Source: a virus
Strand: one strand, 5' to 3'
Length of the DNA: 64,000 nt
IMG/VR virus record: IMGVR_UViG_3300046675_000234
Span: 1 to 64,000 of that record
Shown here: positions 1 through 64,000 of the stretch, piece by piece
Numbering within the stretch: position 1 is the stretch's first letter
Layout: every line of letters begins with the position of its first letter
Made by a program: the position numbers and the translations under genes
The notes under the pieces: generated by a model
The model's database searches: none
What the model was told of the DNA's origin: nothing
Seen by the model: the letters and a program-made list of their open reading frames with translations, nothing else

Positions 1-1704
1 GACCGCCCCGGCGGCCTCCGGTAGGCTGGCTGCGGCGGTCACGCCCAGCGCTTCGGCTGACGCTCCAGCCTCAGTCAGGGGGACGCTGGCCGTGACCGCT
101 ATCTGGTCAGACCCGGCCGCAACGTCACCGAGCTGCGCGAGCGCGCCCACGACCACGCTGATCGAATCAGCAGCGGCTGCCACATCGGCTGCCGGGACAG
201 CCGCGCTGACGGATACCGCCTCAGTCGCGCCAGCCGTGTCTGCGGAGGTCGAACTCGCAGCCACGGACAGCGAGTCGGCTGAGGCGGCGGCTTCAGCGTA
301 GCCAATCCCGATTGCCTGGGACTCGACCGCGCCAGCGGCATCTGCCAGCGATACGGTGACGGTGACGGCCAGGGCATCGGCCGCTCCAGCAGTATCCGCC
401 TGGCGGGTGCCGATAACCTGTGATTCGGTAGCCGCAGCCTGATCGGGCAGGGCGATGGCTGCGGTGAGGTTCACCGTGTCCGATGCCCCGGCCGTCTCGG
501 ACAGCGGCGCTGAGACGGCCACAGACAGCGCGTCCACGGCTCCTGCGGCATCACCCGCAGGAGCGGCCACGGTGGCGCTCAGCGTCTCCGTGGCCCCGGC
601 AGCGTCGGCCTGGGCGATGGCGGCACTGGCCACCACAGAGATGGCGTCGGCAGCAGCGGCGACGTCGCCCACCGGAACAGCAGCACTCACCGCCTGCTGA
701 TCGGCAGCACCAGCCGTGTCTGCCAGCCCGGCCGTGACGCTGGCCGTGAGCTGCTCAACGGCGGCACCGCGCTCGGCCAGCGGGACGGCGGCAACTACTG
801 CTTGCTGCTCGGCAGCCCCGGCTGCATCCGGGAGCGGGACGGCAGCGCTCACCGCTACCTGATCGGCCGCAGCAGCGACGTCGCCTATCGCCGCCGCTGC
901 GGCAACCCCGAGCGTATCGGCTGCGGCTGCGGTATCGGCCTGGCTGACCGGGACCGGTGCGGCCCCCGCGTCAACCGGCAGCGGGACCTGCACCTGGCGG
1001 ACCTTGCGGGTGCCGCGCCGCTGCCTGCGTTGCGGCGGCTGCGCGAGCGGCCCGGCAGCGGCTCCCGCCGAGGCCAGGATCTCAACGGCGATGATGCCCC
1101 ACCAGTCACTGACGACAGTGAAGCCCATGGCCTGCGCGCCACCGGGACTGGCAATGGTCGAGCCATAGCAGTTGTCCGCGCCCGCGCTGCTGTCGCCCTG
1201 GGCGTTGTAGCGCAGCGTCGTGCTGCCGGTGGGGGTGACCGTGCCGCCCGTGCCCGAGAACCCGCAGGCCACGACCATCCCGCCCGCCGTGGTGCCGGGC
1301 ACGCTAACCGTGATCGCGGTGCTGGAACCGGCCGCGCTAACCGCCGTGCCGAAGGACGCAGCCCCGGTGAAGGACATCGACCCGCCATCGAGCAGGCCAC
1401 CGCCCGTCCAGGCCACCGAGACCGTGTTGCTCCCGGTCGGCAGTCCGCCGATCTTGCCCCACAGCGTGCCGCCGCCCGAGCCGCCTGCGCCGTTGGAGGT
1501 CTGCCAGGCCAGCAGCGGGGCCAGCGCGATGCCGCCGTAGGTGATGTTGCCGCTGATCGGGCTGGCAGTGGACGAGCCGAACCCGGAGACCCCGACGATC
1601 AGCGCATTGCCAGCCGCGCTGTTGACATGCGCCCAGGTCGCGGCGGTGGTTCCCGAGGTTTTACCGGCGGCAGACGGACCTACGGCGTCGAATCCGACAG
1701 CCAC
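1..1704 (-). CDS. Repeat-rich tail fibre or tip protein (C-terminus outside window)
   Basis: The frame is open from a GTG at 1704 (GGAGGTG ribosome site about 9 nt upstream) to the window edge, 568 codons without a stop, so the C-terminus is missing. Residues 1 to about 215 form a Gly/Ser/Thr-rich beta-sandwich-like domain with the pattern TYGGIAL and NALIVGVSG, as in many surface and tail-fibre domains. After a short basic, Gln-rich linker (PPQRRQRRGTRK), about 16 imperfect repeats of 17-20 residues follow, with the core ADxAGAxDxxxVxA (for example LADTAGAADQQAV). It is the last gene of the tail module in the direction of transcription, after baseplate-like genes. This suggests a fibre or receptor-binding role. 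That role is inferred from position and composition, not from a catalytic motif. Confidence 0.7.
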   Translation of the reverse strand, partial: MAVGFDAVGPSAAGKTSGTTAATWAHVNSAAGNALIVGVSGFGSSTASPISGNITYGGIALAPLLAWQTSNGAGGSGGGTLWGKIGGLPTGSNTVSVAWTGGGLLDGGSMSFTGAASFGTAVSAAGSSTAITVSVPGTTAGGMVVACGFSGTGGTVTPTGSTTLRYNAQGDSSAGADNCYGSTIASPGGAQAMGFTVVSDWWGIIAVEILASAGAAAGPLAQPPQRRQRRGTRKVRQVQVPLPVDAGAAPVPVSQADTAAAADTLGVAAAAAIGDVAAAADQVAVSAAVPLPDAAGAAEQQAVVAAVPLAERGAAVEQLTASVTAGLADTAGAADQQAVSAAVPVGDVAAAADAISVVASAAIAQADAAGATETLSATVAAPAGDAAGAVDALSVAVSAPLSETAGASDTVNLTAAIALPDQAAATESQVIGTRQADTAGAADALAVTVTVSLADAAGAVESQAIGIGYAEAAASADSLSVAASSTSADTAGATEAVSVSAAVPAADVAAAADSISVVVGALAQLGDVAAGSDQIAVTASVPLTEAGASAEALGVTAAASLPEAAGAV

Positions 1705-1730
1705 TGGGCCTCACCTCCGGGGCAAGGCCC

Positions 1731-2318
1731 TCAGTTCTCCAGGTAGAGCTTGGCGTACTGGGTAGTGATCGTGTTGCCAGCCGTGGCCGCGCTCAGCGTC
1801 AGGCCGGGCCACAGCACATAGCCCTGGCTGGCGTCGTACGTCGATGGCGGGGTGTAGGCACCGGAGCCAGGGAAGGTCAGCTCACCGGCCGCGTTGACCG
1901 CCGTGGACTGGATCATGCCCCAGCACACCAGGGTGCTGGCCGCGCCGAGCCCGAGAGTGCGCAGCCCGATGTCAACGATCAGCCACCACGGCACGTTGGT
2001 GACCACGCCCGGCGGGGCTGCCGCCCCGGTGGTGGCGAGCGCCAGCGTGGTGGCGAACGCCGGGGCACTGGTGGTGGCGACCGCCGCGTATATGCCCCAG
2101 TTCCAGGTCGGGATGGTGGCGGCGGTACTCATCAGCCCGCCCATGACCAGCCGCGCCGAGCTGGCCCAGTCCCCGGTGTCGGAGAAGTACCCGGCCGGGA
2201 TGATGATCGGCGGCTGCCCGGCTGTGACGGTGACGGCAGCGGCAGTCGGGACCGAGGTGGTGGCCAGCGCGTAGCTGGCGTACTTCAGCTCGGTTCCGGC
2301 TGGCTTGTAGTTGGACAT
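1731..2318 (-). CDS. Putative minor tail / virion protein
   Basis: This 195-residue, Ala/Thr/Pro-rich protein is predicted to be mostly beta. It has the segment QPPIIIPAGYF near residue 35 and an aromatic-rich middle (WNWGIYAAV, PWWLIVDIGLR). There is no signal peptide and no catalytic motif. Its start codon overlaps the stop of the upstream gene (TGATG at 2316-2320), indicating translational coupling. Its place between the baseplate-type gene 3034-3996 and the repeat-rich fibre suggests a tail-tip or fibre-attachment subunit. Function is inferred only from position. Confidence 0.6.
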   Translation of the reverse strand: MSNYKPAGTELKYASYALATTSVPTAAAVTVTAGQPPIIIPAGYFSDTGDWASSARLVMGGLMSTAATIPTWNWGIYAAVATTSAPAFATTLALATTGAAAPPGVVTNVPWWLIVDIGLRTLGLGAASTLVCWGMIQSTAVNAAGELTFPGSGAYTPPSTYDASQGYVLWPGLTLSAATAGNTITTQYAKLYLEN

Positions 2319-3025
2319 CAGCTAACGGTGCCGGACCCCGATGGGAATCCGAAGCTGATGGTCTCGGTGGCGGTCCAGGTCTGCCCGGCCGCCTTGGTGC
2401 CCTGGGCGCTGACTCCCCGGTTGAAGAAGACCTCGTTGGCACCCAGGCCGGTAGCCGTCACGCCCGAGGCGTTCCAGTTGTCCGAGCCGAACTCAGCCCA
2501 GGCGAAGTTGGCGTTGCCGCCCGCGAAACTCGCGGTGAGCGTCAGGGTAGGAGGCGATGAGCCGGTGGCGATGGCCGGTGCGCCGGAAACGAGCTGGAAG
2601 TAGCTCGTGGTCGAGCCGCCGCCCGTGTCCCCGACCAGTGTCGTGTTGGCGTAAGCGGCGGCGGTCGCGCCCGTGCCGACGCCGATCCGGCCCTGCGTGG
2701 CGCTGAACTTGTTGGTGATCGAGGTACCCGCCACGCCGCCCAGGAGCACCACCCAGCCAGCCTGGGTGACCAGGTTGCAGTCATCCTGCTGGGTTTCGTC
2801 GTACGGCCCGATGCCGACGCTGGCGAACTCGTCGGGAGTCAGGCCGCGCCAGGTCAGCGGCGGGAGCCAGTCCCCGTAGCCGATCTGCTTCATCGCGTAG
2901 TCGGTCATGTCCGCGTCGTAACGTTTCACGTTGAACGACGTGCTGACCCGCACGAAGTCCTGAAGGCTCAGCTCGACGCCCACGGTCAGCCGCTCGGACG
3001 CCGATGCGAAATCGGGATGTGTCAT
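2318..3025 (-). CDS. Putative minor tail / virion protein
   Basis: This protein of 235 residues has an N-terminal part (LTVGVELSLQDFVRVSTSF) that looks alpha/beta and polar. A Gly/Ala/Thr-rich beta-like C-terminal half follows from about residue 95. It contains no recognised catalytic residues. It is separated by 8 nt from the upstream baseplate-like gene and coupled to the downstream gene by TGATG. It probably belongs to the baseplate or tail tip. The alternative is a head-fibre-like decoration protein, but the neighbouring genes are tail genes. Confidence 0.6.
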   Translation of the reverse strand: MTHPDFASASERLTVGVELSLQDFVRVSTSFNVKRYDADMTDYAMKQIGYGDWLPPLTWRGLTPDEFASVGIGPYDETQQDDCNLVTQAGWVVLLGGVAGTSITNKFSATQGRIGVGTGATAAAYANTTLVGDTGGGSTTSYFQLVSGAPAIATGSSPPTLTLTASFAGGNANFAWAEFGSDNWNASGVTATGLGANEVFFNRGVSAQGTKAAGQTWTATETISFGFPSGSGTVS

Positions 3026-3033
3026 GTCTCTCC

Positions 3034-3996
3034 TTACGCCAGGGCGGCGATCTGCTGGAACTCATAGACGACGGCATAGGAGCTGCCCTCATCGACGGAC
3101 AGGATGCCTACCTGGGTGCCATCGGTGACCTGCTTGAATTGCAGGGTCTGGGTGGTGCCGCGCAGGCCGGGCGGGACGGCAATCGAGAAGCCCCCGGCGA
3201 TGCTGTGCCGGTACGGGCCGGTGGCGGTGGGGATCGAGACCAGGGTCTGCGGCATGACCAGGTTGGGTGCCCCGACCGAGGTCCCGAAGAACGGGTTGAC
3301 GTAGCCGCGCGCCCAGCCGGACTGCCACAGCGCGTCGTTGATCTGCCAGTTGACCTGCATGATCGTGGCCCAGCTCGGGACCGGGATCTGCCAGTTCGCG
3401 CCGGGCGGCCAGGCCACGCCAGCCGTGCCCACGGTCCAGTTCCTGACCGTGGTGTCCTGCGCGCCGATCACCTGCATGACCCGCTGCGGCTGGGCGACGT
3501 TGCGCAGGTCGTGGATGTAGGCCGCCTGCACCACGCTGACGGACGGCGGCATGTCGATCCGGCACAGCGGGATGCCGGATTGCCCGCCGGGCATGGTGGT
3601 GGCACTCGATGAGACACCGGAGATCACGCGGGGGAACAGGATCTGCCCCGAGGCAGGCCCGCCCCACGGAGATCCTGACCAGGTGGGGTCCTCGGCCCGG
3701 ACCACCACCAGGTCCGAGCGGGCCGAGCCAGCCGTGGCCCCGATGGTCAGGCTGGTGTCGTTGCCGACGTTGTAGCCGTAGTAGCTGCCCTGGTAGGGCG
3801 TCTCGACGCCGAGCACGACGCAGGCCCCGCCCGCGATCACGATCCCGGCGGTAGCCGGGCCGGTGGCGGTGACCAGCAGGTCCGTCGCGCCGATCACGCC
3901 CTGCGCCCCGGCGGTGGAGGACTGGAGCATCAGCCGCAGGAAGTTGCCGCTCTCGGCGTTGCCGTCAACCGCGTAGACGGCGCTCTGGAAGGTCAC
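3034..3996 (-). CDS. Minor tail protein, baseplate upper-protein-like
   Basis: Product is 320 residues from a GTG at 3996, whose GTGA overlaps the upstream stop. A longer upstream reading only gives Arg-rich shadow sequence, so this start was preferred. The N-terminus (TFQSAVYAVDGNAESG) followed by a beta-rich region with LVVVRAEDPTW and LFPRVISGV resembles proteins that follow the distal tail protein in actinophages and in Gram-positive phages with BppU-like subunits. The C-terminal half (about 190-320) is beta-rich and aromatic. It is predicted to be a virion baseplate component. The family assignment is by order and pattern only. Confidence 0.6.
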   Translation of the reverse strand: MTFQSAVYAVDGNAESGNFLRLMLQSSTAGAQGVIGATDLLVTATGPATAGIVIAGGACVVLGVETPYQGSYYGYNVGNDTSLTIGATAGSARSDLVVVRAEDPTWSGSPWGGPASGQILFPRVISGVSSSATTMPGGQSGIPLCRIDMPPSVSVVQAAYIHDLRNVAQPQRVMQVIGAQDTTVRNWTVGTAGVAWPPGANWQIPVPSWATIMQVNWQINDALWQSGWARGYVNPFFGTSVGAPNLVMPQTLVSIPTATGPYRHSIAGGFSIAVPPGLRGTTQTLQFKQVTDGTQVGILSVDEGSSYAVVYEFQQIAALA

Positions 3997-4913
3997 GCGC
4001 TTCCTCCGATCGCCAGGGTGGCGTTCCGCCAGGTGATCACGCAGGTGGCCTGGCCGGTGCTGTCCTGCCCGGTGAACTTCACGACGGTTGATCCTGGCTG
4101 TGCTTGCATGCTGATCATGGCGCTGCCGGTCAGCGCACCGGCCACGCTGGCGTTGCCCAGCATCGCCGTCCGCGCCCACGGCCGGGTGTCGATGGTCAGC
4201 ACGTCGGTGGCCTTCAGGATGCCGTTGTAGCCGACCGAAACCGGCGTGTTGACGTAGCTCAGCCCCGGATAGCTGATCGGCCCGGTGAAGACGATCACCG
4301 GCCAGGTCGGCAGCGAGCCGATGTTGACGATCGCGCTCTGCTGGAAGATGTTGGAGGCGCTGAGCTGGTAGGGCGGGATCATCGGCGGGGTGAACGTGCC
4401 CAGGAAGCTCGGCCGCTGGGTCAGGTTCAGCACGGTGGGCACGTCGGCGTACCAGATGGTGTCGGCGCTCTGGAACTGGCTGGTGAACGGCACCACGCCC
4501 TGGTAGACCGTGCCGTACACCGGGACGATCTTGCGCCCGCGCCCGTAAGTGCGCCGGACCACGTTGCTGCCGGGGTAGTAGCCGCGCAGCACCTGCACCG
4601 CGTTGTCCGCCAGCCGCACACTGGGATCGTTCCAGGCACCGGCCAGGGCGCTGTAGGCGTCCATCGCCAGCGCCCCCTGGGCTGGCGAGGTCAGCACGAA
4701 GCCGGTCTGGGTGATCACCATGCCGGGCAGGGTGTCGATGCCGAACAGCGTGCCGTCGTGCCCGGTGACCGCCTGGTCCTGGACCACCAGCGAGCCGGTG
4801 TCGGTGTCCGTCCGCTGGATCTGGATCGAGCTGGCCCCGCGCCCGTAGACGAAGCCGGGGCCGCCCTCGCGGCCGATCGAGTACTGGCCGGTCGCCAGCG
4901 TCGGGTCAGCCAC
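3993..4913 (-). CDS. Distal tail (Dit-like) minor tail protein
   Basis: Product is 306 residues. It begins with a short Gly-rich stretch, then GASSIQIQRTDTDTGS, and continues as a beta-rich protein with IDTRPWARTAML in its C-terminal third. It lies immediately after the tape measure gene in the direction of transcription and overlaps its end by 8 nt. In siphoviruses that position is normally held by the distal tail protein, the hub joining tail tube and baseplate. Its length is typical for actinophage members. Nothing suggests enzymatic activity. Confidence 0.65.
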   Translation of the reverse strand: MADPTLATGQYSIGREGGPGFVYGRGASSIQIQRTDTDTGSLVVQDQAVTGHDGTLFGIDTLPGMVITQTGFVLTSPAQGALAMDAYSALAGAWNDPSVRLADNAVQVLRGYYPGSNVVRRTYGRGRKIVPVYGTVYQGVVPFTSQFQSADTIWYADVPTVLNLTQRPSFLGTFTPPMIPPYQLSASNIFQQSAIVNIGSLPTWPVIVFTGPISYPGLSYVNTPVSVGYNGILKATDVLTIDTRPWARTAMLGNASVAGALTGSAMISMQAQPGSTVVKFTGQDSTGQATCVITWRNATLAIGGSA

Positions 4914-7900
4914 CGGGGAGCACCCCCGCGAAGCCCTGCTGCTGGGCGACCTTCAGCCAGTAGGTCAGCTCGCTCAGCGCACGGGCCACGGTCTGCCCCT
5001 CGGGAAGCTGGATGTGCACGTTCCCTATCATCGCCCCGCCCGGCGGACCCCCGCCAGGACCGGCTGGCGTCACGTACTCCGCGCCGTTCTCCCCGAAGGT
5101 GTACACCCGGCCCGAGCCGCCGAAGCCGATGATGGGCTCGCGGATCACCCCGCCCTTGGCGTACCCGGCCGCGTAGGAGGCGTTCGCGCCTGCGATGCGG
5201 TTCTGGATCATCGGGTTGCCGGGCCGCTCGTACTTGTCGCTGAAGTAGACGGCGGCCTCGGTGGGCGTCCCGGCGTGCGCGTTGATGTCCGCGACGGAGC
5301 CGTTCTGGGCGATATAGACCATGGTCCGGGCCAGCTCCTGGGCCAGCGAGCCGCCAGGGTCGCCCAGGATCTGGATCAGGCCCCGGCCTGGCGGGTTGGT
5401 CCCGGCCATCGGGTCGCCGCCGGACTCCTGCTCGATGTTGCCCAGCAGCCCGGCGATGGCGTTGCGGGTGAAGCCGTGGCTGGCGAAGTAGGCGGCCATC
5501 GCACCGGCATTGGCAGGGACGCCGCCGTGGCCGCCCTTGGCACCGCCCAGCCCGCCGGGCGGGACACCGGTCCACAGCAGCGGCATCGCGTGGATGTTCA
5601 TGAGCTGCGGACCCATGCCGCCGCCCTGGCTGATCACCTGGAGCGCATTGCGCACGATAGCGACATGGCCGGGATCGGCCCCGCCTGCCGGACTGTGGTA
5701 AAAGGCCAGGCCACCGGTAGTAGGGGGACTGCGCTTGACCCACGAGCCCTGGGCCTCGCTGGTCCTGGGGGCGGCAATACCGAAGTGCTCATAGATCGCT
5801 TGGACAAATCCTGAACAGTCTGCCCCACCAGGAACAGCAGTCCCGCCCCACACATAGGGTATCTTGCCCAGGAAGCTCGCCGCGTACTTGGCGATCTCGC
5901 CGCCGCTGCCCATCGTGGCGGACTTGCCCATGATCCAGTTCACGAGGTCCGTGACCATCTTCTTCGGGATCTGGGTCAGGATCTTGGCCACGATCCCGGC
6001 TGCGCCGCCCGTGCCCAGGCCCAGCAGGTCCGCGAAGGCGTTCTCGAACGCCTTCCGGTTGCCGGTGACGAAGGCCAGGCCCATCTTGCCGACGTCGATG
6101 GCCTTGCCCGCGATCCCGGCGATGGCGTGGCCGACCGTGGCAGCGGCCTGGCCGACCGCATGGGTGACGTTGTGGATGATCCCGCCGCCGGGGATCGGGC
6201 TGCCGCCGGTCGGGCTGACGCTGGTCCCGAACCGGGCCTGGGCTGCCGAGATGGACGGGGGCTGCCCGACCCGGCCGCCGGTCTGGTAGCCGGGGATACC
6301 CAGCCAGGCGAAGATCGGGGCCAGCGTCTTGCTGTCGGCCGCCGAGACCACGGTCTCGTCCTTGGACGCCCGGATCAGCACGTCATCGGCTACCGGCCCG
6401 GTGCCAGCCGTGATCCGGCCGCCAGCCGCCAGCCCGAACGGGTGCACCTGGTTGATGTGCACGCTGCCCAGGCCGATCGCGCCGGTAATGGTGTCAAAGA
6501 CGCTGATCAGGCCGTCGAGCACGTTGTCAATCACGAACTTGACCGGGGCTTTCACGACGTCCTCGACCTTGCCCCACAGCCGCCGGATCGAGTCCACCGC
6601 GCTCGACCAGGCGTTCGGCAGGGTCACCGTGATGAAGTGCACGATCTTGGCCCCGAAGTCCGACCAGAGCCAGGTGTAGAAGTTGTGGCCGATGTCCTTC
6701 ATGTTCTGCCAGGCATCGCGCCAGTAGGTCCGCACGAACTCGACAGCGAGCCGGATCAGGGTCAGTCCCGGCATCAGGAACTGGCCCCAGCCGTGAGTCA
6801 GGAACTCCCAGGCATCCTTGGCCCAGTTCTTGACGTTGGTCCACACCTGGTTCCAGTGCTTAGCCAGCTCCACGATGCCGACGATCAGCAGGCCCACGGC
6901 GATGGCGATCAGCGTGACCGGGTTGGAGACCGAGGCGATCAGCCCGCCGATCTTGATGGCCGCCCAGATGGCCAGGAACCCGAGCGCGATATCGCGCAGC
7001 ACCGAGGCCGGGACCGCCCGGATGACGGCGGACAGGGCGAGGGCAAGATCCTGGATGACCCGCACGAAAACCGGTGTCAGCAGGTTAACCAGCCCGGTGA
7101 ACAGCGGCAGCAGGATCGGCAGCAGCTCGACCAGGGCCTGGATCACGGTCATGGCCAGCGTGGTCAGCGGCGGCAGCAGGGCGATGATGGCCGACGCCAG
7201 CCCCTTGGCCAGCACGGTCGTGACCTGGCCCAGGAACTTGATCAGCGGCGGCAGCAGCGGTGTCAGCCCGACCAGGATCTGGCTGATCATGGTGGCCAGC
7301 GGCTTGGAGACGGCCTCCAGCGCCGATGCGATCACGGCGAACACGCCGCTGTTTTCGAGGACCGTGAAGACCTGCGAAAACGCCTTCGCAAAAGTGGATA
7401 GGGCTGGCGAGATACCGATGATGACGTCAGCGATGGCCTTGAAGGCGGCTACCAGGTCCAGGATGACCGCGCCCGCCAGGTCAGCGATCACCTTGCCGAC
7501 GATGATCAGGGTCGGCATCAGCGCCACGAGGATCTTGGCGAACTCGGACACGATCGGTGCCAGTGCTCGTGCGAAGATTGCGGCAAGCTGTCCGATAATC
7601 GGCAGAAGAGCACCGACCACATCGAACAAGGCTTTGAATATGACAGCGCTCTGCTTCAGCACGGGAGCGAAATCGGACAGCATGGAGCCCAGGTCGCGGC
7701 CCAGCGTGCCGAGCACCCCGGCAATCACGGTGATGACGGGGGCAGCCGCCCGCAGCAGCGAGACCAGGCCGGGCAGGATTCCGGCGATGAGCTGGCCGAA
7801 CCCGTCGAGAATGGGGCGCAGCAGCGGGGCTACCGCCCGCAGGGCTGCCGACAGCCCTGGCAGGACCATGTGCGCCAGGTCGTTGATGCCGTGCAGGAGC

Positions 7901-8610
7901 GGCTGGATCAGGGTGCCAGCCGAGGCGAAGAGCTGCTTGAGATCGGGCAGGAGATCATGCAGCATCTTCGGGATCTCAGCGAACGCCGTCCGCAGCGGCG
8001 CGACCAGCGGCTGGGCAGCCGCCTTCATGGTGGACTCGAACGCCTGGCCGACCGGCTGAGCCGCGCCGTAGAGCTGGCCGGGGTCCTTCTTGGTCCCGAT
8101 CAGGGTCTTGGCCCCGAGACCGATGACGCCCGCGCCGACCGCGCCGACGCCGAGCGCGCCGCCGAGCGCGGCTGCGGCTGGCAGTGCCCCGGCCAGGATG
8201 CCGCCGCCGCCGACGATCGCGGCGTTCCGCGCGCTGATGCCGAGGATGCCAGGCCCGCCGCCGCGCCCGATGCCCGCAAGCAGGCTGGCTGCCGTCAGGC
8301 CGCTGACGCCAGCCCTGCCGCCGCTGCCGCCTTCGGCGGTGCGGAGCGATTTCCCGCCGAACAGCCCGCCGAGCACCGAGCCCTGCGAGCCGCGTGAGCG
8401 CTGGATCGCGTCCCGCGTGAGCTGCTGGTCGAACCGGCTGAACTCCTGCCGGGCACGGCTCATCTCGCTCTGGTCGATGACGGGCGTGATCTTCAGCTCG
8501 CGGTGATCGTCCTCGAACCGCTTGACCCGCGCCTCGGCCTCATCGAGCTTGCGGTTGAACGCGGCCAGGTCTACATCGAGGTGAGCCTGGATCGCACCGG
8601 CATCAAACAC
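4906..8610 (-). CDS. Tape measure protein with NlpC/P60 and tail-lysozyme domains
   Basis: This 1234-residue protein sets tail length and probably also opens the cell wall during DNA entry. Residues 1-70 are charged and coiled-coil-like, followed by Gly/Ala-rich helices. From about 250 to 700 there is a long series of hydrophobic helices typical of tape measures. At about 890-990 sits an NlpC/P60-type domain with GADCSGFV (Cys about 932) and DPGHVAIV (His about 982). At about 1045-1150 a second hydrolase-like domain follows, with NIEQESGG (Glu about 1060), matching the pattern of phage tail lysozymes. It overlaps the chaperone extension upstream by 8 nt and the Dit-like gene downstream by 8 nt. 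It is the longest tail gene, as expected. Confidence 0.92.
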   Translation of the reverse strand: MFDAGAIQAHLDVDLAAFNRKLDEAEARVKRFEDDHRELKITPVIDQSEMSRARQEFSRFDQQLTRDAIQRSRGSQGSVLGGLFGGKSLRTAEGGSGGRAGVSGLTAASLLAGIGRGGGPGILGISARNAAIVGGGGILAGALPAAAALGGALGVGAVGAGVIGLGAKTLIGTKKDPGQLYGAAQPVGQAFESTMKAAAQPLVAPLRTAFAEIPKMLHDLLPDLKQLFASAGTLIQPLLHGINDLAHMVLPGLSAALRAVAPLLRPILDGFGQLIAGILPGLVSLLRAAAPVITVIAGVLGTLGRDLGSMLSDFAPVLKQSAVIFKALFDVVGALLPIIGQLAAIFARALAPIVSEFAKILVALMPTLIIVGKVIADLAGAVILDLVAAFKAIADVIIGISPALSTFAKAFSQVFTVLENSGVFAVIASALEAVSKPLATMISQILVGLTPLLPPLIKFLGQVTTVLAKGLASAIIALLPPLTTLAMTVIQALVELLPILLPLFTGLVNLLTPVFVRVIQDLALALSAVIRAVPASVLRDIALGFLAIWAAIKIGGLIASVSNPVTLIAIAVGLLIVGIVELAKHWNQVWTNVKNWAKDAWEFLTHGWGQFLMPGLTLIRLAVEFVRTYWRDAWQNMKDIGHNFYTWLWSDFGAKIVHFITVTLPNAWSSAVDSIRRLWGKVEDVVKAPVKFVIDNVLDGLISVFDTITGAIGLGSVHINQVHPFGLAAGGRITAGTGPVADDVLIRASKDETVVSAADSKTLAPIFAWLGIPGYQTGGRVGQPPSISAAQARFGTSVSPTGGSPIPGGGIIHNVTHAVGQAAATVGHAIAGIAGKAIDVGKMGLAFVTGNRKAFENAFADLLGLGTGGAAGIVAKILTQIPKKMVTDLVNWIMGKSATMGSGGEIAKYAASFLGKIPYVWGGTAVPGGADCSGFVQAIYEHFGIAAPRTSEAQGSWVKRSPPTTGGLAFYHSPAGGADPGHVAIVRNALQVISQGGGMGPQLMNIHAMPLLWTGVPPGGLGGAKGGHGGVPANAGAMAAYFASHGFTRNAIAGLLGNIEQESGGDPMAGTNPPGRGLIQILGDPGGSLAQELARTMVYIAQNGSVADINAHAGTPTEAAVYFSDKYERPGNPMIQNRIAGANASYAAGYAKGGVIREPIIGFGGSGRVYTFGENGAEYVTPAGPGGGPPGGAMIGNVHIQLPEGQTVARALSELTYWLKVAQQQGFAGVLPGG

Positions 8611-9321
8611 CAGGCTCGCCTCCTTCCGCCTGCCTGGCCCGCCCGGCTTCCAGCTCGGCCCTGAATGCCGTCAGGTCGAACACCTTCTGGCCCATGTCCA
8701 CGCCCTCGCGGATCTGCGGACCCGCCACGCCGGGTGTCATCTCGCCTGGCTCGCCGCCGCCCTCCTTCCAGGAGAACGGGACCGACTCATCCTCGGCCAG
8801 TCCCTCCAGGTAAGCCCTCTGGATATCCCAGCTCAGCTCATCCCATTGGCCTGGCAGCAAGTCCAGGTAGCGCTTGACGGTGTAGAGGATTACGCGCCGC
8901 GTGCGGTGGGCAGCTTCGTTACCTGCCCGTTCCCACCTGGACTCGCGGCTTCCGGGGACATGACCTCGGCCTGGAGCCACGCGAAGAAGATGTTGCGGAC
9001 CCGCATCGGCAGCGCCATGATCTGCTCGACGGTCGGGGTACCCGAGCACAGCGCCGAGTAGATCTCGGCCATCTTGCCGATCTGCTCGATGGTCTTGGCC
9101 GGGTCGAGATCCTCCATCATCGCCAGGAGCGCGGCCGGGTCGCTCTCCGTGATGCCCTCGGGAAGATCGGCCTCCACCTCCTTGATGGTGGCCTTGACCC
9201 CGGTCAGGAACGCCGCGATCTGGTTGTCGGTGGGCTCGGGGATGGTACCCCTGGCCGCGACGTACGGATTGAAATCCCAGTCGAGCGCCTCTACGACGCC
9301 CTGGGCCTCAAAGCCTGCCAT
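8603..9321 (-). CDS. Tail assembly chaperone, long form by -1 frameshift
   Basis: A second frame, open from at least 9049 to 8603, continues beyond the stop of the shorter chaperone (8890) in the -1 register. Its unique part starts as VILYTVKRYLDLLPGQWDEL and ends with QKVFDLTAFRAELEAG, a typical acidic, helical chaperone tail. No start codon with a ribosome site lies near the join, so the product is expected as a fusion to the upstream chaperone. This arrangement just before the tape measure gene is conserved in siphoviruses. No canonical slippery heptamer is visible in the overlap. The G-rich GGTGGGAAC at 8929-8937 is only a candidate, so the exact slip point is unresolved. Confidence 0.7.
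8890..9321 (-). CDS. Tail assembly chaperone, short form
   Basis: Product is 143 residues, acidic, helical, and rich in Glu and Ala. It lies between the major tail protein and the tape measure gene. That position, together with the overlapping -1 frame, identifies the lambda G/GT-type chaperone pair that coats the tape measure protein during tail assembly. The sequence contains PEPTDNQIAAFL and DPAALLAMMEDLDP and ends VTKLPTARGA before a TAA at 8890. It starts with ATG at 9321, 8 nt after the major tail gene stop. Confidence 0.8.
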   Translation of the reverse strand: MAGFEAQGVVEALDWDFNPYVAARGTIPEPTDNQIAAFLTGVKATIKEVEADLPEGITESDPAALLAMMEDLDPAKTIEQIGKMAEIYSALCSGTPTVEQIMALPMRVRNIFFAWLQAEVMSPEAASPGGNGQVTKLPTARGA

Positions 9322-9329
9322 TCGACCTC

Positions 9330-9938
9330 CTAGCTGGTAGCGATGGCCGTGAGGTCGGTCCAGGTGATCTGGTTGAACGGGCAGATGGTGTTCAGCGTGA
9401 GCGGGTACAGCCGCTGCTGAGCCGCCCGCCGGTATGCCGTCTGCACCTGGCCCGCGCTCATGACCTGCGGGATGTTGAGGACCCGAGCGTAACCGAGCTG
9501 GTTACGGCCGACCAGGGCGCAGGCCATCTGCTGGAAGTTGGTGCTCAGCGTGAGCACCGACTTACCAGGCTGGCCAGCACCTGCCGGGGTAACCGCGATC
9601 GAGCCGCCGTTGCCCCAGGACAGGTTGACGTTGAACAGCGTCTCTTCCGAGAGGCTGCACGTCACCTGGAGGGTGGCGGTGCCGACCACGACCGCGACCG
9701 GTGTCGGCTGTTCCTCGATGTTCAGGTCTTGGGTGGTCGGGTTGAAGGTGACGGTGACGCCAGCCTCGGTGGCCCCGACGTACGCCCAGCCGAGCCCTGT
9801 CCAGGCCGAGGCCACGCCCAGGTTCTGGTCGCTCGGCACCGCCGTGCCGACAGTCGCGGTGAACAAGATGCCGACCCCGTACAGGACGTTGGTCGTCGTG
9901 TAGTTCGGCGCGGAGTAGACAAGGGGCGGACCAGCCAT
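9330..9938 (-). CDS. Major tail protein (tail tube)
   Basis: This 202-residue protein is almost all beta by composition, with repeated Thr/Val patterns (VTVTFNPTTQDLNIEEQ, ATLQVTCSLSEETL). The N-terminus (PNYTTTNVLYGVGILFTA) and the motif TFNPTTQDLNIEEQ match actinophage tail-tube proteins. It is located between the terminator/connector genes and the chaperone pair, as expected for the tube subunit. It is predicted to polymerise into hexameric rings around the tape measure protein. There are no other plausible candidates for the tube protein in the window. Confidence 0.8.
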   Translation of the reverse strand: MAGPPLVYSAPNYTTTNVLYGVGILFTATVGTAVPSDQNLGVASAWTGLGWAYVGATEAGVTVTFNPTTQDLNIEEQPTPVAVVVGTATLQVTCSLSEETLFNVNLSWGNGGSIAVTPAGAGQPGKSVLTLSTNFQQMACALVGRNQLGYARVLNIPQVMSAGQVQTAYRRAAQQRLYPLTLNTICPFNQITWTDLTAIATS

Positions 9939-9941
9939 GGC

Positions 9942-10247
9942 TTAGCCTTCTTCCTGCGTGATGGTGACGCCCGAGTTAGCCGCGCCCTCCATGATGGCGG
10001 CGACCGCGTGAGCCGGGATATCGGTGTACTCAGAGCCCACGTTGATGTGCCCGAGCGCGAACCCCACGAAGGGGTCCTCGACCTTCAGGCGCACCGTGTC
10101 TTCACCGGCTGCCTGCGCCCGGATCTTGGCAAGCTCGGCCTCCAGGCCCGCCGCCGTGGACGACAGGTCTTTCGCTGGCGGCGCTGGCTCATCCGCAGCC
10201 GGGACAGCGGGAATGACCTCTGTCACCGCATCTGATGGCACTGTCAT
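9942..10247 (-). CDS. Small acidic virion-module protein
   Basis: Product is 101 residues from the ATG at 10247, which has GGAAG about 7 nt upstream. A longer in-frame reading back to 10457 is Arg/Ser-rich and overlaps the upstream gene, so it was rejected. The N-terminal third is Pro/Ala/Glu-rich, then a helical segment (LEAELAKIRAQAAG) leads to FVGFALGHINVGSEYTDIPAHAVAAI. It is placed directly before the major tail protein. No family was recognised. A tail assembly or accessory role is likely from context. Confidence 0.6.
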   Translation of the reverse strand: MTVPSDAVTEVIPAVPAADEPAPPAKDLSSTAAGLEAELAKIRAQAAGEDTVRLKVEDPFVGFALGHINVGSEYTDIPAHAVAAIMEGAANSGVTITQEEG

Positions 10248-10260
10248 GTCCGGCTTCCTC

Positions 10261-10740
10261 CTACGGCTGGATCGGGATGAGGCTGTAGGCCCGCACCGCC
10301 AGCGTCGTGATCGTGGTGAAGTCCACGACCACGCAGCCCTGCGCGGCTGCGGTGAGCGCCTGGGTGTTGATCGCGCCCGCGTACGTGACCTGGAGCGGGG
10401 CCTGCTGGTTATAGGTGGCCGGTGACCACGGCCCCAGCCAGCCCGCCGTGTTGGCACCGATGGTCCCGGTGATGCTGGTGGCGGGCAGGACCGAGCCGGT
10501 GCCGCCCACCAGGTCCCCGACTAGCGCCTGCCACGCGCCAGCCGGTGTCGCCCCGCAGGCGTAGCCGAGGATGACCTGGCCGTTGTTCGGGATCTGCACG
10601 CCGAGCGTGGTGCTCCACGCGGTGATCGCGCTCGGGCTGCCCAGGTCGTAGCCGGGCGTGGTGGCGACTACCCACAGGCCGGTCAGCGGGTTGAGGTTCA
10701 GCGGTATCGGCTGAAGGGTCACGCGGGGTCCGGCTGCCAT
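10261..10740 (-). CDS. Putative tail-module beta-rich protein
   Basis: Product is 159 residues, rich in Gly, Ala, Thr and Pro, with few charged residues, suggesting an extracellular-type beta structure. Segments include LNLNPLTGLWVVATTPGY and GCVVVDFTTITTLAVRAYSL. It is separated by 1 nt from the tail-terminator-like gene and lies before the major tail protein gene. No catalytic motif, membrane span or signal peptide is present. It could be a tail-tube accessory or a decoration subunit; which of these cannot be decided from the sequence. Confidence 0.55.
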   Translation of the reverse strand: MAAGPRVTLQPIPLNLNPLTGLWVVATTPGYDLGSPSAITAWSTTLGVQIPNNGQVILGYACGATPAGAWQALVGDLVGGTGSVLPATSITGTIGANTAGWLGPWSPATYNQQAPLQVTYAGAINTQALTAAAQGCVVVDFTTITTLAVRAYSLIPIQP

Positions 10741-10741
10741 C

Positions 10742-11164
10742 TCACACTCCAGCTATCACGATGTAGGAACAGGTGAACTCGTGCCGCAGGTCGTTCGGGT
10801 CCAGCGGCAGCGGCGCTGGCGGGCTCCCGGCCCGGTTCGCGGCCAGGACCCGCACGCCGTCCACGTAGAGCGGGTACGGGGCACGCAGCAGCATCTGGTC
10901 CAGGCGCAGCGCCATGACCTCGGGCTCGTACGCCTCGTCGGTGGGGCCGCGCACGCGGGCCTGGAAGGACCAGGCATCGGTAGCCATTTCCTCCGTGGTG
11001 TAGCCCGGCCCGCCGGTCGCGGTGATGAACACCGCGCGGTCGGGCTCGGTCAGGATCTCGATGCCGGGGTACAGCGGGTAGCCCAGCTCCTGCGTCCCGT
11101 CCCAGCCCAGCCCGGTCAGCAGGTCGATCACGACCTGGGTCACGGCTACGGTCGGCGTGGTCAT
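10742..11164 (-). CDS. Tail terminator / tail completion protein
   Basis: Product is 140 residues from ATG 11164, which overlaps the stop of the upstream gene. The start at 11215 was rejected because it only adds Ala/Pro-rich shadow residues. The fold pattern (VIDLLTGLGW, then GIEILTEPDRAVFITATGG, WSFQARVRG, LYVDGVRVLAANRAG) matches small tail-terminator and minor capsid proteins that cap the tail and join it to the head. Its position between the connector genes and the major tail protein agrees. The assignment rests on pattern and gene order. Confidence 0.65.
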   Translation of the reverse strand: MTTPTVAVTQVVIDLLTGLGWDGTQELGYPLYPGIEILTEPDRAVFITATGGPGYTTEEMATDAWSFQARVRGPTDEAYEPEVMALRLDQMLLRAPYPLYVDGVRVLAANRAGSPPAPLPLDPNDLRHEFTCSYIVIAGV

Positions 11165-11664
11165 CAGCGCCCCCGCAGGTGCGGCGGCGGCTTCTGGTGG
11201 TGCATGACGTGCCACCAGATCCAGCCGATCAGCTCAGGCGGCAGGTGCCGCAGCCGGGCCTTGATCCGCAGCTCTTCCTCGCTCAGCCGGTGCTGCTTGG
11301 GCTGGCGGTCGTAGACGGTATGCAGGCCCTGGTGCACCTCGGGGTGCCCGGAGCGCCGCAGGTCCGCGAACTCCACCGGAGCCTCGGTCTCTACCTTGTC
11401 GCTCAGGTGCTCCATCGAGCGCGCCAGCGCCCGGTGCCCGCCGTCATCCAGCACGTCACGGGCGTACTGCTCCAGGTACTCGCGGTAGTGGTCGTAGAAC
11501 GGGGCCTGGAGGTAGAGCGCCCGGCCGCCGCGCGGGTGCCGGAACTCCAGGTGCTCGTGCTGGTAGTGGGCGTAAACCTGGTCCACCGTGACCGTTCCGC
11601 GCAGGCGCTCGGGTGCGCCGGTCATCCGGCGCAGCTCGGCTATCCGTGCACTGAAGGTCTCCAT
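11164..11664 (-). CDS. Head-tail joining / neck protein
   Basis: Product is 166 residues from ATG 11664, 2 nt after the upstream gap-free connector gene. It is charged, helical and His-rich, with ARIAELRRMTGAPERLRG at the start and LRIKARLRHLPPELIGWIW near the C-terminus. This suits an HK97 gp10-type or other neck protein of the head-tail interface. No diagnostic motif fixes the family. The junctions on both sides are tight, with a 1-nt overlap downstream and a 1-nt gap upstream. It is therefore part of the same translated block as the terminator. Confidence 0.55.
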   Translation of the reverse strand: METFSARIAELRRMTGAPERLRGTVTVDQVYAHYQHEHLEFRHPRGGRALYLQAPFYDHYREYLEQYARDVLDDGGHRALARSMEHLSDKVETEAPVEFADLRRSGHPEVHQGLHTVYDRQPKQHRLSEEELRIKARLRHLPPELIGWIWWHVMHHQKPPPHLRGR

Positions 11665-11665
11665 C

Positions 11666-12223
11666 TCACCCCTGGTATGCCTCTCCCGCGCCCCACCAGG
11701 ACTGGCCTCGGGAGTACAGCCCGGCCGAGGTGTCAGCCTCCAGGACGCCATCCATGCCGATGCGGGTGTTGCTGTCCGCGTGGGTAAAGATGGGCGGGAT
11801 GCGGTTGATGGAGTGCGCCCTGTCAGACAGGCCGGGTGCACCGCTTCCGGCCACGGCGACGTCCAGGTCGATCTTGTTCTCGCGGACGTCGTTGAGCATC
11901 TGGGTGGCATTCTGGTATGCCACGAAGACCGGGTGATCGCTGGCCATGGTCTTGCCCTTGAGATACGTCCTCCAGGCAAAGAACGCGGCCAGGTCGAGCG
12001 TGAGGTCATGGAAGATGGGCGGCGGGTCGGCCACGTCCGAGCTGCCGTCGTAGATGCCGCCCGCGTAGACGCTGACCCGGTTCGACGCCGAGTACAGGCA
12101 CAGCGAGAGCTGGTCATCGCTGAGCTGGGACGGCGTGCCGGTCCCGGAGTCGGTACCGTCCAGCCACAGGCGCAGGTCATCTATCGAGGCGTACACCGGG
12201 CCGGTGGGCAGGGGAGTGGTCAT
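11666..12223 (-). CDS. Head-tail adaptor protein (Gp36/DUF1320-like)
   Basis: Product is 185 residues from ATG 12223. The start YASIDDLRLWL followed by QLSDDQLSLCLYSASNRV, IFHDLTLDLAAFFAW and MLNDVRENKIDLDV follows the pattern of head-tail adaptors of the gp36/gp6 type. In these, a helical bundle sits under the portal. The first four nucleotides overlap the preceding small membrane protein gene (ATGA). It is predicted to be a connector subunit in the assembled neck. The assignment is from pattern and position. Confidence 0.65.
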   Translation of the reverse strand: MTTPLPTGPVYASIDDLRLWLDGTDSGTGTPSQLSDDQLSLCLYSASNRVSVYAGGIYDGSSDVADPPPIFHDLTLDLAAFFAWRTYLKGKTMASDHPVFVAYQNATQMLNDVRENKIDLDVAVAGSGAPGLSDRAHSINRIPPIFTHADSNTRIGMDGVLEADTSAGLYSRGQSWWGAGEAYQG

Positions 12224-12426
12224 GGTGCCGCCCAGGCCAGGAAGAACGCCGAGACGCCGCCAGCCGCCCAGGCCCATCCCAGGCCGGTGCCGCCGTGCAG
12301 GATGGCCGAGAACTCAAGCGCCGCGATGAACAGGCAGACAGCGGCGACCAGGCAGAGCAGCCGGAAGACGAACCACGGCGACCGGGTGACGTAGCCGGGG
12401 TAGCCGGGCTGGCCCGGCGCGGCCAT
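12220..12426 (-). CDS. Small membrane protein
   Basis: Product is 68 residues with two hydrophobic segments: about 18-40 (FVFRLLCLVAAVCLFIAAL) and about 46-66 (GLGWAWAAGGVSAFFLAW). It has no catalytic motif. It is embedded between connector genes with 1-4 nt overlaps on both sides, so it is co-translated with virion proteins. A holin role is possible, but the location is not the lysis region. A membrane role during assembly or infection is equally possible. Confidence 0.55.
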   Translation of the reverse strand: MAAPGQPGYPGYVTRSPWFVFRLLCLVAAVCLFIAALEFSAILHGGTGLGWAWAAGGVSAFFLAWAAP

Positions 12427-12629
12427 CAGGAAGCCCCCAGGGGCTCGGTGTCGCCGGACAGCACCTGGGCAGCAGTCGGGCCGAGCGAGACCAGGTTGCC
12501 GGTGCCGTAGGCGGTCTCCAGCGCCGAGCCGGGCGGGATGTCCACGATGGTGCCCCGCAGGACCAGGGTCGTGTACCCGTCCCAGGTCACCGGGGTGTCA
12601 ACGGCAACGACACGCGGGCTGGCGGCCAT
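12426..12629 (-). CDS. Small virion-module protein with GTxI...GTGNL motif
   Basis: Product is 67 residues from ATG 12629. The core RGTIVDIPPGSALETAYGTGNL resembles two other small proteins in this module (12998-13270 and 15754-15960), which read IKGTPIILDP...AIGAGNLRA and KKGDTIELSA...AIGAGNLRA. The three look like diverged copies of one small beta domain. It shares single-nucleotide junctions with its neighbours. A capsid or connector accessory role is inferred. Confidence 0.55.
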   Translation of the reverse strand: MAASPRVVAVDTPVTWDGYTTLVLRGTIVDIPPGSALETAYGTGNLVSLGPTAAQVLSGDTEPLGAS

Positions 12630-12988
12630 CAGTTGCTCACCCCCGCGCCCCACCCGGCGAAGCTCGACAAAGCGTGCGACGGGTACAGCATCAGCGTGAG
12701 CGGGTTGTAGCCCGGCCCCTCGGCCAGCGTGTTGTAGCCCGAGTAGCCGGGGTTGTAGCTGGTGGGCTGGGCCGTGGTCCAGGTCATCGAGGTGGGCACG
12801 ACCGAGTAGGTCATGGTCAGCGAGGCTCCCGGCGGCAGCGCGTAGTTGCCAGCCCCAGCGCCAGCCGTCACCCCGTTGATGCTCACGTTGGTCATGGTGC
12901 CGCCGACGATCGCGCAGTTGACCCACTGGCCGGTGTTGTTCACTACCGGGACGGTAGAGGCCGGTATAGCCGGTGTTACGACAGCCAT
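12629..12988 (-). CDS. Putative virion beta-rich protein
   Basis: Product is 119 residues with almost no charged residues. It is rich in Thr, Gly, Asn and Pro, with the segments VNNTGQWVNCAIVGGTM and PPGASLTMTYSVVPTSM. This composition is typical of small decoration or fibre-like beta proteins. The gene begins 9 nt after its upstream neighbour and overlaps the next one by 1 nt. No family was recognised. Confidence 0.5.
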   Translation of the reverse strand: MAVVTPAIPASTVPVVNNTGQWVNCAIVGGTMTNVSINGVTAGAGAGNYALPPGASLTMTYSVVPTSMTWTTAQPTSYNPGYSGYNTLAEGPGYNPLTLMLYPSHALSSFAGWGAGVSN

Positions 12989-12997
12989 GATGTCCTC

Positions 12998-13270
12998 CTA
13001 GTTGCCCAGGGCCGCGTGGCCCACGTCGTCCTGACCTGGCACGTAGGCCCGGAGGTTGCCAGCCCCGATCGCGGTGTACATCGCGCTGGCGGGGTCCAGG
13101 ATGATCGGCGTGCCCTTGATCAAGGTGGACGGCATCAGCGGTCCCCCGGTGGTGGGAGCGCCGCCGAACCCGGACGCGCCCCCGGTGCCCGGCTCCCCGG
13201 CGACAACGGTCGCGGCGGTGCCGGGCGCGACGGTTACGGTCGCGGTGAGAACATAGCGGTTCAGCGCCAT
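12998..13270 (-). CDS. Small virion-module protein with AIGAGNLRA motif
   Basis: Product is 90 residues. A Gly/Ala/Thr-rich first half is followed by LIKGTPIILDPASAMYTA and the motif TAIGAGNLRA. The 10-residue motif is identical in the 68-residue protein at 15754-15960, 2.5 kb away on the other side of the capsid gene. This points to duplication inside the head module. The exact role (decoration, connector or stopper) cannot be decided from sequence. Confidence 0.55.
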   Translation of the reverse strand: MALNRYVLTATVTVAPGTAATVVAGEPGTGGASGFGGAPTTGGPLMPSTLIKGTPIILDPASAMYTAIGAGNLRAYVPGQDDVGHAALGN

Positions 13271-13683
13271 CAGAACCCCCAGGCCGGTGCGTTGGGCACC
13301 CGCTCGATGCCGACGTAGGTCGGGGTGAGCTGGAGCTTGCCGAACGTCGCGCCGCCGCTGTGCGCCCTGGCGAACTTCGCCACCGGGATGTTCGTGGCGG
13401 TGCCGGTGGCGGTGACCCGCAGGATCTCGGCGTTAGCCGCCGTGTCGTACAGCAGCCACATGCCCCCGGTGAAGCTCGCGCCGCCGCTGGCCACGGTGAT
13501 CGCCACCGATGCCGTGGTGACCGCAGCCGTGCCGGTCCCGGTCGGGGCAACCGCCGTCGCCGCGAACGGCCACTCGCACCCGCCGCACAGGTAGGCCACG
13601 CCCGTGCCGATCAGCGTCCGCAGCGTGTTGCAGCGCGGGCACGGGGCGTAGACGTTGGCGGGGACCAGTGGCGCTGGCGGCAT
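13270..13683 (-). CDS. Virion-module protein with N-terminal zinc ribbon
   Basis: Product is 137 residues. Residues 15-37 contain CPRCNTLRTL and CGGCEW, a two-knuckle CxxC...CxxC zinc ribbon. A Thr/Ala/Gly-rich beta domain follows (AVTTASVAITVASGGASF and SFTGGMWLLYDTAANAEIL). The combination of zinc ribbon and beta domain in the connector region suggests a structural stabiliser and not a nucleic-acid enzyme, but this is inference. It is separated by 3 nt from the upstream gene. Confidence 0.55.
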   Translation of the reverse strand: MPPAPLVPANVYAPCPRCNTLRTLIGTGVAYLCGGCEWPFAATAVAPTGTGTAAVTTASVAITVASGGASFTGGMWLLYDTAANAEILRVTATGTATNIPVAKFARAHSGGATFGKLQLTPTYVGIERVPNAPAWGF

Positions 13684-13686
13684 GGG

Positions 13687-14313
13687 TTACCCTCCGACCT
13701 GCTGGGCCTGGCGCTGCCGGGCTGCGGTGCGCGGCGGCAGGATGTCCTCCGCGCTGACGTACGTCCCGCCAGCGCCGGGCTGCCCGTCCCAGTTCTCGCT
13801 GCCCGGCTGCGGCTCGCTGGCCTCCGGGATGGTCTCCTGCTGGAGTACCGCCGACGCGCCGACCGGATCGGGCATCGGCAGGTCCGTGCCCGGCGGCGGG
13901 ATGGACGGAGCGCGCACCTGGCCGGACACCGCGCGTGGCGGCACCCGCTGCTGTGCTTCCTGGGTTGACTTCGGCCCGCTGGCCGGGCGGATCACCGGTA
14001 TCCGGCGTCCGTCGCCAGGCCCGCACCGCAGGTATCCAGCCGCTTCCTCGGGCGTGAGGTTGACCGTATCGCCCGCCATCACCAGGTCCGAGCCCCGCAG
14101 CGGGTCGGTGCCGCGTCTCGGCACGTTCAGGTTGATCACCGCGATGTACGGGTCACCCGGACGGTTCGATGGCGTCTGCGCCTGGCTGGCCCGCGCCAGG
14201 AGCTGGTTCATCTGCTCCAGCTCGGCCTGGGACAGCGGCGTCTGCTCCGATGCCGCCGCGAACGTCTGCGGCGGCTCGGGGAGACGGCCTGCGGCTGGTC
14301 GCTGTGCTGGCAT
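13687..14313 (-). CDS. Capsid-adjacent protein with GDTVxLTPEEAA motif
   Basis: Product is 208 residues. The ends are Pro/Gln/Ser-rich and look disordered. The centre (about 60-115) holds YIAVINLNVPRRG and AGDTVNLTPEEAAGYLRCG, which follows the pattern of small actinophage head proteins, where a short beta unit ends in GDxVxLxxEEAxxLL. That core is related in layout to the three GTxIxL proteins nearby. It starts at the stop of the major capsid gene (1-nt overlap). It is predicted to be a head accessory protein. Confidence 0.55.
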   Translation of the reverse strand: MPAQRPAAGRLPEPPQTFAAASEQTPLSQAELEQMNQLLARASQAQTPSNRPGDPYIAVINLNVPRRGTDPLRGSDLVMAGDTVNLTPEEAAGYLRCGPGDGRRIPVIRPASGPKSTQEAQQRVPPRAVSGQVRAPSIPPPGTDLPMPDPVGASAVLQQETIPEASEPQPGSENWDGQPGAGGTYVSAEDILPPRTAARQRQAQQVGG

Positions 14314-15224
14314 CAGACTCCGCTCAGGAGCACGATCGCCAGCGGCTGGTCCAGGCCGATGGCGGCTGCGCGCTGGGTGTCGGAGCGCCAGGTCTTGCGC
14401 GGCTCGTCGCGGTACAGCGGGCCAGCCATGAACGGCAGCTCGTCCGCGAAGAAGCCTGCGCGGTTGCGCTGCATGATGATCGCGTTGCCCGCCGGGACCT
14501 GGCGGGAGACCATCACGTCCAGGTTGAGGATCTGCTGCGGGAGCGTGCCCGTGTACAGCAGGTTCTCGCTGGCGATGTCACCGATGTAGGGCGCGGCGAA
14601 CGTGCTGGACTGGAGCAGCGTGTTCTTCGTGCCGTGGTTGATGATCAGCGTGTCGGCCTCGAACCCGAGCCACTGCGTCACGCCGGACGGGGACACGATG
14701 TTGGCGTTCTCGATGAGGAAGACCGCCTGCATGATGTCCGCCCGGATGGTGGCGGCGGCGCTCGACCAGGCGTTGGCTACCGCCAGCGTCTGGATCGAGG
14801 CGTTGGAGACTACCGCCGAGTAGAAGGCGGTGTTCCAGCTATAGACCATCGTGTTCTTGACCTGGAGAAGCTGCCGCGCCACCGGGTCAATCGCCTGGCG
14901 GCGGCGCATCTCGTCGCTGACCATGATGGCCATCGCCCGCTCATGGCTGAAGACCACGCGCGGGATGCCGACGCTGGTCGGCACGACCGGGACCTCACCG
15001 AACTCAGGCCGGATCTCGGGGTAGTCATCGGCGTAGAGCGGGGTGCTCTCCGCGTACCTGACCGCGCCCGATGGGGCCGCGCCGCCGCTGCGCAGCACCG
15101 AGTCCATCACGAACTCATTCCTGGTCATGTCCAGGATGAGCGACGGGATGACCAGCGGGTCCTTCAGCAGCTCGGAGACGGTTACCCGTGGGGAATCGGA
15201 GTAACTTCTGACAGCAGTCGGCAT
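14313..15224 (-). CDS. Major capsid protein (HK97 fold)
   Basis: Product is 303 residues. The N-arm (VRSYSDSPRVTVSELLKDP) and the pattern PEFGEVPVVPTSVGIPRVVFS match the E-loop and P-domain layout of HK97-type capsid subunits. So do QAIDPVARQLLQVKNTMVYSWN (spine helix region) and a C-terminal beta region with NAIIMQRNRAGFFADELPF. Length is within the family's normal range. It lies downstream of the protease-scaffold and decoration-type genes and upstream of connector genes, the standard order. It assembles the icosahedral shell. Confidence 0.85.
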   Translation of the reverse strand: MPTAVRSYSDSPRVTVSELLKDPLVIPSLILDMTRNEFVMDSVLRSGGAAPSGAVRYAESTPLYADDYPEIRPEFGEVPVVPTSVGIPRVVFSHERAMAIMVSDEMRRRQAIDPVARQLLQVKNTMVYSWNTAFYSAVVSNASIQTLAVANAWSSAAATIRADIMQAVFLIENANIVSPSGVTQWLGFEADTLIINHGTKNTLLQSSTFAAPYIGDIASENLLYTGTLPQQILNLDVMVSRQVPAGNAIIMQRNRAGFFADELPFMAGPLYRDEPRKTWRSDTQRAAAIGLDQPLAIVLLSGV

Positions 15225-15235
15225 GACTCACTCCC

Positions 15236-15742
15236 TCAAATCTCGATCCGGCAGCGGCCGAAGAAGTAGGACGCCGCACCCTGACCGCCGATCTGCTGGG
15301 TGAGCATCCCGGCCGATACGCCGCCGGGGTGCGTGCAGCGGGCAACGATCTGGTCCGCCGTGCCTGCCGTGTACTGGATCACGGTGCCCGCGTTGCCGCC
15401 GACCGCGCTGATCATCAGCGGCTGGCCGACGTAGGCAGCACCCGAGTACCAGGTGAAGATGTCCACCCCGCCGTAGTAGACGCTCACGTAGTCGGTGAGC
15501 ACGCTGATGTCGATCAGCGGCTGGCCGTAGGCGTTCGCGGCCCCGGTCTGCACCCCGATCGGCGCGGCGTCACTCCCCGCTACGCCGAGTGCGTAGTTGA
15601 CCGATGGTGTCGCAAGCGTCACCGTCAGGTCCGTGGTGCCAGGCGTGATCGAGTGGGCCATGACCCACTGACCGCCGTAGATCAGGCCGAAGACCTGAAA
15701 GTTGGCTGGCCCGGCCTTGTAGTGCGGGATCGCACCTGCCAT
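15236..15742 (-). CDS. Capsid decoration / head protein (DUF2190-like)
   Basis: Product is 168 residues, beta-rich and low in charge. The central and C-terminal segments AYVGQPLMISAVGG, GTVIQYTAGTADQIVARCTH and the Gly-rich end suit small head-stabilising proteins encoded next to capsid genes. It sits 11 nt upstream of the capsid gene. It is predicted to bind the outside of the mature shell. The assignment is by pattern and location. Confidence 0.6.
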   Translation of the reverse strand: MAGAIPHYKAGPANFQVFGLIYGGQWVMAHSITPGTTDLTVTLATPSVNYALGVAGSDAAPIGVQTGAANAYGQPLIDISVLTDYVSVYYGGVDIFTWYSGAAYVGQPLMISAVGGNAGTVIQYTAGTADQIVARCTHPGGVSAGMLTQQIGGQGAASYFFGRCRIEI

Positions 15743-15753
15743 CGTCGTTCCTC

Positions 15754-15960
15754 CTAAGCGCTGCTGTTCGATACGGCGACTGAGAGACCGAGCTGGTCAT
15801 GGACCGTGGCGGCGGCCACTGCCCGCAGGTTGCCAGCGCCGATCGCGGTTACCTCGGCTGCGGACAGCTCGATGGTGTCGCCCTTCTTCAGCACCCGAGC
15901 CGGGCTGGCGTAGCTGACGAAGGGGATATTGACCGGCGTGGTGACAAAGTAGCGGGCCAT
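15754..15960 (-). CDS. Small head protein with AIGAGNLRA motif
   Basis: Product is 68 residues: a short beta strand region (RYFVTTPVNIPFVSYAS), then VLKKGDTIELSAAEVTAIGAGNLRA split over residues 23-47. It shares the 10-residue motif TAIGAGNLRA with the protein at 12998-13270. It lies between protease-scaffold and decoration genes, with gaps of 4 and 11 nt. It is probably a decoration or capsid-completion subunit. Confidence 0.6.
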   Translation of the reverse strand: MARYFVTTPVNIPFVSYASPARVLKKGDTIELSAAEVTAIGAGNLRAVAAATVHDQLGLSVAVSNSSA

Positions 15961-15964
15961 AGGG

Positions 15965-16624
15965 CTACAGCCCCATCTGGCTCTTGGCGCGGTTGATGGT
16001 GTCGGTGCGCTCCGTCTGCTCGGCGGACGGCCCCGCGCCGGGCGGCTCGTCCATCGGGGAGCCCAGCTCGACGTCCAGGTTGAGCATCTGGGCCATCCTG
16101 GCGTACTCGGTCAGCACCTTGCGCATGACCTGGCCCGCGTCGGCCCGCTGCCCGTTGGCCAGGTCCACCGTGTGCCCGGAGCCCTGGAGCAGCGGCCGGG
16201 CCAGGTCGGTGATGTAGGGCGGTACGCCGAGATCCGCCAGCTTCCGCTTCTCAGCGTCGAATGCCGACACCTCGTACCGGGTCTGGAAGACGGCTAGCTG
16301 GCGCTCGGTCTCGTCGGCGCGGCTGTTGGCGAGGTCGATGGCCATCTGCGCCTCGACGGACAGGCCGGTAACGCCAGCCCCGGCCAGCGTCTCGGCGTCC
16401 ATCCCGGCCTCGATCTCGGCCAGCTCGTCGTCACCGAGCGCGTCGATGAGGTCGGCCAGCTCTTCGTCGGACAGCTCGTCGTCATCGGCGGGAGCGGTGC
16501 CGTTGCCGTTCGGGGCTGGCGGGGCTGACGGGGCCTGCGCTCCGAGCAGCCGGTCCAGGGCAGCGGGGTCCAGGTTGAGCAGGCGGTTCAGGTTGGCCTG
16601 CTGCTGGGCGTTCAGTTCGGGCAT
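15965..16624 (-). CDS. Possible nested scaffold protein from an internal start
   Basis: Inside the protease-scaffold gene, ATG 16624 (MPELNAQQQANLNRLL) is preceded by AGGAAGTGGAGACC, giving both AGGAAG and GGAG at useful spacing. A product of 219 residues would be the acidic scaffold part alone, in the same frame as the parent, as in the lambda C/Nu3 arrangement. The evidence is the local ribosome site and the domain boundary. No independent proof is available from sequence. Confidence 0.4.
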   Translation of the reverse strand: MPELNAQQQANLNRLLNLDPAALDRLLGAQAPSAPPAPNGNGTAPADDDELSDEELADLIDALGDDELAEIEAGMDAETLAGAGVTGLSVEAQMAIDLANSRADETERQLAVFQTRYEVSAFDAEKRKLADLGVPPYITDLARPLLQGSGHTVDLANGQRADAGQVMRKVLTEYARMAQMLNLDVELGSPMDEPPGAGPSAEQTERTDTINRAKSQMGL

Positions 16625-17167
16625 GGTCTCCACTTCCTGTCCGGCATAGCTGGAACCGGTGAGGTCGATGACAAGGGACGGCGTATTGGCCGCCTCGACG
16701 GTCTGCCAGGCCCCCAGGCCCGGAATGCGCGGGTCCAGGGTGCCGAGCACATGCTGGATCGCGGCGGGGTAGAACTTGCCGTCCGCCCGCTGGTACTGCT
16801 CCACGATCCGGGCCGACACGCCCAGGTACGGATTCTCGCGCAGGACTGCCTCACCGCGCTCGGTCGGGTCGAGCACCATCCACAGCCCGTCCGGCTCGGC
16901 CTCGAACCCCACGACCGTGCCCCGGTGCCGCTCCGGGTCATTGGTGTGGGTGTTGCCTGCGTCTGCGAGCTGGAAGCTCACCTGGTCGTACGCCTTGTCG
17001 TTGAAGGCGTTCGCCAGTCCCTGGAGGTAGTGCGGGGTGAAGTGCAGGGTGCGGCCCTGGTAACTGATGTCGCCTACCGGCAGCACCCGCTTGCGCCAGA
17101 GCTTGCTGGACATCTCGATCGCGTTGCCCCGGTCGAACGGGGTCAGCAGGGCTGCGAAGGCACCCAT
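15965..17167 (-). CDS. Fused capsid maturation protease and scaffold (Mu I-like)
   Basis: Product is 400 residues. The first ~170 residues resemble Mu I-like prohead proteases: PVGDISYQGRTLHFTPHYL, NTHTNDPERHRGTVVGFEAE and NPYLGVSARIVEQY, with the Ser of GVSARI as a candidate nucleophile. The rest (about 190-400) is acidic, Ala/Leu/Glu-rich and coiled-coil-like (LSDEELADLIDALGDDELAE), as expected of scaffold. In phages of this type the protease cleaves the scaffold from the procapsid after assembly. An internal ATG at 16624 with a ribosome site may also make a separate scaffold (see the nested entry). Confidence 0.75.
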   Translation of the reverse strand: MGAFAALLTPFDRGNAIEMSSKLWRKRVLPVGDISYQGRTLHFTPHYLQGLANAFNDKAYDQVSFQLADAGNTHTNDPERHRGTVVGFEAEPDGLWMVLDPTERGEAVLRENPYLGVSARIVEQYQRADGKFYPAAIQHVLGTLDPRIPGLGAWQTVEAANTPSLVIDLTGSSYAGQEVETMPELNAQQQANLNRLLNLDPAALDRLLGAQAPSAPPAPNGNGTAPADDDELSDEELADLIDALGDDELAEIEAGMDAETLAGAGVTGLSVEAQMAIDLANSRADETERQLAVFQTRYEVSAFDAEKRKLADLGVPPYITDLARPLLQGSGHTVDLANGQRADAGQVMRKVLTEYARMAQMLNLDVELGSPMDEPPGAGPSAEQTERTDTINRAKSQMGL

Positions 17168-17171
17168 CTGG

Positions 17172-17804
17172 CTACTTGCCCCCGAAGTTCTGTGCCCGCT
17201 TGGCGAACATGTGCGCCTTGTCGTGGGGCCAGCCCTTGCCCTTGAGCTTCTTGCGGATGCTCAGGCCCTTGGGGGTCAGCTCGCCGTCCTTGCTGTCGTC
17301 CTCATCCGGCTCGCTGTCCCCGCCGTTGGCCATGGTGACGCGCGGCCCGTCACCGGATGACCGGACTGGCGTGGCCAGCGCACTGATAGCGGGCACCCCG
17401 TACTGCGCCATCAGCGGCGTCTGCTCGGGCGGCGGCTGGAGTCCGGTACCGGGGTGACCGGGCGTGGTGGTGCCGCTGTTCCACAGCCCCAGCAGCTCGC
17501 CCAGCGCGCCGCGCTGGTGCGGGTGCGGCCGGGCCGAGAGCTTGCCGCCGTAGACCGACCGCCAGCCGTCCTCGTTCCTGATCTCACCGATCAGCGCGCC
17601 GCCACGACGGTGCCGGATCGACGCGCCGCCGGTCGCGCTGCGGCTCACCAGGATGTCAGCGGGGGAGGTCACCGGGTAACGCGAACTTGCCATCTCGACG
17701 CTCCTGCTGCCCCTCGTGCGGGCAGCAATGAACGCGGCCAGGTGCTCTGGATTCCCGGCTCCGCGCACAGCCAGCGCAGCGACAGCAGCTTGACGTGAGG
17801 CCAT
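17172..17804 (-). CDS. Capsid-region protein with GAxNPxxLAAFI and PHDKAHMFAKR motifs
   Basis: Product is 210 residues from ATG 17804 (GGAGG 4 nt upstream). A TTG seven codons earlier was rejected because the ribosome site lies inside it. The N-terminus has GAGNPEHLAAFIAARTRG, like GARNPGALAAYIGRKKYG in the 24449-25837 protein. A beta-like middle (PADILVSRSATGGASIRH) and a Pro-rich linker lead to an acidic stretch. The C-terminus KGWPHDKAHMFAKRAQNF matches a KAxxxA(R/K) motif found at the ends of two other capsid-region proteins. It lies just upstream of the protease gene. It is probably packaged in the head. Confidence 0.6.
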   Translation of the reverse strand: MASRQAAVAALAVRGAGNPEHLAAFIAARTRGSRSVEMASSRYPVTSPADILVSRSATGGASIRHRRGGALIGEIRNEDGWRSVYGGKLSARPHPHQRGALGELLGLWNSGTTTPGHPGTGLQPPPEQTPLMAQYGVPAISALATPVRSSGDGPRVTMANGGDSEPDEDDSKDGELTPKGLSIRKKLKGKGWPHDKAHMFAKRAQNFGGK

Positions 17805-17885
17805 GACGCCTCCAAGATTCAACGTCTACTTGAAGGCCATCGTAGGCTCACCTGGCCGAGAACGCATGACCCGGCACGGTAAAAC

Positions 17886-18011
17886 TCAGGATTGCTCGTG
17901 CTCGTTCACGCTCGCCGTGGCAAAATCCTCGGCTTCTTCCTCGTCAATTCCTGCCTGAACCAGGGCCTCGGTGAGGATGTCGATTACTTCCTGGCGTTCC
18001 TCCGGGCTCAT
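17886..18011 (-). CDS. Small acidic protein
   Basis: This 41-residue ORF runs from ATG 18011 to TGA 17886, beginning MSPEERQEVIDILTEALVQ and continuing as an acidic helix (GIDEEEAEDFATASVNEHE). It starts just after the stop of the upstream 18014-18895 gene. Its composition is unlike a random reading of this GC-rich DNA. No function was recognised. Confidence 0.5.
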   Translation of the reverse strand: MSPEERQEVIDILTEALVQAGIDEEEAEDFATASVNEHEQS

Positions 18012-18013
18012 GG

Positions 18014-18895
18014 TCAGACCTTCTTGATGAACTCGACTATGGGCTGGATGATGAACGGCAGCGCAGAGGTGAGCAGGGCGATCAGGTCCGGCACGCCCAG
18101 CCGGGACTCGACGTAGGCGGCGATGAATCCCGCCACGGCACCGCCAGCCTCGATGGCCAGCTTCTTTGCCCTCCGCTGGCCTTCCACGGTCTCGTGCGCC
18201 GCGTTCGCTGCGGCTATCTTGTCGGCCACGACCTGCTGGGCCTTGGTCAGCACCGCCTGCGCCTTGGCCGTAGCCAGCGGCTCAACCTGCGTCTTCAGGA
18301 GCTGCTCGTGGATAAGTTGCTCGCGCCTGGTCGGCTGCACCTTGCCGGATACCTGGAACGCGACCTCAGCCGCCTTGTTCTCGGGTGCGATGTCAGCCGG
18401 GATCTTCGCCGCGATGGCTGCCGGGATCTTCTGCGCTTCCTCGCTCGCCGCCTTCTGCGCTTCCTCGCGGGCGATCCTGCGCATCTGCGCTTCCTGCATC
18501 CGCTTGATCCTGGCCTGGCGGGACCGGGATGTCACCGGCTCCTGCGGCGGCCTGTACCCGGCCCGAGAGCCGGGACTGCCGCCGCCAATCCACTTGCCGC
18601 CCGGACCCCGCCGCTCGTGCATCCAGGCGTCACTGGCCAGCTCGACAAGCTGGCTGACGAGAGTGTCTCCCGCGAGCTGCTGAAGGATCGTGTCCTCGCC
18701 GTTCACAGGCCCAGTATCCAGCGTCCCCGCCAGCCTGTGAAGCATCGTGCCCGCATCCTGGATCTCGGTCAGCTCATCACCGGTCGCGGTGCTGGCCAGG
18801 CCGCGCACCTGCTGGATAGCGGTCTGCACCCGGCCCGCCGGGTCCTCCCAGGCCCACCGGGCAATGCTCAGTGCCTGCTGTCCGCGTGGCGTCAT
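18014..18895 (-). CDS. Capsid-region coiled-coil protein with RGPGGKW module
   Basis: Product is 293 residues. Residues 1-80 are helical (ARWAWEDPAGRVQTAIQQV). At about 87-102 is LASDAWMHERRGPGGKWIGG, which resembles the RDxxGRW modules of the neighbouring polyvalent protein. From about 125 to 245 the protein is a long charged, Ala/Lys/Glu-rich coiled coil (RIAREEAQKAASEEAQK). The last 45 residues are hydrophobic (GGAVAGFIAAYVES, LIALLTSALPFIIQPIV) and could insert in a membrane. The start overlaps the upstream stop by 4 nt. It is possibly an internal head protein ejected with DNA. Confidence 0.55.
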   Translation of the reverse strand: MTPRGQQALSIARWAWEDPAGRVQTAIQQVRGLASTATGDELTEIQDAGTMLHRLAGTLDTGPVNGEDTILQQLAGDTLVSQLVELASDAWMHERRGPGGKWIGGGSPGSRAGYRPPQEPVTSRSRQARIKRMQEAQMRRIAREEAQKAASEEAQKIPAAIAAKIPADIAPENKAAEVAFQVSGKVQPTRREQLIHEQLLKTQVEPLATAKAQAVLTKAQQVVADKIAAANAAHETVEGQRRAKKLAIEAGGAVAGFIAAYVESRLGVPDLIALLTSALPFIIQPIVEFIKKV

Positions 18896-21800
18896 GCTGC
18901 CCTCTCAGCCATCTCGCGCTGCTTGTCGGCCACCTTCTGTATTGCCACGGCCCTGGCCGCGCCGAACGCCTGCTTGGCCGCGCCCTCGGGATTGCCGGTG
19001 TTCCACTGGTGGAGGATGGCATCCGCGATCTTCATCGTCAGGTCATCCATGAACGTATTGTCAGCGCGCAGCTTCGGGTCCTTGGTCATGGCGTAGGCGA
19101 GCTGCTGGGACATGATCCCGAGCTTGCCAGCCGCCCCCTGGCGGTTGACCTCATCCGTCAGCTCGACTATCCGCGCATGACCGGCCTTGTTGCCGAGATC
19201 CTGGATGCCTTCCTCCCTGGCGATCTGCTGCACCCAGTCCTGGGCGTCCTTGGTCTGGGTCGGGTAGTGCTTCCAGCCGTTGCCGTTGGCAATTTCCTCC
19301 GGGTTGTCGATGGTCACGGCCATCTCGTGCACGGTATGCCCTGGGAATCGTGGCGTCGGCCGGTCCCCGATGCCTATCTGGTCGAAGAACTCGGCCGCGT
19401 GATGGGTCGCGCCCAGCTCGGTGAAGCCTTCCTCGATCTGGGAGATGGCGAAGACCTGGTACGCCTTCTTGTTGTCGGCAGCGGAGCCCTCCGGGACCGC
19501 GCCGTGGAACGTCTCATGCAGGATCACCTCGAACGCATCGGGCTGCTTCACGTCACCGGGCAAAGACATGTCGTCCTGGAGCGCCTGGGCCACGTTGGAG
19601 GCGACACTCATCGTGCCGTCCCACTCCATCTCGGCCAGGACTTCCTTCTGCTCGCTGTACAGGAATAGCTTGACCTTGCCGTTCCACTCTTCGTGACTGC
19701 CGCCGATCGCCTTGGGCACGAACTCGGCCGCCGGGGTAGCCACCCTGGCGACCGCAGCCTTCAGCGCAGGCTCATTCGCCATCGGAGCGCCGACAAACGG
19801 GTCAGCCGCCGCGCGGATCAGCTTGTGGAGGTTCAGTTGCTCGCGCTGGCCCCTGGTCCACCGGCCCCGGCGGTCGCGCAGCTCGTCCGGGTTGAAGTGG
19901 GGAGCGAACTGGAAGATCTGCCCGCTGATAGTAGGCGGCTCGTCCTCCCCCTCGTCATCCTCGGGCTCGGGAGCCTGGACCGCCTCAGCCTGGGAGCGCC
20001 ACTGGCCGGGACCAGCGAAGTGGACGGTATCCGGTGTCGCCATCGCCGCTCCTTCCGCTACGTGAGGTGGCCAGTAACCGTCGCCTGTCCTGAAATGGTA
20101 TGCGCCCCCGATGGCTCTGGTGTACGCACCGATCGCCTCGACTTCCTCGGGGGTGTCCACTACGGCTACCGGGTCGATGTCAATCCGGTTCAGGTCATCG
20201 TCGTGGAAGATCCCCAGGTAGAAGCCCCGGCGCTCCAGGGCGGGCCGGAACTCGTCCTTAGCCTGGTCCATGGCCCGGCTGAAGTCGGGGTAGCTGGCGT
20301 GCTCAGGGATGCTGATCGAGTGCATGCCCCTGGGCTTGACCGACAGGGCGTACTTGTCCGCGCCCTGCGGCAGCGCTGAGCCGGTATGACCGTCGATCGT
20401 GCCGCCGCCCCACGGCTTGCGCACCTCGGCGTACATGTCGCCCTTGATCTCGGGCCAGTACTCGTCCATGCCGTGGATCGGGGAGCTGTCCCGCTTCATT
20501 TTGTCGATCATCTGGTTGCCCTTGGCGGCAATGTGCTGGTACTCGTCAAAGCTGACCGGGCGGCTGTTGCCGCGCGCCTCGGCGGCGGTGATCACCGGCC
20601 GGACCCGCTGAGACTTCCTCGGGCCTGGCATCAGCGACTCGGCGGCCTTGCCAGCCCCGGTGCCGGGCACCTTGACCCAGCGGCCCTTATCATCGCGGGG
20701 CTCGGCCGGGTCGAACCGGAAATCGAGCACCTGGGCGATCAGCAGCTCGTTGGCCCACGACTCGGACATCGGGCCGGTGGTGCCGGGGATCAGCTCGTAC
20801 TTGTGCCGCGCGGCCTCGGCCTGCCAGCGCGTCCAGGAGTTGCGCAGCATGGTGTTCCGGCCCTTGGACAGCCGCCGACCGCCCCGGCTGGCGGTCACAG
20901 TCTCGGCCTGGCCGATGTGCGCCTCGTCCTCGGCCTCGTTGATCCGCTGCTGCCGCAGCCAGGTGATCGCCTGGAGCTGGTGAGGCGAGACCGGCGTGCC
21001 CCGCTTGCTGATCTCCAGGGCGGCATCGCGGTAGGTGTCGGCCACGTACTGGTAGTAGCGGTCGTGGCCGATCGGGGCCTTGTCGGCTTCCTTCTTCGGG
21101 ATGCGCTTGCCCATGGCCACGGTCATCGCGTGCCGGTCGATCACGACCTGGCCGGACGTGTCGCCGGGCTCATCCCCGCCGTACCGGATCAGCCGGGCGA
21201 ACGCCTTGGTCTTGGAGCTGGAGTTGGCAACGTCGGCAGCCTCGCCGTCGATGGCTTCCTGGGCGTTGCGCTGCATGGACTGGGTGATCATGCCCTCGCC
21301 AGGCCCGAGCGCGCGGCCGAGATCCAGCGACCGGTCGGCATTGAGCATGTTGACGGCCCAGCCGGTCTGCGGCGACAGCGCGGCGATCACGCCCGCGTTC
21401 TTCTCGATGTCGCCGTGGTCCATCTTCTTGGCCAGGTTGTGCGCGTCGGCGTACCAGCGCATCCCCTGCGCCCGCTCCTGGGCGTCGGAGTCGTCGTAGG
21501 CGGCCACGATGTGCGCCGCGCTGACCGGGTTGGCCTGGAAGAACGGGTGATCACCGGGCATCTTGTACGTGGCCCGGCTGCTGCGCAGCCGCTCGGGGTC
21601 CGGCTTGACGTAGCCAGCCCCGGTCTTCGTCCACCGGCCGCGCACGTCGCGCTTCTCGAACGGGTCGAACTTCCAGCCCAGCTCCATCGGGATGGCGCTC
21701 TCCACCAGCGTGGAGTTGCCGAGCGGCCGGGCCTCGATGCCCATCTGCTGGGCGAACTGGTTGGCGTACGGGATGGCCAGGTGCACCGGCAGGTTGATCC

Positions 21801-22638
21801 GCTGCACCTCGATCTCGCGTGGCCCGTTGCCGCTGAAGGCCAGCGCCTCATCAGACGCCCAGCGGTGGTGCCCGTCGATCACGTAGTTATCGCGCGTCAC
21901 CCATATGGGCTCCTTCAGCATGTGCCGGACCTTGGCGTTGCCGCTCTCGGCGGCCTTGGTGATCCCGGCAACGGTGGCGGCGGTGAGCTGGGTCTGGGTG
22001 GCGCGCAGGTTACCGGCCGGTACGCGCTCGTTGCGGACGTCGATGCCGTCGCGCCTGAGCTGGGCACGGAACTCGGCGTCCAGCTCGATGAACTTGTTGG
22101 CCCCGCCCGCCAGCAGGGCGGCCTCGGTACCAGGCAGGGCCGGGCCGTTGAGCTGCGGCATGGCGGTGCGCGGGATGCCCCTGGTCTGCTCGTTGAACAG
22201 CCGGGTGCCCCGCACGCTGATGTTGCCCAGGTCCCAGCCCGGCTCATGACCCCGGCTGTAGCCCTGCGCGGTGGCCTGCCGGTCCACCTCATCGAGCAGC
22301 GGCTTGATCTCGGCCGGGCTGTTCAGCCGGACATGCTTGCCGCTCGCCATCAGCGCCACGGCCCGGCCCATGTCGCCCGCCACGTCGATCGGGTCGGCTG
22401 CCGTGCCGTCGCCCTGCGCCCGTCCGGGCTGCTCCAGCGGCTTGCGCCCGTCCGCTGGCTCCATCGACGGCACCAGCGGGTCGTAACCCATGAACTTGCC
22501 CTGGTAGCCGTGCCGTTCCTGGCCGGGCTCGCTGGGCACCGTCGCGCCGTGCGTCCACCGGCCGCGCGTGTCGCGTTCCTCGTGCAGCCAGCCGGTATGC
22601 GCGAGGTCCGTGGTGAACCACTCCAGCAGCTCGGTCAT
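18892..22638 (-). CDS. Polyvalent capsid-associated protein: ParB-like, glycosylase-like, unknown and HExxH peptidase domains
   Basis: Product is 1248 residues with four modules, each opened by an RDxxGRW motif at about 22-28, 330-336, 648-654 and 921-927. Module 1 has a ParB-like core (VIDGHHRWASDEALAF, about 250-265). Module 2 has AGVIAALSPQTGW, QVVIDRHAMTVAMGK and PHQLQAITWLRQQ, a pattern seen in phage domains related to HhH-GPD glycosylase folds. Module 3 ends in FHDDDLNRIDIDPVAVVD with no clear function. Module 4 holds HETFH (about 1041-1045) and a downstream Glu (EEGFTELGATHH, about 1067), giving a zinc peptidase. Multidomain polyvalent proteins of this kind are known to be delivered with phage DNA and to act on host defences or DNA. 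Delivery here is inferred from location between portal and capsid genes. Confidence 0.75.
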   Translation of the reverse strand: MTELLEWFTTDLAHTGWLHEERDTRGRWTHGATVPSEPGQERHGYQGKFMGYDPLVPSMEPADGRKPLEQPGRAQGDGTAADPIDVAGDMGRAVALMASGKHVRLNSPAEIKPLLDEVDRQATAQGYSRGHEPGWDLGNISVRGTRLFNEQTRGIPRTAMPQLNGPALPGTEAALLAGGANKFIELDAEFRAQLRRDGIDVRNERVPAGNLRATQTQLTAATVAGITKAAESGNAKVRHMLKEPIWVTRDNYVIDGHHRWASDEALAFSGNGPREIEVQRINLPVHLAIPYANQFAQQMGIEARPLGNSTLVESAIPMELGWKFDPFEKRDVRGRWTKTGAGYVKPDPERLRSSRATYKMPGDHPFFQANPVSAAHIVAAYDDSDAQERAQGMRWYADAHNLAKKMDHGDIEKNAGVIAALSPQTGWAVNMLNADRSLDLGRALGPGEGMITQSMQRNAQEAIDGEAADVANSSSKTKAFARLIRYGGDEPGDTSGQVVIDRHAMTVAMGKRIPKKEADKAPIGHDRYYQYVADTYRDAALEISKRGTPVSPHQLQAITWLRQQRINEAEDEAHIGQAETVTASRGGRRLSKGRNTMLRNSWTRWQAEAARHKYELIPGTTGPMSESWANELLIAQVLDFRFDPAEPRDDKGRWVKVPGTGAGKAAESLMPGPRKSQRVRPVITAAEARGNSRPVSFDEYQHIAAKGNQMIDKMKRDSSPIHGMDEYWPEIKGDMYAEVRKPWGGGTIDGHTGSALPQGADKYALSVKPRGMHSISIPEHASYPDFSRAMDQAKDEFRPALERRGFYLGIFHDDDLNRIDIDPVAVVDTPEEVEAIGAYTRAIGGAYHFRTGDGYWPPHVAEGAAMATPDTVHFAGPGQWRSQAEAVQAPEPEDDEGEDEPPTISGQIFQFAPHFNPDELRDRRGRWTRGQREQLNLHKLIRAAADPFVGAPMANEPALKAAVARVATPAAEFVPKAIGGSHEEWNGKVKLFLYSEQKEVLAEMEWDGTMSVASNVAQALQDDMSLPGDVKQPDAFEVILHETFHGAVPEGSAADNKKAYQVFAISQIEEGFTELGATHHAAEFFDQIGIGDRPTPRFPGHTVHEMAVTIDNPEEIANGNGWKHYPTQTKDAQDWVQQIAREEGIQDLGNKAGHARIVELTDEVNRQGAAGKLGIMSQQLAYAMTKDPKLRADNTFMDDLTMKIADAILHQWNTGNPEGAAKQAFGAARAVAIQKVADKQREMAERAA

Positions 22639-24473
22639 CAGGCCGCCTTGGCGCGGGCCTGCTTCTCCAGCTCGCCCGCCTCGGCCTTGCCAGCCGCCGC
22701 CCGGACCTCGGGATGGACGTGCCCGCCACCGCGCGACCAGCGCCGGATCGCGGCCCGCGCGATGGCGTACGCCTTGCCGGGCGGCATGCCGCGCTTCTCG
22801 ATCAGCGCCTTGACGATCTGCTGCTCGTACGGGGTGTGGCCCATGCCCTTGACGTGGTAGAGCCCCGGCCCGCCGGGCTTGCCGCGCGGTGCTGGCGTGA
22901 CGCTCAGCCTGCCGGTGTTGGCGCTCAGCTCGGTGGCCATCTGGACCTGCTTGCTGCGGGCCTGGGCCAGCACCGCCTGCGCCTTGTTGTGCTGCGGCCC
23001 GCCCTTGCGCAGCTTGCCGTACAGCTTCTGCTTGCGCGTGTCCCCGCCGAACACCTGCGTGAAGCCCTCAGCCTCGCGCTTGGACAGGTGCCTGCCGAAA
23101 GGGCCGGTGATACCCGGCACGCCGGTCATCGCCCGGTTGCGCTCAGCCTGCTTGCTGACGTGGACCCCCTTGCCGCTGCCCTTGGGAGCGAACAGGTTCT
23201 GGAGGCCCTTCGCCTCACGGTGGGAGACGTGGCTGCCGACCATGGCCCTGGCAGCCGATCCGGGCTGGAACTCCCCGTGGCTGAGCTTGCCCTTCTCACC
23301 GGGCATGCCACCGCCCATGACCCCGGCCGCGTCCCGCAAGGAGCGCCTGATCTTGTCGGCCTCCAGCTTGATCCAGCCGTGCCGGTAGCGGAAGGCCAGC
23401 TCAATGGCGTTGTCTATGTTCTCCCAGGAGTACCCGATGGTGGTGGTCAGCTCGCCGGGGTGCCTGACCGTGGACGGGTAGTAGCCGGGGCCGTGCTTGA
23501 TGCCGGGCTGGCCGGTGCCGATGGAGCGCGGTGCCCGCCAGCTCTCGTCCTGGGCGTAGGTGCCCCTCGGCACACCGGACAGGCTGCGGCGGATGCCGAC
23601 GACAACGGCATGGCTGCCGGTGCCGCGTGTCGCGCGCTCCGCGACCGACAGGTGCACCCGGACGCTCTTCATGTCCCGCTCGCCCAGCGCCCGGCCTGCG
23701 TTGTGCAGCGCGTTCGCTGCGATATCGCTGGTTGACCGGACAGATTCCGCTGCTGCCATGATGGCCCGGATGTGGCCGAAGTCACCGGGCTTGCCGGTGT
23801 AGTCGAGTTTCTCCGACCGGGCGTGGTGGCCCGGAGCACCGCGCCGTGCCTGCTCCGAGACGCCCAGCGCCCGGACCAGCCCGGCCCGCTGCGCCATCCG
23901 CATGCTGGCCGTGTTCCGCATCATGCCGGGGATGCCCTGCCACCGGCCCCAGCGGTCGCGCGGCTGTGCCGGGTTGAACGCCAGCTCGACCGCCCCGCCG
24001 TCCTCGTTGGCGAGCTGCCGGATCTGGGTGGTGAGCGCGGCGATCATCTGGGTGATGATGGCCGCCGCCTCCTTGACGGTAAGAACATGCCCCTTGGCCG
24101 GGGCCTTGCCAGCCGGTGCCCCGGCCTTGGCCTGCTTAGCCGACGTCGCCGCCGCGCCCTTCTTGGCAGGGGTCGAGCTGGCCGACTTGCGGTGCACCAC
24201 GGCCTTGCCGGTGGCTGCCGCCGTGGCTGCCCGCTGGGCCTGCCGGGCGGTGAGCTGGTTATGCTCCAGCTCGGCCAGGATCTTGCGCAGCGCCTTGATC
24301 CTGGCCGCCAGCGCGGCCTTCTTCTGCTGGCTCGCGGTCGGCGGCGGCTTGCCCTTGGCCGCTGGCTGGCTACCGGGCGGGGCGAACTGGCCGCCGGTAG
24401 CGGCACCGGCTCCTACGCGGGGCTGGGCCGGGTTGAACAGCTCGATGGCTAGCTCAACTGAGCCCCAGCCGGG
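22638..24473 (-). CDS. Capsid-region multidomain protein, -1 frameshift extension of the 24449-25837 gene
   Basis: The frame is open from 24473 to 22638 (611 residues), but its first ATG/GTG/TTG is a GTG at 24200. The 91 codons before that look coding. They contain ELAIELFNPAQPRVGAG and ATGGQFAPPG, a module also seen at about residues 160-180 as ELAFNPAQPRDRWGRW. A canonical slippery heptamer (CCCTTTC, 24473-24479) lies in the overlap with the upstream gene, so expression as a 1066-residue fusion ending here is predicted. Later segments include AIELAFRYRHGWIKLE, a central basic region (HVSHREAKGLQNLF repeated as HLSKREAEGFTQVF) and a C-terminal GKAYAIARAAIRRW. It is probably an internal virion protein. 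Independent translation from 24200 is the alternative. Confidence 0.65.
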   Translation of the reverse strand, partial: PGWGSVELAIELFNPAQPRVGAGAATGGQFAPPGSQPAAKGKPPPTASQQKKAALAARIKALRKILAELEHNQLTARQAQRAATAAATGKAVVHRKSASSTPAKKGAAATSAKQAKAGAPAGKAPAKGHVLTVKEAAAIITQMIAALTTQIRQLANEDGGAVELAFNPAQPRDRWGRWQGIPGMMRNTASMRMAQRAGLVRALGVSEQARRGAPGHHARSEKLDYTGKPGDFGHIRAIMAAAESVRSTSDIAANALHNAGRALGERDMKSVRVHLSVAERATRGTGSHAVVVGIRRSLSGVPRGTYAQDESWRAPRSIGTGQPGIKHGPGYYPSTVRHPGELTTTIGYSWENIDNAIELAFRYRHGWIKLEADKIRRSLRDAAGVMGGGMPGEKGKLSHGEFQPGSAARAMVGSHVSHREAKGLQNLFAPKGSGKGVHVSKQAERNRAMTGVPGITGPFGRHLSKREAEGFTQVFGGDTRKQKLYGKLRKGGPQHNKAQAVLAQARSKQVQMATELSANTGRLSVTPAPRGKPGGPGLYHVKGMGHTPYEQQIVKALIEKRGMPPGKAYAIARAAIRRWSRGGGHVHPEVRAAAGKAEAGELEKQARAKAA

Positions 24474-24479
24474 AAAGGG
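24447..24479 (-). promoter_or_regulatory. Programmed -1 frameshift signal: slippery CCCTTTC plus hairpin
   Basis: On the minus strand the zero-frame codons CCT TTC are preceded by C, giving X XXY YYZ with X=C, Y=T, Z=C (24479-24473). Two nucleotides later an imperfect hairpin follows: GGCT, GGG, GCTC, AGTT loop, GAGC, T, AGCC (24470-24447), with the inner stem 9 nt from the heptamer. The zero-frame TAG (24451-24449) lies in the 3' part of the hairpin. After a slip both tRNAs re-pair as CCC and TTT. Confidence 0.75.
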
Positions 24480-25837
24480 GGCGGCCCCATGGGGTTGGAG
24501 TAGCCCATCGGCGGGACCGCCGACCCGGCCTGGAACGAGCGGCCGATGCTGCGCGCGATGGCCAGCGCCTTGTTGTGGCTGTGCCCCTTGGCCCGCGCTG
24601 CCCGGTAGATGCGCTGCTGCCGGGCGGCTTCCTTCGCTATGGCCTTCGCCTTGTTGCGGCCCATCCCGGCGGCGTACTTGCCCGCGTCGGCGCGCTCATC
24701 GGCCAGCATCTTCGCCCGGCTGGTGGCCGGGGGCCTGCCCTTCGGGCCGACCGTCTTGGGCTGCGTGCCGTTCTCGAACCTGGCAGCAGCACGCTCGATC
24801 CGCTGGACCAGGCCCGGCCCCTTCTTCTGCCGTGTCTCCAGCGGGAAGCCAGCGCCGCTGGCAGCAACCTCGGCCGCCGACCCGGCGTGCCACGTCCCGC
24901 CGAGCTTGCCCCTGTTCGGCATGCCCGGAAAGTCGCCTATGACCGCGCCGTAGTCTGCGGCACCCCTCCCCGGCCTCACCTTCGCTGCTGCTCTCCTGGA
25001 CGCGAGAGTCCCCTTGAATGCAGCGGTACTGCGATTGGCTCGTTCCACGGCTGCCGTCGCGGCCCGCTGACGCGGAGACACGCTGCCGCCGCCGTCGAGC
25101 CTGATCCAGCCGTGCCTGAAGCGGAACGCCAGCTCCAGGGCATCGAGCTGACTGGCGTGCTTGCTGCCGAGCTTGGCGAACCCCTTGCGCCCGTACTTCT
25201 TGCGCCCGATGTACGCGGCCAGCGCGCCGGGGTTGCGGGCACCGCGCTTGGCCAGCACGCCCTGGAGCTTGGCGAAGTTCTTGCCCGATCCCGGCTTGGC
25301 CCCGGCGAAGGTGGCCAGCTCGATCGCGTGCAGGTGCGTGTCCCAGCTCGCGGCGACGGCAACTGGCGGTGCTGCTCTCATGGCTCTCTCCTGATCCCGG
25401 ACGTCGCGGCGGTGCTGGCCGATGGCGCGGTTGGACCCGTGCACGTCCTCGATGTCCTTGATCAGCAGCAGGTGCCGGTGCGCTTGCTGCATCATCGCCT
25501 TGCCGCGCATGTGCCCGGCATCGTCGTGCACCCCGTGCCGCCGCAGTTGCAGCGGCTGGAGACCGAAGATCGCGGCGTTGACGTGTCGCTGGGCGCTGTG
25601 CGTCCGGCCCGAGTCCAGCTCGCGCGCCGCGTCCTGGAGGTGCTGGTGCACGTCCATCTCGGGGTAGGAGGTGGCCATGTTGGTGGCCAGCTTGCGCAGC
25701 CCGCTGCTGGCGCGGGCCTTCATCTCCCCGGTGGCGATCTTCCGGCTGAAGACGTGCTCGGGCTCAGGTCCCGGCGGCGTGGTCACAGGCGGGGCGTCAA
25801 CGCCGATCGGCCGCTGGTTGTCTGCTGCTGCTGCCAT
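24449..25837 (-). CDS. Capsid-region internal protein with GARNPGALAAYI and RHGWI motifs (short form)
   Basis: Product is 462 residues from ATG 25837, 4 nt after the MuF-like gene stop. The longer start at 25897 was rejected because it overlaps that gene with Arg-rich sequence. Residues 1-150 are helical and His/Gln-rich. Then come IELATFAGAKPGSGKNFAKL, RGARNPGALAAYIGRKKYG and ALELAFRFRHGWIRLDGG. The C-terminal third is basic and helical with GHSHNKALAIARSIGRSF. The protein then ends in a Met/Pro-rich tail (PMGPPPFPAGAQLS), encoded over the slippery site. Basic, Ala-rich composition and position between portal and protease genes suggest an internal, DNA-contacting head protein. Confidence 0.65.
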   Translation of the reverse strand: MAAAADNQRPIGVDAPPVTTPPGPEPEHVFSRKIATGEMKARASSGLRKLATNMATSYPEMDVHQHLQDAARELDSGRTHSAQRHVNAAIFGLQPLQLRRHGVHDDAGHMRGKAMMQQAHRHLLLIKDIEDVHGSNRAIGQHRRDVRDQERAMRAAPPVAVAASWDTHLHAIELATFAGAKPGSGKNFAKLQGVLAKRGARNPGALAAYIGRKKYGRKGFAKLGSKHASQLDALELAFRFRHGWIRLDGGGSVSPRQRAATAAVERANRSTAAFKGTLASRRAAAKVRPGRGAADYGAVIGDFPGMPNRGKLGGTWHAGSAAEVAASGAGFPLETRQKKGPGLVQRIERAAARFENGTQPKTVGPKGRPPATSRAKMLADERADAGKYAAGMGRNKAKAIAKEAARQQRIYRAARAKGHSHNKALAIARSIGRSFQAGSAVPPMGYSNPMGPPPFPAGAQLS

Positions 25838-25841
25838 GGTC

Positions 25842-26519
25842 TCACGCTGCCTTCGCGTATGCCCTCTCGGGCCTGGCGCTCGGAAGCATTCTCGCACCGA
25901 TGCGCGGCGGTCCCGCGTAGCACCGGCAGTGCGGGTGCACCGAGCCGGGGTAGCCGATCAGCGGCGGCGAGCTGGCGTAGAAGTTCGCCCCGTTCGCGGC
26001 GCGGCAGTCAGCACTGGTCCGGGAGTCGAGCACCGTCCGCCAGCCGAGCAGGTCGCCGTAGTTCCACGCGGCCATGTCCACGTTCATCGCGGCCTGCGCC
26101 CGCTGCCAGATCGCGTCCCGGTGCTGGCCGAAGTAACGGCGCTCGCGGGCCATCCCAGCCGCGAGCGCCTGACGGATGCCCTCCCCGCGTGACCGCGCCT
26201 CAACCACGTCGCTGGTCAGGCGCTTGCTCGCGTTCAGCGCGAACTGGGCGCGGCGGATCAGGTTGGTGCGGCTGGCGTTCAGCGTGGCCGAGCCCACTGC
26301 GCCAGTCTGCTCGGGCGGCATCTCCATCACCACCATGAGCGCGATCAGCATGGCCCGGCGGTCGATCTTCCTCGGCCTCAGCAGCGCGGCGACCGCGCTG
26401 AGCGCGGCGGCTGCGGTGACCGCGCTCACCAGGGCGGTGGCGATCACCGCCACCGCAGCGGCGTCCTGTCCGGCATCAGAGGGAGGCGGCTGCGGCGGCG
26501 GCTGCTGCGGGGTGCTCAC
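25842..26519 (-). CDS. MuF-like minor capsid (portal-associated) protein
   Basis: Product is 225 residues. A Pro/Gln-rich start and an Ala-rich hydrophobic region (about 22-48) precede helices with RRAMLIALMVVMEMP. The C-terminal signature is the SPP1 gp7 / Mu gpF type: WRTVLDSRTSADCRAANG followed by GSVHPHCRCYAG, with conserved Cys and His residues. Such proteins sit at the portal inside the head and are often ejected with DNA. The gene directly follows the portal gene (overlap 4 nt). It is shorter than classic Mu gpF because the N-terminal half is reduced. Confidence 0.8.
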   Translation of the reverse strand: MSTPQQPPPQPPPSDAGQDAAAVAVIATALVSAVTAAAALSAVAALLRPRKIDRRAMLIALMVVMEMPPEQTGAVGSATLNASRTNLIRRAQFALNASKRLTSDVVEARSRGEGIRQALAAGMARERRYFGQHRDAIWQRAQAAMNVDMAAWNYGDLLGWRTVLDSRTSADCRAANGANFYASSPPLIGYPGSVHPHCRCYAGPPRIGARMLPSARPERAYAKAA

Positions 26520-28093
26520 GCCAGCCGTCCCGGCGGCGGGGTGGACGGCGGTTTAGCAGGCGGTGTCCGCTGCTGCGCCGCTGCCAGCGGCTGGCCGGGC
26601 GGCGGTCGCATGGAGGCACCTTGCGGCCTCATGGCCGCACGGTTCGCAATGGCGGTCGCGCCCGTCGCCAGCCCCTGGAGACCGCCGAGCGCACCGGCTG
26701 CCTCGGGCGGCATGCCGGGCGGCGGCTGGGCCTGGAGCGCCTCGGCGCGCTGGGACATGGTGGACACCAGCGCCTGGTGCACCTGGTCCACGTCGAGCTG
26801 GAGGATCGAGGCCATCCGCTCGGTGATCAGGTCCACCACCTGGATCGGGATGTGCAGCGCGGGAGCCGCCGCGATCTGGCCGAACAGGGTCAGCAGCGCC
26901 TGCTCCTGCTCGTCCTGGAGCGGGCCGAACTTGGCCTGCGGGAACGCGGCGTCCGGCCCGAAGTTGAGCACCGTCAGCGGCATGATGATCTGGTGGGAGT
27001 ACGCCTGGGCGATCTCGGCGGCCACGCCCTGCCGGGACTTGAGGTAGAAGCTGGACTGGTCCTGGCTCAGCGCGTAAGAGCCCTTGCCGCCTGTTGCGCT
27101 GGAGGTCAGCGCCATGAACCCGGCCAGAACCGAGTGCACCTGCCAGCCCTCCAGGAAGCTCAGCGCGTCATTGAAGAACTTGCCCGAGTCGGCGTTGTTC
27201 TCCATCACCTCGAACGCCTTCTGGCCCTGCTGCGGCTGCTCCATCCCGACCACGCCGCTGCTCTTCAGCGCAGCGATCGAGTCGGCGCGGTCGTTGGCGG
27301 TGGGCTGGTCCGGCCCGTAGACGACCACGCGGGGCAGCGCCTGGGTCTCCAGGAAGTGGTACCAGAGGTAGAGCAGCTTCATCTTGGTCTGATAGCACCA
27401 GTAGCTGACCTCCATCTCCGATGCCCCGGTCAGCGGCTCGCGGTGCTTGCCGTGGGTGTAGATAAACGACCGGACGTGCGGGATGTCCACGTAGCCGGGG
27501 ACCTTCTGCCGTGCGGCCTGCGCCATGAGCTGCCCGCCGAACAGCCAGACCTGCTGGCGGAAGCCGTGCGGTGCGGCGGTCCTGGCGTTGTAGCGGGCCT
27601 GGCAGGTGGCGCTCGGGCGGAAGCCGATCTTGTCGTAGATGATCTTGCCGTCGCTCTCGCGGATCTTCCAGACCTTCTCGAAGAACGCCCGCCGGTAGAT
27701 CTGGCCGGACGTGATCTGGCCGATCAGGTCCACGTTGGGCGTGCTCATCCCGCCCGCGTGGTCCGGGGTCATCAGCACGGACTTGGCCAGCTCCAGCTCG
27801 CCCTTGTCGCCCTTGGCCCCCGCGATGTCAAAGTCAGCCTCGCGGATCGGCAGGGTCAGCGCGGCCTCTACCGCAGAGCACAGCCCGTCCCGGCTGAACA
27901 TCGTCTTCATGTCACGGCTTGACCACTCACCGTAGTCAAAGACATCGCCCTCGCCGTAGTAGGCGAACAGCCGCTGCCCCCAGTCGAACGAGGTGCCGAT
28001 CTCAGGACCGAGCAGCTCGCGCCGGTTGGTCTTCAGGTCGGGCAGCTTCAGCACCTGGGCCAGGGTGCCGTTCGCGTTCTGGCTGGGAGGCAT
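26516..28093 (-). CDS. Portal protein
   Basis: Product is 525 residues. It forms the dodecameric ring at one capsid vertex through which DNA is packaged and ejected. Segments such as FSRDGLCSAVEAALTLPI, YRRAFFEKVWKIRE, GKHREPLTGASEMEVSYWCY and SYALSQDQSSFYLKSRQGV match portal families of the Mu gp29/DUF935 type. The C-terminal ~70 residues are Pro/Gln-rich and probably flexible. It lies between terminase large subunit and MuF-like genes, the standard order. The start ATG at 28093 lies inside the end of the terminase gene (92-nt overlap) and has no obvious ribosome site, which is unusual. Confidence 0.88.
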   Translation of the reverse strand: MPPSQNANGTLAQVLKLPDLKTNRRELLGPEIGTSFDWGQRLFAYYGEGDVFDYGEWSSRDMKTMFSRDGLCSAVEAALTLPIREADFDIAGAKGDKGELELAKSVLMTPDHAGGMSTPNVDLIGQITSGQIYRRAFFEKVWKIRESDGKIIYDKIGFRPSATCQARYNARTAAPHGFRQQVWLFGGQLMAQAARQKVPGYVDIPHVRSFIYTHGKHREPLTGASEMEVSYWCYQTKMKLLYLWYHFLETQALPRVVVYGPDQPTANDRADSIAALKSSGVVGMEQPQQGQKAFEVMENNADSGKFFNDALSFLEGWQVHSVLAGFMALTSSATGGKGSYALSQDQSSFYLKSRQGVAAEIAQAYSHQIIMPLTVLNFGPDAAFPQAKFGPLQDEQEQALLTLFGQIAAAPALHIPIQVVDLITERMASILQLDVDQVHQALVSTMSQRAEALQAQPPPGMPPEAAGALGGLQGLATGATAIANRAAMRPQGASMRPPPGQPLAAAQQRTPPAKPPSTPPPGRLA

Positions 28094-29756
28094 CTAACCG
28101 CCAATCGCGCCGGTTGGGGCTCTGGCCGTTCGGCTTCTCGTCCTCGTGCGGGGCGAAGCTGTCCAGGCCCCAGTCTCGCTCTTGATCGTAGGCCCCGTTA
28201 TGCGCCTCGGCCAGCTTGCGCTGGGCTCGGGTGGCCTGCGGGTCGGTCAGGACGCCTGCCAGCGGCCCGGTGACGTCGGTGCCGGTGTCCAGGTCATCGG
28301 AGCGCAGCCACTCCCGCTTGCCGCCGGGGACCGGCGGGCCGAACCAGGTGTCCAGGAACGGGTAGCAGGCCCACACCAGCGAGTCCAGCCGGTCGGGGGA
28401 GCGCTCGCCAGCCGCCCCGGTGAAGCTGCACATCTGGTCTTCCAGGTCCACGAAGCGCTCGGTGTCGGTGTGCCAGACCTTCTCCCCGCTCTGCGGGTCG
28501 GTGATCTGGTAGGTGACCTGCTTCTGGCAGTGCCGGACGATCTTGCGCTCGTACAGCGCGCTGACCGGCTCGGCGCGGGTGCGCTTGGCGTGGCTGGCGT
28601 GCACCTCGCGGTAGCGGACCCGGCCGACGTCCTTCATGACCTGCTCGAACGTGGCCTTCAGCCACTCCCCGCCGTGGTTCTGCTCGACCACCAGCGTGGC
28701 GTCCAGCTCCTGGGCCTTCTTGATCACCCGCTTGGCGAACATGACCGGGCTCTCCTGCCCGCCCCAGCTCTCGATCACGTACAGGTGCGGGTCATCGACC
28801 ATGCCGCGTCCCACCACGGTGTACGCCTGCTCGTCGCTGTCTTCCTTGCCATCGGAAGGGTCCACGCCGATGAAGACCTGGGTCAGCCAGGGCGGCCCGC
28901 CTTCCTCGTCCACGCCGGGGCTCAGGCAGGACTCGATCAGCTCGCGGGTCCACAGCGCGTTGGCGACGTCATCGAGCAGCTCGCCTTCCAGCTCCTGGCG
29001 CTCCAGCCGGGTGCCCTTGGCGCTGCCGACCACCGTCCGGTAGAACGCCTCGGACAGGTTGGCGATGTTGTCGATGGTGCGCAGCCGCCGGGTGATCACG
29101 CCGCCGTGCTCGGGCTCGTTGCGGATCAGCGAGCGGATCAGCTTGCGGGCTGACATGCTGACCTTGGGCGTGCCTGTGGCGATGATCTTGGAGACACCCT
29201 GGCGCACCGCGTACTTGAGTGACTCGCCCCAGGCCACCTCCCACTTCTTCCACAGCCCGATCTCGTCGCACCAGGCGGCCCGCAGGTTGCGGCCCTGGAT
29301 GCGCAGCCCGCCCTCGTCGGCGCTGTCCACGTAGATGATCAGCCCGGAGTGCAGCACCACCTGCCCGTAGGTGCGCCAGGCCGACCGGACGATGTTGGAG
29401 CGGTGATCCTTGACCTCGGCCATCGAGGTGCCCAGCGCCCGCAGGATGCCGCTCTCGCCCTCCACGCACTTGGTCCAGGCGTCGGCGTAGGTGGGCGCGA
29501 TGATGCCGTACTCGCCCTCGGTGTCGGTGTCGTCCAGGATGATGTCCGCCAGCCCCTGAGCGCCCGCACGGGTCTTGCCGCTGCCGCGCCCGCCCTGGAG
29601 GTAGAACACGCGCCACGGGTCGGGCAGCGGCGGCAGGATCTGCTCGGGCCGGGCCACGCCAGCCCGCCACCGCACGCGCGGGTCCTTGACCGGCTGGCTG
29701 AGCCGGGTGTCCGCCCACTCGGCCAGCAGGCTGGTGTCGGCCTCAGCGACGGTCAT
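28002..29756 (-). CDS. terL: Terminase large subunit
   Basis: Product is 584 residues with the two-domain packaging motor layout. The N-terminal ATPase has Walker A GGRGSGKT (residues 55-62), and Walker B with the catalytic acid in AAWCDEIGLW, followed by the coupling motif ATGTPK. The C-terminal nuclease domain has the RNase H-like acids in FIGVDPSDG, a central VVEQNHGGEW and RLDSLVWACYPF. It powers DNA packaging and makes the terminal cuts. The last ~30 residues are Arg/Pro-rich and run over the portal start, so this tail may be a neutral read-through extension. The gene follows the small subunit after an 87-nt gap. Confidence 0.93.
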   Translation of the reverse strand: MTVAEADTSLLAEWADTRLSQPVKDPRVRWRAGVARPEQILPPLPDPWRVFYLQGGRGSGKTRAGAQGLADIILDDTDTEGEYGIIAPTYADAWTKCVEGESGILRALGTSMAEVKDHRSNIVRSAWRTYGQVVLHSGLIIYVDSADEGGLRIQGRNLRAAWCDEIGLWKKWEVAWGESLKYAVRQGVSKIIATGTPKVSMSARKLIRSLIRNEPEHGGVITRRLRTIDNIANLSEAFYRTVVGSAKGTRLERQELEGELLDDVANALWTRELIESCLSPGVDEEGGPPWLTQVFIGVDPSDGKEDSDEQAYTVVGRGMVDDPHLYVIESWGGQESPVMFAKRVIKKAQELDATLVVEQNHGGEWLKATFEQVMKDVGRVRYREVHASHAKRTRAEPVSALYERKIVRHCQKQVTYQITDPQSGEKVWHTDTERFVDLEDQMCSFTGAAGERSPDRLDSLVWACYPFLDTWFGPPVPGGKREWLRSDDLDTGTDVTGPLAGVLTDPQATRAQRKLAEAHNGAYDQERDWGLDSFAPHEDEKPNGQSPNRRDWRLDASQPERERHPGPGAEAARPEDQPARAARS

Positions 29757-29843
29757 CTCAGGTCACACACCACGGTCTGCCCAGGACGGATGACAGCCGC
29801 GATCCAGCATTGCGGGCATGCCTTCCTGCACCAGTGGATCAGG

Positions 29844-30575
29844 TCAGGAAGCGAGCTTGACGTGCTCGCGGAAGACGGCACGGGCGGGCTCCATCTTCTC
29901 GGGCGGCACGCCAGCCTTGGTGAACGCCAGCGTCAGCGCGCGGTCGAGCATGTCGAGCGACTGCTGCCGGATGCCGACCAGCCGGGCGTCCAGGTTGAGC
30001 TTGGCGATGGAGATCAGCATGGTGCCCAGCCGCTCCATGGCCCGCTCGTACAGCACGATCTCGGCCCGGACCTGCTCACCGGTCCTGCCGCTGTAGCGGT
30101 ACTGGGCGGGCTTCAGCAGCGCCACCCGCTCCCGCAGCATGTTCTTCCAGGCGCGCATCTCCCCGGCGAGCTGCATCAGCTCGGCGTAGGGGTCCTGGAC
30201 CGGCTGGGCCTCGGCCAGCTTGCTGCCGTACTCCGCGATGATCTCCACGGCACGCTGCTCGGCCCCGCCGTTGATCAGCCGCAGCGCGGCAGCCCTGGAG
30301 GTGTTCGATCCGACGTTGGCCCCGTGGTTCTTGCAGGCAGGCGGATCAGTACCGGCCACCGCGTAGTAATGGCAGGCGTCCGGGGTGCCGAAGTCCTGGC
30401 GGCAGCGGCGGAAGCTGGTGATGGCCTCGGCTTCCTCTAGCAGCTCGTCGGGCATGTGGTGCAGGCAGTACTCCAGGCCCTCGACCTCGACGTTGCCGCA
30501 GTGCTGGCCGTCCCGGCGGAAGCCGGTGCACAGCGCGGTGCCGAAGCCGGGCGGGGTCGGCGGGATAGACGGCAT
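29844..30575 (-). CDS. terS: Terminase small subunit with N-terminal Cys/His-rich region
   Basis: Product is 243 residues from ATG 30575; a GTG five codons earlier is possible but has no better ribosome site. The first ~90 residues carry a probable zinc site (GTALCTGFRRDGQHCGNV, YCLHHMPDELL, then RRCRQDF, DACHYY and ACKNHG). The remainder is helical (IIAEYGSKLAEAQPVQDPY, ERVALLKPAQYRYSGRTGEQ, MLDRALTLAF), resembling small-subunit oligomerisation and DNA-binding regions in actinophages. It sits immediately before the large subunit gene, with a strong terminator hairpin upstream. It recognises packaging-site DNA by family role. Confidence 0.7.
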   Translation of the reverse strand: MPSIPPTPPGFGTALCTGFRRDGQHCGNVEVEGLEYCLHHMPDELLEEAEAITSFRRCRQDFGTPDACHYYAVAGTDPPACKNHGANVGSNTSRAAALRLINGGAEQRAVEIIAEYGSKLAEAQPVQDPYAELMQLAGEMRAWKNMLRERVALLKPAQYRYSGRTGEQVRAEIVLYERAMERLGTMLISIAKLNLDARLVGIRQQSLDMLDRALTLAFTKAGVPPEKMEPARAVFREHVKLAS

Positions 30576-30597
30576 GACCCCATTGTGCACGCATGAC

Positions 30598-30627
30598 GAA
30601 GGCCCCGCACGCAGGTGCGGGGCCTTC
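30598..30627 (-). terminator. Strong hairpin terminator (GC stem, no U-tract)
   Basis: A perfect 13-bp inverted repeat, GAAGGCCCCGCAC / GTGCGGGGCCTTC, with a 4-nt loop lies between the secreted-protein gene (30681-31418) and the terminase small subunit. No T-run follows on either strand, as is common in actinobacterial terminators. It probably separates terminase transcription from the upstream unit. Confidence 0.7.
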
Positions 30628-30680
30628 GCAAAGCCGCCGGATCATTCCGCCCCCCGGTGCGGGCGGCGGCGGCTAGTTCC

Positions 30681-31418
30681 TCATCGCCGGGCGAGGCCGG
30701 TGGCCCACACCTGGATGTTGCTGTAGCGCGGCTGGATACGGTTCTGGAGGATCGGGTTGCCCCTGATCAGGCGCAGCGAGCAGACGCCACGGATGGTCGG
30801 GAACACCCACTGGCCGGTGAGCAGGTAGGTGCCGTTGCCGATCGAGTTGCGGAACAGGCTGCCGACCGGCCCGCCAGCGAACCTCCACACGCCGAGCTGG
30901 TTGACCGAGGCCACGCACAGCGCGAGGTTGACGCTCGGGAACGCGATACCGGTGTGGGGCACGTTCACCCTGCGCAGCAGGCCCGGCAGGCTGAACCGGG
31001 AGAACGTGTTGGTCTGGACGCCGAGATCATCAGAGCCGGTGCCGAAGACCGGGCCGTTGGCGATGACGCGGTTCTGCGTCACGACGTTGCCCACCGTGGT
31101 CTGCTGAAGCACGAACTGCTCAGGCGAGCAGCGCAGCGGGTTGACCACGGGGCGCGTCGGCTCGGGCGTCGGCGTGTTGCCGTGCCAGGCCGACAGGGCG
31201 ATCGGGCTGCCCTGGTCGGTCGGGGTGTCGGTGGGGGTGAAGGTGATCGGCCGCTGGTTGCAGGTCTGCGGCACCGGCCTCGGGGGCGGGGTGAACGTGT
31301 GGGTGAAGGACGGTGACGGGCTGGGCGTGACCCCGGCCGACGCGGAAGCCGCGCCCAGGCCGACCGTCATGCAGGATGCGGCGGCTACTGCTAGCGCCAC
31401 GTTGAGCTTGATGGACAT
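30681..31418 (-). CDS. Secreted Cys-containing protein of unknown function
   Basis: Product is 245 residues with a clear signal peptide: a Lys at position 4, a hydrophobic core VALAVAAASCMTVGLGA and an ASA cleavage region near residue 28. A Pro/Ser/Thr-rich linker (TPSPSPSFTHTF, TPEPTRP) leads to a beta-rich domain of about 150 residues with several Cys (TCNQRP, LRCSPEQF, LALCVASV, RGVCSLRL), probably in disulphides. No catalytic motif was recognised. It starts with ATG 31418 and AAAGGA 6 nt upstream. It lies in a unit with two secreted cell-wall enzymes, so a cell-surface role is likely. Confidence 0.65.
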   Translation of the reverse strand: MSIKLNVALAVAAASCMTVGLGAASASAGVTPSPSPSFTHTFTPPPRPVPQTCNQRPITFTPTDTPTDQGSPIALSAWHGNTPTPEPTRPVVNPLRCSPEQFVLQQTTVGNVVTQNRVIANGPVFGTGSDDLGVQTNTFSRFSLPGLLRRVNVPHTGIAFPSVNLALCVASVNQLGVWRFAGGPVGSLFRNSIGNGTYLLTGQWVFPTIRGVCSLRLIRGNPILQNRIQPRYSNIQVWATGLARR

Positions 31419-31497
31419 TGTTGTCCTTTCATGCAGTTGTTACCTTGGCTGACCATGGACAGGCCCCCCCTTGATCAGCGAGGCAATTTCCAGGTCA

Positions 31498-31607
31498 TCG
31501 TGATCCCATCGTGATCGTTGGCTCGGGACGCACCGGCTGTCCCGCACCCCGACATTACACGCCCCCCAGGGGGTGTTGACACGGATTCGATCACGAAACG
31601 ATCACGA
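31498..31607. promoter_or_regulatory. Paired inverted operator-like repeats with TTGACA box
   Basis: In the 228-nt gap between the secreted-protein and NlpC/P60 genes, TCGTGATC occurs twice 11 bp apart (31498-31517). Its reverse complement occurs twice 11 bp apart (31588-31607); the 20-bp arms match at 17 positions. Between them lie GTGTTGACAC (31573-31582, a variant of the dispersed GTGTTKACAC motif) and a C/G-rich inverted run. The 11-bp phasing suggests a dimeric regulator binding one face of DNA. Confidence 0.5.
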
Positions 31608-31646
31608 ACACTCACAGTGAACTCTGAGCCTATCTTGATCCGGCCC

Positions 31647-32132
31647 TCACCTGAAGCGCATCGCCATCGTCGGCTGCCAGCCGCCCGGCCACCACCTGAC
31701 CCAGCCGACGCGCGTCCCGCTGTCGTGCGCACCGAAGCTCATCAGGTGCCAGATGGTGGCGAACTCGACGTGCCCGGAGCCGAAGAACAGCAGGTCCCCG
31801 CGCCGGGCCTCGGACAGCGGTATCCGGTACAGGTGCGGCCCGCCGCCGAGCATCGAGTAGGTGGAGTGCGGCACCGAGATCCCGTGCTGCGCCGCCGCCC
31901 ACACGACTAGCCCGCTACAGTCGAACGCGCCCGGCCCGGCCGCGCCGTAGGAGTACCAGTCACCGGTACGCGATTCGGCAGTGTTGAGGATCGAGCCGCC
32001 GAGGCTGCCGCCCGAGGCCGACGCGGCGGGTGCCAGGACGCAGACAGCCAGGAAGCAGGCTGCCAGCAGGCCGAGCAGGCGAGTCACCCGTGACTCAGTT
32101 GCTCTACGATCCGTTACCGTGTCAGCACCCAT
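31647..32132 (-). CDS. Secreted NlpC/P60 peptidoglycan peptidase
   Basis: Product is 161 residues. A basic N-terminus and hydrophobic core (LLGLLAACFLAVCVLAP) ending ASA near residue 40 make a signal peptide. The mature ~120 residues are a compact NlpC/P60 domain with the catalytic Cys in FDCSGLV (C72) and His in GSGHVEFA (H121). The characteristic RRGDLLFF precedes the His. Enzymes of this family cut peptide stems of peptidoglycan. It follows the Rpf-like gene with a short overlap, so the two are co-expressed. It is distinct from the GH25 endolysin 6 kb upstream. Confidence 0.8.
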   Translation of the reverse strand: MGADTVTDRRATESRVTRLLGLLAACFLAVCVLAPAASASGGSLGGSILNTAESRTGDWYSYGAAGPGAFDCSGLVVWAAAQHGISVPHSTYSMLGGGPHLYRIPLSEARRGDLLFFGSGHVEFATIWHLMSFGAHDSGTRVGWVRWWPGGWQPTMAMRFR

Positions 32133-33012
32133 CGTAAGGGCTCCAGTTCGACTGGCCGCCCCGCGCGATGGCGTTGAGGAAGACCCGGCGCTGCTCGCCT
32201 ACCGAGGCGTGACCGAAGCTCCCGGAGCTGCCGCCGTACGCCTGCCAGGTGCTGGCGCTGAACTGATAGAGGCCGTAGTGCCCGCTGGCGTTCATGATCT
32301 GGGAGTTGCCGCCGCTCTCGCGGGCGATAACGCACCGCTCGAACGAGCCGTTACCCGAGTAACGGGAGCCGCTGTAGACGGAGACCCGGCGGTAGGTGCG
32401 CCCGGCGTGCCGGTAGCTGCTGGCCCCGCCGTGGTAGACGCTGTGGTGCAGCATCGAGCAGGGCATGTCCATCCCGTCGCCGTCGCCGTCGCCACACTGA
32501 TCGTGGTGTCCGTCCCACTGGTCGTGGTGCCCGCCGCTGCTGACATACGCCGTGGTGGCCACCTGGTGCCAGTGGTGGCGCGGCGCGATGGCGAACCGCA
32601 GCTCACCCGGCTTGTACACGCAGTCGATGGCCAGGAGCTGGCCCACGGTCAGCACGTTGGCGTTGTACGCGGTCAGGTGCTCGGCGCGGCTCTCCGCGTA
32701 GATGCCGGTCCAGTAGTCCGCGTGGCCGTGGCAGGCGTTGACCGCTACTGATGAGATCGACTCGCCAGCCGTCACCTTGTGCAGGGCCAGCGCCCGGTCA
32801 GCGCCCTGCCGGGCCGAGGCCAGGACCGCCCGCACAGCCTGCCGCATCACCGAGCCGTCCCGGCTGGTGTGCAGATCCGGGGCATCTTTCGCGGGTACTG
32901 CCGCGTGAGCTGCCTGGGTGCTGACCAGGGAGGCCAGCAGGGCGATGAGAGACAAATATGCCCACCGCAGATGTTTGATCGCGGCGGGCAGGTGCGCGTG
33001 TATGCGCTGCAT
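32122..33012 (-). CDS. Secreted Rpf-like transglycosylase with LysM-like region
   Basis: Product is 296 residues. It has a signal peptide (about 17-38, ending AHA), a probable LysM-type domain at about 78-131 (HKVTAGESISSV and NVLTVGQLLAIDC), and a His/Asp/Gly-rich linker (about 145-190). At about 220-296 is a resuscitation-promoting-factor / transglycosylase-like domain with ARESGGNSQI (catalytic Glu about 232) and GHYGLYQFSASTWQAYGG. Such enzymes cleave glycan strands of actinobacterial walls. It has its own promoter (CTGACA, 17 nt, TATCGT) and AAGGG ribosome site, and it is coupled to the NlpC/P60 gene. A phage-encoded Rpf-NlpC pair suggests wall softening during exit or entry. Confidence 0.82.
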   Translation of the reverse strand: MQRIHAHLPAAIKHLRWAYLSLIALLASLVSTQAAHAAVPAKDAPDLHTSRDGSVMRQAVRAVLASARQGADRALALHKVTAGESISSVAVNACHGHADYWTGIYAESRAEHLTAYNANVLTVGQLLAIDCVYKPGELRFAIAPRHHWHQVATTAYVSSGGHHDQWDGHHDQCGDGDGDGMDMPCSMLHHSVYHGGASSYRHAGRTYRRVSVYSGSRYSGNGSFERCVIARESGGNSQIMNASGHYGLYQFSASTWQAYGGSSGSFGHASVGEQRRVFLNAIARGGQSNWSPYDGC

Positions 33013-33090
33013 GTGTACCCTTTTCGCAGAGATGGCCGCTTCCAGGGGAGGATTTCCAGGTCTCGCCCCTAGTCGCGCTTGTCCTCACCG

Positions 33091-33119
33091 ACGATAACAA
33101 GACGGTCTCAGGCTGTCAG
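33091..33119 (-). promoter_or_regulatory. Sigma70-type promoter for the Rpf-like gene
   Basis: Reading the minus strand, CTGACA (33119-33114) is followed by a 17-nt spacer and TATCGT (33096-33091), matching TTGACA in 5 and TATAAT in 4 of 6 positions. It lies about 80 nt before the ATG at 33012 and downstream of the terminator at 33142-33175. Confidence 0.5.
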
Positions 33120-33141
33120 CGTTTTCGGCGGTGACATGCGG

Positions 33142-33175
33142 GAGCCCAGGACCCGCACCTTGCGGGCCTGGGCTC
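33142..33175 (-). terminator. Long-stem terminator upstream of the wall-enzyme operon
   Basis: GAGCCCAGG and CCCGCA pair with TGCGGG and CCTGGGCTC around a 3-nt loop, giving 15 bp with one bulged A. It lies downstream of the 33236-33526 gene and upstream of the Rpf-like promoter, so it isolates the secreted wall-enzyme unit from the small-gene cluster. Confidence 0.65.
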
Positions 33176-33235
33176 TCGTCAGTTCCAGGTATCTGATCGC
33201 ATAGGTCAGCAGCCTAGACCGGTGTTCTCAGGCCA

Positions 33236-33526
33236 TCAAGCGTGTGCCCACCGGCACAGCTTGGCGATGCACCGCCCGTCGTTGTGGAAGAACAGGCTGA
33301 CCTGCTCCGACGTATCGCAGGCAGGGCACCGGTCATCGGGATCATCCCCGTGATCGGCACATGCCGCGTGCACGTTCAGGACCGGCCAGGCCCGCCAGCC
33401 GCCGCAGGTCTGCGTGCCGTCCCCGGTGTGGTACCAGGCAGGCACCGTGACCAGCACCTCGCCGTCCCGCACGAACCCGGTGCAGTCCCGGATGCGCCGT
33501 CCGCAGCGTGCGCAGCGGCTGATCAA
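33236..33526 (-). CDS. Small zinc-ribbon protein
   Basis: Product is 96 residues with three Cys clusters: CARCGRRIRDC (5-15), TQTCGG and CPACDTS, with a further Cys near the end. This suggests two zinc knuckles. A run of His and Asp (HAACADHGDDPDD) lies between. No enzymatic motif was seen. It overlaps the upstream membrane protein gene by 4 nt and is the last gene of its cluster before the terminator at 33142-33175. Confidence 0.6.
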   Translation of the reverse strand: MISRCARCGRRIRDCTGFVRDGEVLVTVPAWYHTGDGTQTCGGWRAWPVLNVHAACADHGDDPDDRCPACDTSEQVSLFFHNDGRCIAKLCRWAHA

Positions 33527-34164
33527 TGCCGCGACGGCCAGAAGAACCCGGCCAGCCAGAGCACCACTCCGAGGGTGAAGTAACCGCCGCCGGTCATCAT
33601 CAGCACGCTCCCGGTCATGATCAGCGCGCAGGAGATGGCGAAGCTGCGGCTGGCCACATGCGCCATCAGGTACTGCCTGAACGTCGGCGGACGCTCGGTC
33701 TCAGGCGGCACCGGTGCCGGTGCTGGCGCGAGTATCCGCAGCTCATCGCACCATTTGCACAGCTCCGCGCCCGCCGGTCCCTTGACGTCGCCGTCATCGA
33801 GCCCGCACTTCGTGCAGGTGCCAGGCTGCCAGCCGCTCTGCGCCTCCGCGATCTCGCGGCGGCGCGCTCTCAGCTCGGCCTCGGCGGCGTCCAGGCCCAT
33901 GACCTGCCTGATCGCCGCGTCCTGCGCCCGCATGTGGAAGTGGAACGGGCACTGGCAGTCCGGTCCCTCGGAGCACTCCGGGTAGATGATGCTCCGCGAG
34001 ATCATGTCGCCGGTAATGGTCCCGGCCACGATGTTGCCGGTGGTCCAGTGGCTCTCATCGCCGTGCGGGTCGGTGCGCCCGCACACCGGGCACATCCCGG
34101 CGTTGATCTTGCGCACCGCCTCGCGCAGTGCTTCCTCGGCCTGCTCTTCAGGGGAGCCGGTCAT
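33523..34164 (-). CDS. Zinc-binding protein with two C-terminal membrane spans
   Basis: Product is 213 residues. Cys pairs occur at CPVCGRTDPHG, CSEGPDCQCPFHFH, TCTKCGLDD and CKWC, giving up to two zinc sites on a cytoplasmic domain. Residues about 170-208 hold two hydrophobic segments (FAISCALIMTGSVLMMTGG and YFTLGVVLWLAGFFW). It could be a membrane-anchored regulator, but no family was identified. It overlaps its neighbours on both sides (17 and 4 nt). Confidence 0.55.
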   Translation of the reverse strand: MTGSPEEQAEEALREAVRKINAGMCPVCGRTDPHGDESHWTTGNIVAGTITGDMISRSIIYPECSEGPDCQCPFHFHMRAQDAAIRQVMGLDAAEAELRARRREIAEAQSGWQPGTCTKCGLDDGDVKGPAGAELCKWCDELRILAPAPAPVPPETERPPTFRQYLMAHVASRSFAISCALIMTGSVLMMTGGGYFTLGVVLWLAGFFWPSRH

Positions 34165-34450
34165 GCACGGTCCCTCCCATCAGCACGTCCTCGGTGACGA
34201 TGACCAGCCGCCAGCCGCCCGGCGGCAGGTCGATGCTCAGCCTGACCGGGACCTCGAACTTCTCGGCCGGGTCGATGTCCTCCATGTGGGGCCACAGATC
34301 CGGGTCGCGGTAGAGCATGCCCCGTACTGACGGGTGCACCTCCAGCCGCAGGCCCTCGGGCAGCCTGCGGCTGATGGGCGGGCCGTATTCCTCGGTGAGC
34401 TTGCTGGCTATGGCCTGCACCAGCTCCTTCGGCGCTACCGCGTCGTCCAC
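34148..34450 (-). CDS. Small hypothetical protein
   Basis: Product is 100 residues: an N-terminal helix (PKELVQAIASKLTEEYG) and a beta-rich remainder (GLRLEVHPSVRGML, VPVRLSIDLPPGGWRLVIV). It has no Cys clusters and no membrane segment. It overlaps the genes on both sides by 16-17 nt in the small-gene cluster. Function is unknown. Confidence 0.55.
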   Translation of the reverse strand: MDDAVAPKELVQAIASKLTEEYGPPISRRLPEGLRLEVHPSVRGMLYRDPDLWPHMEDIDPAEKFEVPVRLSIDLPPGGWRLVIVTEDVLMGGTVHDRLP

Positions 34451-34800
34451 TGCCTGTCCTCGCCCAGCACGTAGTCCCGGCGCTGGCCGTCAGTCTCGCG
34501 CAGCACCGTGCCCGCTTCCTCGTCCTTGCAGATCACCATGGCCATCTGGAGGTTCAGCGCCGTGACGTGCACCGTCTTGTAGGTGGCCTCCATGGAGTCG
34601 ATCTCGGCCTTCAGCCGGGCGACCTCGGCGGTCAGCTCCCCGATCTGCTCGCGCTGGTAGCTGAACACCGAGTCCGGCACGATCCAGGCGACCACCTCAT
34701 CGTCCAGGTAGACCTGGGTTGTCGTGCCCGCGTGCTGGCTGGCCAGCAGGGCTCCCCCGACCGGCCAGCCGTGGCCCGTCTTGATCCGCAGCTCAGCCAC
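34435..34800 (-). CDS. Small coiled-coil protein
   Basis: Product is 121 residues from a GTG at 34800 whose GTGGCTGA overlaps the upstream stop. The reading back to 34836 adds only Pro/Arg-rich residues. A short beta domain (QVYLDDEVVAWIVPD) precedes a heptad-like helix (EQIGELTAEVARLKAEIDSM) and a C-terminal beta segment. It is possibly a dimeric accessory protein. Function is unknown. Confidence 0.5.
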   Translation of the reverse strand: MAELRIKTGHGWPVGGALLASQHAGTTTQVYLDDEVVAWIVPDSVFSYQREQIGELTAEVARLKAEIDSMEATYKTVHVTALNLQMAMVICKDEEAGTVLRETDGQRRDYVLGEDRQWTTR

Positions 34801-35284
34801 GGGTGGCCTCTCTCTCGACCAGGGCGGTGGACACATGCGCCATCAGCGTCAGTATCTGGTCGGCGTCCTCGATAGAACCCCGGCTGATCTCCTTGCCCTC
34901 GGTCGCGTCCTTGTGACTGGCGTGCATCCACTCCGCGAACGCGGCGAACCGCTCCGGGTCGTTGTGCACGTACTCGGTGGTGAAGCTGCCGATCGCCAGC
35001 GCGGCGGCGCTGCGCATCTCGCCGCCGTCGATGCGCGGCACCACGAGCTGGAACTCGGACAGCGCGCCGCTGTGCCGCAGCAGCCGCGCGCCGACCTCGG
35101 TCACCGCCGCCTCGGACAGCTCGATCACCGTGGCGTCGATCCTGCTGGCGTCGAACGGGACCTCGGCCGTCTTCGCCAGCTTCTGGAGCTGCACGATCAG
35201 CACGGGGTCCTCGCGGATGAGCTGCATGGCCAGCACCGCGATCATGTGCGCGGTGCTGGCCTGCGTGGCGTCCTTGCTCGCCAT
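34793..35284 (-). CDS. Hypothetical helical protein
   Basis: Product is 163 residues, mainly helical, with MIAVLAMQLIREDPVLIVQ, FDASRIDATVIELSEAAV and RFAAFAEWMHASHKDA. It has no metal-binding pattern or membrane span. It is coupled to the upstream gene (1-nt overlap) and to the downstream GTG gene. No family was recognised. Confidence 0.55.
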   Translation of the reverse strand: MASKDATQASTAHMIAVLAMQLIREDPVLIVQLQKLAKTAEVPFDASRIDATVIELSEAAVTEVGARLLRHSGALSEFQLVVPRIDGGEMRSAAALAIGSFTTEYVHNDPERFAAFAEWMHASHKDATEGKEISRGSIEDADQILTLMAHVSTALVEREATRG

Positions 35285-35607
35285 CAGCCGTTCTTCCTCT
35301 CAGCGACGGCGGCCTGGAGCCGCTCAACGGCGCTCTTCTCGCCGGGCAGCAGCGTCATCTGCTTCTCCACGCGCGGCAGCACCGCCTTGACGTCGGCGGC
35401 CTTGACCATGATCCAGCCCTCGTGCTCCCAGGCATACGGCAGGTCCATCGTGCCATCGGTGAGCCCCGCGTCCAGCTCGGCCCAGGCACGGGTGAACGCC
35501 TCGGCCGACTCGAACTCGCGCCGGGAGCCGCCCTCGGCGTCCTCCCAGTCCTTCACGCGGTCCCTGATCTCGTCGCGCAGGTCGTTCGCGCTCGGCTGGT
35601 CTGTCAT
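35284..35607 (-). CDS. Small hypothetical protein
   Basis: Product is 107 residues, acidic and helical, beginning DQPSANDLRDEIRDRVKDW. It has the middle MDLPYAWEHEGWIMVKAAD and a helical end (AVERLQAAVAERKNG). It is tightly packed with neighbours on the same strand (overlaps of 1 and 4 nt). Function is unknown. Confidence 0.55.
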   Translation of the reverse strand: MTDQPSANDLRDEIRDRVKDWEDAEGGSRREFESAEAFTRAWAELDAGLTDGTMDLPYAWEHEGWIMVKAADVKAVLPRVEKQMTLLPGEKSAVERLQAAVAERKNG

Positions 35608-36092
35608 GACGCACCGCCAGCCGCTTCTGCCGCCTCTGCCTGCGCGGTGCGCGCGGCCTCCTTGAGGCTCCGGTACGTGCGGGACTTCAGGAACGCCGCC
35701 AGCTCATCGCGGGTGCGGTTGCGCTCGCTGATCAGGATCTCCAGTGCCTGGTACTCCGGTGCGGTCAGGCGCGGCATCGCGGTGCTGCCCTGGTAGCCGG
35801 GGATCTGCTCGGTCTTGCCGTTGTGCTGCCAGCGGACCATCAGGTTGCCGTTGGTGGCGTGGATGCTGGTCACCGTGCCGTTGCGCGGGCCTCTGTCGGT
35901 GACCTCGGTGAAGTCCAGCGCGAACGGGATCTTGATCTTGCGGGTCTTCCTGACCAGCTCGGCGTAACTCGCGGCCTTGATGATCTGGCTGGAGCCCTGC
36001 TCCACGCCCAGGTTGGTGACGAACTCGCCCTCGCCGTTGATGCTGACCGGGTAGCTCTGACCGGCTACCTCGACTGTCAGGTCAGTTTGCAT
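35604..36092 (-). CDS. Hypothetical protein with beta N-domain and helical C-terminus
   Basis: Product is 162 residues from ATG 36092 (AGGAAGAG about 5 nt upstream, inside the recurrent AACGATGAGG leader). The first ~100 residues look like a small beta barrel (DLTVEVAGQSYPVSINGEG, TVTSIHATNGNLMVRWQHNG). The rest is helical (EYQALEILISERNRTRDEL). It heads a cluster of six overlapping minus-strand genes running to 33236. It might bind nucleic acid, but this is inference from fold pattern only. Confidence 0.55.
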   Translation of the reverse strand: MQTDLTVEVAGQSYPVSINGEGEFVTNLGVEQGSSQIIKAASYAELVRKTRKIKIPFALDFTEVTDRGPRNGTVTSIHATNGNLMVRWQHNGKTEQIPGYQGSTAMPRLTAPEYQALEILISERNRTRDELAAFLKSRTYRSLKEAARTAQAEAAEAAGGAS

Positions 36093-36133
36093 TGCTCTCT
36101 TCCTCATCGTTGACCCGCCGGATCTCAGCGGGG

Positions 36134-36143
36134 GTGTTTACAC
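36134..36143. promoter_or_regulatory. GTGTTTACAC operator-like site between divergent genes
   Basis: The near-palindrome GTGTTTACAC lies between the minus gene starting at 36092 and the plus gene starting at 36165. A TACGCT hexamer reading toward the minus gene is just beyond it. It is one of about 14 related sites in the window. Confidence 0.5.
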
Positions 36144-36164
36144 AGTACAGCGTATCGTGGCCTC

Positions 36165-36437
36165 ATGACATTCCCGCTCGGCTACCCGCAGGCGGCGGGT
36201 CCGCCCGTGCTGCTGAAGGCCCTGCGCCCGCTGGTCCGCTGGACCCAGGCAGGCCCCCAGCCGCCGGTCCCGCTGAACGGCATCTTCTGGGCGACCGCGA
36301 AGCAGGCCCCGCTGCTGGTGGCAGGGAACCTGGCCGTGCCCGCCCCGCCGGGAACCCCGCACCCGCCGCCGGAAGAGCCGCTGACCGTCAACATGGTGCC
36401 GGGCCTGGCATCCGGCGTCACCAACGCCAGCCGGTAA
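36165..36437 (+). CDS. Isolated plus-strand gene, unknown function
   Basis: Product is 90 residues, Pro- and Leu-rich (LGYPQAAGPPVLLKALRPL, GIFWATAKQAPLLVAGNLA). Third codon positions in this frame are almost all G or C while the opposite frame loses that pattern, so this frame is the coding one. It is the only plus-strand gene in the left 50 kb. It is bounded by an operator-like site upstream and a bidirectional terminator downstream, like an independently transcribed cargo gene. No clear ribosome site precedes the ATG, so a leaderless or weakly translated message is possible. Confidence 0.5.
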   Translation: MTFPLGYPQAAGPPVLLKALRPLVRWTQAGPQPPVPLNGIFWATAKQAPLLVAGNLAVPAPPGTPHPPPEEPLTVNMVPGLASGVTNASR

Positions 36438-36459
36438 TGTGGCTCGATCCACAATTACC
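36433..36459. terminator. Bidirectional terminator between convergent genes
   Basis: GGTAATGTGG and CCACAATTACC form a 10-bp stem with one bulge and a 6-nt loop. It spans the stop codons of the plus gene ending at 36437 and the minus holin gene ending at 36455. Confidence 0.6.
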
Positions 36460-36688
36460 CCGGCGGCGGCACCACCGGTTCCGCGAGATCCGGCCGGTGG
36501 GTGTGCGGCGCGATGTACGCAGCCAGCGAGGCCAGCACCCAGGCCAGGATGATCGGCAGGTTCTGCTTCTGGTCGGCGGTGAGGTTGTCCCGCAGCCACG
36601 GGATGATCTCGATCAGCAGCCCGGACAGGTACCCGGCGGCCAGCGTGGTAATGCTGCCCGCCGCCACCTTGGTCTCGATCCCGCTCAT
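36455..36688 (-). CDS. Holin candidate (two membrane spans)
   Basis: Product is 77 residues with two hydrophobic segments at about 10-30 (AGSITTLAAGYLSGLLIEII) and 44-62 (LPIILAWVLASLAAYIA), a short polar loop and a Pro-rich, charged tail. Size and topology match small actinophage holins that permeabilise the membrane to release or activate endolysin. It lies 1 kb from the GH25 endolysin and is coupled by overlap to the Gp49-like gene. A second possible holin, a single-span protein, sits at 38709-38933. Confidence 0.6.
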   Translation of the reverse strand: MSGIETKVAAGSITTLAAGYLSGLLIEIIPWLRDNLTADQKQNLPIILAWVLASLAAYIAPHTHRPDLAEPVVPPPG

Positions 36689-37017
36689 CAGTCCGGCGGC
36701 TTCGCTTCGTAGGCCCGGCTGAGCTGGTCGCGCAGCAGGTAGCCCTCCAGCGCCCAGATCTTGTCGCGGGCGTGCGTGTAGGCGACGTCCCGGCCGACCT
36801 GCTCATCGAAGTTCTCCGGGCTGACCGCCGCCGAGTCACCGGTCACCGTCGAGCCGTTGACCAGTGTCAGCGCGCAGACGGTCACCGTGGTGCCGGGGAA
36901 GACGTAGAACTGCTCGCGCACGATCCGGGAGGTGACGTGCTCGGGCGTGACGCGCGGCGCGGTCAGGCCCTTGTCCTGTATGGCCTGCTCGATCTGAGCC
37001 TCGCTTCTCTCGCTCAT
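36688..37017 (-). CDS. Phage Gp49-like protein
   Basis: Product is 109 residues and matches the phage Gp49 family pattern closely: TAPRVTPEHVTSRI, EQFYVFPGTTVTVCALTLVNG, TGDSAAVSPENFDEQVGR and KIWALEGYLLRDQL. The biochemical role of this widespread small family is not established. It is usually encoded near lysis or accessory genes, as here. The start overlaps the upstream stop by 4 nt. Confidence 0.75.
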   Translation of the reverse strand: MSERSEAQIEQAIQDKGLTAPRVTPEHVTSRIVREQFYVFPGTTVTVCALTLVNGSTVTGDSAAVSPENFDEQVGRDVAYTHARDKIWALEGYLLRDQLSRAYEAKPPD

Positions 37018-37385
37018 CGCGGCCTCTGCTGCTTGCTGTTGCCGAGCTGCGCGGCCTGGCTGAACATCGCGGCCTCAGCCGGGTTGGCGGGCATCAGCCC
37101 GCCCCTCAGCTCCAGCCCGAGCGCGTGGCTCCAGCAGACCGGCAGCGCGCCGAACTGCGGCACCACGGTGCTGATCGCGTGGGTGACGGCGATGTTCAGC
37201 TCCTGGCCCTTCATGCTCGGGGCCATCGTGACCCGGACAGCCGGGGCATCCGCATCGCTCACCGACGCCTGCCGGACCAGCTCCTGCTTCTCGGCCACGA
37301 CGTGCTGCTTGACCAGCATCACGCAGACCGCGCACCACTCCCGGCCCGGCGGGGGCTCGGGACCGTCAAAGTAGATGTCCGCCAT
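37014..37385 (-). CDS. Small hypothetical protein with CAVC knuckle
   Basis: Product is 123 residues: an N-terminal single CxxC (WCAVCVMLVKQH), a polar middle and a C-terminal His/Trp-containing part (LPVCWSHALGLELRGG). One zinc site formed from these Cys and His residues is plausible. ATG 37385 is preceded by GGAAGGAG and by a TGAGTACAC operator-like site. Function is unknown. Confidence 0.55.
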   Translation of the reverse strand: MADIYFDGPEPPPGREWCAVCVMLVKQHVVAEKQELVRQASVSDADAPAVRVTMAPSMKGQELNIAVTHAISTVVPQFGALPVCWSHALGLELRGGLMPANPAEAAMFSQAAQLGNSKQQRPR

Positions 37386-37397
37386 GGGGCTCCTTCC

Positions 37398-37406
37398 GTG
37401 TACTCA
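37398..37406 (-). promoter_or_regulatory. TGAGTACAC site with TAGGGT hexamer
   Basis: On the minus strand TAGGGT is followed after 2 nt by TGAGTACAC, then GGAAGGAG and the ATG at 37385. It lies in the 26-nt gap between two minus-strand genes and repeats the dispersed motif. Confidence 0.45.
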
Positions 37407-37411
37407 GGACC

Positions 37412-37675
37412 CTAGCAGCCGGACTCGACCCGCAGCCTGTCCAGCTCGGCAATCAGCAGCGCGTCCCCGCCGTTGGGCAGGGGCCGGGTGACCACGGCGT
37501 AGAAGTGGCACCAGCGGTCGTTGTTCTTCTGGATGTACCAGGACGACAGCACCCATACGCCAGCCGTGCCGAGCAGCAGCGCGGCCAGCAGGATGGCCGT
37601 GCCCCAGATCAGCCGCCTGGTCTTACGGGGGACGGCAGCAGCAGGCACCGGCTCCTGTTCCGCCGTCTCGCTCAC
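37412..37675 (-). CDS. Small single-span membrane protein
   Basis: Product is 87 residues. A basic stretch (PRKTRRLIW) precedes one membrane span (about 24-45, GTAILLAALLLGTAGVWVL). The exposed C-terminal part carries two Cys residues (RWCHFYAV and ESGC). The gene follows the endolysin with a 4-nt overlap, so it may help lysis as a spanin-like or pinholin-like factor. No diagnostic motif supports a specific role. Confidence 0.55.
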   Translation of the reverse strand: MSETAEQEPVPAAAVPRKTRRLIWGTAILLAALLLGTAGVWVLSSWYIQKNNDRWCHFYAVVTRPLPNGGDALLIAELDRLRVESGC

Positions 37676-38700
37676 AGCGCGCCGAGCTTGGCCCAGGTAG
37701 CCGGGCCGACCACGCCGTCAGCGGTGAGCTGGTGCGTGCCCTGGAAGTGCTCGACCGCAGCCGTGGTGGCCCCGCCGAACGCGCCGTCCGTGGCGATGCC
37801 CGCGTTCGCCTTGTTCAGGTCGTGCTGCATCAGGTGCGTCCACGCGCCGGATGATCCCGCGCGCAGCACCGGGGCATCTCCCGCGATGATCGTGACCTGC
37901 GCGCCGGGCCTGGCATCGCTGCCGATGGCGGGGCCGGTGGCGGTGCAGATCTGCGCGGCCTTCTGGCCAGCGGCGGCGGCCGGGACCAGGTGCGCGGCCA
38001 GCAGCCGGTCGTGGCTGGCTCCCGCCGTCTTGCCCGCGCAGTCCGGCACGGTGACCATGCCAGCCGGGGTGACGTGTACCGGCACGGGTCCGGGCAGCGG
38101 CGGCGGCGCGCTTCCGCCGACCATGGCCGCGAGCTGGGCGAACGTGCCCTTGTAGGCGTTGGCGTCCACGGCGCTGAACCCGCCCGTCCGCATCGTGGAC
38201 GAGTACTGCCAGACATCGGGCGACATGCCGCCGTAGCTGTTCCAGCCCGGCCCGCCGTCGCTGTAGCTGGTGTACGCGCTTGAGACCAGGTGCAGGCGGC
38301 GCTGGATGAACGGGTTGAGCGACGGCGACCCGAGCTGCTGCCACCACCAGCGCGGCAGGTACAGCATGTTGCAGATCCCGCCGTGGCTGCGCAGCCGGTC
38401 GCAGAAGGCCGCGCCGTCCCCGATGCCGGGGTGCGAGCTTCCGGTGGGCTCCAGGTCGATCATGCAGGGCAGCTTCCCGGCCCGGCTGAAGTAGTAATCA
38501 GCCTGGCCAGCGCCGTTGCCCGCCGTCAGGAAGTGGTAGCCGAAGAAGTACGCGCCCGCGTTCGCGGCCTGGCCCTTGAAGCGCTGCCAGTACGGGTTGG
38601 TGTAGCCGGTGCCCTGGGTGACCTTGGACGCCACGGCGTGCCAGCCGTTCAGGTTAATCCCGGCCTGGAATGAGCTGATGTCGATGTAGAAGACGGCCAC
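37672..38700 (-). CDS. Endolysin: GH25 lysozyme, PASTA, peptidoglycan-binding domain
   Basis: Product is 342 residues with no signal peptide. Residues 1-190 are a glycoside hydrolase family 25 lysozyme with catalytic acids in FYIDISSFQ (D7) and CMIDLEPTG (D82, E84), and PDVWQYSS near the end of the barrel. Residues ~205-275 look like a PASTA repeat (GMVTVPDCAGKTAGASHDRL ending VTIIAG), which binds wall fragments. Residues ~280-342 are a PG-binding-1 domain (DGAFGGATTAAVEHFQ, DGVVGPATWAKL). It cleaves glycan strands to burst the host. Start ATG 38700 has AGGAGG upstream. Confidence 0.9.
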   Translation of the reverse strand: MAVFYIDISSFQAGINLNGWHAVASKVTQGTGYTNPYWQRFKGQAANAGAYFFGYHFLTAGNGAGQADYYFSRAGKLPCMIDLEPTGSSHPGIGDGAAFCDRLRSHGGICNMLYLPRWWWQQLGSPSLNPFIQRRLHLVSSAYTSYSDGGPGWNSYGGMSPDVWQYSSTMRTGGFSAVDANAYKGTFAQLAAMVGGSAPPPLPGPVPVHVTPAGMVTVPDCAGKTAGASHDRLLAAHLVPAAAAGQKAAQICTATGPAIGSDARPGAQVTIIAGDAPVLRAGSSGAWTHLMQHDLNKANAGIATDGAFGGATTAAVEHFQGTHQLTADGVVGPATWAKLGAL

Positions 38701-38708
38701 GGTTCCTC

Positions 38709-38933
38709 CTAAGACCGGCGCGGGGGCCGGGTCGCGGTCAGCACCGCCAGCTCCGTGGTGTGCCGGGCTACCGCTTCCCGCAGCTCACCGGCCTCGGTGA
38801 TCAGGGACTCGATCCTGGCCGCGTTGGCGCTCGCCTCGGTGGCGGCGCGGTAGATCGACCGGGCCAGGGACACGATCAGCCCCATGCCCGCGCACAGGCC
38901 GCTCAGACCGCCGATCCAGATGCCGGGGTGCAT
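38709..38933 (-). CDS. Small single-span protein next to endolysin (possible holin or spanin)
   Basis: Product is 74 residues from ATG 38933. A hydrophobic N-terminal span (HPGIWIGGLSGLCAGMGLIV) precedes a charged heptad-like helix (SANAARIESLITEAGELREA). This one-span plus coiled-coil layout next to the endolysin is typical of several actinophage holin-like proteins. The longer reading to 39002 was rejected as it overlaps the upstream zinc protein with unlikely residues. Confidence 0.5.
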   Translation of the reverse strand: MHPGIWIGGLSGLCAGMGLIVSLARSIYRAATEASANAARIESLITEAGELREAVARHTTELAVLTATRPPRRS

Positions 38934-39175
38934 ACCACCATGGTGCCCCAGGAATCGCACATCGGCACGCGCCGCTTCATCCCGTCCTGGTCCGCGATCC
39001 ACTCAACCGCCGGGATGCTCACATGGTCCGGCCCGGAGTACGGGCACATGCACTCGGAGCAGGTGCAGTGCCCGATGAAGGCCATCGAGCCCTCATCGGC
39101 GGTGGACCGGACGCCGCAGTGGTGGCCGCAGCCGGGGCTCAGGTGCTCGCCGGGCAGCGCCTGCCGGATGCTCAT
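38903..39175 (-). CDS. Small Cys/His-rich protein
   Basis: Product is 90 residues from ATG 39175 (ATGA overlap with the upstream stop). It contains many Cys and His residues (LSPGCGHHCGVRS, GHCTCSECMCPY, PMCDSW), compatible with two zinc sites. Unusually for this window, the Cys density reaches about 9 in 90 residues. Its last 31 nt overlap the start of the downstream holin-like gene. Function is unknown. Confidence 0.5.
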   Translation of the reverse strand: MSIRQALPGEHLSPGCGHHCGVRSTADEGSMAFIGHCTCSECMCPYSGPDHVSIPAVEWIADQDGMKRRVPMCDSWGTMVVCTPASGSAV

Positions 39176-39339
39176 GCGTGGCACCGCTCCCGTTTCCAGC
39201 AGGTGACCGCCAGCGGGTGCGCCCGCCAGCCGCAGCGCTCCGGTTCGGTCCAGGGCCTGGTCCAGGTGCACGCCACGAACCCGTGACCGGTCTCGGGCTG
39301 GCGGCAGGCCAGCCCGAGCTTGTGCCGCAGCCAGTCCAT
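39172..39339 (-). CDS. Very small Trp/Cys-rich protein
   Basis: This 55-residue ORF runs from ATG 39339 to TGA 39172 (MDWLRHKLGLACRQ, VACTWTRPWTEPERCGW, CWKRERCHA). It has four Cys and His residues and overlaps both neighbours in the ATGA style used throughout this region, which supports it as a real gene. Function is unknown. Confidence 0.45.
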   Translation of the reverse strand: MDWLRHKLGLACRQPETGHGFVACTWTRPWTEPERCGWRAHPLAVTCWKRERCHA

Positions 39340-39623
39340 CAGCCGTGCGCGAGCGGCGGCGGGGCTGGCTCGAACGGCGGCGGCATGACGTCCCTGGCTA
39401 CCGCCATCTCGCCCCCGCCGTGCTCGTAGTGCTGGACAACCAGCGCATCGCCCAGGAACGCGCGGGTCTCGTCAATGCAGGAGCCGCACAGGTCGAACGG
39501 CTTGTACTCGTCCTGGCTGACCACCTCGCCGCCAGCCCTGGCGTGGAACTCCGACAGGTGCAGGTGCCCGGTGCGGTAGGCGCACTCAGCGCCGCAGCGG
39601 TCACAGAAATGCCTCGTGCTCAT
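39339..39623 (-). CDS. Small zinc-ribbon protein
   Basis: Product is 94 residues from ATG 39623. CDRCGAECAYRTGHLHLSEF and FDLCGSCIDETRAF form a two-knuckle zinc ribbon, followed by an acidic helix and a Pro-rich end. Similar small zinc-ribbon proteins occur in many actinophages without known role. It starts after a GATGAGGGCACC leader and a 46-nt gap from the 39670 gene. Confidence 0.6.
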   Translation of the reverse strand: MSTRHFCDRCGAECAYRTGHLHLSEFHARAGGEVVSQDEYKPFDLCGSCIDETRAFLGDALVVQHYEHGGGEMAVARDVMPPPFEPAPPPLAHG

Positions 39624-39669
39624 GGTGCCCTCATCTGTATAGGTCCGCGAGATGCCCGATCCGTGAGCA

Positions 39670-40047
39670 TCAGATCCCGGAAATATTCGTGATCGCCTTC
39701 GGGTCGGCCACGACCATGCCCGCGCGGGCGTGCTGCTGGAGCCGCAGCACCCGCTGGTGCTCGGCCGCATCCTCGCGCGCCCAGCGCTCCAGCACCCACT
39801 GGATCGCCTGCGCGGGCGTGTCGGCGTCCATGATGATGGTCGAGCGCATCGTGGCGGCCAGGTGCCAGTGCACCTCGGTGCCGCCCTCGATGGTGCGCTG
39901 GCCCCAGCTCGCGCCGGGCAGGTCCCGGCTGGCGTACAGCCGGATGCCGCCCTCATCCCGCCGCACCCATGTCAGCAGGCACTCGGGCTTGCCGTTGCTG
40001 ACCGGGACGGCGATCTCGTTGCTGGCGATGTCCTGGTACTGGGTCAT
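39670..40047 (-). CDS. Hypothetical protein
   Basis: Product is 125 residues from ATG 40047: a beta-rich first half (ECLLTWVRRDEGGIRLYAS, TEVHWHLAATMRSTIIMDA) and a helical second half (TPAQAIQWVLERWAREDAA). No metal-binding or membrane pattern is present. It overlaps its upstream neighbour by 4 nt. Function is unknown. Confidence 0.55.
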   Translation of the reverse strand: MTQYQDIASNEIAVPVSNGKPECLLTWVRRDEGGIRLYASRDLPGASWGQRTIEGGTEVHWHLAATMRSTIIMDADTPAQAIQWVLERWAREDAAEHQRVLRLQQHARAGMVVADPKAITNISGI

Positions 40048-40322
40048 TCGATCACGCGCCTCTCTGGCTCCCGTGCGAAGTTCGCCGCGATGTCCTTCAT
40101 CGCGTCGGTGTAGCCGGTGTCGGCCCACGGCGCGGCAAATGGCGGCAGCTCCTGACCGGCGTCCTTGCGGAGCTGGAACGCGGCCCCCTTCAGGAAGTGG
40201 TAGACCGCGTGCGCGGTCGGGTCGGTCACCAGCTCGCGCGGCATCTGGCGCTCCAGCGCGCCCATGGCGCGTTCGAGCAGTATCGCGTCCGCGACCATCC
40301 GCTGGTGGTCTGCGCAGGTCAT
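40044..40322 (-). CDS. Small helical hypothetical protein
   Basis: Product is 92 residues, mostly helical (MVADAILLERAMGALERQM, HAVYHFLKGAAFQLRKDAG, MKDIAANFAREPER). It overlaps both neighbours by 1-4 nt. No family was recognised. Confidence 0.5.
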   Translation of the reverse strand: MTCADHQRMVADAILLERAMGALERQMPRELVTDPTAHAVYHFLKGAAFQLRKDAGQELPPFAAPWADTGYTDAMKDIAANFAREPERRVIE

Positions 40323-40780
40323 CAGAATCCTCCCCCCTGACTCGGGCTAGACGGTGACGCGGGAGACGTCACGCCAGGGATCGGGTTATCCGTGCTCGGT
40401 GACGCATCACCTCCCGTGGCAGATGGCGGGACGTATCCCGAGATACCGGGAATGTTGGCGGAGCCAGACGATGGCACGCGGTTCGGCGTCAGGCTGGGTG
40501 AGGGTGTGCCCTGCGGCCGGGCAGTCGGCTGGTAGCTAGGTTGCACAGTGACAGGCGGCTCAGTGACGTAGTGCGTTGAGGCACGCGGCACCGGGGGCCG
40601 GATCGTGGTGTGGATGACCTGGGCGGGCGGCGTGATCACCTTCACCTGGGCTGGCTGCACCGCGTAGTAGTAGACCACGGTCGCGGCCATCCCGAGCAGC
40701 ACCGAGCTGCCCAGGACCGCCAGCAGGAGCTGCCAGCCGCCGATGGGCCGCCACTTCTGCCGCCACCTCTGCCGCCTCAT
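40322..40780 (-). CDS. Membrane-anchored Pro/Ser-rich protein
   Basis: Product is 152 residues from ATG 40780. A very basic N-terminus (MRRQRWRQKWRP) is followed by one membrane span at about 17-41 (LLLAVLGSSVLLGMAATVVYY). About 105 Pro/Ser/Thr-rich residues without domain features make up the rest (PPVTVQPSYQPTARPQGT). Positive-inside topology puts the C-terminus outside the cell. A host-surface or superinfection role is possible but unsupported. Confidence 0.55.
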   Translation of the reverse strand: MRRQRWRQKWRPIGGWQLLLAVLGSSVLLGMAATVVYYYAVQPAQVKVITPPAQVIHTTIRPPVPRASTHYVTEPPVTVQPSYQPTARPQGTPSPSLTPNRVPSSGSANIPGISGYVPPSATGGDASPSTDNPIPGVTSPASPSSPSQGGGF

Positions 40781-40929
40781 CCGTGCCGCCGGAAGAAGTG
40801 ATGGCGGTAGCGCTTCAGGGCGCGCTTGCGCACGGGCCAGGTCCGCAGGCACAGCGGGCACTGGACCCGCTTGTGGCTGTAGGCCAGCGGCGGCATCGGG
40901 TCAGGAGCCACCCAGGTCAGCGTGCGCAA
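40777..40929 (-). CDS. Small basic zinc-knuckle protein
   Basis: This ORF of about 50 residues ends RKRALKRYRHHFFRRHG and contains CPLCLRTWPVRKRALKR, a single CxxC with a His-rich basic tail, like one C2H2-type finger. The start is uncertain: TTG 40929 has GGGAG upstream, and GTG 40911 is the alternative with less overlap. The long reading to 41205 is a shadow. It is possibly nucleic-acid binding. Confidence 0.4.
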   Translation of the reverse strand: MRTLTWVAPDPMPPLAYSHKRVQCPLCLRTWPVRKRALKRYRHHFFRRHG

Positions 40930-41374
40930 GGGGCTCCCTCCGTATGTAGCGGGCCAGCACGACCGTACCCGTCGCGTCCCAGCACAGCGAGCACCGCCAG
41001 CCCAGCTTCGTGCGCTCGGCCTCATCAGCGTGGGCCTCGCAGGCGTCACTGGGCGCGATGTGCTCGCTCGGGCAGCCGATCCAGATCCGCACCGTCGCGG
41101 CCATGCGGCAGCGCCTGGTGCCGTGGTAGACCACGCAGGCATCATCGGTCTTGCGGTGGTCCGGCCGGTTGTCCCAGTGCGGGTACAGCCCGCCGCCGGT
41201 AGCACGGTCCAGGGCCTGCTGAAGCTCGGTCTCCCGGTTCTCGGGCAGGGTGAGCATGCCCGGCGGCGGGGTGTCAGGATCTGTTAGCGGGGTGCGGCGG
41301 GCCGGGGTCCGGGAGAGCAGTTCCTCGTCTATGTCCCGCTGATCGGGTTTGCCGGTGCCCGTTGATCCGCTCAT
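40901..41374 (-). CDS. Cys-rich hypothetical protein
   Basis: Product is 157 residues. A polar N-terminal half (RDIDEELLSRTPARRTPL) precedes Cys/His clusters (ACVVYHGTRRCRMA, IGCPSEHIAPSDACEAH, WRCSLCWDA), compatible with two zinc sites. It lies in the dense small-gene cluster and overlaps the downstream gene by about 29 nt. Function is unknown. Confidence 0.55.
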   Translation of the reverse strand: MSGSTGTGKPDQRDIDEELLSRTPARRTPLTDPDTPPPGMLTLPENRETELQQALDRATGGGLYPHWDNRPDHRKTDDACVVYHGTRRCRMAATVRIWIGCPSEHIAPSDACEAHADEAERTKLGWRCSLCWDATGTVVLARYIRREPLAHADLGGS

Positions 41375-41489
41375 GAATCAGGTGTCCTCGCAGGTAGATG
41401 CGGTAGTCCGTCAGTCCGCCGAGGTACAGCAGGAACGCCTCCAGCGCATCCTGGCACTCGGCCTCGCTGGTCGTGGAGACGATGATCAT
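41274..41489 (-). CDS. Small hypothetical protein
   Basis: Product is 71 residues from ATG 41489, immediately after the stop of the 41490-41681 gene. The first half looks genuine (TSEAECQDALEAFLLYLGGL). The last ~33 residues overlap the next gene and are Arg/Pro-rich, so the true end or its functional part may be shorter. Function is unknown. Confidence 0.4.
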   Translation of the reverse strand: MIIVSTTSEAECQDALEAFLLYLGGLTDYRIYLRGHLIHERINGHRQTRSAGHRRGTALPDPGPPHPANRS

Positions 41490-41681
41490 CTACAGCGCCT
41501 TGATCAGCACGGCGAGCTGGCTGAACGTCCACTTGATGCCGGTCCCCACGCCGCTCATGAACGGCTGGCTGCTGGTGCCGGGGGTGCTGATGATGCCCAC
41601 GATCCAGAACACGATCAGGACCGCCGCGATGGTCAGAGCCGCCGCGAACACCTTGATCGCGCCGGACGCGATATCACCCAT
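41490..41681 (-). CDS. Small membrane protein
   Basis: Product is 63 residues from ATG 41681. It has one strong membrane span (about 10-34, FAAALTIAAVLIVFWIVGIIS) and a weaker hydrophobic C-terminus. The longer reading to 41810 overlaps the upstream gene with Arg/Pro-rich residues and was rejected. Function is unknown. Confidence 0.5.
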   Translation of the reverse strand: MGDIASGAIKVFAAALTIAAVLIVFWIVGIISTPGTSSQPFMSGVGTGIKWTFSQLAVLIKAL

Positions 41682-42042
41682 GGCCCCATCCTGACTCGGG
41701 CGGGGGCTCGGCGGCGGCTGCCAGCCCCGGATAGGTCCGGTCGATCTCGGCCATCGCCAGCGCCCCGGCCTCGCCGCACAGCGACTGGGCGGCGTCGGGG
41801 TCCGGGTCATTCTCGGCCATGTAGCTGCCCACGGCGGCCTGGACGGCTGCGCGGCGTCCCAGCCAGCCGGGATCGTGCTCCCGGTCGTGGCTCGGGCCGT
41901 AGCCCTGCTCGATCTGCCGCCTGCGCTCGGCCAGCACAGCCGACGCGCCGCGCCAGGCCCCGCGCTGACCCAGCCAGAGCAGGTCGTGTATGGCCTGCTC
42001 GATCGTCCCGGCCATCTGGTTCGCGGGCTTGGCCTCGCCCAT
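41674..42042 (-). CDS. Hypothetical protein with ERRRQIEQGYGPSHDREH motif
   Basis: Product is 122 residues. Among GTG 42051, ATG 42048 and ATG 42042, the last has the best spacing (8 nt) to AGGAAG. The segment VLAERRRQIEQGYGPSHDRE followed by AAVQAAVGSYMAEN resembles a common small phage family with ERxxQ...GxxxxHD patterns, sometimes linked to nucleotide metabolism, but the role is not established. It follows a TATGCT / TGTTTACAC site. Confidence 0.5.
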   Translation of the reverse strand: MGEAKPANQMAGTIEQAIHDLLWLGQRGAWRGASAVLAERRRQIEQGYGPSHDREHDPGWLGRRAAVQAAVGSYMAENDPDPDAAQSLCGEAGALAMAEIDRTYPGLAAAAEPPPESGWGHG

Positions 42043-42063
42043 GGTCATCACTTCCTCATCGTT

Positions 42064-42072
42064 GTGTAAACA
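42064..42072 (-). promoter_or_regulatory. TATGCT-GTTTACAC site with AACGATGAGG leader
   Basis: On the minus strand TATGCT is directly followed by GTTTACACAACGATGAGGAAG and the 42042 start. It is the clearest example of the recurring hexamer / TGTTTACAC / ribosome-site cassette. No TTGACA-like -35 is visible at normal spacing. Confidence 0.5.
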
Positions 42073-42087
42073 GCATAGCGCGGCAGA

Positions 42088-42116
42088 AGGCCCGGCAGCG
42101 CGGGACTGCCGGGCCT
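42088..42116 (-). terminator. Hairpin terminator
   Basis: AGGCCCGGCAG and CTGCCGGGCCT form an 11-bp perfect stem with a 7-nt loop downstream of the small genes ending at 42127. It directly precedes the TATGCT / TGTTTACAC site of the next unit. Confidence 0.65.
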
Positions 42117-42126
42117 CCTTGCGTGC

Positions 42127-42240
42127 TTACGGCCGGATCACGACCGTGGAGAACAGGTCCGTCAGGTTCCGGGGCTGGCGCTTGACCTCAGCTCCGTAGT
42201 ACGTCGGGTTGACCTGGCTCCCGCTCGGGTTGCTGTACAC
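42127..42240 (-). CDS. Very small protein
   Basis: This 37-residue ORF from GTG 42240 to TAA 42127 has GAGAGGA upstream (VYSNPSGSQVNPTYYGAEV, LTDLFSTVVIRP). It lies in the gap between the 42250 gene and a terminator and keeps high GC at third positions. Function is unknown. Confidence 0.4.
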   Translation of the reverse strand: MYSNPSGSQVNPTYYGAEVKRQPRNLTDLFSTVVIRP

Positions 42241-42249
42241 AGGTTCCTC

Positions 42250-42372
42250 TCACTTGCTCGTGCCGAACACCACCGGGTCAGGCGGCTCGGTCTGCTTGTC
42301 CTCGGGCACCCCGGCCTGGGAGACCTCGCGCCAGAGGCGGGCGGCAGCAGCGGCGTCCTTCTTGCTGCCCAT
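42250..42372 (-). CDS. Very small hypothetical protein
   Basis: This 40-residue ORF from ATG 42372, coupled by TGATG to the upstream secreted protein, begins MGSKKDAAAAARLWREV and ends with a Pro-rich tail. No family was recognised. Confidence 0.4.
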   Translation of the reverse strand: MGSKKDAAAAARLWREVSQAGVPEDKQTEPPDPVVFGTSK

Positions 42373-42935
42373 CAGATGGGCTTGAACTTCGGGAACAGCC
42401 AGACCTGCGTGAACGGGATATTGCCGCTGGAATGCAGCCACTGCGTCCCGCGCCCGCTCCCGGCCTTGTTCGGAGCGGACAGCAGCCTGCCGCCGTGCGC
42501 CTGGATGATCGTGTTGTAGATGCCGCCGATGTGGCCGAGCAGGGTGCCTCCAGGGGGCAGCTCGATCCCCCGGCCGCAGTCGTACATGTGCGCGTAGTGG
42601 AAGACCTTGCCCTTGATCTTGACCGTCTGGGGCACCGCGCTCAGGCAGGAGCCGGGGTTGGCGGCCAGGCCCATGACGATGACGGCCTTGTACCGGGCGA
42701 CCTTCCAGCGCTGGGTGGCGTTCAGCCTGGATGTGCACGGGGCCAGGTTCACCCGCGCGCCGGGGTGCGTGCTGGCGGCGGTCAGGCACGGGTGGTGCTG
42801 CTGGTCGGCCGTGATGTGGCCCTCAGCGACGGACGGGGGCGGTCCCGGCTTGGCGGATGCTACCCCGCTGGTGAGACCGGCCGCCAGGGCGGCTGCGAAG
42901 GGGATGGCCACGAGCAGCGTTGCTCTGTGCTTCAC
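42372..42935 (-). CDS. Secreted protein with ricin-type beta-trefoil features
   Basis: Product is 187 residues with a signal peptide (KHRATLLVAIPFAAALAAGL, cleavage near ASA at about 27). The mature part has QxW-like units (NATQRWKVARYKAV, GRGTQWLHSSGN) and paired Cys (HPCLTAAS, APCTSR, GSCLSAVP, MYDCGRG), as in carbohydrate-binding ricin-like beta-trefoils. It could bind cell-surface glycans outside the host or in the biofilm matrix. Family assignment is moderate because the repeats are irregular. Confidence 0.6.
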   Translation of the reverse strand: MKHRATLLVAIPFAAALAAGLTSGVASAKPGPPPSVAEGHITADQQHHPCLTAASTHPGARVNLAPCTSRLNATQRWKVARYKAVIVMGLAANPGSCLSAVPQTVKIKGKVFHYAHMYDCGRGIELPPGGTLLGHIGGIYNTIIQAHGGRLLSAPNKAGSGRGTQWLHSSGNIPFTQVWLFPKFKPI

Positions 42936-42956
42936 TGATTTTCCTTCCTTATCGTC

Positions 42957-42965
42957 GTGTACTCA
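42957..42965 (-). promoter_or_regulatory. TGAGTACAC site with TAGCAT hexamer
   Basis: On the minus strand TAGCAT, 5 nt, TGAGTACAC and then GACGATAAGGAAGG lead to the ATG at 42935. It overlaps the stop of the 42963 gene by 3 nt. Confidence 0.45.
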
Positions 42966-43310
42966 CCCCGATGCTAACCCAGCCGCCTCCGCTTCGCAGC
43001 CAACTTCGGTGACCTCCAGCTCATCCCAGCGGGCCAGCCGCATGAACATCGGGTCATCGGGCCGGATCACCATCAGCCGGGTCAGGTCGCGGCGGGTGGT
43101 CTGGACCGTGCCGTCGCTCTGGAGGTAGCCGAGCCTGATGCCCCGCTCGGTCAGCGTCTCATTGGCTGGCATATTGTTGCAGGCCAGGTCAACGACCGTG
43201 AAGAAGCCGGTGATGTCGGTCTTCAGCAGGTCTCCCAGCCACTGCATCGTGGCCTGGACCGCGACGGCGGGGAACTGCACGTCGCTGCCCTTGACCGTGA
43301 CCAGCTTCAT
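42963..43310 (-). CDS. Hypothetical protein
   Basis: Product is 115 residues from ATG 43310 (start overlaps the upstream gene). An alpha/beta composition is suggested by KLVTVKGSDVQFPAVAVQ, MQWLGDLLKTDITGFFTVV and DLTRLMVIRPDD. The longer reading to 43538 is Arg/Gly-rich shadow sequence. No family was recognised. Confidence 0.5.
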   Translation of the reverse strand: MKLVTVKGSDVQFPAVAVQATMQWLGDLLKTDITGFFTVVDLACNNMPANETLTERGIRLGYLQSDGTVQTTRRDLTRLMVIRPDDPMFMRLARWDELEVTEVGCEAEAAGLASG

Positions 43311-44149
43311 GACCGCAGCCACCGCTCGACCTGCTCGGCGGTTCGCCCGCCGCCGGGCGTCAACTTCAGCCCGAGCCCCTCGTACGACAGCAGGCCCCCT
43401 TGCAGCATCTCGGTGATCACGCGGGCCAGCTTGCTCACGTTGATCGTCTCGACCGTGCTCACCTGGTACAGGTCGGGGACCTGCTGCGGCGGCTGCGGCG
43501 GGCTGTCCGCATCGCGGGTCAGGTCCATGATCGGCCACTGATTGCGCTCTTCCTCGCGCGACGGCAGCCAGCCCTCGGTCTCGGCCTGCCAGCCAGCCGG
43601 TATGCCCGCCTCGCCCTCCTTGAAGATCTGCGTGGCCAGGTCGCGGGTCTCCAGGTCGCGGCTCAGCCGCTGCGCTGACTTGTACGCGGCTCCCTGGAGG
43701 ATCTGGATACCGCTCAGCCGCTCGCGGAACTTGTCCGGGTCATAGCCAGCCTCGGCCTCAGCCGCCCAGCCCTCGATCATCGCGTCGGTGATGATCCTGC
43801 CGTCCTTGGTGCGGTAGACCTCGGGCAGCTCAGCGGGCGGCAGCAGCCAGTCCTCGGCCTCGGCCTGCTCGGCAGCGGGCTGTTTCACCGTGGCGTCGTC
43901 GTTCAGCTCGCCCGCGTAGCGGAACCGGATCACCGGCCGGGAAGCGCCGACTGAGTACTCCATGCCGCTGAAGGTCACCGCGTACTGTCCGGCCGGTAGC
44001 TGGCCGGGCAGCCCGTCGATCTTGATCTCGCAGTGCCGGGCTGACTCGATGTCCTCGGCCGTGATCAGCTCGGGGTCGGGCACCAGGCCCTCGCAGCCGG
44101 TGTCGCCGGTCGGCTCGGTGCCGTGGCGCTCTTCGTAGGTGTCGCTCAT
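43307..44149 (-). CDS. Hypothetical acidic protein
   Basis: Product is 280 residues from ATG 44149. It has an N-terminal acidic region and a beta domain (CEIKIDGLPGQLPAGQYAV, SRPVIRFRYAGELN). A helical middle (AMIEGWAAEAEAGYDPDKF) and C-terminal helices (VSKLARVITEMLQGGLLSY) follow. Several polar linkers suggest a multi-part protein. It overlaps both neighbours by 4 nt. No catalytic motif was recognised. It is the largest gene between endolysin and primase. Confidence 0.55.
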   Translation of the reverse strand: MSDTYEERHGTEPTGDTGCEGLVPDPELITAEDIESARHCEIKIDGLPGQLPAGQYAVTFSGMEYSVGASRPVIRFRYAGELNDDATVKQPAAEQAEAEDWLLPPAELPEVYRTKDGRIITDAMIEGWAAEAEAGYDPDKFRERLSGIQILQGAAYKSAQRLSRDLETRDLATQIFKEGEAGIPAGWQAETEGWLPSREEERNQWPIMDLTRDADSPPQPPQQVPDLYQVSTVETINVSKLARVITEMLQGGLLSYEGLGLKLTPGGGRTAEQVERWLRS

Positions 44150-44385
44150 CGTGCCGCCGCCTCTGTTCCCTCGGGCGCTGGCGGCGGGGTGTAGCCCGTG
44201 CCGCCGCGCAGGTGCTGGCGCTGCGGGTGCCGCGAGCGCATCAGCAGGTCGCTGACCGGCGCGGACATCGAGATAGCCGCCAGCTCGTACCGGCCGGTCG
44301 GCCACCGCTTCCGCAGGATCTGCGCGGCGGTCTCCAGCACCTCGGCATCGCCTCGCAGGTCAGCGGGGCTGTCCATCGTGTCCAT
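44146..44385 (-). CDS. Small hypothetical protein
   Basis: Product is 79 residues beginning DTMDSPADLRGDAEVLETA. It has a helical first half (AAQILRKRWPTGRYELAAI) and a Pro-rich tail. It overlaps the small membrane protein gene upstream by 26 nt. Function is unknown. Confidence 0.45.
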   Translation of the reverse strand: MDTMDSPADLRGDAEVLETAAQILRKRWPTGRYELAAISMSAPVSDLLMRSRHPQRQHLRGGTGYTPPPAPEGTEAAAR

Positions 44386-44503
44386 GGCGTTTCGTCCTCC
44401 ATCTGTGAATGCGCTCAGCCAGCCGCGACAGGTGCGGCCTCAGCGCGAGGATCAGCAGGATCAGGATGGCTGCCAGTCCCCCGATCCACGCAGCGTGGCT
44501 CAT
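44360..44503 (-). CDS. Very small single-span membrane protein
   Basis: This 47-residue ORF from ATG 44503 has AACGATGAGGAATG immediately upstream, serving as ribosome site inside the end of the previous gene. An N-terminal span (AAWIGGLAAILILLILAL) is followed by a basic tail (RIHRWRTKRHG). The gene is supported by the ribosome site and clear hydrophobic segment. Confidence 0.5.
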   Translation of the reverse strand: MSHAAWIGGLAAILILLILALRPHLSRLAERIHRWRTKRHGHDGQPR

Positions 44504-44506
44504 CGC

Positions 44507-44851
44507 TCATTCCTCATCGTTGCCGTGCGGGTGCTTCTCACCCGCCTCCGGTGGCGTAAACAGACCAGGCGGGATGGGCATTCCCGGCAAGATGGGCTCG
44601 CCCGTCCAGGGCGATGCCAGCATGATCCCGTGGACCGGGCACTTGGCCTGCGTGGGCACGCGGGACCGCCAGCGGTAGGCCATCCGGCAGGTGCACAGGA
44701 CCGGCGCGAGGAACGCCACCAGCTCGATCCGCTCGGCCAGCATCGCCCGCTCGGCCGCGTTGACGGCCTCGATGTGCGCCCTCTGCTCGGGCGTGAACTG
44801 CGGCGGTCGCTGCTGGCCGAAGAACGCCTCAAGGTCGGGGATCTCCGTCAT
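44507..44851 (-). CDS. Small Cys/His protein
   Basis: Product is 114 residues. A helical N-terminus (PEQRAHIEAVNAAERAML) precedes FLAPVLCTCRMAYRW and QAKCPVHGIMLA, a possible CxC...CxxH zinc site, and a Pro-rich end. Its 3' end encodes the AACGATGAGG ribosome site of the next gene. Function is unknown. Confidence 0.55.
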   Translation of the reverse strand: MTEIPDLEAFFGQQRPPQFTPEQRAHIEAVNAAERAMLAERIELVAFLAPVLCTCRMAYRWRSRVPTQAKCPVHGIMLASPWTGEPILPGMPIPPGLFTPPEAGEKHPHGNDEE

Positions 44852-45105
44852 GCGCGCCTGCTGGCGTGCCCGAGCTTCTTGCGGATGCGCCGCCGCTGGG
44901 CAGGCGTCTGGGCGCGGCTGGTCGGCCCGGACGCATCGCGCAGGCCGTAGCTCGCCAGCCGCCGCTCGTAGCTCATCGGCAGCGCCTGGCCGCGCTTGCG
45001 CATTGGCGGCGGCTCGCTGTACGTGACCTTGATGTTCTCGGCCTCGGCCTCGGGCTCGTCCTTGCGCCAGTGCCGGGTGATGATGTCGAGCACGCTGCTA
45101 GGCAT
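44848..45105 (-). CDS. Small basic protein
   Basis: Product is 85 residues. It has a short N-terminal helix (SSVLDIITRHWRKDE), an acidic stretch and a very basic C-terminus (TPAQRRRIRKKLGHASRRA) that could bind nucleic acid. It overlaps upstream and downstream genes. No family was recognised. Confidence 0.5.
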   Translation of the reverse strand: MPSSVLDIITRHWRKDEPEAEAENIKVTYSEPPPMRKRGQALPMSYERRLASYGLRDASGPTSRAQTPAQRRRIRKKLGHASRRA

Positions 45106-45223
45106 GGGCTGCGTCCCTGGTCGCGGTGTCGTAGGTGTCAGCGACCTGCCGGGCGTAGAACCCGGCCAGGGCTCCCGCTGCCACGGCTGCCGCCACTATC
45201 AGCACCATCTTCATCTTCTTCAC
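45098..45223 (-). CDS. Very small single-span or secreted protein
   Basis: This 41-residue ORF from GTG 45223 has GGGAG 8 nt upstream. Its sequence is a basic start (KKMKM), a hydrophobic span (VLIVAAAVAAGALAGFYA) and a polar end. It overlaps the C-terminal part of the 45138-45431 reading frame, so one of the two ends is probably incorrect. Confidence 0.4.
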   Translation of the reverse strand: MKKMKMVLIVAAAVAAGALAGFYARQVADTYDTATRDAAHA

Positions 45224-45431
45224 GCGGTATCACTCCCTCATCGTTGAGATGCGCCCGCCACGCCGCGACCGCATCGCGTGCCAGCATACGGGCTCTCGGC
45301 CCGGCCAGGATCTTGCGCTCGCCGCGCGGGTAGCAGGTGCACGTCACCGCGAGCGGCGCGGTGGACCGCCGGGCGCGGTTGCTGTTGCCGGTTCCCCAGT
45401 AGAAGATCACCAGGTCATGGCCGCGCGGCAT
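45138..45431 (-). CDS. Small hypothetical protein, C-terminus uncertain
   Basis: Product is 97 residues from ATG 45431. The first ~60 residues look genuine (GHDLVIFYWGTGNSN, APLAVTCTCYPRGERKI, MLARDAVAAWRAHL). After the embedded AACGATGAGG leader (LNDEGV) the frame continues as Glu/Asp- and Gly/Ser-rich sequence over the next gene. This overlap of 86 nt is unusual. Function is unknown. Confidence 0.45.
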   Translation of the reverse strand: MPRGHDLVIFYWGTGNSNRARRSTAPLAVTCTCYPRGERKILAGPRARMLARDAVAAWRAHLNDEGVIPREEDEDGADSGGSRGSGSPGRVLRPAGR

Positions 45432-45580
45432 CAGGTCCGCCGCCGTCCTCGCGTCCGCTGCCGGATAGCCCGCAGTCCGGGCATGTCCCGGAACCTGATG
45501 CGGTTCTCGATAACGTGTATGCCTACGCGCTCTGACCTGGCCCGCTTCAGCAGGAAATCCTGCTTGGCCTTGCCTCTCAC
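45431..45580 (-). CDS. Small basic protein
   Basis: This 49-residue ORF from GTG 45580, preceded by GGGAGGCGCG, is strongly basic (RGKAKQDFLLKRARSERVG, LRAIRQRTRGRRRT) and coupled to the next gene by 1-nt overlap. It is possibly nucleic-acid binding. Function is unknown. Confidence 0.45.
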   Translation of the reverse strand: MRGKAKQDFLLKRARSERVGIHVIENRIRFRDMPGLRAIRQRTRGRRRT

Positions 45581-45634
45581 CGCGCCTCCCTCTGTTGGAT
45601 CGTGTTGGTTCTCACGTTCCGTGATTACCCCAGG

Positions 45635-45922
45635 TTACGGTGCGTCCGTGCACCGGCCGCGCAGCAGCACGCCCTCCAGGCAGCGCATCATCGCGCCGGG
45701 CCTGCCGCAGCGGTCCATGCCGCGCAGCGGGGCCTGGCACGTCTTGGGGCCGGGCATCGGGGGCGCGGGCTCGTACGGCTCGGCGGCTCTCAGACGCTCA
45801 CCAAGGCGCTTGCGCTCGCTCGGGTCCAGTGACGCGAGCGCATCGCCCAGCGGGCCGTCTGGGACCGCCAGGGCCGCGCGCAGGCCATCCTGAGCCAGCC
45901 GGGCATCGACCGGTTCAGGCAT
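45635..45922 (-). CDS. Small zinc-knuckle-like protein
   Basis: Product is 95 residues from ATG 45922. It has a helical first part (DARLAQDGLRAALAVPDG, SERKRLGERLRAAEP) and a C-terminal Cys-containing segment (KTCQAPLRGMDRCGRPG, MRCLEGVLLRGRC). The reading back to 46009 is shadow sequence. Function is unknown. Confidence 0.5.
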   Translation of the reverse strand: MPEPVDARLAQDGLRAALAVPDGPLGDALASLDPSERKRLGERLRAAEPYEPAPPMPGPKTCQAPLRGMDRCGRPGAMMRCLEGVLLRGRCTDAP

Positions 45923-46154
45923 CGCCAGCCGCCTTCTGCGCCCTGAGACGGTTGATGTTCTTCTGACGCAAAGCGTCTCGCATAGCGTGCTGAGCCAGGT
46001 GGTTCTCACGGGATCGGCAGTCCTTGCACGAGCACGCCAGGATGACTTCCCAGGTGACGTGGCAGAGGCTGCAACGGCCCGCCTCGGTCCCGTCGTACGC
46101 GCAGAGGCCCGAGTGCCTGGGACAGCCCGTGGTGGACGTCTGAGAGCCGCTCAT
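45915..46154 (-). CDS. Small zinc-binding protein
   Basis: Product is 79 residues with CPRHSGLC, GRCSLCHVTW and ACSCKDCRSRENHLAQH, enough Cys/His for two zinc sites, followed by a basic helix (ALRQKNINRLRAQKAA). The pattern is common in small actinophage proteins thought to bind nucleic acid. It overlaps its neighbours by 4-8 nt. Confidence 0.55.
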   Translation of the reverse strand: MSGSQTSTTGCPRHSGLCAYDGTEAGRCSLCHVTWEVILACSCKDCRSRENHLAQHAMRDALRQKNINRLRAQKAAGDA

Positions 46155-46363
46155 GCCGGGTGCTCCAGGTCGGCCTGGATCTTGCTCATGCGCCCGGCCT
46201 GGCCCTCGATCATGACCGTGGGCTCGACGTCGGCAGGCTCGCCCTCGTGCTCCGCGAACTCAGCCAGCCCGTCCCAGCATTCCACGAATACCCGCAGGTC
46301 AGCCATGGTGAGCCAGCCCTGCTTGGCCTCGGTCACGACGCGCACGGAGGTCTTCGCGCTCAC
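46151..46363 (-). CDS. Small hypothetical protein
   Basis: Product is 70 residues from GTG 46363, forming GTGA with the upstream stop. Its alpha/beta composition is shown by KTSVRVVTEAKQGWLTMAD and VFVECWDGLAEFAEHEG. The reading back to 46399 adds only unlikely residues. Function is unknown. Confidence 0.5.
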   Translation of the reverse strand: MSAKTSVRVVTEAKQGWLTMADLRVFVECWDGLAEFAEHEGEPADVEPTVMIEGQAGRMSKIQADLEHPA

Positions 46364-46911
46364 TCGCCAGCCGCCGCGTCGATCTTGGCCTGCTCCCACA
46401 GCGCGGGCCAGTCGATCGGCTCGGGCGGCGGCGCGGGCATGATCATCGCGTGCTCGGGCCGCAGCCCGCCCCTGATGCCGAGCGCGGTCATGATCATCGT
46501 CAGCTTGTGGTCGAGCAGCTCCAGCGTGACGGGCTCGGGAGCGGGCAGCGCAGGACCCGCCCAGTCGGGTGCCGCTGCCACGGCCTCGGCCATCCCCGGC
46601 AGGGCGTCCTGGGCGTAGTCATGACCGCTCGGGTGGCGCTCGATCGAGGCGGCGAGCTGCTCCGGGGTGACCCCCGCGTCGGACGCGGCGGCCACCAGCC
46701 GCTGCTGCCGGTACTCGCCGGTAACAACCTCCCACGCCTCAGCCAGCCCCTGCTCCGAGTCGAGCAGTCCCCGCTGTCGCAGGTGCCCCTCTATGCTCAC
46801 AGGACTCGACAGACGGGGCTTGTCGGGGAGGTCTTTCCAGTACCTCGCAACCCATCCCACCTGGTCTTCTCTGCTCCGCTGGTCCATCAGCCACGCGCTA
46901 AAAGTTGCCAT
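46360..46911 (-). CDS. Hypothetical protein with YozE/SAM-like N-terminus
   Basis: Product is 183 residues. The N-terminal segment FSAWLMDQRSREDQVGW followed by RYWKDLPDKPR and IEGHLRQRG resembles the short YozE SAM-like domain seen in phage proteins. The rest is Ala/Pro-rich with LLDHKLTMIMTALGIRGG. It is the first gene of the cluster transcribed away from the putative origin at 47.1-47.2 kb, with a structured leader. Function is unknown. Confidence 0.5.
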   Translation of the reverse strand: MATFSAWLMDQRSREDQVGWVARYWKDLPDKPRLSSPVSIEGHLRQRGLLDSEQGLAEAWEVVTGEYRQQRLVAAASDAGVTPEQLAASIERHPSGHDYAQDALPGMAEAVAAAPDWAGPALPAPEPVTLELLDHKLTMIMTALGIRGGLRPEHAMIMPAPPPEPIDWPALWEQAKIDAAAGE

Positions 46912-46947
46912 GAGTAACCATCCGCTCCCTCATCGTAGTCGTGCGGC

Positions 46948-46996
46948 CCGGCCCCGCCCCAGGGGAACCCCCGCAGGGCACCCAGGACGGGGCCGG
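46948..46996 (-). terminator. GC hairpin in the leader of the 46911 gene
   Basis: CCGGCCCCG (46948-46956) and CGGGGCCGG (46988-46996) form a 9-bp stem enclosing smaller C/G-run stems. It lies between the TAGGGT / GTGTACTCA site near 47010-47028 and the TACGATGAGG ribosome site. It may act as an attenuator or as terminator of the helicase message. Confidence 0.45.
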
Positions 46997-47019
46997 TCCG
47001 TGCCCTCCACCCTACCGCC

Positions 47020-47028
47020 TGAGTACAC
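47020..47028. promoter_or_regulatory. TGAGTACAC operator-like site
   Basis: TGAGTACAC on the plus strand; reading the minus strand, GTGTACTCAGGCGG is followed by TAGGGT. It is one of the dispersed motif copies, placed upstream of the 46911 gene. Confidence 0.4.
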
Positions 47029-47090
47029 CGGAAGCACCCCATTCCTTCAAGTTCTAGATGAGATCCTGGATTCCTCGTTGCGGGCGGGCG

Positions 47091-47237
47091 TGCCTGTCTC
47101 TCTTACCCCTCTCTTTTTCTTTTTCTCTAGTCCATAAAGGTATAGAACGGACACCCGCACACCCGCTACACCCGCAGACACCCGCTGTGTATTTCCATCC
47201 GCAATACCCGCACACCCGCAGATTCTGTGTTTACACA
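47091..47237. repeat. Iteron-like array, pyrimidine tract and palindrome (candidate origin)
   Basis: The 328-nt gene-free gap 46912-47239 has markedly lower GC than its surroundings. It contains a ~39-nt pyrimidine-rich tract (about 47091-47129). It also holds six ACACCCGC units (47151, 47159, 47168, 47178, 47204 with one mismatch, and 47212) and the near-palindrome TGTGTTTACACA (47226-47237). The palindrome abuts the stop of the ATPase gene. Tight direct repeats, strand-asymmetric low-GC DNA and adjacent primase-helicase genes fit a phage replication origin. Nothing else in the gap looks coding. Confidence 0.5.
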
Positions 47238-47239
47238 CC

Positions 47240-48730
47240 CTAGATTTGCGGGGGTACGTTTTGTACCCACGCAGAGGAATTGACGCCATCCTGGATGAAT
47301 CTAGACGGCGGTACGAGCAAGATCCTGCGTGACTTCGTGTGCGTGTCCAGCGGTCTCCTGACCGTCCAGCCGTTGGCCGTCAGTGCCGCCGTGCACCGGT
47401 CGAGCCGCGAGCTGACGAGCCGTGGCGTCCACTCTCTCCCGGCTAGCTGGGGGAGCATCAGGAAGGTCATCAGCTCCCGTGAGGTGCCCTGCCACGGGGC
47501 CGTGATCCGCTCGGTGATCAGCCAGCTCACCACATCATCATCGACCAGCTCGGAATAGCTGCGGGACTGGCCTTCCTTCCACGCCGACAGTGCCTGCGTG
47601 CCCCACATCGCATCGCACGCCGTCAGCACCCGCGCGAAGTCCGGCATAGTCTCCCCGCCAGGCGCAGTAATGTTCGGCAGCATCGCCATTACCCTGCACA
47701 CCATGTCGAACAGCCAGCCGAGCGCGGCCGGGTGCGCCGCTGACCACGCGGCGTCCAGCTCGGCGTCACCGAGATACCGGTCAGGCGGCATCAGCTCGTG
47801 CACCGCTGCCCTGCGCACCAGGTCACCCCGGATGCTCATCTCCACGGTGTTGATCACCACGGATACCGGGTCGAACCGCATGGCGAACAGCTCGGCGTCC
47901 TTGTAGAGCTTGCGGCTCGCGTAGCTGTCACCGCTGGCCGCCCGGCAGATCAGGTCCGACTGGTAGTGGCTCAGCCCGCTGATGTTGTCGTGGCCGATGC
48001 AGTGCGTGTTGGATGCCAGCGCCGCCCAGTCCTTCGGGTCCTTGGGCATCTGGGCCATGAAGCCGCCCAGCCAGGCCACCGTCATCTCGGTGGTCCGGGT
48101 CTTGGCCGTTCCCGGCTGGCCGGTGAATATCTCCGCTGGCAGCGTCACGTCCGGCATGCAGGCCATGATCCGGCAGGCGCAGTAGACCGCCTTGGCGTCC
48201 CAGTCGCGCAGGTTGACCAGGGCCAGCGCGGGTCCGGCTCCTTCCGGCGTGCGCGACGGCAGCGGCAGCTCGACGTTGAACGCGCTGCGGCGGAACAGCG
48301 CCACGCCCTGCGTGATCATCCAGCCTTGCGGTGAGCACAGCACGACCGCGCCGTCATCGCGTCCGAGGTCGATGGCTATCCGGTTGTCGCTGGTCCGCGC
48401 GGTGCGCAGGTGCGGTCTGGCTTTCGGCATGGTTCCCGCCTCGCCCCTGATGATGCCCATGACCGCGCCCAGCGTGGTGTCGCTGGTAGTCATGTCGAGC
48501 AGGTTGTACAGATGCGATGCCAGCCGGTCCCGCAGGCTGACCGCGCCGTCCAGCGGGATCGCTATGCCGGGCACGGCCTTGTCCACCACGTAGGGCTCAC
48601 CGCCAGGCGATGCCCCGAGCGCGTAGTTGTCCTTGAAGATCGCCAGCAGTGCCCGCTGCGCCGGGATCTTGGCACCGGTCGGCGCGGCCTTGGCTACTTC
48701 AGCATTCCAGGCATCCCCCAGCGCGGCCAT
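47240..48730 (-). CDS. Phage DNA primase-associated ATPase / helicase
   Basis: Product is 496 residues. The P-loop IFTGQPGTAKTRTTEM (Walker A about 203-211) lies mid-protein, with a following DNISGLSHYQSDLICRA region and INTVEMSIRGDLVRRA typical of helicase or AAA-type ATPases linked to phage primases. The N-terminal ~150 residues include IAIDLGRDDGAVVL and LRDRLASHLYNLLDM, and the C-terminal part may be a winged helix (LMLPQLAGREWTPRLVSSRL). Together with the nearby prim-pol gene it probably forms the primase-helicase unit at the origin. Exact superfamily is uncertain. Confidence 0.65.
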   Translation of the reverse strand: MAALGDAWNAEVAKAAPTGAKIPAQRALLAIFKDNYALGASPGGEPYVVDKAVPGIAIPLDGAVSLRDRLASHLYNLLDMTTSDTTLGAVMGIIRGEAGTMPKARPHLRTARTSDNRIAIDLGRDDGAVVLCSPQGWMITQGVALFRRSAFNVELPLPSRTPEGAGPALALVNLRDWDAKAVYCACRIMACMPDVTLPAEIFTGQPGTAKTRTTEMTVAWLGGFMAQMPKDPKDWAALASNTHCIGHDNISGLSHYQSDLICRAASGDSYASRKLYKDAELFAMRFDPVSVVINTVEMSIRGDLVRRAAVHELMPPDRYLGDAELDAAWSAAHPAALGWLFDMVCRVMAMLPNITAPGGETMPDFARVLTACDAMWGTQALSAWKEGQSRSYSELVDDDVVSWLITERITAPWQGTSRELMTFLMLPQLAGREWTPRLVSSRLDRCTAALTANGWTVRRPLDTHTKSRRILLVPPSRFIQDGVNSSAWVQNVPPQI

Positions 48731-48744
48731 CAGGCGCTCGCCAC

Positions 48745-48777
48745 TGAGTACACCGTGACAGATAGCTGCTGATCAGC
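48745..48777 (-). promoter_or_regulatory. Operator-like sites upstream of the ATPase gene
   Basis: TGAGTACAC (48745-48753) and the perfect 10-bp palindrome GCTGATCAGC (48768-48777) lie 15-47 nt before the ATG at 48730, with TATCTG between them on the minus strand. The remaining part of this 229-nt gap (to 48959) shows nothing recognisable. Confidence 0.4.
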
Positions 48778-48959
48778 TAGGATCATCATCGTTACGTGCT
48801 CCTGTCTCCGCAGGGGTATGGCCACGCAGCGCCTTGTCCAGGGAGCGCCGCGAAGGCGTTGACGGCGCGGGCCGGTTCTCAATGCGACTTGGGGACCAGC
48901 CCGCCCGTTCACACTAGCCCCGTACCGGCGCGTAGGGCAGGCCCGGAGCCGGGTGATCT

Positions 48960-49175
48960 TCACGGATCGACTCCGCAGCACTCGGCCAGCCAGCCGTCCT
49001 CGGCCTCGTAGAACCGGATCAGCTCACCGGCTGCGTACCGCGCGCCGCAGCCCCGGCAGTACCCGTCATACCGGCTCAGTATCCAGGTGCCCAGCCCGGA
49101 AGAGCGCTGCACCATCCGCCACAGCGCCTCCCAGTCATAACTCAGCGGCGGCAGCCGCCCTGCGCGCCCGTCCAT
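48960..49175 (-). CDS. Small zinc-ribbon-like protein
   Basis: Product is 71 residues. An N-terminal helix (SYDWEALWRMVQRSSG) is followed by RYDGYCRGCGARYAAGELIR and LAECCGVDP, a CxxC...CC zinc site in a rubredoxin-like fold. It overlaps the end of the next zinc protein gene by 41 nt. Function is unknown. Confidence 0.5.
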   Translation of the reverse strand: MDGRAGRLPPLSYDWEALWRMVQRSSGLGTWILSRYDGYCRGCGARYAAGELIRFYEAEDGWLAECCGVDP

Positions 49176-49344
49176 CCATGTACGCCCTCCACCGGGCCAT
49201 GTGCACGTCCTCGGTCGGCTTCCCTACCGTCTTGCCCGGCTTGGGCACGTACGCCACGCACCGCTCCCCGGCCGCAGCCCCGCAGGCATCGCACCCGACC
49301 GCCGCCCGGATGGTCGGCCGGATGCCGGGGTTACGCCTGCCCAT
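49135..49344 (-). CDS. Small zinc-finger protein with HxxR motif
   Basis: Product is 69 residues from ATG 49344. AVGCDACGAAAGERCVAY and DVHMARWRAYMDGRARR follow the CxxCxAxxGxxC...HxxR pattern of small DNA- or RNA-associated zinc fingers in actinobacteria. The start overlaps the end of the primase-polymerase gene. The reading to 49437 was rejected as Arg/Ser-rich shadow sequence. Confidence 0.5.
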   Translation of the reverse strand: MGRRNPGIRPTIRAAVGCDACGAAAGERCVAYVPKPGKTVGKPTEDVHMARWRAYMDGRARRAAAAAEL

Positions 49345-50284
49345 GCCCCGCCTTCCAGGCGGTGAACGCCATCCGCTCCTTCTGCTCCTGGTCCCGGATG
49401 AACTTGCGCGCCGATTCGACAGACACCAGCACCTCACGCCAGGGGTAGTCGATATGGCTGCTGGCTTCCCAGATCTCCCGGATGATGCTGAGCACGATCT
49501 CCGAGACCTCCAGGTGCGTGCCGTACCGGCGGTAGAGCGAGCACGCGGCCCGGTACATGGTGCGGTTGCGCTCCCCGACCGGGATGCCGGTCTTCACCAG
49601 CTCCGTGATATCGGGAGGCGGATCAGCAGCCCCTGCCTGCTGCTGATTCGCCGGGGCGCTGCCCAGCCAGCCGCCTACCCAGTCAGGAGCCTGCGGCGCT
49701 GAGCACGGGCAGCCGCGCTCCCACGTATAGGGAACCGGGATCTGCTCAACTCGCTCGCCATCCAGCCCCATCGGCATCACCAGCCGCGCGCTCGGGGCCG
49801 CGATCACCAGCCCGCCGTCCCCTTTCGCGTCCACGCCCGGCAAGATGCCCGGCCTCTCGGGCACTGCCGCCCAGGCAGGAGTCCGCATCCAGATGTGGTA
49901 GCCGCCAGACGGGGTGCGCGCCAGCGGGTAGCTGGTCAGCTCCGTGACCGGTGCTCCGGTCAGGAACTGCGCTAGTGACTCGATGCCGTTGTGCTCGCCC
50001 TTGACGTCCAGGTCGATAACGGCGAGCGCGGAGACCTGCCCCGTCGCAACCCCGATGCTCGCGGCGGGATCTTGCGACCACCACTCGCGTATCTGTGCCG
50101 GGTCAGTGCTGGCCCAGTGCACCCCGCCTTGCGGCGGGAGCATCCGGTGCGGCTTCTTGCCTCCGCGCTCGCACGGGACGACAGCGTAACCCCACGAGGC
50201 GTACCGCAGGGCCGCAATGCCGAAACCGATCGAGCGCGCCTCATCACCAGCGGGCATCCCCCACTGATGGCCGCAGCCGCTCAC
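49331..50284 (-). CDS. Primase-polymerase (Prim-Pol domain) protein
   Basis: Product is 317 residues. The N-terminal bifunctional primase/polymerase domain has WGYAVVPCERGGKKP, a metal-binding pair in LAVIDLDVKGEHNG (D91, D93), PSGGYHIWMR (His ~130), and GVDAKGDGGLVIAAPSA. These are the catalytic motifs of this archaeo-eukaryotic-type family found in phages and plasmids. The C-terminal ~90 residues are helical (MYRAACSLYRRYGTHLEVS) like primase C-terminal regions. It synthesises primers for replication and probably works with the 47240-48730 ATPase. Confidence 0.8.
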   Translation of the reverse strand: MSGCGHQWGMPAGDEARSIGFGIAALRYASWGYAVVPCERGGKKPHRMLPPQGGVHWASTDPAQIREWWSQDPAASIGVATGQVSALAVIDLDVKGEHNGIESLAQFLTGAPVTELTSYPLARTPSGGYHIWMRTPAWAAVPERPGILPGVDAKGDGGLVIAAPSARLVMPMGLDGERVEQIPVPYTWERGCPCSAPQAPDWVGGWLGSAPANQQQAGAADPPPDITELVKTGIPVGERNRTMYRAACSLYRRYGTHLEVSEIVLSIIREIWEASSHIDYPWREVLVSVESARKFIRDQEQKERMAFTAWKAGHGQA

Positions 50285-50529
50285 CGGCTCTCCATCACGC
50301 TGGCCAGGCGGTCTACCGCCTTCGCCAGCCCGTCGAGTGAGTCGGACACCTCGCTGAGCCCGGCGTGCACTGCCGAGCCCGCATCAAATACCGCCTGGCC
50401 GACCGGCACACTCAGGTTCTGTCCGGCGAGAGCCATGGCGATGCCCTCAAGGAACTGGAGGTTCTGGTTGAGGACTTTGCCGATGCCGTCTAGTGCCTCG
50501 ATCTGCGTGGTGCTCGCGCTGTCGCTCAT
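50281..50529 (-). CDS. Small helical protein
   Basis: Product is 82 residues from ATG 50529, which overlaps the stop of the upstream gene. It is helical with heptad-like spacing (EALDGIGKVLNQNLQFLEG, EVSDSLDGLAKAVDRLASV), so it may form a coiled coil. It is coupled to the prim-pol gene by a 4-nt overlap. Function is unknown. Confidence 0.55.
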   Translation of the reverse strand: MSDSASTTQIEALDGIGKVLNQNLQFLEGIAMALAGQNLSVPVGQAVFDAGSAVHAGLSEVSDSLDGLAKAVDRLASVMESR

Positions 50530-50759
50530 CACTGCGCCGCCCGCTGCGCCTCGGGCGTCAGCAACTTGGCGAACAGCTCATCGAAACTCAGCGGCGAGGT
50601 CTGCACCGACGCGACCACGACCCGCCGGTTGAACACCTCCACCAGCCCGAACGTGTAGGTATCCGCGCCGAGCCGGTACATGCCCTGCTCGACCGCCTCT
50701 GCGGAAACCTCGTACTGCTGGCCTTTCAGCGGGCCGTCCAGCCAGACCGGTGATGCCAT
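50529..50759 (-). CDS. Small beta-rich protein, first gene left of the divergent switch
   Basis: Product is 76 residues with a compact beta-like sequence (VWLDGPLKGQQYEVSAEA, YTFGLVEVFNRRVVVASVQ). It is the first gene leftward of the divergent control region and has AACGATGAGGGAGAG as leader. It heads the prim-pol cluster. Function is unknown. Confidence 0.55.
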   Translation of the reverse strand: MASPVWLDGPLKGQQYEVSAEAVEQGMYRLGADTYTFGLVEVFNRRVVVASVQTSPLSFDELFAKLLTPEAQRAAQ

Positions 50760-50778
50760 GTCTCTCCCTCATCGTTGC

Positions 50779-50843
50779 TGTACTCACCAGCAGCCTACCC
50801 CTGGTACGGTCGGGAATGCGGCGTAAACACCCGGTGTTGACAC
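50779..50843. promoter_or_regulatory. Divergent control region between left and right arms
   Basis: The 159-nt gap between the minus gene starting at 50759 and the plus gene starting at 50919 contains TGTACTCA (50779-50786), a TAGGCT hexamer reading left, and two adjacent operator-like units, GCGTAAACAC (50821-50830) and GTGTTGACAC (50834-50843). TTGACA (50837-50842) reads rightward but no good -10 follows at 17 nt. This is the only place where the dispersed motif occurs as a close pair. Confidence 0.5.
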
Positions 50844-50918
50844 CGCTGCGGCACCATCCCTGCCGCGAACGATCCAGTGGTCTACCGGCGAGAGCAGGTG
50901 ACCAAGGAAGGGGTAAGC

Positions 50919-51632
50919 ATGCCCCGTAGTAACAGCACCGCCATCCCCGACACCAACGGCAGCCCGCAGGCGGCTGCCGTTGCCCTGGGGGTCCTCGCCG
51001 CATACGCGGACGAGGGCTACCTGAAGGAAGACGGGACCGGCATCGACACCGCCAAGGTCCGGGCCAAGATCCTGGAAGTCGTGCGCGAGCACAAGGTCTT
51101 GACCTGGAAGGACCGCGCTACCAAGGCGATCCGGCGCGGCGATGTGGTCAGGGCGGTTTTCCCGTCCCTGCCAGCCCCGCCGGACGGCTTCTCCGAGACC
51201 GAGGACCCGCAGCTCGCCAAGGCGGTCTGGGGCAAGGTCTACGGCGATATGTGGCTGCACCTGTCGGTGAGCGCGACCAGCGCTCTCCAGCAGCTCGTCG
51301 GCGCGTCCATGGGTAACGGGTACGTGCTGGTGAGGACCAGCCTGGACTCGCCCCGCCCGGACGCGGTGTACATCACCGACGACCGGACCTGCATCGACCG
51401 CGACCTGCGCAAGCCCGAGAACGACGCGGCCGAGCGCAAGATCAGGTCCGTGCTGGCGACCGTCTCGATGCTGGCCATGCGCCAGCCCGAGAACGCGAAG
51501 CACTATGCCAAGGGCGGCAACGATTTCCTGCGGCACCTCCAGGTGTCCGGCCGGGATCAGATCGCTCTCGCGGTCGCGTCAGCCAGCGGTAACGGCGACG
51601 AGCCCGGCGACGAGCCCGGCGGCGACGAGTAG
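50919..51632 (+). CDS. First gene of the right arm, unknown function
   Basis: Product is 237 residues from ATG 50919 with AGGAAGGGG upstream. The N-terminal region (QAAAVALGVLAAYADEGYL, AKVRAKILEVVREHKVLTW) is helical. The middle has a beta segment (NGYVLVRTSLDSPRPDAVYI) and the end is a low-complexity Gly/Asp/Glu/Pro tail (DEPGDEPGGDE). It begins the plus-strand early-type block beside the divergent switch, so it may be regulatory or single-strand-DNA related. No family was recognised. Confidence 0.55.
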   Translation: MPRSNSTAIPDTNGSPQAAAVALGVLAAYADEGYLKEDGTGIDTAKVRAKILEVVREHKVLTWKDRATKAIRRGDVVRAVFPSLPAPPDGFSETEDPQLAKAVWGKVYGDMWLHLSVSATSALQQLVGASMGNGYVLVRTSLDSPRPDAVYITDDRTCIDRDLRKPENDAAERKIRSVLATVSMLAMRQPENAKHYAKGGNDFLRHLQVSGRDQIALAVASASGNGDEPGDEPGGDE

Positions 51633-51688
51633 AACCGGGAGAAGGTGAACGGGGGCGCGGGCAGCGATGACCCGCGCCCCTGGCAGCT

Positions 51689-52681
51689 ATGGACATATTC
51701 TCAGATGACCCGCTGGTCCAGGAAGCGCGCAGGCACTCGGGCCGCATCGTCAACGCGATGGCTGGCCTGGCCGGGCTGATCCAGTATGCCTGGGACCGGC
51801 GCTATGACCGCGTGCTCGGCTACGCGAGCTGGCAGGCGTACTGCGTCGGTGAGTTCGGCAGCGGCGAGGTTGCCATGAAGGCCCGCCAGATCGTGGTCTC
51901 CCTGCTGTCCGACGCGGGCATGTCCCAGCGCTCGATCGCAGAGCAGACCGGCGCATCCCAGAAGACAGTCAGCCGGGACCTCTCGGCGGGTGAGTCATCC
52001 GTGACTCAGTTGAACGACAATCAGCAACCGGAGGTGACGCAGAGTAACCCGCAGACCGTGCGGGGGAAGGACGGACGAGTGCACCCGAGAGTGAAGCGGC
52101 CGAAGCCGACGCCAGCCGCGATCGGCGCGCTGCGCAAGGAGATCGAGAAGCGGCTGAAGGCCGGTAAGAAGACTGACTTCCGCCAGCTCATGACCCAGTT
52201 CGAGATGAGCCAGAGCGTCGTGCAGACCCAGATCCAGGTGGTCAGGGCGCTGCTGGAGGACAGGAGCCAGCGCCCGGCAAGCCGGACGCAGACCTGGAAC
52301 GGCAGGTCACGCACGGCACGGCAGAAGGAGATCAAGCTCGCCCGCACGGCATCCGACGCGGCGAACTACCTCAAGATGATGGATCTCCAGGCGGTGATCT
52401 GGAGGCTGTGCGCGGTACTGGAGAACTTCCATATCGAGGACATGCCGCTAGACGAGCACACGCTGCGGACGATCACCGACCTGCTCGATGACCTGATCAG
52501 CCTCGGTATCTGGCACAACCGGACGCTGACCGCCGTAAAGGGCTGGGTCGGCAGCGCCGACCGGCGGCGCAGGATCGAGCAACTGCGCAACGTGGATGGC
52601 CGACTGCCCGAGGAAGCCAGGGCATTCCTGGCGATGGCCGACAAGCTGGAGCGCGAGCTGGCCCTGACGCCAGCGGAGTGA
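51689..52681 (+). CDS. Helix-turn-helix DNA-binding protein
   Basis: Product is 330 residues. A helix-turn-helix at about 76-98 (AGMSQRSIAEQTGASQKTVS) identifies it as DNA-binding. The N-terminal ~70 residues are helical (RIVNAMAGLAGLIQYAWDRR, SWQAYCVGEFG), as in small phage and plasmid regulators. A linker holds VRGKDGRVHPR. The C-terminal half is basic then helical (LQAVIWRLCAVLENFHIED, RTITDLLDDLISLGIWHN). It lies 56 nt after the first right-arm gene with no obvious ribosome site. It is a candidate to bind the dispersed operator motif, which is inference. Confidence 0.65.
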   Translation: MDIFSDDPLVQEARRHSGRIVNAMAGLAGLIQYAWDRRYDRVLGYASWQAYCVGEFGSGEVAMKARQIVVSLLSDAGMSQRSIAEQTGASQKTVSRDLSAGESSVTQLNDNQQPEVTQSNPQTVRGKDGRVHPRVKRPKPTPAAIGALRKEIEKRLKAGKKTDFRQLMTQFEMSQSVVQTQIQVVRALLEDRSQRPASRTQTWNGRSRTARQKEIKLARTASDAANYLKMMDLQAVIWRLCAVLENFHIEDMPLDEHTLRTITDLLDDLISLGIWHNRTLTAVKGWVGSADRRRRIEQLRNVDGRLPEEARAFLAMADKLERELALTPAE

Positions 52682-52693
52682 AAGGAGAAGATC

Positions 52694-53647
52694 ATGGGTG
52701 AACGCCCGAGAGGCCCGATGCCGGGCTGGAGTCCGAAGGGGGACTTCCAGGCCGCGCTGCTGGCCGACATAGTAGACCGGCTGAACCAGCACGACCGCGA
52801 GGGCACGCTGCCGCGCTCCCCGCGAGGGCTGTTCTACGACCTGCGCCCGAGCGGGTTTGGCCGGGGCATCACGTACACCAAGTACCCGGCCATGCGGGTG
52901 ACCGCATCCGGGCAGAAGCGCAAGGTCAACCCGATGGACGCCAGCGTTGCCAGCGTCCAGGAAGTGCTGGCACTCGCCCGGCGGGCCGGGATCATCAGCG
53001 AGAACTGGATTGAGGACACCCGCGCGCCCGTCCCGGCAGTGCCGTCCTACGATGACGGCGAGACCGCCGAGAGCCTGGCCGCATCGCTCGCGGACTGGGT
53101 GCGCAACCCGTCCCTGGAATACAGCCCGCAGGAAGGCCAGGAGACACACCTGGAGGTACTGGTGGAGGCCGCTGGCCTGATCAGCCGCCTGGAGCGGGTG
53201 GCCGCGCCCTACGGGGTGCCGGTCTACTCCGGTGGCGGCTACGACGGCATCAAGGGCAAGCGGGCGGCGGGCAACCGCGCCGCGCGCCGCGACGTGCCGA
53301 CCGTGGTGCTGCGGGTCAGCGACTACGACGATCACGGGCTGGCACTGGCACGGGCGTCTTCCGAGGACAGCATCGCCTGGGCCGAGCGGTACTACGACGC
53401 GGAGCCCGGATGGCTCTCGTTCGAGCGCATCGCGCTGACGCAGGACCAGGCGGCGGACGCCGACCTGCTCGACCAGTTCGGCAAGGCCGAGGCGGACGGG
53501 CTGCCGGTGCAGGTGATGGACCAGATCCTCACCGACGCCATCGAGGGCTACCAGGACCCGGATATCCGCCAGGAGAACATCGAGCGCGCGGCCGGTGAGC
53601 GCGAGCGCGTTCCCGCCCTGGTGCGAGAGCTGCTGAGCCAGTCATGA
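52694..53647 (+). CDS. Toprim-domain-like protein
   Basis: Product is 317 residues. PRSPRGLFYDLRPSGFG near residue 40 and a later GVPVYSGGGYDGIKGKR, then PTVVLRVSDYDDHGLALA (about 200-217), follow the layout of actinobacterial mobile-element proteins with a Spo11/TopoVI-A-type Toprim domain. In that domain a DxD-like acidic motif binds metal. It may cut or nick DNA or RNA. AAAGGAG precedes the ATG. The C-terminal ~80 residues are helical (DQILTDAIEGYQDPDIRQEN). The function of these stand-alone proteins is not known. Confidence 0.55.
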   Translation: MGERPRGPMPGWSPKGDFQAALLADIVDRLNQHDREGTLPRSPRGLFYDLRPSGFGRGITYTKYPAMRVTASGQKRKVNPMDASVASVQEVLALARRAGIISENWIEDTRAPVPAVPSYDDGETAESLAASLADWVRNPSLEYSPQEGQETHLEVLVEAAGLISRLERVAAPYGVPVYSGGGYDGIKGKRAAGNRAARRDVPTVVLRVSDYDDHGLALARASSEDSIAWAERYYDAEPGWLSFERIALTQDQAADADLLDQFGKAEADGLPVQVMDQILTDAIEGYQDPDIRQENIERAAGERERVPALVRELLSQS

Positions 53648-53871
53648 GTCGCAGGCACAAGATGCGGGCCAAGTCCGGCAAGCAGCTCGCGGAGAAGATC
53701 CGCGCCGCCTGCCCGGACGCGGTGATCGTCCTGACCGGGAACGGCCACCTGAAGGTGACCGGTCCCGGCGGGACCGCGTTCATCCCGAGCGCGCCGCCGG
53801 ACACCCCGAGCGCCCGCTACGAGACGCGCAACAAGCTGCGCTCTCACGCGGGAATCGTCATCGCTACCTGA
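53644..53871 (+). CDS. HicA-like small RNA-binding protein
   Basis: Product is 75 residues. GKQLAEKIRAACPDAVIVL, TGNGHLKVTGPGGTAFIP and ARYETRNKLRSHAGI match the double-stranded-RNA-binding-like fold of HicA-type proteins, where the conserved His lies in GHLKV. No HicB antitoxin gene is next to it, so it may not be an active toxin. Its start overlaps the Toprim-like gene stop (ATGA). Confidence 0.6.
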   Translation: MSRRHKMRAKSGKQLAEKIRAACPDAVIVLTGNGHLKVTGPGGTAFIPSAPPDTPSARYETRNKLRSHAGIVIAT

Positions 53872-53920
53872 GCGCCTGCGCATCCGCCCAGGCCAGCGGG
53901 AAGCTACCGGTCAGTTATCC

Positions 53921-53929
53921 TGTTTACAA
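53921..53929 (+). promoter_or_regulatory. TATCCT-GTTTACAA site
   Basis: TATCCT runs directly into GTTTACAACGA on the plus strand, 35-43 nt before the ATG at 53964. It is the same hexamer-plus-motif arrangement as on the left arm but in the opposite orientation. Confidence 0.45.
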
Positions 53930-53963
53930 CGAGCATGATGACGATGATGAATAAGGTGCCGAG

Positions 53964-54449
53964 ATGACGCTAGTGGTTGCCGGACGAGAAATCGGGGGCG
54001 TGCTGGCCTGCCCGCCGATCTCGACAGCACGCAGGCGCGGCCGGTGGTTCGTCCTGGAGCTGTACGCGCTGGATGACGGCGGCTGGCTGGTGCACCGCAC
54101 CGGCATGTCCGTGATCTACCACCGGGCGGACACGCTGTGCCAGACCAGGACCGGTGCCCAGAGCGGCGACCCGGCCCGCCTTGATGACCTGCCCGACGAC
54201 GCCGACCCCTGCGACGTGTGCGAGCCCGAGTACCCCGAAGACCTGCCGGACGAGCCGGGCATCATCCGGTACGAGTTCCCGAGGCATAGCTGGGATGAGT
54301 GCGAGACGCCAGCCGTGGTGAAGATCCGGCTGACCACCGTCCGCAGCCGCGACGGCTCGGTCAGCGAGTTCACGTCCAAGCCAGTGGACCGGCTGCTGCG
54401 CAGCGCGGCGCTGGCTTACCCCGAGTTCGCGCCGCTGCTCGCAGCATGA
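53964..54449 (+). CDS. Hypothetical protein with CxxC
   Basis: Product is 161 residues. The beta-rich first half (RRRGRWFVLELYALDDGGW, GMSVIYHRADTLCQ) is followed by an acidic middle with DPCDVCEPEYPEDLPDEPG and a helical end. Cys residues at DTLCQ and PCDVC could bind one metal. No family was recognised. It lies alone between two operator-like sites. Confidence 0.5.
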   Translation: MTLVVAGREIGGVLACPPISTARRRGRWFVLELYALDDGGWLVHRTGMSVIYHRADTLCQTRTGAQSGDPARLDDLPDDADPCDVCEPEYPEDLPDEPGIIRYEFPRHSWDECETPAVVKIRLTTVRSRDGSVSEFTSKPVDRLLRSAALAYPEFAPLLAA

Positions 54450-54455
54450 CGTAGG

Positions 54456-54499
54456 GTGTAAACGCCCCGGCCCGCGCTCACCCCCCAGGCGCGGCCGGG
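54456..54499 (+). promoter_or_regulatory. TAGGGT-GTAAACG site followed by a GC hairpin
   Basis: TAGGGTGTAAACG (54453-54465) is immediately followed by an inverted repeat CCCGGCCCGCGC / GCGCGGCCGGG (to 54499). The leader CTCAACGATGAGGAAG and the ATG at 54523 come next. The order motif, hairpin, AACGATGAGG is also seen before the 46911 gene. Confidence 0.45.
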
Positions 54500-54522
54500 T
54501 GCTCAACGATGAGGAAGCACTG

Positions 54523-54672
54523 ATGAACGAGCCAGCCGAAGACCCGCGAGAGCACTACGCGGTCCTGGTGGTGGACCTGCCGCCGACCGAGATCAAGTGC
54601 AAGTGCGGGGAGCGGTTCTGGGACGATGACCCGATCGGGCAGATGAAAGCCCACATGGATGAGCTGAACTGA
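54523..54672 (+). CDS. Small C2H2-type zinc-finger-like protein
   Basis: This 49-residue ORF has AACGATGAGGAAG upstream and contains EIKCKCGERFWDDDPIGQMK followed by HMDEL, a CxC...H pattern like one zinc finger. It is coupled by TGATG to the next gene. Function is unknown. Confidence 0.55.
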   Translation: MNEPAEDPREHYAVLVVDLPPTEIKCKCGERFWDDDPIGQMKAHMDELN

Positions 54673-55121
54673 TGCCCGGCAAGGGGCCGCTGAACTGGTC
54701 CACGTCGGTCCCGGCGGACAGGACCGCGATGGAGTGCATCGCCATCCTGATCAAGCACGGGGCGAGGAACGTGGGCATGTCACTGGGCGAGGACCGGGTG
54801 CCGGACGGGCTGGATTTCGTGGTCAGCACGCCGTGGGGCCTCCAGCAGTACTCGCTGCCCATCAACATGAGCGGCACCGAGAAGGCGCTGAAGAAGGCGT
54901 GGCGCGAGCACCGGATCGAGCCCCGGTTCGCCACCCCCGAGCACGCCCGCCGGGTTGCCTGGCGGGTGATCAAGGACTGGCTGGAATCCCAGCTCGCGCT
55001 GGTGGAGGCTGGCGTGGCCGACCTGCCGCAGGTGATGCTGTCGTTCATGAAGGTCAGCGTGAACCAGACGATGTACGAGGCCGTGGTCGAGAACCAGATG
55101 CGGGCACTGGAGCAGGGCTGA
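54672..55121 (+). CDS. Hypothetical protein
   Basis: Product is 149 residues, mixed alpha/beta (AMECIAILIKHGARNVGM, DFVVSTPWGLQQYSLPINM, EHARRVAWRVIKDWLESQ). No metal or membrane motif is present. The start and end overlap neighbours by 1 nt. Widely occurring small phage replication-region proteins have similar layouts, but no specific function can be named. Confidence 0.55.
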   Translation: MPGKGPLNWSTSVPADRTAMECIAILIKHGARNVGMSLGEDRVPDGLDFVVSTPWGLQQYSLPINMSGTEKALKKAWREHRIEPRFATPEHARRVAWRVIKDWLESQLALVEAGVADLPQVMLSFMKVSVNQTMYEAVVENQMRALEQG

Positions 55122-55306
55122 TGTACGAGTGCCCGTCCTGCGGGGCGAAGGGCCTGGTGCTCCGGGCCATGTCCGATCCGGGCAGCCCGTACCGCCGCGT
55201 GATCTGGCGGCTGTGGTGCGACGGCCCGGAGCCGCACGAGTGGATCGCCATCGCGGGCACCGTGATCACGATCAGCAAGGAGACCGGTGTCCGGCGCTCT
55301 GGATGA
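55121..55306 (+). CDS. Small zinc-ribbon-like protein
   Basis: This 61-residue ORF begins YECPSCGAKGLVLRAM with one CxxC and includes WRLWCDGPEPHEWI, which can supply the other ligands. Its last 20 nt overlap the GTG start of the DNA polymerase gene, with AAGGAG inside it acting as the polymerase ribosome site. Function is unknown. Confidence 0.55.
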   Translation: MYECPSCGAKGLVLRAMSDPGSPYRRVIWRLWCDGPEPHEWIAIAGTVITISKETGVRRSG

Positions 55307-57044
55307 CGTCACGCTGCACCTCGTCAGCAACCTGGACGAGCTGTGGGCCTGCGCCCGGTGGGCGGGCGAGCGCCGCGACGGGCCGCTGTTCGCGGACACT
55401 GAGTCGGCTGGGCTCAACCCTCACCATGACCGGATGCGGATGGTGCAGCTCGGGGACACCCGGCACGGCTGGGCCTTCCCGAAGGGCTGGTGGGGCGCGG
55501 CCATCGAGCTGCTCACCCGGTACGCCGGGGCGATCGGCTTCCACAACAGCCCGTACGACTGGCGGGTGCTGAAGATCCACGAGAACGTCACCCCGCTGTG
55601 GCACAAGACCGAGGACACGCTGCTGCTCGGGCACATCGCGGACTCACTGCGGCTGGCGGGCCTCAAGCCCAGGGCCACCCAGGAAGTGGACCCGCGCGCA
55701 CTGCGCGGTGAGCAGGTGCTGAGCGAGGGCATGAAGGCCCGGCACTGGACCTTTGATGACGTGCCGGATACCTGGGGGCCGTACTGGATGTACGCCGCCC
55801 TGGACCCGGTACTGGCCGCGCACCTGTGGGCCGCGCCGAGCTTCACCCGCGCCCGGACCACCTACCGCGAGGCGTACGACCTGGAGCGGGCCACCGCCCG
55901 GATCTGCGCCGGGATGATGCTGACCGGGATGCGGCTGGACCTGCCGTTCATCCATGACCGGATCGCTGAGATCGAAGACTACACCGGGCGGGCCTCCAAC
56001 TGGCTGCGGGCCGAGTTCGATATCCGCAACCCCGGCTCGACGCAGCAGGTGGTGGCGTCCATGGAGGCGGCCGGAATCCCGGTGGAGGTGTTCACCGAGA
56101 AGGGCAACCCGTCCCTGAACAAGGAGGCGCTGGGCTATTACGGGCTGGCGTACCCGCAGCACAAGGCGCTATTCGACGCGGTTCGCTGGACCCGCAAGGG
56201 CAACTCGATGGTGAACAATTACCTGGGCAAGTTCCTGACGCTGGCCAATGATGACATCCTGCATTACAACATCCATTCCTGCCGTGCCCGCACCACCCGG
56301 ATGAGCATCACCGACCCGGCCATGCAGACCTTTGACCGGGACGTTCCCGCGATCCGGGGCAGCTACATACCCCGGCCGGGCCATGCGCTGATCACCATTG
56401 ACGCCGATCAGATCGAGGCACGGCTTACCGCTCATTTCGCCAATGACCCGCGCATGATCGCGGACTTCCGCTACGCCGACGAGAACCACCTGAAGTTCTT
56501 CATCGAGATGGCCAGCCGGATCTACGCCGAGCGGATCACCAAGCGCGACCCCCGGTACACCTGGACCAAGAACGCCACCTACGGCCAGATCTACGGCGCG
56601 GGCCTGGCCAAGGCGGCGGTGACCGCTGGCGTCCCGGTGGAGGTAATGAGGCCCGCCTACGAGGGCCTGTCCCTGATGTACCCGAACGTCGGCTACTACA
56701 TGAACCACCTGATCCGCACCGGCAAGGGCCAGCGCCCGAAGGTGCAGACGATCGACGGCCGGTGGCTGTACGTCAACCGGGGGCACGAGTACGCCCTGCT
56801 CAACACCCAGATCCAGGCCAACGCCGCGATCATCCTCAAACGCGGCATCATCGGCCTGGACGCGGGCGGGCTGGGCGAGTTCCTGCGGCTCCCGGTGCAT
56901 GACGAGATCCTGATGGAAGCCCCCGTTGACCTGGCCGCCGAGGTGCTGCGCGAAGCCGAGCGCATCCTGACCGACTACGAGTCATTCAGAGTTCCCATTA
57001 CCTGGAGTGGCTCTATCCTCACGGAAAGATGGGTGAAGACCTGA
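55287..57044 (+). CDS. Family A DNA polymerase with 3'-5' exonuclease
   Basis: Product is 585 residues from GTG 55287 (AGGAG 6 nt upstream). The exonuclease domain has FADTESAGLN (Exo I, Asp near 36), IGFHNSPYDWRVL (Exo II) and MYAALDPVLA (Exo III). Polymerase motif A is TIDADQIEARL (about 370), motif B WTKNATYGQIYGAG (about 428) and motif C PVHDEILMEAP (about 537). It copies the phage genome. No 5'-nuclease domain is present and length is close to phage T7-type enzymes. It is coupled to the next gene by TGATG. Confidence 0.92.
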   Translation: MSGALDDVTLHLVSNLDELWACARWAGERRDGPLFADTESAGLNPHHDRMRMVQLGDTRHGWAFPKGWWGAAIELLTRYAGAIGFHNSPYDWRVLKIHENVTPLWHKTEDTLLLGHIADSLRLAGLKPRATQEVDPRALRGEQVLSEGMKARHWTFDDVPDTWGPYWMYAALDPVLAAHLWAAPSFTRARTTYREAYDLERATARICAGMMLTGMRLDLPFIHDRIAEIEDYTGRASNWLRAEFDIRNPGSTQQVVASMEAAGIPVEVFTEKGNPSLNKEALGYYGLAYPQHKALFDAVRWTRKGNSMVNNYLGKFLTLANDDILHYNIHSCRARTTRMSITDPAMQTFDRDVPAIRGSYIPRPGHALITIDADQIEARLTAHFANDPRMIADFRYADENHLKFFIEMASRIYAERITKRDPRYTWTKNATYGQIYGAGLAKAAVTAGVPVEVMRPAYEGLSLMYPNVGYYMNHLIRTGKGQRPKVQTIDGRWLYVNRGHEYALLNTQIQANAAIILKRGIIGLDAGGLGEFLRLPVHDEILMEAPVDLAAEVLREAERILTDYESFRVPITWSGSILTERWVKT

Positions 57045-57337
57045 TGTACTACACCGACCGGGATGTCAAGGGGTCCGGCACGGGCGGGCAGTTCAACCCG
57101 CAGTCGCCTAAAGCCCGCGAGGTTCTCGACTGGATCTACACACAGAAGCCAGGCAAGAGAATCCTGCGAGATGATGCGCCAGCCTGCCACCAGATATCCG
57201 ATGGGGAGATCAAGGAGGCGATAAAGATGAACCTGATTGACGATCAGGGCGTCCGCACGGAAATAGGCCACCACCCCAGTCTCATCCGCAGTCAGCCAAT
57301 TGACTGGCAGGCACTGTGGGAGATGGCGGATAAATGA
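57044..57337 (+). CDS. Small protein with GSGTGGQF module
   Basis: Product is 97 residues from ATG 57044 (TGATG with the polymerase stop); a start at 57029 is less likely. The N-terminus YYTDRDVKGSGTGGQFNPQS carries the same RD...GTGGQF type of module as the capsid-region proteins. A small helical domain follows (SPKAREVLDWIYTQKPG, DGEIKEAIKMNL). Codon choice is a little less GC-biased than in neighbouring genes (for example ATA, AGA and AAA codons near the end). Function is unknown. Confidence 0.5.
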   Translation: MYYTDRDVKGSGTGGQFNPQSPKAREVLDWIYTQKPGKRILRDDAPACHQISDGEIKEAIKMNLIDDQGVRTEIGHHPSLIRSQPIDWQALWEMADK

Positions 57338-57642
57338 TCGGTTACCTGCACATCGGTGAGACCCGCGCCGAGATCGACACCATCGAGTTCGGCAATGACT
57401 GCATGGTGATCAGGGCCACCCTCGGGGGAAACGTCGCGGCCACGCTGCGCGGGCACGTCAAGATCACCGGGTCAGACGGCACGGTCTGCTGGCGCGGCAC
57501 TAAGTGGCACGACTACGGTGTCAAGACCGTGGGCGGTCCCCTCGGGCCGAGCACCTGGTTCATCACGCTGAACGCCGACCTGTTCGACCGGACCAACGTC
57601 GAGATCACGGCCAGGTATGACCCGCCCGTGGACCCGCCATGA
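57334..57642 (+). CDS. Small beta-rich hypothetical protein
   Basis: Product is 102 residues, beta-rich (YLHIGETRAEIDTIEFGND, VAATLRGHVKITGSDGTV, STWFITLNADLFDRTNVEI), and overlaps the upstream gene by 4 nt. No family was recognised. It is followed by a convergent two-gene minus-strand unit. Confidence 0.5.
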   Translation: MIGYLHIGETRAEIDTIEFGNDCMVIRATLGGNVAATLRGHVKITGSDGTVCWRGTKWHDYGVKTVGGPLGPSTWFITLNADLFDRTNVEITARYDPPVDPP

Positions 57643-57644
57643 TG

Positions 57645-58076
57645 CTAGGCGGGCGGCGCGTTCGGGTCTACCGGCACGTTCGGATCGACCGGGGCGTTCG
57701 GGTCTACCGGTGCGGCGGGCTGCACCAGGGCACTGACGCTGCCAGCCGCCGAGTCGAGCGCGGCCTGGACCTGGCTGGCCCGCTGCGCGAGCGCGTCGAG
57801 CTGGGTGGTGTCCACCGGGGTGCCAGCCGCAGCCTGCGCGGCGATGGACTGGGCGGCGGCGGTGAGGTCGGCTGCCTTGGCCGATACGTCATCCATCATC
57901 GTGCTGATGGCGGCGACGTCGGCGGCGATCTGCTGCTCTGTCATGAGGATCTGGTTTACCTTCCCGTGCATACGGTCAACGGAAGACTGGAGATTGGACA
58001 GCGCCGTGGTCACCTGCACGTACCAGGAGTTCGACGGCGCGCGGGGGGACCACACGGCTCTGAACCAGCCGGTCAC
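57645..58076 (-). CDS. Minus-strand coiled-coil protein with PVDPNAP repeats
   Basis: Product is 143 residues from GTG 58076. A helical coiled coil (VTTALSNLQSSVDRMHGKV, TEQQIAADVAAISTMMDDV) runs to about residue 120, followed by a PVDPNAP-type repeat tail (three copies). It is one of two minus-strand genes inside the plus block, so it is expressed separately from replication genes. It could be a virion or surface protein displaced from the structural arm. This is uncertain. Confidence 0.55.
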   Translation of the reverse strand: MTGWFRAVWSPRAPSNSWYVQVTTALSNLQSSVDRMHGKVNQILMTEQQIAADVAAISTMMDDVSAKAADLTAAAQSIAAQAAAGTPVDTTQLDALAQRASQVQAALDSAAGSVSALVQPAAPVDPNAPVDPNVPVDPNAPPA

Positions 58077-58222
58077 CCGGCGTCAGGCGGCGGCGGCTGT
58101 ACGGGACTGGCCTCGGCAGCCTGGGGCTCTGGCACCTCGGCGGCGGCAGCGGCTTCCTCATCGAGCTTGCGCTGCTCGGCTACCTCGGCAGCGACGGCCT
58201 CGCGGTCCTGTGGCATGGTCAT
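58073..58222 (-). CDS. Small acidic Ala/Pro-rich protein
   Basis: This 49-residue ORF has GGGAGG 5 nt upstream and forms GTGA with the downstream coiled-coil gene. An acidic helix (DREAVAAEVAEQRKLDEE) leads to a Pro-rich end. The two-gene unit 58222-57645 is convergent with the plus-strand gene ending at 57642. Function is unknown. Confidence 0.45.
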   Translation of the reverse strand: MTMPQDREAVAAEVAEQRKLDEEAAAAAEVPEPQAAEASPVQPPPPDAG

Positions 58223-58273
58223 GATGGCCTCCCTTCGCACTGAGCCTCGCACTTACCCGCCAAGGAGGCAACT

Positions 58274-58723
58274 ATGCCAGCCCCGCCACCCGTGACGCTG
58301 TGGCTCGATCCGGGCGGAATGACCGGTTTTGCCTGCTGGGAGTCCGGCACCGACCACTTCTGGGCCGACGAGTTCGCCTGGGACGATGCGTGCGACAAGC
58401 TGGCCACCCTGGCTAGCTACTACCGCTCGCTGCTGTACATCGGCTGGGAGAAGTTCACCATCCTGCCGGACACGCACAAGAAGACCCCGCAGCCCGAGGC
58501 GTACGAGTTCCCCGGCGTGGTCAAGTACCTGGCCCGGACGTGGGCCTGCCGCCTGCTGCCGCCAGCCCGGCCTGCCGAGCGCAACGTGGCCACTCCCGCG
58601 ATACTGCGCAGGGCTGGCTGGTGGTCACCCGGCAAGAACGACGCTCAGTCGGCTGCCCAGCACCTGTACGCCTGGATGCTGCGCGAGAATTGCGTGCCGC
58701 ATCGCATTGCCGCGATGAGGTAG
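58274..58723 (+). CDS. RuvC-fold nuclease (Holliday-junction resolvase-like)
   Basis: Product is 149 residues from ATG 58274 with AAGGAGG upstream. The RNase H-like acids fall where expected for RuvC-type enzymes: LWLDPGGMTGFA (D12), LLYIGWEKFTIL (E59) and GKNDAQSAAQH (D123, with H130). Phages use such enzymes to resolve replication and recombination branches before packaging. Length is near that of RuvC itself. Confidence 0.75.
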   Translation: MPAPPPVTLWLDPGGMTGFACWESGTDHFWADEFAWDDACDKLATLASYYRSLLYIGWEKFTILPDTHKKTPQPEAYEFPGVVKYLARTWACRLLPPARPAERNVATPAILRRAGWWSPGKNDAQSAAQHLYAWMLRENCVPHRIAAMR

Positions 58724-58725
58724 CC

Positions 58726-58734
58726 TGTTTACAC
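58726..58734 (+). promoter_or_regulatory. TAGCCT-GTTTACACC site
   Basis: TAGCCT is immediately followed by GTTTACACC on the plus strand, just after the stop of the RuvC-fold gene and 32-40 nt before ATG 58766. AACGATGACG is in the leader. The arrangement mirrors that at 42064 and 53921. Confidence 0.45.
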
Positions 58735-58765
58735 CATCAAGGCAACGATGACGATAGGACAACCG

Positions 58766-59188
58766 ATGGCAGATGTAGCACGGCTATCTGACCGCCAGGC
58801 TCAGCCGTTCACCCCGCCCGAAGAGCGGCGGTACGTTACCAGGCTCAACCAGATCCCGGATGCGCAGCTCGCCTGCCGTATCCACCACAAGTGGCCATCC
58901 GAGGAACTTGAGTACGGCAAGCCGATGCCCGAGGGCCTGACCGCGACCCGTACCGAGAAGCAGGGCGTCTTCCTGATCGAGGACCAGTGCCCGCGCTGCG
59001 GCAAGGTCCGGTGGAAGCTCACCAGGCCGCGCCGTGTCTGGGACACATCCGAGGGCTGGCATTACATCGACCCGAAGAACCTGCCCGGTTTCGAGGACTG
59101 GGTGTCGCTGGATAAGGACATGAAGCGCGGAGCCCGCACGATGATGGGCGAGAACATCCGGCGCAACGCCAAGCAGCTCTTCAAGTAG
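58766..59188 (+). CDS. Hypothetical protein with zinc ribbon
   Basis: Product is 140 residues. ATG 58766 has AGGACAACCG before it; an earlier ATG at 58748 lacks a ribosome site. EDQCPRCGKVRWKLTRPRR in the middle has one CxxC, and DAQLACRIHHKWPSEE supplies Cys/His for a zinc site. The C-terminus is basic (MKRGARTMMGENIRR). It may be a nucleic-acid-binding replication accessory. No family was recognised. Confidence 0.5.
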   Translation: MADVARLSDRQAQPFTPPEERRYVTRLNQIPDAQLACRIHHKWPSEELEYGKPMPEGLTATRTEKQGVFLIEDQCPRCGKVRWKLTRPRRVWDTSEGWHYIDPKNLPGFEDWVSLDKDMKRGARTMMGENIRRNAKQLFK

Positions 59189-59195
59189 GCCGCTC

Positions 59196-59660
59196 ATGAT
59201 CATCATGGAGCGGTACGACGATCTGGCCTGGAAACGCAGCGAGGCCAAGATCGTCGCCACGGAGACCGTCCGCTTCACCTACCGGGGCGTCACCGTCGAG
59301 CTGGACCTGGCCGAGGCAAACTACGCCGACGTCAACAAGTACATGGAAGAGCTGGCTGAGGCTGGCACGATCGTCAAGGGCCGGAAGGGCGATATCAAGA
59401 GCGGTCCCCGGTCCAGCGGCAACGTCACCCGCACCACGGCCGAGAACAAGAATCTGCGCGAGTGGGTCAGGGCCAACAACATAATGGCCAGGAAGGGCAA
59501 GCCACGGCTGGCCTACCGTACGGAGATAAGCGGGAAGTATTACTACCCGCAGTGGCTCTGGGACCTGTACGACACAGCGACGGAGGAAGCGGATGGCATG
59601 GGCGTCGATCGACCAGACCGGCGAGCGGCCGATGCTGGCAATCGGGGCGGCAAAGGCTGA
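59196..59660 (+). CDS. Lsr2-like nucleoid-associated protein
   Basis: Product is 154 residues. The N-terminal beta/helix dimerisation region (ETVRFTYRGVTVELDLAEAN, VNKYMEELAEAGTIVKG) and the C-terminal DNA-binding region (NKNLREWVRANNIMARKGKP) follow the Lsr2 layout, where the second part binds the minor groove of AT-rich DNA. The RGR core of cellular Lsr2 is replaced by ARKGKPR. Lsr2 silences foreign DNA in actinobacteria. A phage copy may shape its own DNA or interfere with host silencing. Its last 68 nt overlap the helicase gene. Confidence 0.65.
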   Translation: MIIMERYDDLAWKRSEAKIVATETVRFTYRGVTVELDLAEANYADVNKYMEELAEAGTIVKGRKGDIKSGPRSSGNVTRTTAENKNLREWVRANNIMARKGKPRLAYRTEISGKYYYPQWLWDLYDTATEEADGMGVDRPDRRAADAGNRGGKG

Positions 59661-61437
59661 GCACCACTTGTGCGCTGCCATCCCCGGCTGCAACTACGAC
59701 AAGAAGGACGGCATCTGGCGGCTGCCGCTGAGCTGGCCGGGCTATGTCTGCTTCCGCACCGCGTGGGCCTCGATGCCGGTCTACATCTACCCGCCGCTGC
59801 TGGCCTGGGGTGAGTCGGCCTGGACGCAGGTCCAGAAGCGGTTCGCTGACCGGATACGGATCGACTGCACTACCGAGTACGGTGCGATGATCCGGGACGC
59901 CGAGGCCGACAACTCGATGGAGCTGCGGCCGGACCAGCGCGGCGCGGTGCAGTGGCTGTGCACCTACGGCCGGGTCGGCATCGAGGACCCGACCGGCAAC
60001 GGCAAGACCCCGATCGTGATCCGCGCGCTCCAGGTCCAGCAGCAGGTGACCGGTACTGCCCTGCCAGCCCTGTACATCGCCAACGGCTCGGCGCTGTTCG
60101 GCATCCGTGACAAGTTCGCCGCCTGGGCTCCCGAGCTGCGGGTGGTGGTGGTCACCGGCACGGCGGCGAACCGGGCCAAGGCCCTGGAGCGCGAGGCCGA
60201 CGTCTACATCATCGCGTGGGACAACCTGCGGCTGCACACCCGGCTGGCGAAGTACGGCAGCCAGCGGCTGTCCCGCTGCACTGAGTGCGCCGGGACCGAG
60301 ACCAAGGTCACGCCGGGCCGCTGCGAGGTGCACGAGAAGGAGCTGAACAAGATCCGGTTCGGCACCGTCATCCCGGACGAGGCGCACAAGATGCGCGACC
60401 CGACCACCAAGCAGACGCGGGCGGCGTGGTGGCTGATGCACCACGCCGAGTTCGCCTGGCCGATGACCGGCACGCTGGTGGCCGCGACGGTGGCCGACCC
60501 GTGGGGGCCGCAGCACGGACTCGACCCGCGCGCCTTCCCGTCCCGGTCACGCTATATCGACATGTTCGCCCAGAAGGAGTTCGCCTGGAACCGGGGCGCG
60601 GAGATCCTCGGCTTCCGGCCCGAGCACGAGTACCAGGCACAGACGATCATCCAGCCGTACTGGCGGCGCATCCCGAAGGAGATCGCCCGGCCCAACCAGC
60701 CGCCGCGCGGCGAGCCCGAGTTCCGCTACACCGAGCTGTCGCCAGCCCACCGCAAGGTCTACGACCAGCTCACCAAGGAGGCGCTGGCCGACCTGGAGGG
60801 CGCGTCGATGGTGACCGGCAACGACCTGGAGAAGTACACCCGGCTGTGCCAGCTCGCCTCTTCCATGGTCGAGCAGTACGACGGCGAGGACTCCCAGGGC
60901 TTCACCCGGCCGCTGTACCGGCTGGCGCTGCCCTGCCCGAAGGCCGATGACCTGATCGAGTTCCTGTCCGAGACCGATGACCAGGTGGTGGTCGCGGCCA
61001 TCTCCACCCAGCTCATCGAGCTGGCCGAGCGCAAGCTGCACGATGCCGGGATCAGCTTCACCCACATCATCGGCGGGATGAGCAGCGAGGCCCAGTACCA
61101 GGCCAACATGACGTTCCTGTCCGGCCAGGTCCGGGTGATCCTGATCAGCGCGGCAGGCGGCGAGTCCATCGACCTCCAGTCCAGCTCCGTGATCTACTTC
61201 CTGGAGCCGGACACCTCGTTCCTGGCCCGCGAGCAGAAGATCGGCCGCGTGGACCGCTACGGCCAGCGGTACGCGGTGCGCCAGGTCTACGCGCTGGCCC
61301 CCGGCACCGTGGACATGCACCGCTACCAGCTCGGCTCCGACAAGGCCGAGCGGCACGATAGCGTGGCCCGCGACCCTGACCTGCTGCGCTGGATTCTGAC
61401 CGGCGAGCAGGTGGACTTCAGCAAAGGACAACGATGA
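59593..61437 (+). CDS. SNF2/SF2-type DNA helicase with zinc insert
   Basis: Product is 614 residues from ATG 59593 (GGAGGAAG upstream). Motif I EDPTGNGKTPIV (about 131), motif II VIPDEAHKMRD (about 262), motif III PMTGTLV, and motif VI EQKIGRVDRYGQ are those of SF2/SNF2-like ATPases. Between motifs I and II is a Cys-rich insert (RCTECAGTETK, GRCEVHE) that could bind zinc. An N-terminal ~100-residue region precedes the motor, as in phage DEAD/SNF2 helicases near recombination genes. It remodels or unwinds DNA during replication or recombination. Confidence 0.85.
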   Translation: MAWASIDQTGERPMLAIGAAKAEHHLCAAIPGCNYDKKDGIWRLPLSWPGYVCFRTAWASMPVYIYPPLLAWGESAWTQVQKRFADRIRIDCTTEYGAMIRDAEADNSMELRPDQRGAVQWLCTYGRVGIEDPTGNGKTPIVIRALQVQQQVTGTALPALYIANGSALFGIRDKFAAWAPELRVVVVTGTAANRAKALEREADVYIIAWDNLRLHTRLAKYGSQRLSRCTECAGTETKVTPGRCEVHEKELNKIRFGTVIPDEAHKMRDPTTKQTRAAWWLMHHAEFAWPMTGTLVAATVADPWGPQHGLDPRAFPSRSRYIDMFAQKEFAWNRGAEILGFRPEHEYQAQTIIQPYWRRIPKEIARPNQPPRGEPEFRYTELSPAHRKVYDQLTKEALADLEGASMVTGNDLEKYTRLCQLASSMVEQYDGEDSQGFTRPLYRLALPCPKADDLIEFLSETDDQVVVAAISTQLIELAERKLHDAGISFTHIIGGMSSEAQYQANMTFLSGQVRVILISAAGGESIDLQSSSVIYFLEPDTSFLAREQKIGRVDRYGQRYAVRQVYALAPGTVDMHRYQLGSDKAERHDSVARDPDLLRWILTGEQVDFSKGQR

Positions 61438-62420
61438 CGATCACGATGACCAATAGCGAGTTCTTTACCTGGCAGCGCTGCCCGCGCTTCTGGTTCCTGC
61501 GGTACTACCTGGGCTACACGCCCGACGCCGACGAGGTGACCGGCAGCCGCATCCTGGGCATCCGCATCCACGCGGCGCTGGAGGGCATGTACGGCTACGG
61601 CCTGGACCCGCTGACGGTGCTGCACCTGCTGTACAAGATCGCGCTGGAGCAGTTCCCCGACAATGAGGCCGAGCTGATCAAGGAGCGCGACCTGGCCAGC
61701 GCCATGGTCGAGGGCTACATAGAGTGGACAGCCGCGACCGGCGCGGACGCGGGCCTGGCCGTGATCGCCACCGAGGCGGCGGTGACCGTGCCGCTGCCCG
61801 GCGTTCCGGGCGTGGACCTGCGCGCCAAGCTGGACCGGGTGGTGCTCGATGAGGCCACCGGGCTACTGAGCTTCGTGGACGACAAGACCGCCGCGAGCTT
61901 TGACCGGCACGAGATCCTGGCGCTCAACCCGCAGTTCCGGTTCTACTCGCTGATCCAGAAGATAGCCAGCGCCAATCCGGGCGGGCCGCGCGTGCTCGGC
62001 GGCGTGGTCAACACGCTGCGCCGGGTCAAGCGCACCGACCGGTCCAAGCCGCCCTACTACCAGCGTGACCCGTTCCGGTACACCGAGGTCAACATCGGGT
62101 CCACGCTGCTGAAGGTGACCGGGCTGGCCCAGCAGATCATGGAGACCCGGCGGCACCTGGACTGGATCTACGCCGAGAACGGCGGCAAGGCCGACCTGAC
62201 GCTGCTCAACCACTACCAGCTCCTGCACCTGGCCCCGACGCCGATCGAGACGGACTGTAGCTGGCGGTGCCCGTTCGTGCAGCTCTGCCCGCTGATGGAT
62301 GACGGGTCCGACTGGGTGGGATCATTGGTACGTTCCGGTCATTTCCGGCAGGAAGACCCCTACAGCTACTACGAGCGTGACCCGCTGGCGGAAGTCCGGC
62401 AGATGCTCGCCAAGCAGTAA
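61434..62420 (+). CDS. Cas4/RecB-like PD-(D/E)xK nuclease with Fe-S Cys cluster
   Basis: Product is 328 residues. RIHAALEGMYG (H46), RAKLDRVVLDEATGL (D134) and LSFVDDKTAASF (D149, K151) are the RecB-family nuclease residues. One Cys near the N-terminus (TWQRCPRFWF) and three near the C-terminus (DCSWRCPFVQLCPL) give the four-Cys pattern of Fe-S-binding Cas4/AddB-type exonucleases. It probably processes DNA ends for recombination with the Sak4-like ATPase next to it. ATG 61434 has AGGA at good spacing and overlaps the helicase stop. Confidence 0.82.
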   Translation: MTITMTNSEFFTWQRCPRFWFLRYYLGYTPDADEVTGSRILGIRIHAALEGMYGYGLDPLTVLHLLYKIALEQFPDNEAELIKERDLASAMVEGYIEWTAATGADAGLAVIATEAAVTVPLPGVPGVDLRAKLDRVVLDEATGLLSFVDDKTAASFDRHEILALNPQFRFYSLIQKIASANPGGPRVLGGVVNTLRRVKRTDRSKPPYYQRDPFRYTEVNIGSTLLKVTGLAQQIMETRRHLDWIYAENGGKADLTLLNHYQLLHLAPTPIETDCSWRCPFVQLCPLMDDGSDWVGSLVRSGHFRQEDPYSYYERDPLAEVRQMLAKQ

Positions 62421-62446
62421 TGTCAGACCCCTGTGCTCTGATAGGG

Positions 62447-62455
62447 TGAGGACAC
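62447..62455 (+). promoter_or_regulatory. TAGGGT-GAGGACACC site
   Basis: TAGGGT followed by GAGGACACC lies 14-22 nt before ATG 62469, with AAAGGTAACG as ribosome site. The match to the dispersed motif is weaker than elsewhere. Confidence 0.35.
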
Positions 62456-62468
62456 CGGAAAGGTAACG

Positions 62469-63278
62469 ATGACGATTCAGCCTTATGCGCAGCAACCCGT
62501 GCGCCCTGATCTCCGGGTTGCCGCGCCGCAGCAGTATCCCGAGCTTCGCCAGCCGCAGCGCCGCGTCCAGGGCATCTCCGCGCTGGTCTACGGCTTCGCC
62601 AAGGCGGGCAAGTCATCGCTGGCCGACAGCGGGCCGGTGCCGCGCCTGATCCTGGACATCGAGGGCACCAGCTTCTGGACACCCTCTCGCAAGGTCTACT
62701 GGAATCCGATGACCGAGCCGATCCCCCGGCCAGACGGCACCTGGGACACCTGCGTGGTGCTGACCAGGGACATCTCCACGATCGACCTGACGTACCGCAT
62801 CCTGGCCAGCGGCCAGCACCCGTTCAACTCGGTCAGCGTGGATAGCGTCACCGAGATGCAGCAGCGGATCATTGACGAGCGGGTCGGCTGGAAGAAGATC
62901 GAGCGCGATGACTGGGGCGTGCTGCTGCGCCGGGTGTCCTGGGTGACCCGGCAGTGGCGTGACCTGGTGACCCATCCGGTGCACCCGATCTGGACGCTGA
63001 CCTTCGTAGCCGGGGTGCACATGGACGGGCGCACCGGCCGGTGGCGTCCGCTGGTCCAGGGCCAGGTGGGCGACTTCCTGCCCTACTACGTTGACGTGCT
63101 CGGCTACCTCGGCGCGATGCCCGATCAGAGCAGGCAGCTCCTGATCGGCCCGCACCCTCAGTACGAGACCGGCGAGCGGATCGGCGGCAGGCTACCGTAC
63201 TCGCTCCCGATCGCCTATCCAGGCCGCGATGGCTACACGATGGAATCCATGCTGAGTCAAGTCTTGGCAGGAAGGTAG
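62469..63278 (+). CDS. Sak4-like RecA-fold ATPase
   Basis: Product is 269 residues. ALVYGFAKAGKSSL (Walker A, 42-50), LILDIEGTSFW (Walker B region), HPFNSVSVDSVTEMQ and LTFVAGVHMDGRTG match the phage Sak4-type single-domain RecA-like annealing ATPases, a core phage recombinase family. It sits between a Cas4/RecB-like nuclease and an SSB-like gene, a common recombination cassette. Function in strand annealing is by family. Confidence 0.78.
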   Translation: MTIQPYAQQPVRPDLRVAAPQQYPELRQPQRRVQGISALVYGFAKAGKSSLADSGPVPRLILDIEGTSFWTPSRKVYWNPMTEPIPRPDGTWDTCVVLTRDISTIDLTYRILASGQHPFNSVSVDSVTEMQQRIIDERVGWKKIERDDWGVLLRRVSWVTRQWRDLVTHPVHPIWTLTFVAGVHMDGRTGRWRPLVQGQVGDFLPYYVDVLGYLGAMPDQSRQLLIGPHPQYETGERIGGRLPYSLPIAYPGRDGYTMESMLSQVLAGR

Positions 63279-63284
63279 AGAACG

Positions 63285-64000
63285 ATGGGATATCCGCAAG
63301 GACCGCCTCAGCAAGGACCGCCGCCGGGACAGGGCGGATGGCAGCAGGGCCAGGGCGGCTGGCAGCAGCCACCCCAGGGCGACCCGTACGCCCAGCAGCA
63401 GGGCGGCTTCACGCCGTTCCAGGGCGGCCAGCCGATGGGCGGCAGCGCGGGCGGCTACGACTGGAACACGCTGTACGGCCAGGCCGACCACACCGTTGGC
63501 CAGCTCGTTGACGCCGGTCTGTACACCGCGATCGTCAAGGCATCGGACTGGGACCGGACCAAGGACGGCAGCAAGGGGGCCTGGACCATCACGTTCATCC
63601 TGACCAGCGGTCCCCGGCCTGGCATGAAGCAGGTCATGACCATGGCGGTCAGCCCGAAGACCAACAAGGGCGAGGACAACCCCGAGGGCATGGGCCGGAT
63701 GTTCCGGCAGCTCGCGGCGATGGGCATCCCGGTGCCGCCGCCGTACGGCCAGCAGGGCTGGTGGCAGCTCGGCTGGAACGAGCAGCAGGTGGGCCAGGCC
63801 ATGGTCGGCCACCCGGTCCTGCTCCAGCTCATCCACGACGAGTACGAGGGCGTCACCCGGAACAAGGTGCGCGACATCCAGCCGCCGCCGCCCGGAGCCC
63901 CGACCCAGATGCCGCAGATCGCCCAGCAGCAGCAGCAGCAGGGCTTCGCCCCGCCGCAGGGCCAGCAGTGGCAGGCCCCGCCGCAGCAGGCCCCGCAGCC
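63285..64000 (+). CDS. SSB-like / DUF669-type protein (truncated by window end)
   Basis: The open frame from ATG 63285 runs off the window after 238 codons. A Gly/Gln/Pro-rich N-terminus (GPPPGQGGWQQGQGG) leads to a domain of about 110 residues (GLYTAIVKASDWDRTKDGS, GAWTITFILTSGPRPGMKQ, GMGRMFRQLAAMGIPVPPP) resembling phage DUF669/SSB-like recombination mediators. A second Gln-rich low-complexity tail starts at about 205 (QQQQQGFAPPQGQQ). Position after the Sak4-like ATPase supports a single-strand-DNA-binding role. The C-terminus lies beyond the window. Confidence 0.65.
   Translation, partial: MGYPQGPPQQGPPPGQGGWQQGQGGWQQPPQGDPYAQQQGGFTPFQGGQPMGGSAGGYDWNTLYGQADHTVGQLVDAGLYTAIVKASDWDRTKDGSKGAWTITFILTSGPRPGMKQVMTMAVSPKTNKGEDNPEGMGRMFRQLAAMGIPVPPPYGQQGWWQLGWNEQQVGQAMVGHPVLLQLIHDEYEGVTRNKVRDIQPPPPGAPTQMPQIAQQQQQQGFAPPQGQQWQAPPQQAPQ

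What the first reader, a model, noticed from the sequence alone, without database searches (positions are those of the whole stretch)
17172..25837. Recurring RDxxGRW / GGQF / RHGW tag across capsid-region proteins
Related short segments, often preceded by LAxxF(N/D)P, appear about ten times in neighbouring proteins. The 1248-residue protein has four. The frameshift product has FNPAQPRVGAG...GGQF and FNPAQPRDRWGRW. The 18014-18895 protein has HERRGPGGKW. The two frameshift halves also share ELAFRFRHGWIRL and ELAFRYRHGWIKL. The pattern behaves like a linear tag that could recruit proteins into the procapsid or be a maturation-protease site. Similar ends (GxGGQF) are known at N-termini of phage virion proteins, without agreed function.
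Basis: partly seen in the sequence, partly recalled or inferred. Interest (0 to 1): 0.8.

Follow-up and report, generated by a model that had tools for sequence, protein, structure and literature searches.

The report
Phage head cargo address tag
A short repeated protein 'address label' sits in front of the enzymes that tailed viruses of bacteria and archaea probably pack into their heads and inject into the cell, so it may let us read off a virus's injected weapons from sequence alone; its function is inferred, not yet shown by experiment.

Summary
The repeat is real, far beyond chance, and not confined to this phage. Nine copies of three short forms lie in four neighbouring proteins at 18.6-25.1 kb: T1 F[DN]PxxPRDxxGRW, T2 PRxxxGxxxGGQF, T3 (GPKGYx)HGWI. 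Each form is widespread in IMG/VR (at least 119, at least 119 and 78 DNA stretches; reversed T1 pattern 0). Carriers lie between terminase/portal and capsid genes: 16 of 17 records with a detected terminase have all tags downstream on the same strand; 8 of 8 with a detected capsid gene have them 3-11 kb upstream. Eight groups of annotated phages, including an archaeal virus, fit. The tag precedes unrelated cargo (137 segments, 86 BLAST clusters): ADP-ribosyltransferases, Zeta toxin, topoisomerase IB, and also prohead protease, MuF and portal. In the 1248-aa 'polyvalent' protein, tag plus domain behave as cassettes that relatives reorder with breaks at the tags. Best reading: an interchangeable procapsid-targeting (cargo-loading) signal, working like the T4 capsid targeting sequence but often internal and repeated. 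Recruitment is inferred; a processing site is not excluded; the receptor is unknown. No description was found in the open-access library searched.

The parts
25097..25135 (-). T3-form tag ELAFRFRHGWIRL in the 482-aa protein
   Evidence: full form GPKGYxHGW found in 78 viral stretches
24384..24437 (-). T2-form tag FNPAQPRVGAGAATGGQF at the start of the -1-frame ORF
   Evidence: T2 form in at least 119 viral stretches
23922..23987 (-). T1 tag AVELAFNPAQPRDRWGRW
   Evidence: profile hit 43.7 bits, E 1.8e-12
23364..23402 (-). T3-form tag ELAFRYRHGWIKL
22543..22575 (-). T1 half-tag GWLHEERDTRGRW before the ParB-like module (module 1) of the 1248-aa protein
   Evidence: (E 0.006); conserved in relatives as GWLHEERDITGRW / GWLHEERDIRGRW
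21613..21678 (-). T1 tag KFDPFEKRDVRGRW before module 2 (DUF7178)
   Evidence: E 2.7e-12; PF23802 E 5.8e-35 at residues 374-561
20659..20724 (-). T1 tag RFDPAEPRDDKGRW before module 3 (unknown domain)
   Evidence: E 1.2e-11
19843..19902 (-). T1 tag HFNPDELRDRRGRW before module 4 (HETFH, zincin-like by motif)
   Evidence: E 3.2e-10; HETFH read from the sequence
18587..18616 (-). degenerate tag HERRGPGGKW in the 293-aa protein
   Evidence: relatives have ERRGKGGKW at the same place
18892..22638 (-). 1248-aa polyvalent protein of four tagged, mutually non-homologous modules
22641..24695 (-). -1-frame open frame downstream of the 482-aa ORF, carrying T2, T1 and T3 tags
24449..25897 (-). 482-aa tagged protein (upstream half of the putative frameshift product)
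18014..18895 (-). 293-aa protein with the degenerate tag
25842..26519 (-). MuF-like minor head protein
   Evidence: PF04233 E 5.1e-7
26516..28093 (-). Mu-type portal protein
   Evidence: PF06074 E 4e-28
28002..29756 (-). terminase large subunit
   Evidence: PF03237 E 2.1e-13
15965..17167 (-). 400-aa protein, by position a scaffold/protease candidate; no family hit and a poor structure model
14313..15224 (-). major capsid protein
   Evidence: phrog_1650 E 7.4e-72

Best explanation
The repeats are copies of a portable short linear address tag that directs proteins into the assembling phage head. Each tag is a disordered 13-25-residue peptide, usually followed by a Gly-rich linker and then a folded cargo domain. 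It occurs in at least three interchangeable forms: T1 [FYW][DN][PE]xx[QH]PRDxxGR[WF], T2 W[DN]ExxHPRxPAGxxxGGQF, T3 VGPKGYxHGWI. During head assembly the tag docks on a procapsid component (shell interior, core/scaffold, portal or MuF; not identified), so that tagged proteins, namely the head protease, MuF and portal extensions, and effectors such as ADP-ribosyltransferases, are enclosed and the effectors are later injected with the DNA. In polyvalent proteins every domain carries its own tag, so tag plus domain is an exchangeable cassette. SHOWN computationally: the repeats, their spread, their position between terminase/portal and capsid genes, their attachment to unrelated cargo, reordering of tagged modules with breaks at the tags, and conservation at protein rather than DNA level. 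INFERRED: packaging, docking, injection and the receptor.
For: Conserved residues outside the search pattern (Q/E at +4, T/S at +13). Position: 16/17 records have all tags downstream of TerL on the same strand, 8/8 upstream of MCP; upstream neighbours terminase/portal, downstream major head/head protease, same picture for T3 and T2. Annotated phages found by tag BLAST: Konstantine and Nocardia P3.1 head proteases with an N-terminal tag, Gilgamesh gp48, Sixama gp73, Boopy gp78, GodonK gp67, archaeal HHTV-1 gp13, a Helicobacter HI1409-family protein, a Rhizobium phage gene after the portal. Cargo: 137 segments in 86 clusters, ART, Zeta toxin, CdiA RNase, InPase, TopoIB, MuF, head protease; T2/T3 cargo the same classes. 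Cassettes. Tag region pLDDT below 50 in a tag+ART-like model. Synonymous identity 0.61 against 0.54 expected.
Against: No virion proteomics, binding or packaging data for any tagged protein were found. No receptor identified; tags co-occur with several portal and capsid families, which a single receptor must explain. One record (G004) has its tags upstream of the detected terminase (circular permutation possible). Tag-BLAST hits in annotated phages have weak E-values (0.1 to 9); their shared position, not the score, is the evidence. One tag per protein would suffice for packaging, so nine tags in one 2912-aa protein need a further reason.
Confidence: 0.62

Rival explanations
1. The tag is mainly a processing site: the prohead protease or the zincin domain of the same polypeptide cuts at or near it, releasing single effector domains from polyvalent precursors. 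In a T4-like system the same peptide may both target and be cut.
For: Tags lie between domains; a zincin-like domain is C-terminal in both the 1248-aa protein (HETFH) and the 2912-aa protein (HEFGH, plus an internal HELAH); Iyer et al. propose zincin processing of polyvalent proteins (PMC5512222); the T4 CTS is cut by gp21 (PMC9026906).
Against: [LI]xE and AxE are not enriched in the 12 residues before T1 (0.098 against 0.088; 0.080 against 0.074; T2 and T3 do show a leader [VIL][ED][LK]). The tag also stands at residues 2-16 of a solitary head protease and before single-domain proteins.
Confidence: 0.17
2. The tag is an inert interdomain linker and recombination seam: a sequence that lets effector modules be swapped, conserved because it is copied with the modules.
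For: Homology blocks between the 1248-aa protein and its relatives begin and end at the tags.
Against: Synonymous sites are barely more conserved than expected; solitary N-terminal tags exist on proteases and single effectors; the tag is confined to the head module; cargo clusters number 86 of 137, far too diverged for recent copying.
Confidence: 0.1
3. The tag acts after delivery or during ejection: a threading or unfolding signal for the portal channel, or a host-side targeting signal for injected effectors.
For: Most recognised cargo is of the kind predicted to be injected; the tag is disordered.
Against: It is also on head maturation proteases, MuF and portal-linked proteins, which work in the procapsid; the hosts range from actinobacteria and alphaproteobacteria to a haloarchaeon, so a host receptor is unlikely.
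Confidence: 0.08

Closest known systems
T4 capsid targeting sequence (CTS) of IPI, IPII, IPIII and Alt
   Same: Short peptide shared by unrelated internal head proteins, including an ADP-ribosyltransferase; loads cargo into the prohead (PMC9026906).
   Different: T4 CTS is N-terminal, about 10 residues, phage-family specific and removed by gp21 at an xE site. This tag is often internal and repeated, has a different sequence in three forms, spans many phage types and shows no xE signature before T1.
Polyvalent proteins of phages (Iyer et al. 2017, PMC5512222)
   Same: The 1248-aa and 2912-aa proteins fit the description: disparate effector domains in one polypeptide next to virion genes, with zincin-like domains.
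   Different: The sections and passages of that paper read here, and of three related ones, mention no shared tag between domains.
Encapsulin cargo targeting peptides (PMC10960027)
   Same: Short linear motif that loads diverse enzymes into a shell of HK97 fold.
   Different: Usually C-terminal, cellular compartments; binding site on the shell known there, receptor unknown here.
MuF toxins / SPP1 gp7
   Same: Effectors brought to the head by fusion to a MuF domain; gp7 reaches the procapsid through the portal (title of a reference in PMC5576092).
   Different: Uses a folded MuF domain as carrier; here a short peptide is the shared element, on MuF-less proteins too.

Membership tests
T4-type capsid targeting sequence | Shared short peptide on otherwise unrelated internal head proteins | tested here: inconclusive
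   Shared by unrelated proteins (137 cargo segments in 86 BLAST clusters) encoded in the head module; that they are internal head proteins is inferred, not shown
T4-type capsid targeting sequence | N-terminal position | tested here: not met
   N-terminal in some (residues 2-16 in Konstantine gp15), internal and repeated in many
T4-type capsid targeting sequence | Cleavage by a prohead protease at an xE site next to the targeting residues | tested here: not met
   no enrichment of [LI]xE or AxE before T1; partial leader in T2/T3. Cleavage itself not testable here
T4-type capsid targeting sequence | Necessary and sufficient for packaging | not testable with these tools
   needs mutants and fusions
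Phage polyvalent proteins | Several disparate catalytic or effector domains in one polypeptide | tested here: met
   four mutually non-homologous modules, DUF7178, ParB-like and HETFH; identities of modules 1, 3 and 4 rest on motifs
Phage polyvalent proteins | Encoded among virion structural genes of portal-terminase phages | tested here: met
   terminase, portal, MuF upstream; capsid downstream
Encapsulin targeting peptide | Binds the interior of an HK97-fold shell | not testable with these tools
   no complex modelling available
Encapsulin targeting peptide | Usually C-terminal on the cargo | tested here: not met
   the tag precedes its cargo; nearly all complete carriers have 60 or more residues after it

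The most novel reading that the evidence does not exclude
A general, cassette-forming cargo-loading code, in at least three interchangeable peptide forms, is used across tailed viruses of bacteria and at least one archaeal virus to load proteases and diverse injected effectors into procapsids, so that virion-packaged effectors can be predicted from sequence alone.
Probability: 0.55. Interest if true: 0.9.

Novelty: new variant of a known kind. Interest (0 to 1): 0.8.

Why it matters
How most phages choose which proteins go into the head and then into the host is known for few models such as T4. A recognisable tag shared by proteases, MuF proteins and predicted injected effectors would make this testable in many phages, give a sequence-only way to find new injected effectors among the many phage protein families without known function, and offer a portable peptide for loading proteins into phage heads.

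Tried and rejected
Chance: rejected by shuffling, by the empty reversed-pattern scan and by near-empty reversed BLAST controls. DNA-level repeat: rejected, synonymous sites near expectation. AT-hook-like DNA binding: considered and dropped because position 8 is often acidic. All carriers being one protein family: rejected, 86 clusters. Chloroflexi hits (FDPPPPRDYRGRWGG) are one unrelated cellular family and were left out of the tag profile and the cargo set. First GGQF scan found nothing because my pattern was one base short; repeated correctly. Structure of the 400-aa protein: too poor to interpret (mean pLDDT 52). Fold search of the tag+ART-like module: only weak hits, best the Rhs toxin TreX complex, E 0.31. 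Gilgamesh gp48 and Sixama gp73 tags score below the T1 profile threshold and are seen only by BLAST and pattern. A two-module alignment for structure prediction came out shifted and was not used. Literature searches for the motif itself gave nothing.

Full report
WHAT IS THERE. The window is bases 1-64000 of an 81,691-base IMG/VR virus record. Its late genes run on the minus strand: terminase (28002-29756), Mu-type portal (26516-28093), MuF (25842-26519), a 482-aa ORF, a second ORF in the -1 frame, a 1248-aa protein, a 293-aa protein, a 216-aa ORF, a 400-aa protein, and the major capsid protein (14313-15224). Nine tag copies lie in four of the proteins between MuF and capsid. RDxxGRW occurs five times against 0.0005 in shuffled proteins. 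A 24-position profile of the tag finds no other copy in the whole record.

THREE FORMS. T1 is F[DN]PxxPRDxxGRW. T2 (...PRxxxGxxxGGQF) shares the [FWY][DN][PE]xx[QEH]PR start. A relative (L184) carries T1, T2 and both versions of T3 in one 1069-aa protein.

SPREAD AND CONTROLS. Reversed pattern: none. T2: at least 119; T3: 78. In 257 Gb of bacterial genomes the T1 pattern occurs 45 times; nine belong to one unrelated Chloroflexi family, and the neighbours of the rest include terminase, portal and capsid genes in part, so some are prophages. Positions that the search did not fix are conserved too: Q/E at +4 and T/S at +13.

POSITION. In 48 virus records searched, terminase was recognised in 17; in 16 of these all tags are downstream on the same strand (median nearest 4.8 kb; two of the 16, G000 and G030, are close relatives). 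The exception is G004. The capsid model recognised eight records; all tags lie 2.9-10.9 kb upstream of the capsid gene on the same strand. These models miss most records, so the neighbour test is independent support: nearby upstream neighbours of T1 carriers match mainly terminase and portal families (with some major head and head-protease families), nearby downstream ones mainly major head, head-protease and portal families, and no tail or replication family is among the 25 most frequent. T3 and T2 neighbours look the same. Gene calling there used a GC3 filter, and no matched set of random viral genes was scanned.

ANNOTATED PHAGES. Tag queries against 50,697 phage records give few and individually weak hits, but they all lie at or just after the portal, or between terminase and capsid: head proteases of Konstantine (MSFNPRQPRDRFGRW) and Nocardia phage P3.1 (MARRKFNPRQPRDLRGRW); a 4624-aa protein of Streptomyces phage Gilgamesh after its portal-MuF gene (WNPALHPRDSKGRF); proteins right after the portal in Gordonia phages Sixama, Boopy and GodonK; HHTV-1 gp13 of a haloarchaeal virus between terminase and MuF; a Helicobacter prophage HI1409-family protein; and, in a Rhizobium phage, an in-frame upstream extension of the gene after the portal. 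Reversed queries gave two hits and none.

CARGO. Segments after T1 fall into 86 BLAST clusters of 137. Recognised ones: DUF7178, ADP-ribosyltransferases, Zeta toxin, CdiA-type RNase, GNAT, inorganic pyrophosphatase, topoisomerase IB, ParB, peptidoglycan-active domains, MuF, head maturation protease, portal, Alt-like ART. T2/T3 cargo: ADP-ribosyltransferases, peptidoglycan-binding domains, Zeta toxin, topoisomerase IB, prohead protease S78. Most segments have no family hit.

CASSETTES. The four modules of the 1248-aa protein are mutually non-homologous. Relatives carry the same modules in another order (window ParB-DUF7178-x-zincin; L184 DUF7178-ParB-y-zincin; L179 z-ParB-zincin) and the homology blocks start and stop at the tags. 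Record G004 has a 2912-aa ORF with nine tags every 304-351 residues: seven homologous ART-like modules (about 38-50% identical; DRAT weak, E 0.0065) and two zincin-like modules. Record G027 has five consecutive separate genes, each with its own tag. The same tag thus serves separate genes and fused polyproteins.

MECHANISM. The common denominator of prohead protease, MuF, portal-linked proteins and predicted injected effectors is the inside of the procapsid. I therefore read the tag as a procapsid-targeting signal. It is predicted disordered (pLDDT below 50 over residues 1-41 of a tag+ART-like model, shallow alignment) and is kept at protein level. Nine tags in one chain suggest that modules are separated before or during assembly, by the zincin or the head protease, or that multiple docking is favoured; this is open. 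T4 CTS shows that targeting and cleavage can share one peptide, but the xE cut signature is not enriched before T1.

NOVELTY. T4 CTS and encapsulin peptides make the kind known; the sequence, internal repetition, cassette use and breadth appear new. The passages I read or searched in four papers on polyvalent proteins, MuF toxins, polymorphic toxins and NAD systems do not mention it; subscription papers and preprints were not available, so prior description cannot be excluded.

Noticed in passing
window 24473-24479, minus strand: Canonical -1 slippery heptamer C_CCT_TTC where the 482-aa ORF overlaps the -1 frame ORF; kept in diverged relatives despite an indel just downstream, and relatives L184/L185 encode one 1069-aa protein there: a programmed frameshift is likely.
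   Followed up: partly
L168:2659-11394 (record G004, minus strand): 2912-aa polyprotein of seven ART-like and two zincin-like modules, each preceded by a tag; next to a tagged GNAT gene.
   Followed up: partly
window 24449-25897 and 17172-17822, minus strand: A second repeated short segment: LAKRGARNPGALAAYIGRKKYG in the 482-aa protein and ALAVRGAGNPEHLAAFIAARTRG in the 216-aa ORF.
   Followed up: no
window 24449-24600 and 22641-22830, minus strand: Similar C-terminal helices KGHSHNKALAIARSI (482-aa protein) and KRGMPPGKAYAIARAAI (frameshift product).
   Followed up: no
L184:529-3735: Relative's 1069-aa protein carries T1, T2 and three HGWI tags in one chain, in another order than the window.
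   Followed up: partly
L126, L137, L140, L144, L145, L151, L158, L161, L165: Chloroflexi chromosomal protein family with FDPPPPRDYRGRWGG, an unrelated look-alike that a naive motif search would pick up.
   Followed up: partly
L194:5001-5060 (Rhizobium phage RHph_N28_2): In-frame tag FDPSKHPRGANGRF upstream of the annotated start of EVB88_010: the gene start is probably annotated too late.
   Followed up: partly

What the first reader, a model, noticed from the sequence alone, without database searches (positions are those of the whole stretch)
22638..25837. Predicted programmed -1 frameshift in a capsid-region gene (CCCTTTC plus hairpin)
The 24449-25837 frame crosses C CCT TTC, an exact X XXY YYZ heptamer in the correct register. 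A hairpin (24447-24470) follows that contains the zero-frame TAG. The -1 frame is open to 22638 but has no ATG, GTG or TTG between the heptamer and 24200. Yet its first 91 codons carry a recognisable FNPAQPR...GGQF module. A 1066-residue fusion (455 + 611) would result. Programmed frameshifting is well known for tail chaperones and some capsid or portal genes, but I know of no described case in this class of capsid-associated protein.
Basis: partly seen in the sequence, partly recalled or inferred. Interest (0 to 1): 0.88.

Follow-up and report, generated by a model that had tools for sequence, protein, structure and literature searches.

The report
Ribosome frameshift rejoins split virion protein
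A soil phage carries one long head-region protein in two overlapping reading frames, joined by a short slippery sequence where ribosomes probably slip back one base; related phages carry similar slip sites at other joints of the same family of long multi-unit proteins, or have the joint in one frame.

Summary
C CCT TTC (24479-24473, minus strand) is an in-register X XXY YYZ heptamer. The zero frame stops at TAG 24449-24451. The -1 frame is open to 22638 with no ATG/GTG/TTG until 24200; the fusion is 1066 aa.

Four relatives (97-99.97% identical, other metagenomes) keep the break. Between heptamer and GTG 24200 the changes are 12 synonymous to 2 nonsynonymous in the -1 frame (P=7e-6), so that stretch is translated. 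In 31 of 33 other loci the same two conserved ends lie in one open frame, and the next-closest relatives (L016/L065) read straight through this joint.

A survey of 68 non-redundant loci found five -1 frame breaks without a start codon. All five carry an A/T-type slippery heptamer (background 1.6e-4 per codon); three +1 breaks do not. A block, TGGGGCCGCCCCCTTTY, is shared with three divergent phages at another joint. C CCA AAA sites occur at further joints.

Best reading: -1 frameshifting joins units of virion 'polyvalent' polyproteins. All evidence is comparative; no protein data.

The parts
24449..25837 (-). Gene A, zero frame, 462 aa from ATG 25837 to TAG 24451-24449
   Evidence: first 449 codons pN/pS about 0.3 against L004
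24473..24479 (-). Slippery heptamer C CCT TTC (proposed -1 slip site)
   Evidence: in register; kept in L003-L006
24473..24489 (-). Shared block TGGGGCCGCCCCCTTTC, also at another joint in L101, L110, L111
24449..24451 (-). Zero-frame TAG stop
22638..24479 (-). B, -1 frame, 613 codons from the heptamer to the stop at 22638; no ATG/GTG/TTG until 24200
24384..24437 (-). FNPAQPRVGAGAATGGQF module in the -1 frame
   Evidence: sequence
23940..23978 (-). FNPAQPRDRWGRW unit header inside B
   Evidence: sequence
24421..24468 (-). Candidate larger stem 3' of the heptamer, forms in window and L004; not exceptional
25409..25741 (-). Conserved helical N-domain of A
   Evidence: 39 relatives, model pLDDT 97
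22641..22931 (-). Conserved C-domain of B, in the same frame as the N-domain in 31 of 33 other loci

Best explanation
In this phage a long head-region protein, normally one polypeptide, is encoded in two frames. Ribosomes translating gene A reach C CCT TTC; the tRNAs reading CCU and UUC re-pair with CCC and UUU, the ribosome slips back one base and continues through B, giving a 1066-aa A-B protein. Ribosomes that do not slip stop at TAG shortly after and make 462-aa A alone. Shown by comparison: B is translated from at or near the heptamer, in the -1 frame, without a usual start; A and B are one chain in nearly all relatives; slip sites recur at unit joints. Inferred: that the heptamer is the actual slip site, the efficiency, that A alone has a role, and that the product is packaged in the head like other polyvalent proteins and possibly cut at the repeated xELA/F sites that precede units.
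For: Heptamer in register and kept in five assemblies (window, L003-L006) with up to about 3% divergence and a 3-nt insertion next to it that leaves both frames open. Heptamer to GTG 24200: 12 synonymous vs 2 nonsynonymous changes in the -1 frame, P=7e-6; B downstream pN/pS about 0.2-0.3. L016/L065 encode the same gene in one frame...TGAAPFRVVELFNPAG.... N- and C-domains are in one open frame in 31 of 33 other loci. All 5 start-less -1 frame changes in 68 loci have an A/T-type heptamer; 0 of 3 start-less +1 changes and 0 of 104 start-bearing +1 junctions do; background 1.6e-4 per codon. The five represent three independent sites, since L101, L110 and L111 share one. TGGGGCCNCCCCCTTTY occurs 16 times in IMG/VR; the four in this phage group, and only those, sit where coding changes from frame 0 to -1. 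C CCA AAA sites lie at other joints in L041, L043, L058, L070, L054 and L075.
Against: No protein or reporter data. The single-frame form is the majority state, so this could be a tolerated 1-nt deletion corrected at low efficiency rather than regulated frameshifting. The A-only tail is not conserved (pN/pS about 1 over 12 codons). L070, L054, L041 and L043 also have possible start codons around their junctions.
Confidence: 0.85

Rival explanations
1. Corrective slippage: a 1-nt deletion broke an ordinary gene in this lineage and survives only because CCCTTTC happens to let some ribosomes slip back; A alone is a useless by-product. Same chemistry as the main reading, different purpose.
For: L016/L065 and 31 of 33 other loci have one frame; CCCTTTC is also present in L016 as in-frame CCC TTT C; the A-only tail is unconstrained. 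Corrective frameshifting is described (PMC5009743).
Against: The same block and similar heptamers recur at other joints in divergent phages; a random 1-nt deletion in nine late genes leaves an in-register heptamer before the next stop in only 0.7% of positions.
Confidence: 0.4
2. B is a separate protein started by reinitiation at a rare codon (ATC 24446 or CTG 24440) just after the TAG, or at GTG 24200.
For: Stop and possible ATC/CTG starts are within a few bases; L004 has a GTG at codon 22.
Against: Codons upstream of 24200 are constrained in the -1 frame; no ATG has arisen; no such need in relatives, where the ends are one chain; it does not explain the heptamers at the other joints.
Confidence: 0.08
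3. Assembly or sequencing artefact: a true C6 run was read as C5, so the gene is really in one frame.
For: A sixth C in the run would put the gene in one frame (from the sequence); C/G runs of six are somewhat under-represented relative to shorter runs.
Against: Five separate assemblies of two lineages agree; the window and the other contigs with this block contain runs of 6 and 7 C; L102 reads C5 in frame at the same kind of linker; the C CCA AAA sites are not explained.
Confidence: 0.04
4. Transcriptional slippage: RNA polymerase adds a C in the C5 run, restoring the frame in part of the mRNA.
For: A +1 C in the run would give the same fusion (from the sequence).
Against: Five C is short for polymerase slippage as generally known (established knowledge, not tested), and the C CCA AAA sites have only short runs.
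Confidence: 0.03

Closest known systems
-1 frameshifting in phage capsid genes (Lactobacillus phage A2, T3, Listeria A118/A500; reviewed in PMC5009743)
   Same: Part of the ribosomes slip in a head gene and add a C-terminal extension; frame status differs between relatives, as noted there for Ig-like extensions.
   Different: Here the protein is not the major capsid protein but a multi-unit head-region protein; the extension is longer than the first part, and sites recur at several joints of the array.
Tail assembly chaperone G/GT frameshift
   Same: Slippery site in a structural-region gene gives a fusion.
   Different: Different gene, position and size; the window's own chaperone-like pair (9321-8603) has no in-register X XXY YYZ.
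Corrective or 'savior' frameshifting (PMC5009743)
   Same: An indel is compensated by ribosomal slippage and a normal protein is restored.
   Different: The review places most known corrective cases in mitochondria; here in phages and repeated at related joints.
Polyvalent proteins of phages (Iyer et al. 2017, PMC5512222)
   Same: Multi-unit proteins in the head-gene context, near MuF-type genes, with ParB-like and zincin-like units; predicted to be packaged.
   Different: The text of that paper holds no mention of frameshifting (0 occurrences).

Membership tests
Programmed -1 ribosomal frameshifting | X XXY YYZ heptamer in the zero-frame register within the overlap | tested here: met
Programmed -1 ribosomal frameshifting | heptamer conserved in relatives that share the break | tested here: met
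   L003-L006; similar block in L101, L110, L111
Programmed -1 ribosomal frameshifting | -1 frame coding from the slip site onward, without its own start | tested here: met
Programmed -1 ribosomal frameshifting | conserved stimulatory structure or internal Shine-Dalgarno | tested here: inconclusive
Programmed -1 ribosomal frameshifting | fusion and zero-frame products demonstrated | not testable with these tools
   needs reporter assay or proteomics
Programmed -1 ribosomal frameshifting | frameshift arrangement kept across the gene family (supporting, not required) | tested here: not met
   at this joint only the window clade is split; L016/L065 in frame, 31 of 33 other loci one frame
Phage polyvalent proteins | several distinct domains in one polypeptide in head-gene context | tested here: met
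   portal, MuF, A, B, 1248-aa protein with DUF7178 and ParB-like stretch, then capsid gene
Phage polyvalent proteins | packaged in the virion | not testable with these tools
   no virion proteomics

The most novel reading that the evidence does not exclude
This phage group uses -1 slip sites as interchangeable connectors between units of packaged polyvalent polyproteins: the same nucleotide cassette (TGGGGCCGCCCCCTTTY) or C CCA AAA appears at different joints in different phages, and joints switch between in-frame and slipped states, which would tune how many copies of each downstream unit enter the head.
Probability: 0.4. Interest if true: 0.85.

Novelty: new variant of a known kind. Interest (0 to 1): 0.72.

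Why it matters
Frameshifting in tailed phages is best known from one place, the tail chaperone, plus a few capsid genes. Here it recurs at unit joints of long multi-domain head-region proteins in a group of uncultivated phages, with the same joint in frame in one phage and slipped in another. That makes testable how slip sites arise, spread and are lost, and gene callers that ignore it will mis-annotate these proteins as truncated genes.

Tried and rejected
tblastn of A and B against isolated phages: no match. Search of prokaryote genomes with A-derived alignments: none confirmed. Pfam and PHROGs give no family for A or B above cut-off. Fold of the A N-domain is confident (pLDDT 97) but has no match at E<=0.001 in PDB or BFVD; the C-domain model is mediocre (pLDDT 76) and was not searched. 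Assembly collapse of a C6 run was considered and judged unlikely. A literature search for CCCUUUC with frameshift showed nothing relevant in the titles and abstracts listed. An xELA/F cut-site motif is enriched in A and B against shuffles, but the pattern was chosen after seeing the sequences, so it is only a hint.

Full report
What is there. The window lies in an 81,691-base virus record. On the minus strand, in order: terminase large subunit, portal (Portal_Mu), a MuF-like gene, A, B, a 1248-aa multi-unit protein, smaller genes and the major capsid gene. Gene A (ATG 25837) ends ...MGPPPFPAGAQLS at TAG 24451-24449. Within it C CCT TTC at 24479-24473 is an in-register heptamer. The -1 frame is open from 24698 to 22638 and has no ATG, GTG or TTG before 24200. 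Reading -1 after the heptamer gives ...PPPFPGWGSVELAIELFNPAQPRVGAGAATGGQF... and a fusion of 1066 aa.

Close relatives. Four IMG/VR contigs from other metagenomes carry the locus: L003 (99.97%) and L004, L005, L006 (about 97%). All keep the heptamer and the break. L004-L006 have three extra bases just after the heptamer, which leave both frames open. Between the heptamer and GTG 24200, 12 of 14 scored changes against L004 are synonymous in the -1 frame, while none is synonymous if the stretch after the stop is read in the zero-frame phase; P=7e-6 for so few nonsynonymous changes. That stretch is therefore translated in the -1 frame although it has no usual start codon. L004, L005 and L006 are identical there, so this is one comparison, not three.

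Further relatives. The portal brought in 71 loci. L016 and L065 (portal 90%) have the same gene in a single 1069-aa frame, with ...ATPTGAAPFRVVELFNPAG... at the joint. Relative to them the window is one base short upstream of the heptamer; the direction of change is not settled. Among 33 other loci that hold both the N-domain of A and the C-domain of B, 31 have them in one open frame; the exceptions are L014, which is the window's own clade, and L068, which has a +1 break. So A and B belong in one chain, and the slip restores it.

Other joints. A codon-usage segmentation of 68 non-redundant loci found five -1 frame changes without a nearby start codon, and all five have an in-register heptamer with Y=A/T: the window, L075 (CCCAAAA) and L101, L110, L111 (CCCTTTY). 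Three +1 changes without a start have none, and neither do 104 +1 junctions with a start. The background is 26 per 160,564 codons, or 0.5% per 30 codons; counting L101, L110 and L111 as one site, three independent sites by chance is about 1e-7. In those three phages the joint lies between the DUF7178 unit and the next unit; other phages, including the window, have that joint in frame, L102 with ...LLEPPPFPDGSLAAQALDL. The block TGGGGCCGCCCCCTTT is identical in these three and the window; in the IMG/VR collection the pattern TGGGGCCNCCCCCTTTY has 16 hits, and only the four in this phage group lie at a frame-0 to -1 coding change. C CCA AAA sites lie at further joints in L041, L043, L058, L070 and L054, with possible start codons in some.

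Mechanism. Two-tRNA slippage at C CCT TTC, with A alone from ribosomes that do not slip. The slip site, efficiency and role of A alone are inferred. Whether the slip is regulatory or merely corrects a tolerated indel is open; recurrence at several joints favours use, the majority single-frame state favours correction. The confidence given for the main reading (0.85) covers -1 slippage producing the fusion; the corrective rival (0.4) is a reading of its purpose within that, so the two overlap.

Known context. Frameshifting in capsid genes and corrective frameshifting are described (PMC5009743); polyvalent proteins are described without frameshifting (PMC5512222). A survey of SEA-PHAGES genomes counted 2397 tail chaperones and 79 hypotheticals among annotated joined genes (PMC10885494), so an earlier unlabelled case cannot be excluded. 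The closest isolates by portal are Streptomyces phages at about 38% identity; the host is not known.

Noticed in passing
window 18892-22638 (-): 1248-aa multi-unit protein with DUF7178 (5.8e-35), a ParB-like stretch with DGHHRW, a HETFHG stretch and repeated F[ND]P...RD..GRW headers.
   Followed up: partly
L068 around 19332: A +1 break in the A-B homologue at CCC TTT CGG TAA, beside a partial duplication; possible +1 frameshift or a mutation.
   Followed up: no
window 8603-9321 (-): Chaperone-like gene pair upstream of the tape measure gene overlaps in the -1 frame but has no in-register X XXY YYZ heptamer.
   Followed up: partly
L043 5515, L058 9823, L070 6021: CCCAAAAGCCTGA at the joint between an upstream unit and the A homologue; flanking proteins differ while the slip-plus-stop is kept.
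   Followed up: partly
window 25409-25741 (-): Helical domain conserved in 39 other loci, confident model, no structural match at E<=0.001.
   Followed up: yes
window 15965-17167 (-): Likely head protease-scaffold gene: a longer L090 gene that looks like its homologue matches Mu-like_Pro weakly (1.5e-4, below cut-off).
   Followed up: partly
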